This document shows positions 1 through 20,086 of a stretch of DNA of 20,086 nt, piece after piece (within the stretch, counting starts at the first letter, position 1; every line of letters begins with the position of its first letter). The stretch covers positions 1-20,086 of the forward strand of contig JAKSBO010000032.1 of the NCBI GenBank assembly GCA_022361095.1, in the 5' to 3' direction. The position numbers were made by a program, and so were the translations under genes. The DNA comes from Desulfobacterales bacterium. GTDB taxonomy: Bacteria; Desulfobacterota; Desulfobacteria; Desulfobacterales; Desulfobacteraceae. Under the pieces are notes generated by a model. That model worked only from the letters and a program-made list of their open reading frames with translations, made no database searches and was not told where the DNA came from.

Positions 1-90
1 CTTTCATATAACGATAATATCATCCCCAAAGTTGCCTATTGGCCGTTTGTGCTCAGTTGTTTGATTGTGATTACCCTGGTGGTTATGTAA
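1..90 (+). CDS. C-terminal end of a membrane protein (partial gene)
   Basis: The window opens inside a reading frame of 29 codons that ends at TAA 88-90. The last ~19 residues (AYWPFVLSCLIVITLVVM) are strongly hydrophobic and look like a terminal transmembrane helix, as at the end of permeases and other polytopic transporters. The family cannot be told from so short a piece. It is followed after 44 bases by the small DUF1904-like gene. Nothing links it to the injection system further on. Confidence 0.5.
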   Translation, partial: LSYNDNIIPKVAYWPFVLSCLIVITLVVM

Positions 91-134
91 AAGATATGAC
101 CCATAAAAATTAATACATTAAGGACTTTTTTACG

Positions 135-521
135 ATGCCCTTTATCAAAATTTCAGCGTTACAAGAAGTGCCGAACAAAGACACACTCATGCAAAATGTC
201 GAACAGGCCCTCTATGACCGTCAACTTAGGGATGCGCCCCTGATGCCCGAAAATATGGCCACCTGTTTGTGGCAGACACTGGACAGTATCGTTCATAAAG
301 GAGAGATAAATCATGTTTTTGAAAAAGAGAAGGCAGAGGTGCCGGTCTTTGTGGACCTTTATGTGAACAGGGTTTTTAGTCATGAGGGTATCTGCCTGAT
401 CATGGAAACCATCGCAGATGCGCTCAGCGCTACGGGTGAAATCAATAAAAAGAATATTTTTATTCATGTGCATGAGGGTAATCCCGGATTTATTTATATT
501 AATGGGGCTGTCAGTTATTAG
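135..521 (+). CDS. Tautomerase-fold protein, DUF1904-like
   Basis: This 128-residue cytoplasmic protein begins Met-Pro-Phe-Ile-Lys-Ile, so Met removal would expose an N-terminal proline, the general base of the 4-oxalocrotonate tautomerase/MIF superfamily. The second half (VPVFVDLYVNRVFSHE, then a helix, then a C-terminal YINGAVSY) matches the pattern I recall for DUF1904: a PFVEV-type strand, a helix and a closing YYINGxS. At ~128 residues it is slightly longer than the usual ~100-110 of that group. The ATG follows AAGGA at 120-124, with 10 bases between. Function is unknown; tautomerase activity is only an inference from Pro2. It precedes the cargo genes but has no evident role in the eCIS and may be chromosomal background. 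Confidence 0.6.
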   Translation: MPFIKISALQEVPNKDTLMQNVEQALYDRQLRDAPLMPENMATCLWQTLDSIVHKGEINHVFEKEKAEVPVFVDLYVNRVFSHEGICLIMETIADALSATGEINKKNIFIHVHEGNPGFIYINGAVSY

Positions 522-553
522 CGGGCAGCCATTAGCTGAAAGCTGCAACCTGA
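519..553 (+). repeat. Degenerate copy of the AGCTGAAAGCTG intergenic repeat
   Basis: This copy starts on the stop codon of the DUF1904-like gene. TAGCGGGCAGCC, then TTAGCTGAAAGCTG and ACCTGA, parallels the better-preserved hairpin at 8791-8845 in the same order, but it lacks the closing right arm. It appears to be a worn or truncated member of the same repeat family. Confidence 0.45.
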
Positions 554-554
554 T

Positions 555-617
555 TGTTATAGGCAACAGTAGACAGCCCAAAACATCGAATAAAGCCAAT
601 TAAAACAAATTTGAGAT
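555..617 (+). promoter_or_regulatory. Cargo upstream element, copy 1
   Basis: This leader of the first cargo gene shares three blocks, in the same order, with the leader of the second cargo gene: TGTTATAGGCAA (555-566), AATTAAAAC (598-606) and TTGAGAT directly before the ATG. The right arm of the hairpin seen in copy 2 is here only GCCCAAAACA (578-587), 8 of 10 matches. No good Shine-Dalgarno sequence precedes the ATG. The conserved TTGAGAT may be part of the translation start, or simply reflect common descent of the two cassettes. Confidence 0.5.
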
Positions 618-2003
618 ATGTATAAACAAGTAGAAAAGTCGAAAGAAAATAAGAGTAGGATGGTTGCTAATTCTGTAACTCAGAAAAAAAGAAATGGGAA
701 GCAAAGCTTTGGGTTTGTGGATAATCGACCTGAAGGTGTTGTACTAAGAGGGGTCAATGGTTCAGTACCTATGCAGCGAAAGGATCTCTCTATACAGTTT
801 GCTTCGGAATACGATGGGATACTGCCGGCACATGACACGTATCAAGATTCATACAAATTCGGGCCGACCGAGGAGGGAAGGTCCAAAAAGTTCACGTATC
901 ATCACATAATACCGGAGAATAAACTTAAGCTGGTTGCCACTGAATTGAAGGGCATTAAAAGTTACTTTTCGGACCTGGATGAAACGGAGGATAACAAGAA
1001 ATTGCGAGGCAAAGGAACAGAACTTGATAATAAGGTGAATGGTCTTGTTTCCGGTGCGAAGTCGGTTTGGTTGAACACCAGAATCACGAATGTCACCTTT
1101 CAGATCAACAGTAGGTACAGCATCTACAGTATCGCCGTTACCGAGTCTGAGGTTGGTGACATACTTCGGAACAATAATGAAACCCTTGATGTTCTATTCC
1201 CGCTTTTCCGCGATTTGATAAAGGCAAAGGCACAACGGGCCTACGATAAAGCAAAAGGGGCCATTAAAGGGTGTGTGAAAAATGCACTCAAGGAGGATCG
1301 GTTCTACGGCTTTGTAAACACTTCCAATAAGGATGGTATCGAAGAGGTGCTGACTAGCCGATTGGACGGAAATTTTTTCAATTTTAATACGGTTATGACG
1401 AACATAATGGATGCCCTTAAAGAATTAAGAAAATCTCAAAAATATGGTTTTCTAAACAAAAGAGAGGTAATGGACAGTTTTACTTCCGCAATAACGCCCT
1501 ATGACTGGGACTACTACTATGCTCCCGCGTTACATCAAGACGCCACTACTTCTGATGACCATTTAAAGAAAATCATCCAGCAAAATGGGCTGCCTCATGC
1601 AGAACAGAACCATCTGAAACATGCTGTTCAATGGAATCCTGGCAATATTCACCGTGGACCTTCGTCTACCTATAGGTTGAACCCTGACTCTGATGATTTT
1701 GATGATCTATCTGATGATGGCGGGGAAAAATTCGAAAAGGCAGCGGTCAATTTGCTGAAAACAGGTCATTTTAAAAAACTTGAAACATTGAGTGGAGACA
1801 TTGATACATTCCTACTGACAAAAGTAGCCAATACGGCCCCGGATAATACCAAAGTCGAGCTCGCCTGCAAAATAGTCGATCAGATGAAAGAAATTCAGGC
1901 TCTTGGGGCTACTCAATTTCGAGAAGAGCAGTGGGAGAAGAAGGGTGTAGACAAAATGCGACTGAAAAAGGTACAGGAGAAGATCTCTGCCGCATACGAT
2001 TAA
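618..2003 (+). CDS. Putative eCIS cargo with DNRP leader and HNH-like C-terminal region
   Basis: This 461-residue protein has no signal peptide or membrane helix. Residues 1-45 are polar and basic (NSVTQKKRNG at 18-27, VDNRPEGVV at 34-42) and match the N-terminus of the next gene product. VDNRP followed by (A)QRK-like residues is a motif I associate with the start of proteins from DUF4157/eCIS neighbourhoods. After it come YHHIIPENKL (94-103) and, ~240 residues later, NHLKHAVQWNPGNIHRGP (331-348) with an acidic LNPDSDDFDDLSDD tail. HHIIP plus a WNPxN...GP...DD block recalls HNH/AHH-type nuclease toxins, with the long insert between. The nuclease call is inference; the modular leader-plus-effector design is visible. 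The gene is AT-rich compared with the eCIS block. The ATG at 618 is supported because similarity with the next gene begins at its first residue. Confidence 0.7.
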   Translation: MYKQVEKSKENKSRMVANSVTQKKRNGKQSFGFVDNRPEGVVLRGVNGSVPMQRKDLSIQFASEYDGILPAHDTYQDSYKFGPTEEGRSKKFTYHHIIPENKLKLVATELKGIKSYFSDLDETEDNKKLRGKGTELDNKVNGLVSGAKSVWLNTRITNVTFQINSRYSIYSIAVTESEVGDILRNNNETLDVLFPLFRDLIKAKAQRAYDKAKGAIKGCVKNALKEDRFYGFVNTSNKDGIEEVLTSRLDGNFFNFNTVMTNIMDALKELRKSQKYGFLNKREVMDSFTSAITPYDWDYYYAPALHQDATTSDDHLKKIIQQNGLPHAEQNHLKHAVQWNPGNIHRGPSSTYRLNPDSDDFDDLSDDGGEKFEKAAVNLLKTGHFKKLETLSGDIDTFLLTKVANTAPDNTKVELACKIVDQMKEIQALGATQFREEQWEKKGVDKMRLKKVQEKISAAYD

Positions 2004-2050
2004 GGTGTAAATGGGGTCGGGCCGTATTAACCTATTGAAACAAAATAAAA

Positions 2051-2109
2051 TGTTATAGGCAATAGGGAAAAGCCTATAACAATCACATAAAATTAAAACG
2101 GGTTGAGAT
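2051..2109 (+). promoter_or_regulatory. Cargo upstream element, copy 2, with perfect 10-bp hairpin
   Basis: TGTTATAGGC (2051-2060) and GCCTATAACA (2072-2081) are perfect inverted repeats around an 11-base A/G-rich loop. AATTAAAAC (2091-2099) and TTGAGAT before the ATG at 2110 follow. The same blocks occur in order before the first cargo gene. There is no T-run after the stem on the + strand, so it is not a clean intrinsic terminator for the first cargo. It could be a protein-binding site, an mRNA leader structure, or part of a recombination or cassette boundary. Confidence 0.55.
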
Positions 2110-3369
2110 ATGTATAGGCAAGACGAGAAATCTAAAAAGAACACCCCCATCGCCAACTTGCGGAAAAGTAGGGCGGTTGTTAATTCTGTTTCTCAAAAGC
2201 GGAATGGCGATAAGTCTGCATTTCAGTTTGTAGACAATCGGCCAGAGGTAGTTGCACAGCGAAAACTGCAAGATATGGCTATAGATAGTCCACAAGTAAA
2301 ATATGCTGCTCAATTGAAGGCAATTACACCTGTACAAATGATAGCAAGGGGAGGTGTTATTCAAAGAGAATTAGCCCAAGGTAGCTATCTTACCAGTGCG
2401 GCTGCCAATTTTAGAAGGCAAAGCTGGCCTTACAGGGTAATTAGAACCTTACCTCAGTGGACAACGGTACAAGTAATAGATAAAGGCGACCGGGATGATA
2501 ATTTTTCCCTTGGGGGTATTTTTGGCACTAAGCATTCCCATTCCTGGGTAAGATTGCTTGATGGAACAGAGGGGTGGATTAAAGATACTAATCTAGAATC
2601 ACTGGACGCAAAATCGGACGCGACCTACGACCGCTTTAAGGGAGGAAGAACTGGAGCAGAATTAGGCATTAGTTCTACTCCTGCCTTTCAAGCAGGAGAC
2701 TATCGCAGGACCTTAGCTTGTTATAATTTTGCCGTTGGATCCTTCGATCCAAATAGTGATGAAAGACAGCTTCAGGCCTCCATACCAGAATATGTTTCAC
2801 TTCGATATGGGATAAAAACAGGAATAGTTGTTAACCAAGCTACAGCCAGAGAAGATATGACTAGTGGGTCGATTAGTGGATCCAGAGCCGCAGCCATCGA
2901 TCAACTTATGCAAAACGCTGGAATGAATATAGTTCCAGGAAATCAAAACCCCGATTGGTTTGAAGGAGGTGGACGTGCTTTAAGGGTTGCCTTAAAGCAA
3001 CCACTCCAAGAGTATATTCTCAGAGAAAGTGGATTTGAGGTAAACCCCGCAGGAAGATGGGCGGTCGGATTTCGGGGCTCCCCAACTGAGTTAGGGAGCG
3101 ATCACGCTTGGTTAAAATTAATTGATCCACTTCATCCGAATCGATACATAACTTTTGATACCTTTCCTGCTAGTCCTAGAGTTCAAGCCAATCGAAAACG
3201 ACACGCAGATCCTTATCTGCCGCGGGCTGGAGAAGCAGATTTTCAAATCAATGTTACCGGTCCTACCGCTCCCCAATGGGCCATTCTGGGCATGATCCCC
3301 AGTGTTGCAGGAATTGCAATTGAAACGGATAATGATGACCGAACAAACCTACACCCCCACGGCTACTAA
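2110..3369 (+). CDS. Putative eCIS cargo with DNRP leader, SH3-like module and candidate cysteine hydrolase domain
   Basis: This 419-residue protein has no signal peptide. Residues 1-75 form the leader: MYRQDEKSKK, NSVSQKRNG (25-33), VDNRPEVVAQRKLQDMA (41-57) and SPQVKYAAQLKAI (60-72). This is the fuller form of the motif common at the start of DUF4157-associated proteins. Residues ~88-165 look like a bacterial SH3 domain (SYLTSAAANFR, VIRTLPQWTTVQVIDKG, HSWVRLLDGTEGWIKDTNLE). The rest contains CYNFAVG (Cys204), DHAWLKLIDP (His332) and YITFDTF (Asp350). That order and spacing suit a papain/NlpC-like Cys-His-Asp triad, but this is only a pattern-level inference. It lies 106 bases after the first cargo, with a related upstream region, and is AT-rich. 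Whether it acts on cell-wall peptide, protein or another substrate cannot be told. Confidence 0.65.
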   Translation: MYRQDEKSKKNTPIANLRKSRAVVNSVSQKRNGDKSAFQFVDNRPEVVAQRKLQDMAIDSPQVKYAAQLKAITPVQMIARGGVIQRELAQGSYLTSAAANFRRQSWPYRVIRTLPQWTTVQVIDKGDRDDNFSLGGIFGTKHSHSWVRLLDGTEGWIKDTNLESLDAKSDATYDRFKGGRTGAELGISSTPAFQAGDYRRTLACYNFAVGSFDPNSDERQLQASIPEYVSLRYGIKTGIVVNQATAREDMTSGSISGSRAAAIDQLMQNAGMNIVPGNQNPDWFEGGGRALRVALKQPLQEYILRESGFEVNPAGRWAVGFRGSPTELGSDHAWLKLIDPLHPNRYITFDTFPASPRVQANRKRHADPYLPRAGEADFQINVTGPTAPQWAILGMIPSVAGIAIETDNDDRTNLHPHGY

Positions 3370-3818
3370 GTGTCTGCTTCACTTATGGGGTGTGTAAATA
3401 AGATGTTGTTCAAGGATAAGAAAAGTCCATAACAAAACTTAATAACGGCCATGGCCGACCTGGTCTTTCACCGAGGTTGAGCCATAACAAATCATTAAAG
3501 AAACTAAAAGGTTAGTTCAGTTCTTTCATATAAATCATTAAAATGTTTTTTAGCCAATTGCTCGCCCCCTCTAAAATCGTCAAGCCGAATCAGGGGAAAG
3601 GCAAGGTCTGATGATTTTCAAGGCCCACCTATCCTGTGACGGGTCTGATTTATCCGAACAACGATAGTGGCGGGACTCATCTCCTTTCGTGTCGTTTCAG
3701 GGAGATCAACATCGAAAAGAGCTGTTACGAAAACCCAAAAAAACCTCCCAAGACCATTAAACCAAAAGAGTTAGCTGTCTACTGACAGCTTAACACCAAT
3801 AAAAGGAGATCTCTAACA
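3370..3818 (+). other. Intergenic region between the cargo genes and the eCIS operon
   Basis: About 450 bases without a convincing gene. It contains a weak third echo of the cargo leader (TGTT at 3404, then AGAAAAGTCCATAACA ending at 3434), a 12-bp palindrome CGGCCATGGCCG (3446-3457), a second CCATAACAAA block near 3483, and an open stretch at 3615-3785 that may be a gene remnant. Base composition shifts here from AT-rich cargo to GC-rich eCIS genes. A promoter for the eCIS operon is expected in this region, but I cannot place -35 and -10 boxes with confidence. AAAAGGAG (3801-3808) is a strong ribosome binding site for the gp25-like gene. Confidence 0.6.
3615..3785 (+). pseudogene. Start-less 56-codon open stretch, possible gene remnant
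   Basis: Open between two consecutive TGA codons (3609-3614) and TGA 3783-3785, ending 33 bases before the gp25-like start. The translation looks protein-like, with pieces such as TGLIYPNNDSGGTHLL and a basic tail KKPPKTIKPKELAVY. It has no ATG, only an internal GTG. I do not recognise it. It could be the decayed 3' end of a gene once upstream in the operon (for instance a spike or PAAR-type gene, which is missing here), or chance openness. Confidence 0.2.
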
Positions 3819-4229
3819 GTGCCTGAAGACCGTAATTTCCTGGGCCGGGGCTGGGGGTTCCCCCCGCGGTTCAACCGGGGGGGGCAGTCCGTTTCCATGG
3901 TGGCCGGGGATGAGGATATCAAGCAGAGCCTTAAGCTTTTGTTGCTGACCGCCCCCGGGGAGCGGGTGATGCATCCTGAGTTTGGCTGCGGGATACGCTC
4001 CATGGTCTTTGATACCGTGGACACGGCAACCATTACGATGATTCAGGATCTCATTCAGCGCGCCGTGCTTTTTTTCGAACCCAGGGTGGTATTGGAACGG
4101 GTGGATGTGGATACCCGTCGGCAATACGATGGCCGGCTGGATATTTTCCTTGAGTACAGGGTCAAAACCACCAACAGCCGCCACAATATGGTTTTTCCTT
4201 TTTATTTTTTCGAGGCAACGGATGGATAG
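3819..4229 (+). CDS. eCIS baseplate wedge protein, gp25-like (Afp9 type)
   Basis: This 136-residue cytoplasmic structural protein is equivalent to T4 gp25 and T6SS TssE, and joins the baseplate wedge to the first sheath ring. It shows the classical family features: GWGFPPRF near the N-terminus (11-18), then SLKLLLLTAPGERVMHPEFG (37-56). The TxPGER...PEFG core is the hallmark of the GPW/gp25 family. A C-terminal strand region ending VFPFYFFEA follows. Length is normal for the family. Translation starts at GTG 3819 behind the strong AAAAGGAG at 3801-3808. It is the first gene of the GC-rich eCIS block and overlaps the next gene by eight bases, which points to translational coupling. Confidence 0.92.
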   Translation: MPEDRNFLGRGWGFPPRFNRGGQSVSMVAGDEDIKQSLKLLLLTAPGERVMHPEFGCGIRSMVFDTVDTATITMIQDLIQRAVLFFEPRVVLERVDVDTRRQYDGRLDIFLEYRVKTTNSRHNMVFPFYFFEATDG

Positions 4230-7200
4230 TGATCCCGGGGATATCAGGCGCAGGATTTTTACCAAGGGGGGGACGGACCGTACGACCCGCAGGTCGCACC
4301 TGCTGGGAAAGGATAGTGTCAGCCCCTTTTGCTCGGGCACCAGGGAGCGTATAACGCTTGGGGCGGTCCAGGCAAATATGTTGGCCTGGTATGACCGGGA
4401 TAATCGAACGGCCGGGAGCTGGGCGCCTTTTTTTTCGGAAGATGAGACCCTGGTCCTGGGAAGAATTGCAGGCCTGGACATTGACGGGATCAAGGCCCGA
4501 TTTCTGAAAGAAGAAGATACCAGGCCCCGGCTTTGCTGGGATCTTGTGAAAATTATGAATGACTGGCTGACCCTGTTTTCAGCCATGGATACGGATTCGG
4601 CTCAACGGATGAGCGCCCGGATACGTACGGTGATCCGGGACCGGGCCTCCCTGGCTCTGCTGCCTCAGCCGGCAGGGGAAGGGGTTGATCCGGATCTCCT
4701 TGATCCGGTTTGGCAGGTCAACACCCAGTCGTTTGGTTCGGTCCAAGGAGGTCTTGAACATTTTTTTTACGGCCTGGTTAACGGGTTGACCCAAATCAAA
4801 GCCGCGGCCGAAACACTGTTTATCCCCTCCATGGAAGGGGGGCGCCACGATCCTTCGGCCGGGCTGTTTATCAGTTTTCTTTCTCTCATGGACCTGGTCC
4901 GTGACCGGGCCGACCGGTTCATGGAACGTTACCTGGATTTTTACCTCTACAACGTACTCAGGACAGTGCCGGATCCGGGCCGTCCGGACAGGGCCATTCT
5001 TTTATTCCAGGCCTCGGGCCAGGGGCAAGAGGCGAAGGTTGAAGCGGGGTGTCCCTTTATCCGGGGTGACGGAAGTACCATTCAGGAGCAGGAGTACCGG
5101 GCCGACCATGATTTGAGCATTACTGATGCACAGGTCGAAGCCCTGTCCACCCTCTATTTTGACATGAACCCCTATATCTCGCCGGAAAAGGAGATGGGGT
5201 TCGTCACCGGGGTTTATCTGAACACCATTGACCCGGAAACGGATACCGGCGGGCAGACAGACGGAATTCCCCTGTTCGGCAGCCGGGCACCCTTGAAAAA
5301 CGGGACGGCCGGTACCTGGTCACCGGCCCGGATGGGGCTGGCCCTGTCCAGCCCGGTGCTGCGGATGAGTCAGGGAGAGCGCCGGGTCCGGGTGGACATT
5401 GATTACCAGACCGGACTTGGGGTGACCCGTATGCTGGAAAAGCGGCTGGCGATCAAGACCCCGGCCCTTGGGGAAGATAACCTGGATTTAAGGGATCTCT
5501 TTTTCAAGGTTTTTGATAAGGCGCTGATACTTTCCCTTACAGGGCCTAACGGATGGATTCCCATCGGGGATTACCGGCCCATTCATGCCGTTGCCGCCCC
5601 TGAAACGGCACCTGGCCGTCTTTCTCTGTTCTTTCATTTGGGCCCGGATGCGGATCCTGTCGTTCCCTGGCGCCAAGAGATCCACGGCGGGGATTACGCC
5701 CCGGGCGAACCCGTGCTCAGGTTCATGCTGAACCCGGACGCCCATGCCTTTCTCTTCTCTTTTTTTTCCGCCCTGAGACTTAAGCGGGTGCAGATCACGG
5801 CAGAGGTCAAAGGTTACAGAGACCTTGTTTTATATAATGACGGGGGGCGGCTTTCCCCTGACATTGCCTTTGCCCCGTTCGGCCCCTTTCCCGAACCCGG
5901 GGCATCCTTCACCGTGGGTTGCCACGAAACCACCAATAAAAATATCACCCGGCTCGACATCGGTGTTGAGTGGGAACTGCCCGGGCAGACACGGTGCCCG
6001 GCATCTTACTACCAGGGATATGACAAGCCCGGGGATACCCGGTTTGAGACCAGGATTTCCACCTTGACGGACGGGGTGTTCCATCCTGATGATCCGGACC
6101 GGCAGGTGCCGTTCAGTCTATTTACTGATACCGATGGAAATGATGCTGTGATGGAGAGCACCTTGCGTCCGTTCACGCGTTTTCGCCTGGATGGGGATAA
6201 ATTCCGCCTCTTCAAACAGAGAGCAGATCCGGTGTCCAAAGAGGCGTTTGCCCTGGACAGCGGTACCCGGTGCGGTTTTGTCCGGCTGACCCTGGCGGCC
6301 CCAGCCTGGGGCTTTGGGCACAGGGAATACCAAGGGCTTTTGGCCGATGTTTTGACCCGAAACGCCCTGAAGAAAAAAGCCGGCCTGACCGTGGCAGTGC
6401 CCAACCCGCCCTGGACCCCCATGATCCGTAAGATCCGGATGGATTATACGGCAGTGTCCCATTTTACATCCCAGGACCTGAACCCTGTCGGCGGCGGCCG
6501 GGCAGGCAACCGCCTTTTCCACATCCAGCCATTCGGCATTGATTCCCTGGACGCACACACCGACCGGGGTCCTGTCTGTTTTTTGCCCTGGTTTTTCATG
6601 CCGCCCAAGGATGGTGCCGAAACATTTTACGATCCCTCATACGGGAGCCTTTTTATTGGCGTACGCAGCAGCGGAATCCCGGGTGTTCTTACCCTTTTTT
6701 TCGACCTGAACCAGGAGGGCCGTACCCGGATTACGGAGAAACAGTCCCGTATCTTTTGGCATTATCTGCAAGGAGATGACTGGAAGGCTATGTCGTCCAG
6801 GCGTATCCTCTCCGATACCACCCAGGGCTTTTTGACTTCCGGGATTGTTACCTTGGATATCCCCGGCGATATCACCAGGCAAAACAACGTGATGGATCCC
6901 GATCTTTACTGGTTGCGTGTCTCTGCCCAAGGCAACCTGGATACCTTATGCAGCCTGGCCGGTGTTCACCCCCACGGGGCTTATGTGACCCGGTCCGACA
7001 GAGAAGATGCGATCAAAGCAAAGAACGGTGAAGAAACAGGGACCATCATAGAACGGGCAAAGACCGCCCTGCCCGGGGTTTCGCGGATTTCCCAGGCCAC
7101 GGCCTTTTTCGGGGGCAGCCAAAGGGAAACAAATGCCATGACAAAGGATCGGGTCCGGGAACGGCTGCGCCATAAGATGCGGGCCGTCACCCCCTGGGAT

Positions 7201-7929
7201 TACGAGCGGCTGGTACTGAGCGAATTCCCGGAAGTTTTCAAGGTCAAGTGCTTTACCAACCTTTGTTCTCTTGATAAGGAATTGTTTACCCATGATTTCA
7301 ACCGGAACCTTTCCCTGGCCCAAAAACCGGGCCATGTGCTGGTTATTCCGGTTGCAGGGCAAAACAATGCGGTCATGCCGGAAGGCAAGCTTCCCCGGTT
7401 GAGCCGGGTAGTCCTTGAACGCATCCGGATGTTTTTGTCCCGTCATGCCTCCCCCTTTGCCAAAATCAGCGTTGAAAATCCGGTATATGAGCGAATCCGG
7501 GTCCGGTGCCGGGTGGCATTCGCCGGGCGGGAGAATCCGGGCCGGGATATCCGCCGGCTGAACCGGGTTCTGTGGGAGTATCTCTCCCCGTGGCATCCCA
7601 AAGGATACGGGGGCCGGTTCGGCTGGCAGATCCGGTCCGAGGATGTCATGGCCCATATCAGCGGGCAGCCCTATGTGAACGGGTTGACCCGATTTTCCAT
7701 GCTGAAAATGACGGATAAGACCCGTGGCTGGTATGGACTTTTCGACACCAGTGACCCGCTTCACACCGGAGAAGCACCTGAACTGATCCAGCCTTTTTAT
7801 CCCTGGAGCCTTGCCGTACCCGATACCCACCATACCATAGAGACAGTGGAGAGTGCCGTTCCGGAAAAGGGCGAACCGGTAGGTATCGACACCCTTGAAA
7901 TCGGCACCTCATTTATCATTGACCGTTAG
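4222..7929 (+). CDS. eCIS baseplate J/gp6-like wedge protein (Afp11 type)
   Basis: This large (1235 residues) cytoplasmic baseplate wedge protein is placed directly after the gp25-like gene, as in other eCIS loci. The frame is open further upstream, but I chose ATG 4222 because it overlaps the gp25 stop and has GAGG at 4212-4215. The C-terminal quarter is the recognisable part: RERLRHKMRAVTPWDYERLV (about 977-996), then HVLVIPVAG, a helix with RIRMFLSRHASPFAKI, and YERIRVRCRVAF. This matches the end of gp6/baseplate J-like proteins, which carry an RAVTxxDYE-type segment before a β-rich core. The first ~900 residues lack motifs I can name and are probably the long wedge arm. No membrane segments. 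Homology to Afp11 rests on motif and gene order. Confidence 0.85.
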   Translation: MDSDPGDIRRRIFTKGGTDRTTRRSHLLGKDSVSPFCSGTRERITLGAVQANMLAWYDRDNRTAGSWAPFFSEDETLVLGRIAGLDIDGIKARFLKEEDTRPRLCWDLVKIMNDWLTLFSAMDTDSAQRMSARIRTVIRDRASLALLPQPAGEGVDPDLLDPVWQVNTQSFGSVQGGLEHFFYGLVNGLTQIKAAAETLFIPSMEGGRHDPSAGLFISFLSLMDLVRDRADRFMERYLDFYLYNVLRTVPDPGRPDRAILLFQASGQGQEAKVEAGCPFIRGDGSTIQEQEYRADHDLSITDAQVEALSTLYFDMNPYISPEKEMGFVTGVYLNTIDPETDTGGQTDGIPLFGSRAPLKNGTAGTWSPARMGLALSSPVLRMSQGERRVRVDIDYQTGLGVTRMLEKRLAIKTPALGEDNLDLRDLFFKVFDKALILSLTGPNGWIPIGDYRPIHAVAAPETAPGRLSLFFHLGPDADPVVPWRQEIHGGDYAPGEPVLRFMLNPDAHAFLFSFFSALRLKRVQITAEVKGYRDLVLYNDGGRLSPDIAFAPFGPFPEPGASFTVGCHETTNKNITRLDIGVEWELPGQTRCPASYYQGYDKPGDTRFETRISTLTDGVFHPDDPDRQVPFSLFTDTDGNDAVMESTLRPFTRFRLDGDKFRLFKQRADPVSKEAFALDSGTRCGFVRLTLAAPAWGFGHREYQGLLADVLTRNALKKKAGLTVAVPNPPWTPMIRKIRMDYTAVSHFTSQDLNPVGGGRAGNRLFHIQPFGIDSLDAHTDRGPVCFLPWFFMPPKDGAETFYDPSYGSLFIGVRSSGIPGVLTLFFDLNQEGRTRITEKQSRIFWHYLQGDDWKAMSSRRILSDTTQGFLTSGIVTLDIPGDITRQNNVMDPDLYWLRVSAQGNLDTLCSLAGVHPHGAYVTRSDREDAIKAKNGEETGTIIERAKTALPGVSRISQATAFFGGSQRETNAMTKDRVRERLRHKMRAVTPWDYERLVLSEFPEVFKVKCFTNLCSLDKELFTHDFNRNLSLAQKPGHVLVIPVAGQNNAVMPEGKLPRLSRVVLERIRMFLSRHASPFAKISVENPVYERIRVRCRVAFAGRENPGRDIRRLNRVLWEYLSPWHPKGYGGRFGWQIRSEDVMAHISGQPYVNGLTRFSMLKMTDKTRGWYGLFDTSDPLHTGEAPELIQPFYPWSLAVPDTHHTIETVESAVPEKGEPVGIDTLEIGTSFIIDR

Positions 7930-7973
7930 GGCGGACCGGCTGCGGACCGCAAGAAATCCATTGGTGAACGACC

Positions 7974-8789
7974 ATGTCCGAACAGACCAGAAGCACCCTG
8001 AAAAATTATTTTAAGATCGGTAGAAAGCCCTCCCAGGCGGCGTTTGAGGATTTAATCGATTCCAGTCTCAACATGATTGATGAGGGGATTCGTAAAACGC
8101 CCCAAAGGGGACTGGTCCTCTCCCAGTTGGGGTCAGGCAAGCTGCTGACCCTGGATAAAAAAGATGCGACCACCCAAAGCTGGTCGGTGAGCCTGGATGA
8201 GGCAAACACCATAGGTATAGGGATGACGGGCGCGCCCCCGGTGATTCAGCTCGCCCCAAACGGTGAAATCCGTCTCAACGGGGATGCGCTGATGCTCCTG
8301 CCCGGCTCAAAGGGCGAAGCCGAAGGGACAGCAAACGACTTGCATGTGAACGGCTGGTCCACATCCACCGGGCGGCGGGGGAATTTTAAGGCCGAGGGCA
8401 TTGAGCCGCCGGAGGCTGACGGAAAATGGCATGATCTGATAAAAAATATTAATGGCTGCCAGTGCTTCGAGGTGGTGGCCTGTGCGAAAAATACCGGGAA
8501 AGATAAATACGCCCTGGTCCACGCCATTGCCATGAATGCGGAGAATCCGGAAAGCATTTTCAACCGGTATTTTAACCGTTCCAATATCTTTCTTGATTTT
8601 TTTCGTTCCAAGAAAAAAATTCGTATGACCCATGCCTATTACAACCAGAAATGCGACAAGATCAGGCTGCGCTGGGTCACACCGGATCCGGCTCAGCCCC
8701 ATCTCTATTCCCTTCAGATCAAAACCAATTGCTGTTACGGGGGGGATACGAAAATCCGCTATCATATTACCCGGCTGTGGGACGATTAG
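7974..8789 (+). CDS. Small eCIS-associated fibre/adhesin-like protein
   Basis: A 271-residue protein. Residues ~9-36 (LKNYFKIGRKPSQAAFEDLI) follow the F-x-x-G-x-K-P-x-x-x-x-F-x-D-L-I-D-S pattern found at the start of tail-fibre-like proteins, where it is thought to attach the protein to the particle. A short β-rich linker follows (VIQLAPNGEIRLNGDAL). Residues ~125-271 are a compact domain (GRRGNFKAEG, DGKWHDLIKNINGCQCFEVV, IRLRWVT, YSLQIKTNCCYGG, closing ITRLWDD) that I recall from other eCIS loci, though I know no proven function for it. It has seven cysteines, including adjacent CC. ATG 7974 has only a weak ribosome site (GGTG at 7963-7966). It sits between the two large baseplate genes, so a surface-exposed baseplate or fibre role is the best inference; receptor binding is not shown. 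Confidence 0.65.
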   Translation: MSEQTRSTLKNYFKIGRKPSQAAFEDLIDSSLNMIDEGIRKTPQRGLVLSQLGSGKLLTLDKKDATTQSWSVSLDEANTIGIGMTGAPPVIQLAPNGEIRLNGDALMLLPGSKGEAEGTANDLHVNGWSTSTGRRGNFKAEGIEPPEADGKWHDLIKNINGCQCFEVVACAKNTGKDKYALVHAIAMNAENPESIFNRYFNRSNIFLDFFRSKKKIRMTHAYYNQKCDKIRLRWVTPDPAQPHLYSLQIKTNCCYGGDTKIRYHITRLWDD

Positions 8790-8790
8790 A

Positions 8791-8845
8791 TAGCGGTCAG
8801 CCGTCAGCTAATGGCTGAAAGCTGATACCTGACGGCTGATCGCTA
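8791..8845 (+). repeat. 55-base hairpin repeat abutting the Afp12-like start
   Basis: TAGCGGTCAGCCGTCAG (8791-8807) pairs with CTGACGGCTGATCGCTA (8829-8845) with one mismatch in 17. The inner 21 bases contain further GGCTGAAAGCTG symmetry. The hairpin ends five bases before ATG 8851 and occupies the place where a Shine-Dalgarno sequence would be. Sixteen bases (AGCGGTCAGCCGTCAG) recur exactly at 17716-17731 before the DUF4157 gene. It looks like a dispersed REP-like element and may also modulate expression of the downstream gene. Confidence 0.75.
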
Positions 8846-8850
8846 AAAAA

Positions 8851-10791
8851 ATGATGAATAAATCACAAGACATACCCCTCTCCTTTGATCGCTTGCGGGA
8901 GATGGGCATTGAAGAGATCCAACGGCTTTCCGGAGAGCTCTGGACCGATTATAATCTGCATGATCCGGGCGTGACCATCCTGGAGCAGCTCTGCTATGCC
9001 CTGACGGATCTCGGGTACAGGGTCGATCATGATGTGGCAGACATCCTGGCCGGGGAAGACGGCACCATTGATTTTGAGAAGCTCGGGCTCTGCCTGCCCG
9101 AGCAGATCTATCCCTGCCGGCCTGTAACCGTCAATGACTACCGGAAATTGATCCTTGATGCAGATCCCCGGATTGATGCCGTCTGGATTGAGCCTGAAAC
9201 GGACGGGACCCCGCGATACCGCATCCGAATCAAACCCGGCGTATTTGCCCATGGGGACCGGACCTTTAATAAGGCGGTGGTTGAAACGGTCACACGGGTG
9301 TACCATCGGCACCGCAATCTTTGCGAAACCTTAAGCGCAATATCAGTGGTGGAGACCCAAAAGGTCACCATGTCCGCAACGGTGGATATCCGTGCAGACG
9401 TTTCCCCCGAAGCCGTCCTGGCCCGCATCTATTTTGAAGCCTGCAGAGATATTTCCCCCTGGCCTGAGTTTCAATCATTTAAAACCCTTGAACAAGCGGG
9501 CATTCCCCTGGCGAAAATATTAGAAGGGCCGCTGCTTACCCACGGTTTTTTAGATGAAAAGGAGTTTAAAGACAGGGACAGGACCGTCATGAAAGAGGAG
9601 ATCGGGGCAACGCTTTTATCCGTTGACGGGGTGAGGCAGATAAGAGATCTTACATTTTTAGGGCCGGACCAAAAACCCATTTCCCATTTTAACTGCCGCC
9701 ATATTCTGGGCCTGCCGGAAAACCTTGATGGCATCCAGGTGAACCTGCGCAGGGATAAAACGCAATTTTGCGTCTCATTCTTCGAGTTTACCTATGAACT
9801 GGAACGGCTGTTCGGCACCCATACACAGGTCAGGACACGGTCCAAAAGCATGGCGTCATACCTGCCGCCCCCCCGGGGCAGATACCAGGATATTAAACGG
9901 TATTATTCCATCCAGAACCATTTCCCTAATGTGTACGGGATCAATTCATTCGGGGTCCCGTCCTCACAGGGTGCCGAACGGAAAAGCGATGCCCGCAATT
10001 TAAAAGCCTATCTTCTCCTGTTTGAACAGGTGATGGCCGATTTTTTAACCACGCTTCACCACCTTCCGGATTTTCTCAGCCTGGATACCGACATGGATCC
10101 GGGCGGCTGGTACAGGCCCTTGCGGGAGGATGTCATTCCCAACGGCCGCAGGCTCTATCTTGATGACCCGGGCATTGATGAGGCCTTTGGGGCGGCAGTG
10201 AGATCCCAGTTGAATTTTGATGATGTGAAAAACAGGGTGTTTGATATTCTTTTGGCCCTGTACGGGGAATCTTTGACCCAGCCCAACGTGCCGGATGAGC
10301 AGCAGCGGATTAAAAACAAGGCCTTATTTTTGAAGCAGATCCAAAGGATCAGCCGGAATCGCGGCGGGGCCGCCAACATCCAGGTTCCTTTGGGTGGCAA
10401 CAATATCAGCGGCCTGGAACATAAGGCCCGGATACTGGCCGGCCTGGCCCCAGGGGTGAAGTTGTACCTGGTGGAGCATATTCTTCTGTTCCCAAAGGAT
10501 TCCGAGGCCCGGGCCGATTTGCCCCCTGATTTTTTTCCCAGCCGTGTCAGTGTTGTATTCAGCAAAGCGGACTTTGACGATACCCAGGGGATGGCACAGC
10601 TTAAACAGGCGTTTGACCTGAACTGCCCGGCCCATATTTTATGCGGATTTTACGGGTTGGCCCCCGACCTTATGGCGGAATTTGAAAAACGCCACAAACC
10701 ATGGGCCAAAGCCGTTATGGATAAAGACGCCGGGGAGAGGGACGCCCTTAGCGTCAGCCTGATACATTTTTTGGTGTCTCTGGAACGTTAA
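8851..10791 (+). CDS. eCIS baseplate protein, Afp12-like
   Basis: A 646-residue protein. The N-terminus carries the segment I associate with the Afp12/PVC12 group of baseplate proteins: IQRLSGELWTDYNLHDPGVT, then ILEQLCYALTDLGYR (residues ~24-58). The pattern continues with CRPVTVNDYRKLILDADPRI (~91-110), as in the J-like wedge family. The remainder has no motif I can name beyond repeated wedge-like strands and a C-terminal LYLVEHILLFP segment typical of this group. No signal peptide or membrane helix. ATG 8851 (or 8854) directly follows the hairpin repeat and has no clear Shine-Dalgarno sequence, so translation may depend on the upstream structure. It is followed after five bases by the tape measure gene. 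It is thought to complete the wedge ring with the gp6-like protein. Confidence 0.85.
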   Translation: MMNKSQDIPLSFDRLREMGIEEIQRLSGELWTDYNLHDPGVTILEQLCYALTDLGYRVDHDVADILAGEDGTIDFEKLGLCLPEQIYPCRPVTVNDYRKLILDADPRIDAVWIEPETDGTPRYRIRIKPGVFAHGDRTFNKAVVETVTRVYHRHRNLCETLSAISVVETQKVTMSATVDIRADVSPEAVLARIYFEACRDISPWPEFQSFKTLEQAGIPLAKILEGPLLTHGFLDEKEFKDRDRTVMKEEIGATLLSVDGVRQIRDLTFLGPDQKPISHFNCRHILGLPENLDGIQVNLRRDKTQFCVSFFEFTYELERLFGTHTQVRTRSKSMASYLPPPRGRYQDIKRYYSIQNHFPNVYGINSFGVPSSQGAERKSDARNLKAYLLLFEQVMADFLTTLHHLPDFLSLDTDMDPGGWYRPLREDVIPNGRRLYLDDPGIDEAFGAAVRSQLNFDDVKNRVFDILLALYGESLTQPNVPDEQQRIKNKALFLKQIQRISRNRGGAANIQVPLGGNNISGLEHKARILAGLAPGVKLYLVEHILLFPKDSEARADLPPDFFPSRVSVVFSKADFDDTQGMAQLKQAFDLNCPAHILCGFYGLAPDLMAEFEKRHKPWAKAVMDKDAGERDALSVSLIHFLVSLER

Positions 10792-10796
10792 GCCTG

Positions 10797-13700
10797 TTGA
10801 ACGGCAATCATAAAATAAGGACCCTTGGCGTTCATACCCGTTTTGATTCGGAAGCCGTGGCAATGGAGAGTCAAAAGGCGCTTACCGCTTTTGCAGGGGA
10901 ACGCTTGCCCCGGATTATGGAAGAGGTGTTTAACAGCCGTTCACGGCCAGGCCTTATCCGCAGGTTTGGCAGGGTTGAACTTGATCTGGGCGCGATTTCC
11001 GAGGATGAATTTCCGGACGGTATTGAAGAGAGATTGCGTCAAAAACTTGCGGATTTTTTTGATAATCATCCGGTGCTTAGGGAACCGGTTTTATCCTCGT
11101 CAAATTCACGGCAGCTGGCTTTTGGGCAGGCCGAAGAAGAGGCGATTCTTTATTTTCTTGAAAACGGCACGCTTCCCTGGCACGGGCCATTTTCCAATGC
11201 AGAGGACATAACGGCATCCCTTGGGAAACGATTGGAGACCCGGGCCGCTTATTTCATTAATCGGCTTAAGGCGCTTCCGGATATCAAAACCATGGTGACG
11301 CGCCTGGTCCGCCAGTTTCCCGAAGAGATTCTGGAAAAAATTCTGGAAACGGCCGTTCCGGGCAGGGGCCGGTCGACCCGGGAGGTCATTCAGGGCGTGG
11401 CGGGGGGTTATGCTGCGGGGGCTGGTCACCGGGCTGGAAAAGATTCCGGCAGCAGGGCCGGCACTGTTGGGGAAATAAAGGATCATGTATGGGAACATGT
11501 GTTGCGGATTACCTTGGGGGCACCTGGTATCTTCCCAGTACTCCTCAAGCTGGCATTATCGCAACATGATTCCCCGGAAGCCCGGCAGGAAATTTCCCGG
11601 GTTCTCCAGCGCCTGCCCGGCACCCCTGCCATGGCTTTCGCAGGGGGGGGCCCTAACCAGCCGGACGCTTCGCCCGTGACCCCTTCTTTTTGGGCCAGGA
11701 GGTTTCAAAAGGTGATGCAAACATCCGGGAGGCAATCAGACCGTTTGGCTGATCCGGATCTTCCCCGGATCTGGGGGGAGGTCATCCTGCACTGTTTTGA
11801 CGCCTTGGACGAAGAGAGTCCGGTCAAGCAGGAGGCCGTCCTGACACCTGCTCCGCCGGCGGTATCTCCCTCCCAGGAGTTCTCCGAGGAGGAGCCGAAA
11901 TTCCGTAAAACCATTACGGATCACCCTGTGGAAAATTGTCCGGATAAGCAGACACATGGAGATCAAATACGCCGGCCCGCTGAAAGTAAATCCATCAATG
12001 CCTCCCCAGGAAAAGAGGTACTGAGTGGGGTCAGGCCTAGGGCCGGAGCCGCCACCTCAGTAACCCAAACCGCTAAGGGCGGTGCAGATACGGTAATGAC
12101 CGGTGCGTTAACGGGAAACAATGCCGGCTCTTTGGAACGGGCCGTTTTAAATACCAGGGTGCAAAAAAATGAGGCCCCGGAGAGCGCAGAGCCGCTTCAA
12201 TCAATTGTTGGCCGTCATTCTTTTTGGGCCGATAAAACTTACGCTGCGCTTCAAAAAAACGGTGAAAAAACATTTCAGAAGATTGATCCGGATTTCTTCC
12301 GGCTTCAAGGAAAGGCGATTTTGCGTGCCTTTGAATCCTTGGCAGACGACGTTTTGACCAAACTGGAAACGGCCCTTAACCCTTTTCCGGTTCCTGTATC
12401 ACGCCAGCGGGAGAAGAGTGACGGGGAACGTGAAGCCCATGAAACCATTACGGAAAACTCTTTGGACAACTGCCTGGATAAACAGGTGCATGGCGATCAA
12501 ATACGCCGGCCGGCTCAAGGTAAATCTGTCAAAGAATCTTCAAGAGAAGAAGGAGCCAATGGCGGTTACAATTTGGATAATGGGGGCAGGATTGGGGGTG
12601 AAAGCCGCTCTTTAGGAACCGAAATTCCCGAAGATGGGGCAGATGCGGTCATGCCCGGTTTGTCCATGGAAAATAGTGTTGGGCCCACTCATGGCGATTC
12701 CCGGAATGGACATCCGGATTCAGGAATTTTGGATGGGGATGTTCCCGGCACCCCAGTACGGAAAGATGAAGCCGCCCGGGAAGATGTGCTGCTTAAATAC
12801 AGCATTGGCAGGGACGCCTTTGGTGGTGATAAGATTCAAGTTGAGCGCCGAAAATCCGGCAGAAGACCAGTCCGTTCAGCCGATTCGGATTTGCACCGAA
12901 CCGGGTACGAGGGGATCCTGCACGGCGCTGAATCCCTGGCTGATGGCATTCAAATCAAGCCGGCAAAGGCCCTTAAGCCCTTTTGGGTTCCTGTATCGCG
13001 CCAGCGGGAGAAGATTGAGACGGAACTGGAATCCAATCACCCCCTTGGGGATAATCCTTTGGGCAACTGCCCAAATAAACAGGCGCCTGGAGATCAAATA
13101 CGCTGGCCCGGTCAAGGCAAATCCGTCAAAGACGCTTCAGGAAAAGAGGTCGCCAATGACGCTGAAGAGCCGGATAATGGGTTCAGGATCGGGGCCGGAA
13201 GTCCTGCTTTAAGGGATGAACGCATCACGGGCGATGCAGATGCAGGAATGACCCGCCCTTCAATGGAAAACCTTACCGGGTCGCGTCGTGGAGATTTTCG
13301 GGGGGGGAATCCGGATTCAGATCTTTTGGACAAGGCCGCGCTCACGTCTGCGGCAAAAAAAGATGAAACCACGGAAAATCCGTTACTGTTTCAGTCAGAC
13401 GCCGGCAGTCCTTTTGTCAGGTCCGGGGAGATGGGGTATAACGGCCATGGGCCGACATGGCCTGTCAGCGACCGGACCGGTCCCACAATAAACTGTGAAA
13501 GTAATTCAGCAACTTGTGGGCATCTTCATATAAATGTATATCTTCAGTGGATACAGCGCCTTTTGGACTGCCTTGGGGCGATGGCGGATAATGATGCGCC
13601 TGCCTGTTTCACTGGGGAGGCTTTGCCGGTGATGGGTGACATGATCTTTGACGCTGCAGTCTCAACGCCGAACCCCGAGATGTTCCTGGCAGAGCTGTCG

Positions 13701-15389
13701 TCCATGGTTGCCCGGCAGGTGGCCGGGGGGGCGGCATCGTTTAAAAAGAGGGGCCGGGTGCCGGTTGAAAAGCTGACCGGGCAACTCCTGCATGGTGCAG
13801 AGCCCTTAAAAGCCAGGGGCGATGGGGTCGGCAGACCGGACGACCCGGCATCTGTCTTGACCCGGAATTTTGCCGGCAGGGCTTTGGAGAATCTGTGCCC
13901 GGGAACACCCTGGCAGGTTATCCTTTCAAACGCCTGGCGTTGGATTCTTATGGCCGGTACTGCACCGGGCTTTACCGGACCGGATCACACTTCTGATAAA
14001 ACGGCCGCTTATCTCTCCGTGATGGACAGGGTTTTGTCTTTACCGCCGGAAAAAAGGGCGCCGTTTTCAATCCGGGTTCTGTTCAGGTTTGCAGAACGCA
14101 TGCAGCTTCCCATTACCCCTTTTCCAGACCTTCCCGGCCTGGAAGCCGAGGCCCAAAGCCCAAAAGCTCAAAGCCCCAAAGCTAAAAGCCCAAAAGTTCA
14201 AAGCGGAAACGCTGGTGATTCGAAAATCGGAAAAATCATTGCCCAAGCCTCGGAAACCTACGGGGACTCCGGTTCGGTTTTGGGAGCGTCACGTAACTTC
14301 AGGCCGGCGGATCAATCACTGCCCCACCCAGGGCAAGAAGCCCGGAATGTCCCATCCGGTTCTAAACATCGCATTGGTATCCCTTTTGAAAAATTGAACG
14401 AATTGTTCCAAAATCCGGTGGTACAAAATAACATACGGTCTACCCTTAACATGGAAGAGGTCTGGGATGTAATACAGGTAATAGTGCATCAAAAGATTCG
14501 GAAAAAAGGCTTTGAAACCGTCTTGGAAAAATTTAAGTCAGATGCCTGTATCCAGCAACAGAATTTTTCTGATGACAAACAAAATCAAGACCTGGATAGA
14601 TTGGCGGATCGATTAAGCCTGATCTTGAAAAACGGGCCTGACCCAAAAGATTTCCTGCTTCGCATACTGACAGGCCTTATATCCGGAGATCCTCACAAAG
14701 AACATGGTCCCGGAGAACATCCGGAATCTCCTGTTCCGGGAGACAAAAACCCGGGAACGTCACCGGCCGAAAAAAATTTGGAAAGGGCAGGTGGTGCCCG
14801 CCCCACAAGGCATCCGGCCGGAGAACAGCGTGTGGCGGGAGCGGGAAAACATTCTGCCGCGGCGTCCCGGGAATGGGGCCGGAAATCCGAACCGGTTTTT
14901 GTTGAAAATGCCGGGATGGTTCTTGCCGGACCTTATCTGTCCATGCTTTTCAAAAAGCTGGACCTGCTTGATAATAAAGCGTTCAAATCCCATTATGCCG
15001 CCGAAAAAGCGGTACATATACTGGAATACATGGTCACAGGAGAGCAGTCGGCCCCGGAGTACAGGCTGATGCTGAATAAACTGCTCTGCGGGCTTGAACC
15101 GGACCGGCCCATTCATAAATTTTTTTTACTGGAAAAAGCACAAACAGACGTGATCCGGGAGTTGATCCTCAGCATGATTGCCCACTGGAAAGTTCTGGGA
15201 AAGACTTCCGTCGAGGGATTCAGGCAATCTTTTTTGACCAGGGAGGGCCGGCTGGAGGCCGGCGAAGATGCCTGGAACCTGGTTGTGGCCCCCAAGCCCT
15301 TTGACATGCTCCTTGACCGGATTCCCTGGACATTCTCCCCTATCCGCCTCCCCTGGATGGACCGGGTCCTTTATGTCCACTGGCGGTAA
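10797..15389 (+). CDS. eCIS tape measure protein (Afp14 type) with internal tandem repeats
   Basis: A 1530-residue protein thought to set particle length during assembly. Both conserved ends of the contractile-injection tape measure family are present. N-terminal: HKIRTLGVHTRFDSEAVAME, then RLPRIMEEVFN and FGRVELDLGAI (residues ~5-69). C-terminal: LAGPYLSMLFKKLDLL, AAEKAVHILEYMVTGE, NKLLCGLEP, MIAHWKVLGKTSVEGFRQSF, FDMLLDRIPWTFSPIRLPWM and YVHW (~1376-1529). The middle is hydrophilic and repetitive: three degenerate tandem units at ~297-474, 475-673 and 674-870, plus AQSPKAQSPKAKSPK near 1119-1133. TTG 10797 is preferred over Met23 because family similarity starts just after it; the ribosome site is weak, and coupling to the stop five bases upstream is likely. 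The overall length is large for eCIS tape measures I recall, owing to this middle. Confidence 0.9.
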   Translation: MNGNHKIRTLGVHTRFDSEAVAMESQKALTAFAGERLPRIMEEVFNSRSRPGLIRRFGRVELDLGAISEDEFPDGIEERLRQKLADFFDNHPVLREPVLSSSNSRQLAFGQAEEEAILYFLENGTLPWHGPFSNAEDITASLGKRLETRAAYFINRLKALPDIKTMVTRLVRQFPEEILEKILETAVPGRGRSTREVIQGVAGGYAAGAGHRAGKDSGSRAGTVGEIKDHVWEHVLRITLGAPGIFPVLLKLALSQHDSPEARQEISRVLQRLPGTPAMAFAGGGPNQPDASPVTPSFWARRFQKVMQTSGRQSDRLADPDLPRIWGEVILHCFDALDEESPVKQEAVLTPAPPAVSPSQEFSEEEPKFRKTITDHPVENCPDKQTHGDQIRRPAESKSINASPGKEVLSGVRPRAGAATSVTQTAKGGADTVMTGALTGNNAGSLERAVLNTRVQKNEAPESAEPLQSIVGRHSFWADKTYAALQKNGEKTFQKIDPDFFRLQGKAILRAFESLADDVLTKLETALNPFPVPVSRQREKSDGEREAHETITENSLDNCLDKQVHGDQIRRPAQGKSVKESSREEGANGGYNLDNGGRIGGESRSLGTEIPEDGADAVMPGLSMENSVGPTHGDSRNGHPDSGILDGDVPGTPVRKDEAAREDVLLKYSIGRDAFGGDKIQVERRKSGRRPVRSADSDLHRTGYEGILHGAESLADGIQIKPAKALKPFWVPVSRQREKIETELESNHPLGDNPLGNCPNKQAPGDQIRWPGQGKSVKDASGKEVANDAEEPDNGFRIGAGSPALRDERITGDADAGMTRPSMENLTGSRRGDFRGGNPDSDLLDKAALTSAAKKDETTENPLLFQSDAGSPFVRSGEMGYNGHGPTWPVSDRTGPTINCESNSATCGHLHINVYLQWIQRLLDCLGAMADNDAPACFTGEALPVMGDMIFDAAVSTPNPEMFLAELSSMVARQVAGGAASFKKRGRVPVEKLTGQLLHGAEPLKARGDGVGRPDDPASVLTRNFAGRALENLCPGTPWQVILSNAWRWILMAGTAPGFTGPDHTSDKTAAYLSVMDRVLSLPPEKRAPFSIRVLFRFAERMQLPITPFPDLPGLEAEAQSPKAQSPKAKSPKVQSGNAGDSKIGKIIAQASETYGDSGSVLGASRNFRPADQSLPHPGQEARNVPSGSKHRIGIPFEKLNELFQNPVVQNNIRSTLNMEEVWDVIQVIVHQKIRKKGFETVLEKFKSDACIQQQNFSDDKQNQDLDRLADRLSLILKNGPDPKDFLLRILTGLISGDPHKEHGPGEHPESPVPGDKNPGTSPAEKNLERAGGARPTRHPAGEQRVAGAGKHSAAASREWGRKSEPVFVENAGMVLAGPYLSMLFKKLDLLDNKAFKSHYAAEKAVHILEYMVTGEQSAPEYRLMLNKLLCGLEPDRPIHKFFLLEKAQTDVIRELILSMIAHWKVLGKTSVEGFRQSFLTREGRLEAGEDAWNLVVAPKPFDMLLDRIPWTFSPIRLPWMDRVLYVHWR
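11685..13406 (+). repeat. Three degenerate ~535-600 bp tandem repeats within the tape measure gene
   Basis: The units begin at 11685, 12219 and 12816. Units 1 and 2 open with SFWA; unit 3 opens with AFGGDK. Each unit carries a PD/DSDL-like block, an ALxxLxDxIxxK helix, a CxDKQ/CPNKQ block and the best-kept segment HGDQIRRPAxGKS. DNA of that segment is nearly identical in all three: GATCAAATACGCCGG near 11961 and 12498, and GATCAAATACGCTGG near 13092. CGCCAGCGGGAGAAGA recurs in units 2 and 3 (about 12401 and 12998). Confidence 0.8.
14151..14204 (+). repeat. 15-bp microrepeat, 3.6 copies, in the tape measure gene
   Basis: Units GCCCAAAGCCCAAAA, GCTCAAAGCCCCAAA, GCTAAAAGCCCAAAA and a partial GTTCAAAGC encode AQSPK-AQSPK-AKSPK-VQS. 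The period is 15 bases, so gain or loss of a unit keeps the frame. The encoded stretch is a flexible proline-lysine linker. Confidence 0.9.
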
Positions 15390-15437
15390 CCGTTTGCTGC
15401 AGATGTCCCAAACCAAATCTAAACAGGAATATAATTC

Positions 15438-17696
15438 ATGATGAAAACACATCTTATGGGCGCTTTTTACCGGGTTGTCCTTATCCTTTTCTGTCTTGCC
15501 TGCTTTTGCGAGGCAACAGCCGCCGGCCTTGAATGGGAAGCGGCGCCCTGTAGCTGCACCCCCAATGCCGATATTCCTGTGATCGGGTATTATGATGCAT
15601 CCCTGCCCGTTGAATCCGAGAGTGCATCCCCCGATGATGAGAACGGCAAAACAGCCTTTCTGAATTTCTCTTTGCTCACAAGGCTTACCTATGTCTGTAA
15701 CACCCTGAACCCGGATGGTACACTGGTTTCGTATTGGGACTTTCGCCGGATCAAAAAACGGATTGCCTTGGCCCAAAAGTTTAATACCAAGGTTGATCTG
15801 GGTTTAAAACTGTCTCCCCAATTTGAATCCTTTCAAATTCCCGATGAAGAGGAGCTGGAACCCCTGGCCGGGGAAATTTCGGACCGGATTCTGGCGTTTA
15901 AAAACGATTTAAAAACCGAATTGTACAGGGAGAGGGTGGAATATGTCAGTAAGATTGTCACCAGCGAATTTTCCGGCGAACTTGGGGCGATTAAGGATGA
16001 AATGAGCCAAATGAACGCCGCCTTTATCGAAACGGACCAGGTGAAGGCAAATTTTGATTTGATGAACCGGAAACTCAACGAAACCATAGGGCTGGTGCTG
16101 AAAGTCAAGGAGCTTGACGAAATAGCCAAAACGGAAAAGACAAAGGAGCAGTTAAAAGAAGAGATATTTGAGAAGCTTAAACTGAAAAGAAAAGAGGAGC
16201 GGTCCCTCTTTGGGAAAATTGTGGACTATATTCTCTTTTTTATCCCTGAAAATTATGAGGATCTTGAGAAACAAAGCGCTTTAGAGGCGGATCAGGAGAC
16301 CATTGAGAAAAAAGGGGAAATTATCCAAGGGCTCATAAATGAATATGCAGCGGACTATGAGAAATTAACCAGCATGCCTTATTGGAAGGACACGTCCCCG
16401 GCGCCTGACCCAGAACCTGAAAAAAAGATTTCAGAAAAGAAAATAGCGTCGCCGGGTGTGTTGATGGAGAGCCTGGCCGTCCTTGAAGCCGGATTAAGGG
16501 ATTGCTCCTCAGAATTTTGTATCGACAAGTTGGCAACGCTTAAAATTCAGGTTCAAAAGATTATGTCCGGCGCAGGTATTCCGGACGATGTCTCTAAGAC
16601 CGTCATGGAACACATCAAGATGTCAACCCCGGAAGAGACCGTAACGGCGCCCGAGGCGATCCTGGAAGAAATGAAAGGTGCATTGAAAAAACATAAGGCT
16701 GTTATGGATGTCACCCCCAAACCGTGGATATGGAAAACGGATTCAGAATTTGAAATCGCTTCCTTTGTCCAGGACCTCTGGACATTTGTCCGTAAAATGG
16801 GGTTTAGCGGTCTTACTTTGGATCTGTCTGAACTTAAATCCAAGGAGAATCCGGGGTTCTTTGAGGACTTGTTATCCACCGTTAAAGGGGCCGGAACAGA
16901 CAATGACGCTTATATTAATCTTATCGTCAGCAGCCGGATTTTCGATCCGGATTCGACGCCGCCAAAAAAAGACGGCCCTGCCGCCATACTCAGAAATTAT
17001 GCCGCCTTTTTGAATACCGTTATCGTTAAATTTCCCGGGCCCTGCCCCACTGATACCAGTATGCTTCAACAGACAATCAGCAGGTATATCAATTGGGCCG
17101 GGGCCACGGATAAGCTGCTTTTATATCTGAATAAAGATGATCTGGGGCTGTTAAATCCCATGGATGGTGCCACAATGGGGCAGTTGGAAGCGGATGAAGC
17201 CGGAATGAGGCTGCTGAAAAAAGATACCCAGGGACTTTGTCTGGACCAGGATGTCTTTATCTCCGATGACGCCTCCAATCCTCCCGATCCGTTTTTGTCG
17301 GAATATATTATTGATACCGAAAATATGTTTTTTGTCCGGGAGCTTTTATATAAATTCAATACAAACTACCTGAACCTTTGTGCACTCCTGTGCCCGTTCA
17401 AGACCCCCGCATTGGCGTTCATCCGCGTGTTGGCCGTGGTATGGCTTTCAGTCTGGCTGCTCTCTGTATGCTTTAACTGGTTTGACAGTCTATGCGGTCT
17501 CAAGGCGTTTCTTTCCAAGCATTTTATTATATTCTGGGGAACAGGGTTGCTGATTGGTTTGTCCTGGCTTTTGGTGGTTTTGTGTGATCCGTTTATGAAA
17601 GAGCACCGTGAGGAAGCCTTTTATGCCATTGCCGGGGTTATTGCCATGAAGATAATCCTGGGGATATGGCGGAGCCTGCTCATGGCAAAAAGGTAG
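15438..17696 (+). CDS. Secreted, membrane-anchored GH18-like protein with degenerate active site
   Basis: A 752-residue protein. Residues 1-29 are a signal peptide (hydrophobic VVLILFCLACFC, then ATAAG). VIGYYDASL (48-56) and LLTRLTYVCNTLNPDGTL (79-96) match the opening of glycoside hydrolase family 18 barrels. Residues ~130-330 form a charged, helical, probably coiled-coil insert. GFSGLTLDLSE (455-465) aligns with the DGxDxDxE catalytic motif but keeps only one Asp and has Ser at the acid position, so chitinase-type catalysis is unlikely. Three transmembrane helices close the protein (~661-682, 696-714, 725-745). The topology suggests a periplasmic or external barrel on an inner-membrane anchor. 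ATG 15438 follows AGGAA at 15424-15428. Its place between tape measure and DUF4157 genes implies an eCIS-linked role such as glycan binding, release or docking; this is inference. Confidence 0.6.
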   Translation: MMKTHLMGAFYRVVLILFCLACFCEATAAGLEWEAAPCSCTPNADIPVIGYYDASLPVESESASPDDENGKTAFLNFSLLTRLTYVCNTLNPDGTLVSYWDFRRIKKRIALAQKFNTKVDLGLKLSPQFESFQIPDEEELEPLAGEISDRILAFKNDLKTELYRERVEYVSKIVTSEFSGELGAIKDEMSQMNAAFIETDQVKANFDLMNRKLNETIGLVLKVKELDEIAKTEKTKEQLKEEIFEKLKLKRKEERSLFGKIVDYILFFIPENYEDLEKQSALEADQETIEKKGEIIQGLINEYAADYEKLTSMPYWKDTSPAPDPEPEKKISEKKIASPGVLMESLAVLEAGLRDCSSEFCIDKLATLKIQVQKIMSGAGIPDDVSKTVMEHIKMSTPEETVTAPEAILEEMKGALKKHKAVMDVTPKPWIWKTDSEFEIASFVQDLWTFVRKMGFSGLTLDLSELKSKENPGFFEDLLSTVKGAGTDNDAYINLIVSSRIFDPDSTPPKKDGPAAILRNYAAFLNTVIVKFPGPCPTDTSMLQQTISRYINWAGATDKLLLYLNKDDLGLLNPMDGATMGQLEADEAGMRLLKKDTQGLCLDQDVFISDDASNPPDPFLSEYIIDTENMFFVRELLYKFNTNYLNLCALLCPFKTPALAFIRVLAVVWLSVWLLSVCFNWFDSLCGLKAFLSKHFIIFWGTGLLIGLSWLLVVLCDPFMKEHREEAFYAIAGVIAMKIILGIWRSLLMAKR

Positions 17697-17715
17697 AATA
17701 TAGCCGTCAGGTGTC

Positions 17716-17754
17716 AGCGGTCAGCCGTCAGGTCTCCGCTGACTGCTGACCGCT
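17716..17754 (+). repeat. Hairpin repeat before the DUF4157 gene
   Basis: AGCGGTCAGCCGTCAG (17716-17731) pairs with CTGACTGCTGACCGCT (17739-17754), one mismatch in 16, with a seven-base loop. The left arm is identical to bases 8792-8807. A further partial unit, TAGCCGTCAGGTGTCAG, lies at 17701-17717. No T-run follows, so it is not an obvious terminator. Confidence 0.75.
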
Positions 17755-17786
17755 AATAGCTCACAGATAAAAAAAGGAGAGATGAG

Positions 17787-18425
17787 ATGCCGAAAACATT
17801 TATCCCAAGGCCCAACGTCCGGGACACTCATTCCACCAGGCCTGAATCTAAAGGCAAAATGAGCGCCCGCATTCCTGACAATCGACCGATATCGGCAGTC
17901 CAGCGCAAGATTATCCGGACGGTCCAGATGAAATTTACTGAGCCGGAACCTATTCAGGGAAAAGGCATTGCACAAAGAGCTGAATTGGAAGATGAAGAAC
18001 TGGCCCAGGGCAAGTTTGCTCTCCAGAGGGAAATTGATGACGAAGAAGAGATCCAGGGGAAGTTTAATTCATCTGCACTGCCGGCTCAGAAAAAAGAGAA
18101 TCAGACGGGACTGCCCGATCACGTCAAGGACGGAATGGAATCGTCCTTTAATACGGATTTTTCCGATGTCAGGGTTCATGCCGATTCCAAAAAAGCAACC
18201 CAGGTCGGTGCACTGGCCTATACCCAGGGATCTGATATTCATTTTGCACCGGGGCAGTTCAGTCCGGATTCAGGGGCAGGCCGCCAGCTTCTGGGCCATG
18301 AACTGGCCCATGTGGTTCAGCAGCGCCAGGGCCGTGTCCAGGCAACCACAGAGGTGAACGGGATGCCGGTGAATGACAGCGCATCCCTGGAACAGGAAGC
18401 AGATATTCTGGGCAGGAAGGCCTGA
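17787..18425 (+). CDS. DUF4157 eCIS-associated protein with HELAH metal-binding motif
   Basis: A 212-residue protein. DNRPISAVQRKI at 31-42 echoes the VDNRP leader of the two cargo proteins. Residues ~53-92 hold three acidic repeats ending in QGK (57-59, 74-76, 90-92). The DUF4157 domain follows from ~107: LPDHVKDGMESSFNTDFSDV, VHADSKKA, ALAYTQGSDIHFAPGQ, then LLGHELAHVVQQRQG with HELAH at 171-175 and a C-terminal LEQEAD (201-206) that could supply the third zinc ligand. DUF4157 is well known for co-occurring with eCIS loci, alone or fused to toxins. Its activity is not established to my knowledge; a zinc protease or a cargo-processing role is possible. Here it stands alone, with nothing after the domain. 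ATG 17787 has AAAGGAG at 17773-17779. An ATG at 17782 is out of frame. Confidence 0.88.
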   Translation: MPKTFIPRPNVRDTHSTRPESKGKMSARIPDNRPISAVQRKIIRTVQMKFTEPEPIQGKGIAQRAELEDEELAQGKFALQREIDDEEEIQGKFNSSALPAQKKENQTGLPDHVKDGMESSFNTDFSDVRVHADSKKATQVGALAYTQGSDIHFAPGQFSPDSGAGRQLLGHELAHVVQQRQGRVQATTEVNGMPVNDSASLEQEADILGRKA

Positions 18426-18462
18426 TCATGACCGCTCTATCTAAAAATAAGGCGTTGCTGGT

Positions 18463-19818
18463 TTGAGTACAATCTCTGATGGCGGTAAAAACAGCACCAC
18501 ACTTGAAAGGGAACTGGCCTGGTTCAACCGGGTGCTGGAAGCCAGGATTGCGCTCTATTTTGAAAATGCCTGCCCGGTTCAATCCATTTATGAAATTCTT
18601 CCACCGGGCCTGGACAGGGATGATTCCACCTATGCCCGGTTTGTGAAGTCAAACGGATTTAACTATGATGAGCGCATTATCCTCATACTCTCACTGATCC
18701 CCCACATTCGTCCCCATCTTCTGGATACTTTTTTTATACATAATAAGAACTTTGACCGGCCCTTTACTGAGTTCGGCGGGTGGAAGGGCATGAGCCACGG
18801 CGGTTTTCTCCCCACAGGAGAGACGGCATCATTCATCCTGGCCGCAGGCGACCTGGACAAACGATTTGAACTCATGACCCTTCTGGGGAGCGACCACGGA
18901 TTTGCAAAACAGAACATACTGAGACTTGAAAACAACAGCAGGCACGAACCCTTTTTCAGCGGAGCCCTTGTGATCTCGGCCGAATATCTCAGTCTGTTTA
19001 CTACAGGCGCCGCCCATAAACCGGATTATAATATCGCGTTTCCTGCCAAGCTGACGACCACCCGGCTCACTTGGGAGGATCTTGTCGTTCCGGGCCAGGT
19101 CGCTGAGCAGATTGAGCATATTAATTGCTGGATCCGGCATACCGGCACCATCATGGATGAGTGGGGATACGACAGGGTACTAAAACCCGGATACCGAAGT
19201 CTGTTTTACGGCCCGCCCGGCACAGGCAAAACCCTGACGGCAACCTTGATCGGCCAGGGGGTGGGAATGGATGTGTACCGGATTGATCTTTCAATGATCG
19301 TGTCCAAGTATATCGGTGAAACGGAAAAGAATCTGGCCAATGTGTTTGACCAGGCCGAAAGTCGTGACTGGATACTTTTTTTTGATGAAGCCGATGCCCT
19401 TTTCGGAAAAAGAACCCAGGCTAACTCATCCAATGACCGCCATGCCAACCAGGAGATATCCTATCTTCTCCAGCGTATCGAAGATTTTCCCGGTTTGGTG
19501 ATTCTGGCCACCAATCTGAAATCGAATATTGATGACGCCTTTGCACGGCGTTTTCAGTCCTTGGTTTACTTCCCCGAACCCGATGCCGAAGATCGCCTGC
19601 AATTGTGGCAAAGGGTTCTAAGTTTAAATCATCATAATCTGGATGAGGACGCCGTCAGGCAAATTGCGACCAAATACCGGCTGACGGGCGGTGCCATTGT
19701 GAATGTGTTAAGGTATGCTGCCGTCCATGCCCTCAGAAGGGACCGGCGCCGGATCGAACAGGGCGATTTGATCAAAGGCATATCCAGGGAATTGGTCAAG
19801 GAAGGCAAAACACCCTGA
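18463..19818 (+). CDS. eCIS AAA+ ATPase (Afp15 type)
   Basis: A 451-residue cytoplasmic ATPase. The first ~230 residues are the variable N-domain common in eCIS ATPases. The AAA+ core shows Walker A GPPGTGKT (250-257), Walker B ILFFDEADALFG (about 303-314), sensor 1 ILATNL (Asn351) and arginine-finger-like DDAFARRF (357-364). The pore-loop region reads SKYIGETEKN. In the Afp/PVC family this gene is required for assembly or maturation and has been tied to cargo loading; the exact step is unclear. The start is taken at TTG 18463. An in-frame TAA at 18448-18450 blocks any upstream start, and TAAGG (18448-18452) could serve as a ribosome site. The gene lies 37 bases after the DUF4157 gene, and a terminator follows. 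Confidence 0.9.
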   Translation: MSTISDGGKNSTTLERELAWFNRVLEARIALYFENACPVQSIYEILPPGLDRDDSTYARFVKSNGFNYDERIILILSLIPHIRPHLLDTFFIHNKNFDRPFTEFGGWKGMSHGGFLPTGETASFILAAGDLDKRFELMTLLGSDHGFAKQNILRLENNSRHEPFFSGALVISAEYLSLFTTGAAHKPDYNIAFPAKLTTTRLTWEDLVVPGQVAEQIEHINCWIRHTGTIMDEWGYDRVLKPGYRSLFYGPPGTGKTLTATLIGQGVGMDVYRIDLSMIVSKYIGETEKNLANVFDQAESRDWILFFDEADALFGKRTQANSSNDRHANQEISYLLQRIEDFPGLVILATNLKSNIDDAFARRFQSLVYFPEPDAEDRLQLWQRVLSLNHHNLDEDAVRQIATKYRLTGGAIVNVLRYAAVHALRRDRRRIEQGDLIKGISRELVKEGKTP

Positions 19819-19899
19819 CGGGTCTTATTGTTCCAGGCAAATAGGCCTTTTAGCGGGGCGCGAACGGGGAAACAGGTGCTTGTGCAAAAGAGTTGAGAG
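19819..19899 (+). other. Short spacer between ATPase stop and terminator
   Basis: I see no gene here. The region is purine-rich with a short AAATAGGCCTTTT near-palindrome around 19841-19852. It probably forms the 3' untranslated end of the eCIS transcript. Confidence 0.5.
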
Positions 19900-19937
19900 C
19901 CCCTGGCGGCTGATGCCGGCAGGGGTTTTGCTTTTTT
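19900..19937 (+). terminator. Intrinsic terminator at the end of the eCIS block
   Basis: CCCCTGGCGGC (19900-19910) pairs with GCCGGCAGGGG (19915-19925) with one internal mismatch and a TGAT loop. TTTTGCTTTTTT follows immediately. The GC-rich stem plus T-rich tail is a textbook rho-independent terminator on the + strand. Confidence 0.9.
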
Positions 19938-20086
19938 GAAAAAAAGATATCCGGTTGTGAATGCATGAGGGATTGCTCAAAGAATACTTGAAAATTAACG
20001 CTGGTCTGGGATAAAATTAAACTCTTTTTCAGGCGCCTTTGAGCCTGAAGTTTAGGGTGCCTCTACTAATTAGAATTTTGGTTTGA
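19938..20086. other. Non-coding end of the window
   Basis: No open frame of useful length. A 7-bp stem TTCAGGC/GCCTGAA (20028-20034 and 20043-20049) with an eight-base loop is present, but it lacks a T-run after the stem on either strand. It may belong to the next transcription unit's upstream region. I see no gene start before the window ends. Confidence 0.4.

Follow-up and report, generated by a model that had tools for sequence, protein, structure and literature searches.

Gene organization of the locus

The analyzed window is a 20,086-nucleotide stretch of a Desulfobacterales genome, and all of the features described here are on its forward (+) strand. Two neighboring open reading frames (ORFs), cargo A (618..2003, 461 residues) and cargo B (2110..3369, 419 residues), each start with a leader, which spans approximately residues 1–61 of A (618-800) and is followed by a folded domain, and approximately residues 1–74 of B (2110-2331), followed by a weak SH3 match. 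These genes are followed by a gp25-like baseplate wedge protein (3819..4229; PF04965, E 1.3e-25), a baseplate J-like protein (4105..7929; PF04865, E 0.0065, and TIGR02243, E 3.4e-9, both below cut-off) and a second baseplate-type protein (8851..10791; TIGR02243, E 3.4e-10, below cut-off). The J-like coordinates are those of the longest ORF, which overlaps the gp25-like gene, and the real start may be further downstream. A DUF4157 (eCIS_core) protein of 212 residues (17787..18425; PF13699, E 6e-29) is the sole PF13699 match detected in its own genome, and the domain is absent from A and B. An AAA ATPase of 451 residues (18463..19818; PF00004, E 3.6e-29, one PF00004 stretch reported) is a candidate cargo loader or chaperone, a role modeled on that of Pvc15.

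Several elements flank the two cargo genes. The cassette-start motif GTTATAGGCAA is matched exactly 5' of A (556..566), with its G 62 nt before the ATG. At the corresponding putative cassette start of B (2051..2081), an inverted repeat, TGTTATAGGC (2051-2060) and GCCTATAACA (2072-2081), coincides with a second copy of GTTATAGGCAA located by motif search (2052-2062, with 58 nt from its G to the start codon of B). A possible, decayed attC-like remnant after B (3480..3562) combines GCCATAACAA at 3481 with a weak model match at 3529-3557 (21.5 bits, E 0.23, insignificant alone). No Rfam family was matched at gathering scores in the window or in seven further loci.

Cargo proteins A and B

The initial annotation proposed that A and B share their N-terminal residues and are otherwise unrelated, and both parts of this proposal hold. 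Residues 1–90 align with a score of 125, which was reached by none of 2000 shuffles (best 60), and the leader alignment includes a 7-residue insertion in B following residue 11. From residue 61 to the ends, the score is 37, and the two sequences are judged not similar because 573 of 2000 shuffles reach it. Against a leader profile made without the window rows, A and B score 68.3 and 79.3 bits, respectively. A and B are thereby confirmed as two neighboring genes with a common leader and nothing else in common at the protein level. The nucleotide similarity starts 5' of both ATGs, with an alignment score across the gene starts of 35 (best of 500 shuffles, 17).

The folded domain of A contains invariant HHIIPE (95-100) and HRGP (345-348) motifs. 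The C-terminal part has 33 further homologues, 24 of which were aligned to A, and the A-type domain is found both behind a DNRP leader and behind different N-termini. In the AF2 model of A, residues 1–61 have pLDDT below 50 and the remainder is ordered (mean 83.4); a Foldseek search of A against the PDB returned no matches with E 0.001 or better. In B, a domain behind the SH3 match contains invariant Cys204, His332 and Asp350, the SH3_3 match (E 0.0043) is below cut-off, and all five further homologues contain DNRP at 33-35. The model of B is poor over its full length. The first 50 residues of both proteins are hydrophilic, with Kyte-Doolittle sums of -48.3 (A) and -56.3 (B); each has one aromatic residue within the first 8, and the charge over residues 6–21 is +2 in A and +5 in B.

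Distribution of the leader and variety of the cargo

The leader was found at 67 loci from Bacteroidota, Cyanobacteria, Pseudomonadota and further groups, collected with the pattern [FD][QG][FG]VDNRPE. We kept 80 ORFs from 66 of these loci, 78 of which have an ATG start; five DNRP-holding ORFs were left out, one of which (L061) is now read as a diverged leader gene. In 27 loci collected otherwise, the profile matched 27 ORFs, of which, by reading, 16 have DNRP and 21 have DNRx. The Bacteroidota scans used profile A2, built from 59 hand-picked rows, and the scan of the window's own phylum used a smaller profile, A1. In viral_contigs, eight stretches fit a search pattern and none encoded a relative.

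The sequences behind the leader vary, as the initial annotation had anticipated in suggesting that toxin domains are swapped behind a docking signal. Over their first 60 residues, 82 proteins cluster into a single similarity group, and the sequence behind the leader and DUF4157 falls into 60 groups among 77 proteins. Domains identified among the 80 leader proteins include eCIS_core, APOBEC-like deaminase, GNAT, Peptidase_M91, OTU and MLD; a single NCBIfam family was matched, in one protein. We consider it likely that the leader is a sequence-conserved N-terminal eCIS loading tag on horizontally shared, often cassette-derived cargo genes. Such a tag would drive loading, possibly through being read by the AAA ATPase.

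The leader was also thought to be echoed in the DUF4157 protein. The sequence DNRPISAVQRK does occur at residues 31–41 of this protein (17877-17909), but the remaining leader is absent and the match is weak. Its N-terminal 100 residues align with A and B at scores reached by two and one of 2000 shuffles, respectively. The protein scores 8.6 bits against the leader profile made without window rows (best of 2000 shuffles, 7.9), and its E of 0.038 among the window frames fails the HMMER inclusion threshold. The spaced core DNRP....Q[RK]K, picked post hoc after it had been seen in this protein, was produced by none of 200,000 shuffles of the first 110 residues. The echo is plausible as a short core-motif match, which falls short of a demonstrated third leader; this motif may do the same job in the DUF4157 protein as the leader does in the cargo.

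Sharing of the core by the DUF4157 protein, together with the presence of eCIS_core on 32 of the 80 leader proteins, would also be expected if the leader, instead of docking to the particle or ATPase, were a site for recognition or cleavage by the DUF4157 protein, or bound an immunity protein or chaperone. Since 48 of the 80 leader proteins have no eCIS_core match at E 0.001 and many eCIS_core proteins are without the leader, we regard this explanation as unlikely, albeit the strongest of the alternatives and one compatible with a loading tag.

Cassette-type boundary and associated integrases

Many leader genes, including A and B, start at a sharp G|TTATAGGCAA boundary. At motif GTTATAGGCAA, the homology boundary is sharp in 35 leader genes, A and B among them, with conservation of 0.105 bits on the left and 0.446 bits on the right, where coding starts are included in part of the rows. 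A cassette start is present at most 110 nt upstream of 33 of 78 leader genes vs 32 of 741 other ORFs, and the inverted-repeat arrangement 5' of B recurs 5' of many other MY-type leader genes. A subset of leader genes thus has an integron-type 5' cross-over boundary. For A and B themselves, the boundary motif, which is exact in both, suggests that they may have arrived as cassettes.

One tagged gene is located in an array adjoining a 478-bit integron integrase. An array beside an integrase was observed in L027/L152, and L053 has an integrase close by; each of the two exceeds the TIGR02249 cut-off (2/67 loci). Grey-zone recombinases or fragments are found 161–253 nt upstream in L005, L007 and L016. 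Leader genes also occur in runs, with eight leader ORFs in succession in L013 and four genes that pass the leader profile in L041. The window's own genome has an integrase of 464 bits, on a contig other than that of the window; that contig contains no attC-like site at E 1, and the genome no attC-like match at E 0.001. The over-cut-off integrases of leader carriers belong to this genome or to records read as non-Bacteroidota. Such integrases are present in 12/49 carrier vs 1/31 leader-negative genomes, a contrast confounded by phylum since the control genomes are all from one Bacteroidota family. At E 0.001, the integrase family matches all 80 genomes, as well as all 14 of a control set in which none is over the cut-off.

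An attC-like hairpin with stem covariation follows a subset of leader genes, under a third overall (22/75, most of which had contributed sites to the covariance model), and no such site was detected within 400 nt of the other 53. With model-building genes excluded, the site follows 8/71 leader genes vs 8/698 others (p 2.5e-5). In the 75-gene survey, 13 ORFs outside the leader set also had a site, and eight of these resemble variant leader or DUF4157 cargo genes. At the genome level, the site was detected in 27/48 carriers, which hold the model-building sites, vs 7/31 leader-negative genomes, these controls likewise coming from a single Bacteroidota family. Its specificity for tagged genes was rejected, since it follows other genes too and is present in leader-negative genomes. 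Simple attC-like patterns, which gave 28 candidates of mixed quality, sites at 11/80 genes, and 11 sites vs none in reversed sequence, were set aside in favor of the better covariance model.

Conservation of the leader as protein

The leader core, F.FVDNRPEA.AQRKLQE, lies near residue 35. Its position is fixed, with the aspartate at residue 35 in 57 of 78 leaders and at residue 34 in 13; the core, but not its position, served as the search seed. Over codons 2–30 of 57 leaders, the mean pN is 0.39 vs a mean pS of 0.65, with pN lower than pS in 1532 of 1596 pairs. The corresponding values for codons 31–48 are 0.15 and 0.77 (1591 of 1596 pairs); this stretch is partly search seed, and the invariance of the core and part of the low pN are present by construction because the 67 loci were collected by pattern. 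Between A and B, pN is 0.25 and pS is 0.85.

The upstream DNA of leader genes is conserved across phyla from the sharp boundary, and tagged genes form arrays, as might be expected if the leader had no role as protein and were retained at the DNA level as the 5' terminus of a mobile cassette, serving as recombination boundary, translation start and homology arm for swaps of the 3' end. However, amino acids are conserved despite extensive synonymous divergence, both between A and B and over codons 2–30, the core remains at a fixed position, and the genes persist almost solely in genomes with eCIS (see below). The leader is conserved as protein beyond its DNA, and a purely DNA-level role is improbable.

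Association with eCIS

The presence of eCIS was scored solely by the tail-terminator domain Pvc16_N. The initial annotation expected that leader genes would be confined to eCIS genomes, and this is nearly the case: Pvc16_N was detected in 45 of 48 carriers (from 50 selected among 54 carrier genomes, as counted by accession prefixes) and not found in three, vs 14/297 and 65/296 genomes of two phylum samples. The association persists inside one family, with Pvc16_N in 25/27 leader genomes vs 73/218 others (p 2e-9); the two leader genomes in which it was not found both have weak leader matches. At a leader E below 1e-5, the counts are 20/20 vs 78/225, the latter including seven genomes with weaker leader matches, and 14/14 vs 78/225 with six already known carriers removed. 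The eCIS_core proteins examined from leaderless eCIS genomes start differently. The tag would thus serve only some eCIS, because Pvc16_N is also present in the 73 leader-negative genomes and these N-termini differ.

Tagged genes are often not adjacent to the eCIS genes. In one family, 24 of 65 share a contig with Pvc16_N, which allows the distance to be measured, 8 within 25 kb and 16 beyond; the other 41 are on other contigs. Single-sequence tblastn of flanks up to 10 kb identified relatives of the window's eCIS proteins at 9/67 loci, and relatives of the AAA ATPase are near leader genes at 7/67 loci (tblastn).

It is very unlikely that the leader serves a different export route, such as a T6SS, that merely co-occurs with eCIS: the Pvc16_N association holds within one family, the window genes adjoin eCIS baseplate genes, and eCIS_core is carried by 32 of the 80 leader proteins. 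A recent local duplication as the sole source of the leader common to A and B, as their adjacency and similar upstream DNA might suggest, can be dismissed given their pS of 0.85 and the presence of this leader across many phyla on proteins unrelated to one another.

Comparison with known systems and a possible mechanism

The leader resembles the cargo signal peptides of PVC/Afp in its location at the extreme N-terminus, length of 50–70 residues, disorder (in the AF2 model of A), hydrophilicity and the varied effectors behind it (PMC11297309, PMC11495950), and also agrees with eCIS signal peptides in aromatic content, charge and eCIS co-presence; for Pdp1, a Kyte-Doolittle sum of -36.9 is given (PMC11297309). 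An AAA ATPase gene is part of the PVC/Afp locus, as in the window, but Pvc15 has tandem AAA domains in contrast to the one PF00004 stretch of the window's protein. A specific conserved sequence is reported not to have been detected in PVC/Afp cargo signal peptides (PMC11297309), whereas the present leader has a core conserved across phyla, and its carriers extend far past the Afp hosts.

The AlgoCIS proteins Cgo1 and Cgo2, located in the tube lumen, are also two cargos with similar disordered N-termini and differing C-termini; however, both contain DUF4157, unlike A and B (PMC8894135). The frequent fusion to eCIS_core likens the leader proteins to eCIS-associated DUF4157 toxins (PMC8213781, PMC11297309). 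A published toxin classifier counts proximity to the eCIS core genes as one of its most influential features (PMC8213781, PMC11297309), whereas just 8 of the 65 tagged genes above were placed within 25 kb of Pvc16_N.

A loading tag of this kind would be modular, approximately 50–70 residues in length, disordered and hydrophilic, and would mark proteins as eCIS cargo, most likely through recognition by the loading ATPase or the tube, with varied effector domains behind it, with or without DUF4157. Tagged genes would form a pool shared horizontally, and many may be integron-type cassettes or descendants of such, whose conserved 5' end would carry the recombination boundary, ribosome-binding region and leader, with some retaining an attC-like hairpin 3'. 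A conserved tag would make cargo findable anywhere in a genome and its recognition testable residue by residue.

A more tentative extension, to which we give somewhat less than even weight, is a multi-phylum common pool of eCIS ammunition, in which integron-type cassettes of toxin and universal loading tag re-arm the syringe by capture, in some cases aided by a dedicated recombinase encoded next to the first cassette. The cassette route would explain the same kind of cargo in unrelated bacteria and would connect the integron and eCIS fields, which were joined in no paper found by our literature search. In Vibrio cholerae, the stepwise insertion of T6SS effector-immunity modules has been likened to integron cassette capture, with so far no evidence reported of integrase-driven insertion (PMC5361080); here, by contrast, one tagged gene is in an integrase-bearing array.

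Tagged genes share with integron cassettes the sharp G|TT boundary, an attC-like imperfect palindrome, arrays and, in one case, a neighboring integron integrase. The attC R-box consensus is RYYYAAC/GTTRRRY. The R boxes of the tagged-gene sites, GCCTATAAC/GTTATAGGC, depart from it, and some attC-like relatives after other genes are, by reading, nearer to it. Small N-terminal markers on polymorphic toxins have a counterpart in MIX and RIX, short N-terminal domains of T6SS effectors, which belong to a different machine.

Leader shared by cargo genes A and B

The window (G000:C356:1-20086) sits inside an extracellular contractile injection system (eCIS) locus. It encodes an AAA ATPase and baseplate proteins of the gp25-like, J-like and TIGR02243-like kinds (the J-like and TIGR02243-like ones matching below family cut-offs), and the 5.2 Mb draft genome that contains it has two Pvc16_N tail-terminator matches, on contigs other than the window's. 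The adjacent cargo genes A (618-2003, 461 aa) and B (2110-3369, 419 aa) were initially annotated as sharing only their N-termini, and this is confirmed: residues 1-90 align with a score of 125, reached in 0 of 2000 shuffles, whereas the remainders score 37, are matched by 573 of 2000 shuffles and are not similar. The proposed echo of this leader in the DUF4157 protein (17787-18425; PF13699, 6e-29) holds for the motif, with DNRPISAVQRK present at residues 31-41, but not for the leader as a whole; the protein scores only 8.6 bits against a leader profile built without the window rows (A, 68.3; B, 79.3). The window also contains an ORF of 1530 residues (10797-15389) with three imperfect repeats, identified by eye, around (C)PNKQ..GDQIRRP; its tblastn relatives lie in four loci from other genomes (L013, L024, L056 and L068).

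In 57 leaders whose core lies at residue 35, pN was lower than pS in 1532 of 1596 pairs for codons 2-30 (mean pN 0.39, mean pS 0.65) and, for codons 31-48, in 1591 of 1596 (mean pN 0.15, mean pS 0.77); part of the latter stretch served as the search seed for the leader loci. The same holds between A and B, neither of which was found through the seed (pS 0.85, pN 0.25). The leader is kept as protein and not as DNA alone. In the AF2 model of A (25 sequences), residues 1-61 have pLDDT below 50; elsewhere this model, with a mean of 83.4, is good. For B, the model is poor over its whole length. Both leaders fit the hydrophilicity, charge and aromatic trends given for eCIS signal peptides in PMC11297309, which reports that no specific conserved sequence was detected in such peptides. 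Literature text searches found no paper for VDNRPE, and only seemingly unrelated titles for DNRP with toxin.

Diversity of the regions behind the leader

With the leader of B as protein query, eight other proteins were recovered that are alike at the start and different at the ends, one with PF03068 and PF13699 and another with PF13930. Scanning species genomes identified 67 loci, assigned by record names to Bacteroidota, Cyanobacteria, several Pseudomonadota, anammox Planctomycetota, Manganitrophaceae, Deltaproteobacteria and SAR324, and 66 of these yielded 80 leader ORFs. The aspartate of DNRP is at residue 35 in 57 of 78 leader ORFs and at residue 34 in 13. The leader is real and modular. 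The expected fusion to varied domains was borne out: by BLAST single linkage, the first 60 residues of 82 proteins (the 80 plus A and B) form one group, whereas 77 regions lying behind leader and DUF4157 split into 60. Pfam detected eCIS_core (DUF4157) in 32 of 80 leader proteins (A, B and 78 others), GNAT in two, and APOBEC-like deaminase, Peptidase_M91, OTU, MLD and p25-alpha once each.

Toxin domains of the A type are also swapped in reverse, one domain standing behind differing N-termini. Among 33 other homologues of the C-terminal domain of A, with N-termini read by eye, P0018 has a canonical leader; P0011, P0025, P0032-P0035 and P0043 have diverged leaders; P0016, P0023, P0040 and P0041 have a quite different LQR..GNRAV-like start; and others, such as P0013 and P0028, have DUF4157 and no leader. 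In B's five other homologues, DNRP at 33-35 is conserved throughout. B-type proteins show a weak SH3 match, and because Cys204, His332 and Asp350 are invariant, a cysteine-protease-like enzyme with this triad is suggested.

Association with eCIS

The leader is tied to eCIS. The marker Pvc16_N, matched by none of 14 control genomes, occurs in 45 of 48 leader carriers, compared with 14 of 297 genomes sampled from the window's phylum and 65 of 296 from that of an Algoriphagus carrier. The leader itself was found in 1 of the 297 (the window's own genome) and 3 of the 296, all three with Pvc16_N and one being the sample's centre genome. The test with the best control covers a single family of 245 genomes within the latter phylum, with the leader in 27 and Pvc16_N in 98. 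Here, Pvc16_N was present in 25 of 27 leader genomes and 73 of 218 others (p 2e-9), so that the anticipated concentration of the leader in eCIS genomes was observed; both exceptions are weak leader matches. At leader E < 1e-5 the figures are 20/20 and 78/225, or 14/14 and 78/225 when six previously known carriers are removed.

The converse does not hold, as many eCIS genomes lack this leader. eCIS_core was present in 37 of 44 genomes searched (G000, the remaining 13 genomes with Pvc16_N in its phylum sample and, from the second sample, 30 of the 62 with Pvc16_N that lack the leader). Because the eCIS_core proteins inspected in 30 loci from leaderless eCIS genomes (L082-L111) start with other motifs, often FF.P.[IV]Q.KL..G...D.YE.EAD, the DNRP leader would be one of several classes. 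The best account of the leader is that of a putative N-terminal loading tag, as the initial annotation had proposed.

Cassette-like organization of leader genes

Leader-tagged genes form a mobile, shared pool, a clear subset of which looks like integron-type cassettes. The DNA 5' of MY-type leaders is similar across phyla. Aligned on GTTATAGGCAA, chosen with at most two mismatches, leader genes show 0.105 bits/site in the 40 nt left of it and 0.446 in the 34 nt on its right, the right side including coding starts in some rows. The ATG lies 34-39 or 57-65 nt from the motif's G in 31 of 35 genes, including A and B. Of 78 leader genes, 33 have this cassette-start motif in the 110 nt upstream, compared with 32 of 741 other ORFs. 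It is exact twice in the window, at 556 and 2052, and this boundary motif is what points to a putative cassette origin of A and B. Immediately 5' of its first copy is a 128-aa ORF (135-521; no Pfam match over cut-off), which may have belonged to a cassette preceding this one.

Some leader genes, for example in Bacteroidales, Pseudoalteromonas, anammox and Deltaproteobacteria loci, are followed by an imperfect palindrome of 55-57 nt whose inner stem shows covariation, some sites having been chosen for palindromy. A covariance model found 38 sites at E < 0.1 in 1.13 Mb, all 38 on the strand of the locus-recruiting leader gene. Such sites lie within 400 nt downstream of 22 of 75 leader genes; excluding genes whose site built the model, they follow 8 of 71 leader genes and 8 of 698 others (p 2.5e-5). 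Genome-wide (E 0.001), they occur in 27 of 48 carriers and 7 of 31 leader-negative genomes, and were not found in the window's own genome. After some other genes, the R boxes are nearer the integron consensus; the palindrome was therefore taken to be of attC type, and its reading as a private element of leader genes was rejected.

Of 49 carriers, 12, among them the window's own genome, have integrases over the TIGR02249 cut-off, as does 1 of 31 controls, all of which come from one Bacteroidota family. In a gammaproteobacterial MAG (L152), a 478-bit integron integrase (5726-6703) is followed on the opposite strand by an apparent attI, a first attC, a leader gene (ATG near 4940) and the palindrome (4309-4255), with a second attC ending GCGTTAGGC; the leader gene appears to occupy the second cassette position in an integrase-adjoining array (4255-6703). 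A Shewanella locus (L053) has a 393-bit integrase 3.6 kb from its leader gene. At three loci from two phyla, a similar tyrosine recombinase gene or fragment (L005:8704-9840, L007:9389-9748, L016:9606-9839) ends 161-253 nt 5' of the leader gene; that of L005 scores over the NF040815 and under the TIGR02249 cut-off. No precedent combining integrons with contractile injection systems, eCIS or DUF4157 was found in the literature searched; the only match, a Vibrio cholerae study, was no precedent judging by its title and the opening of its abstract. PMC5361080 compares the insertion of T6SS effectors in V. cholerae with cassette capture and states that evidence for an integrase is lacking.

By the leader profile, the anammox MAG locus L013 contains eight successive leader ORFs (1102-11899), two followed by attC-like palindromes. 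Another Shewanella locus (L041, 3775-13120) has a run of six genes, four passing the leader profile and two alike by eye only, with five palindromes behind the last five. Small genes lie between leader gene and attC-like site at L004:3366-3980 (no Pfam match at E 0.01) and L062:1013-1525, and are candidate partner or immunity genes.
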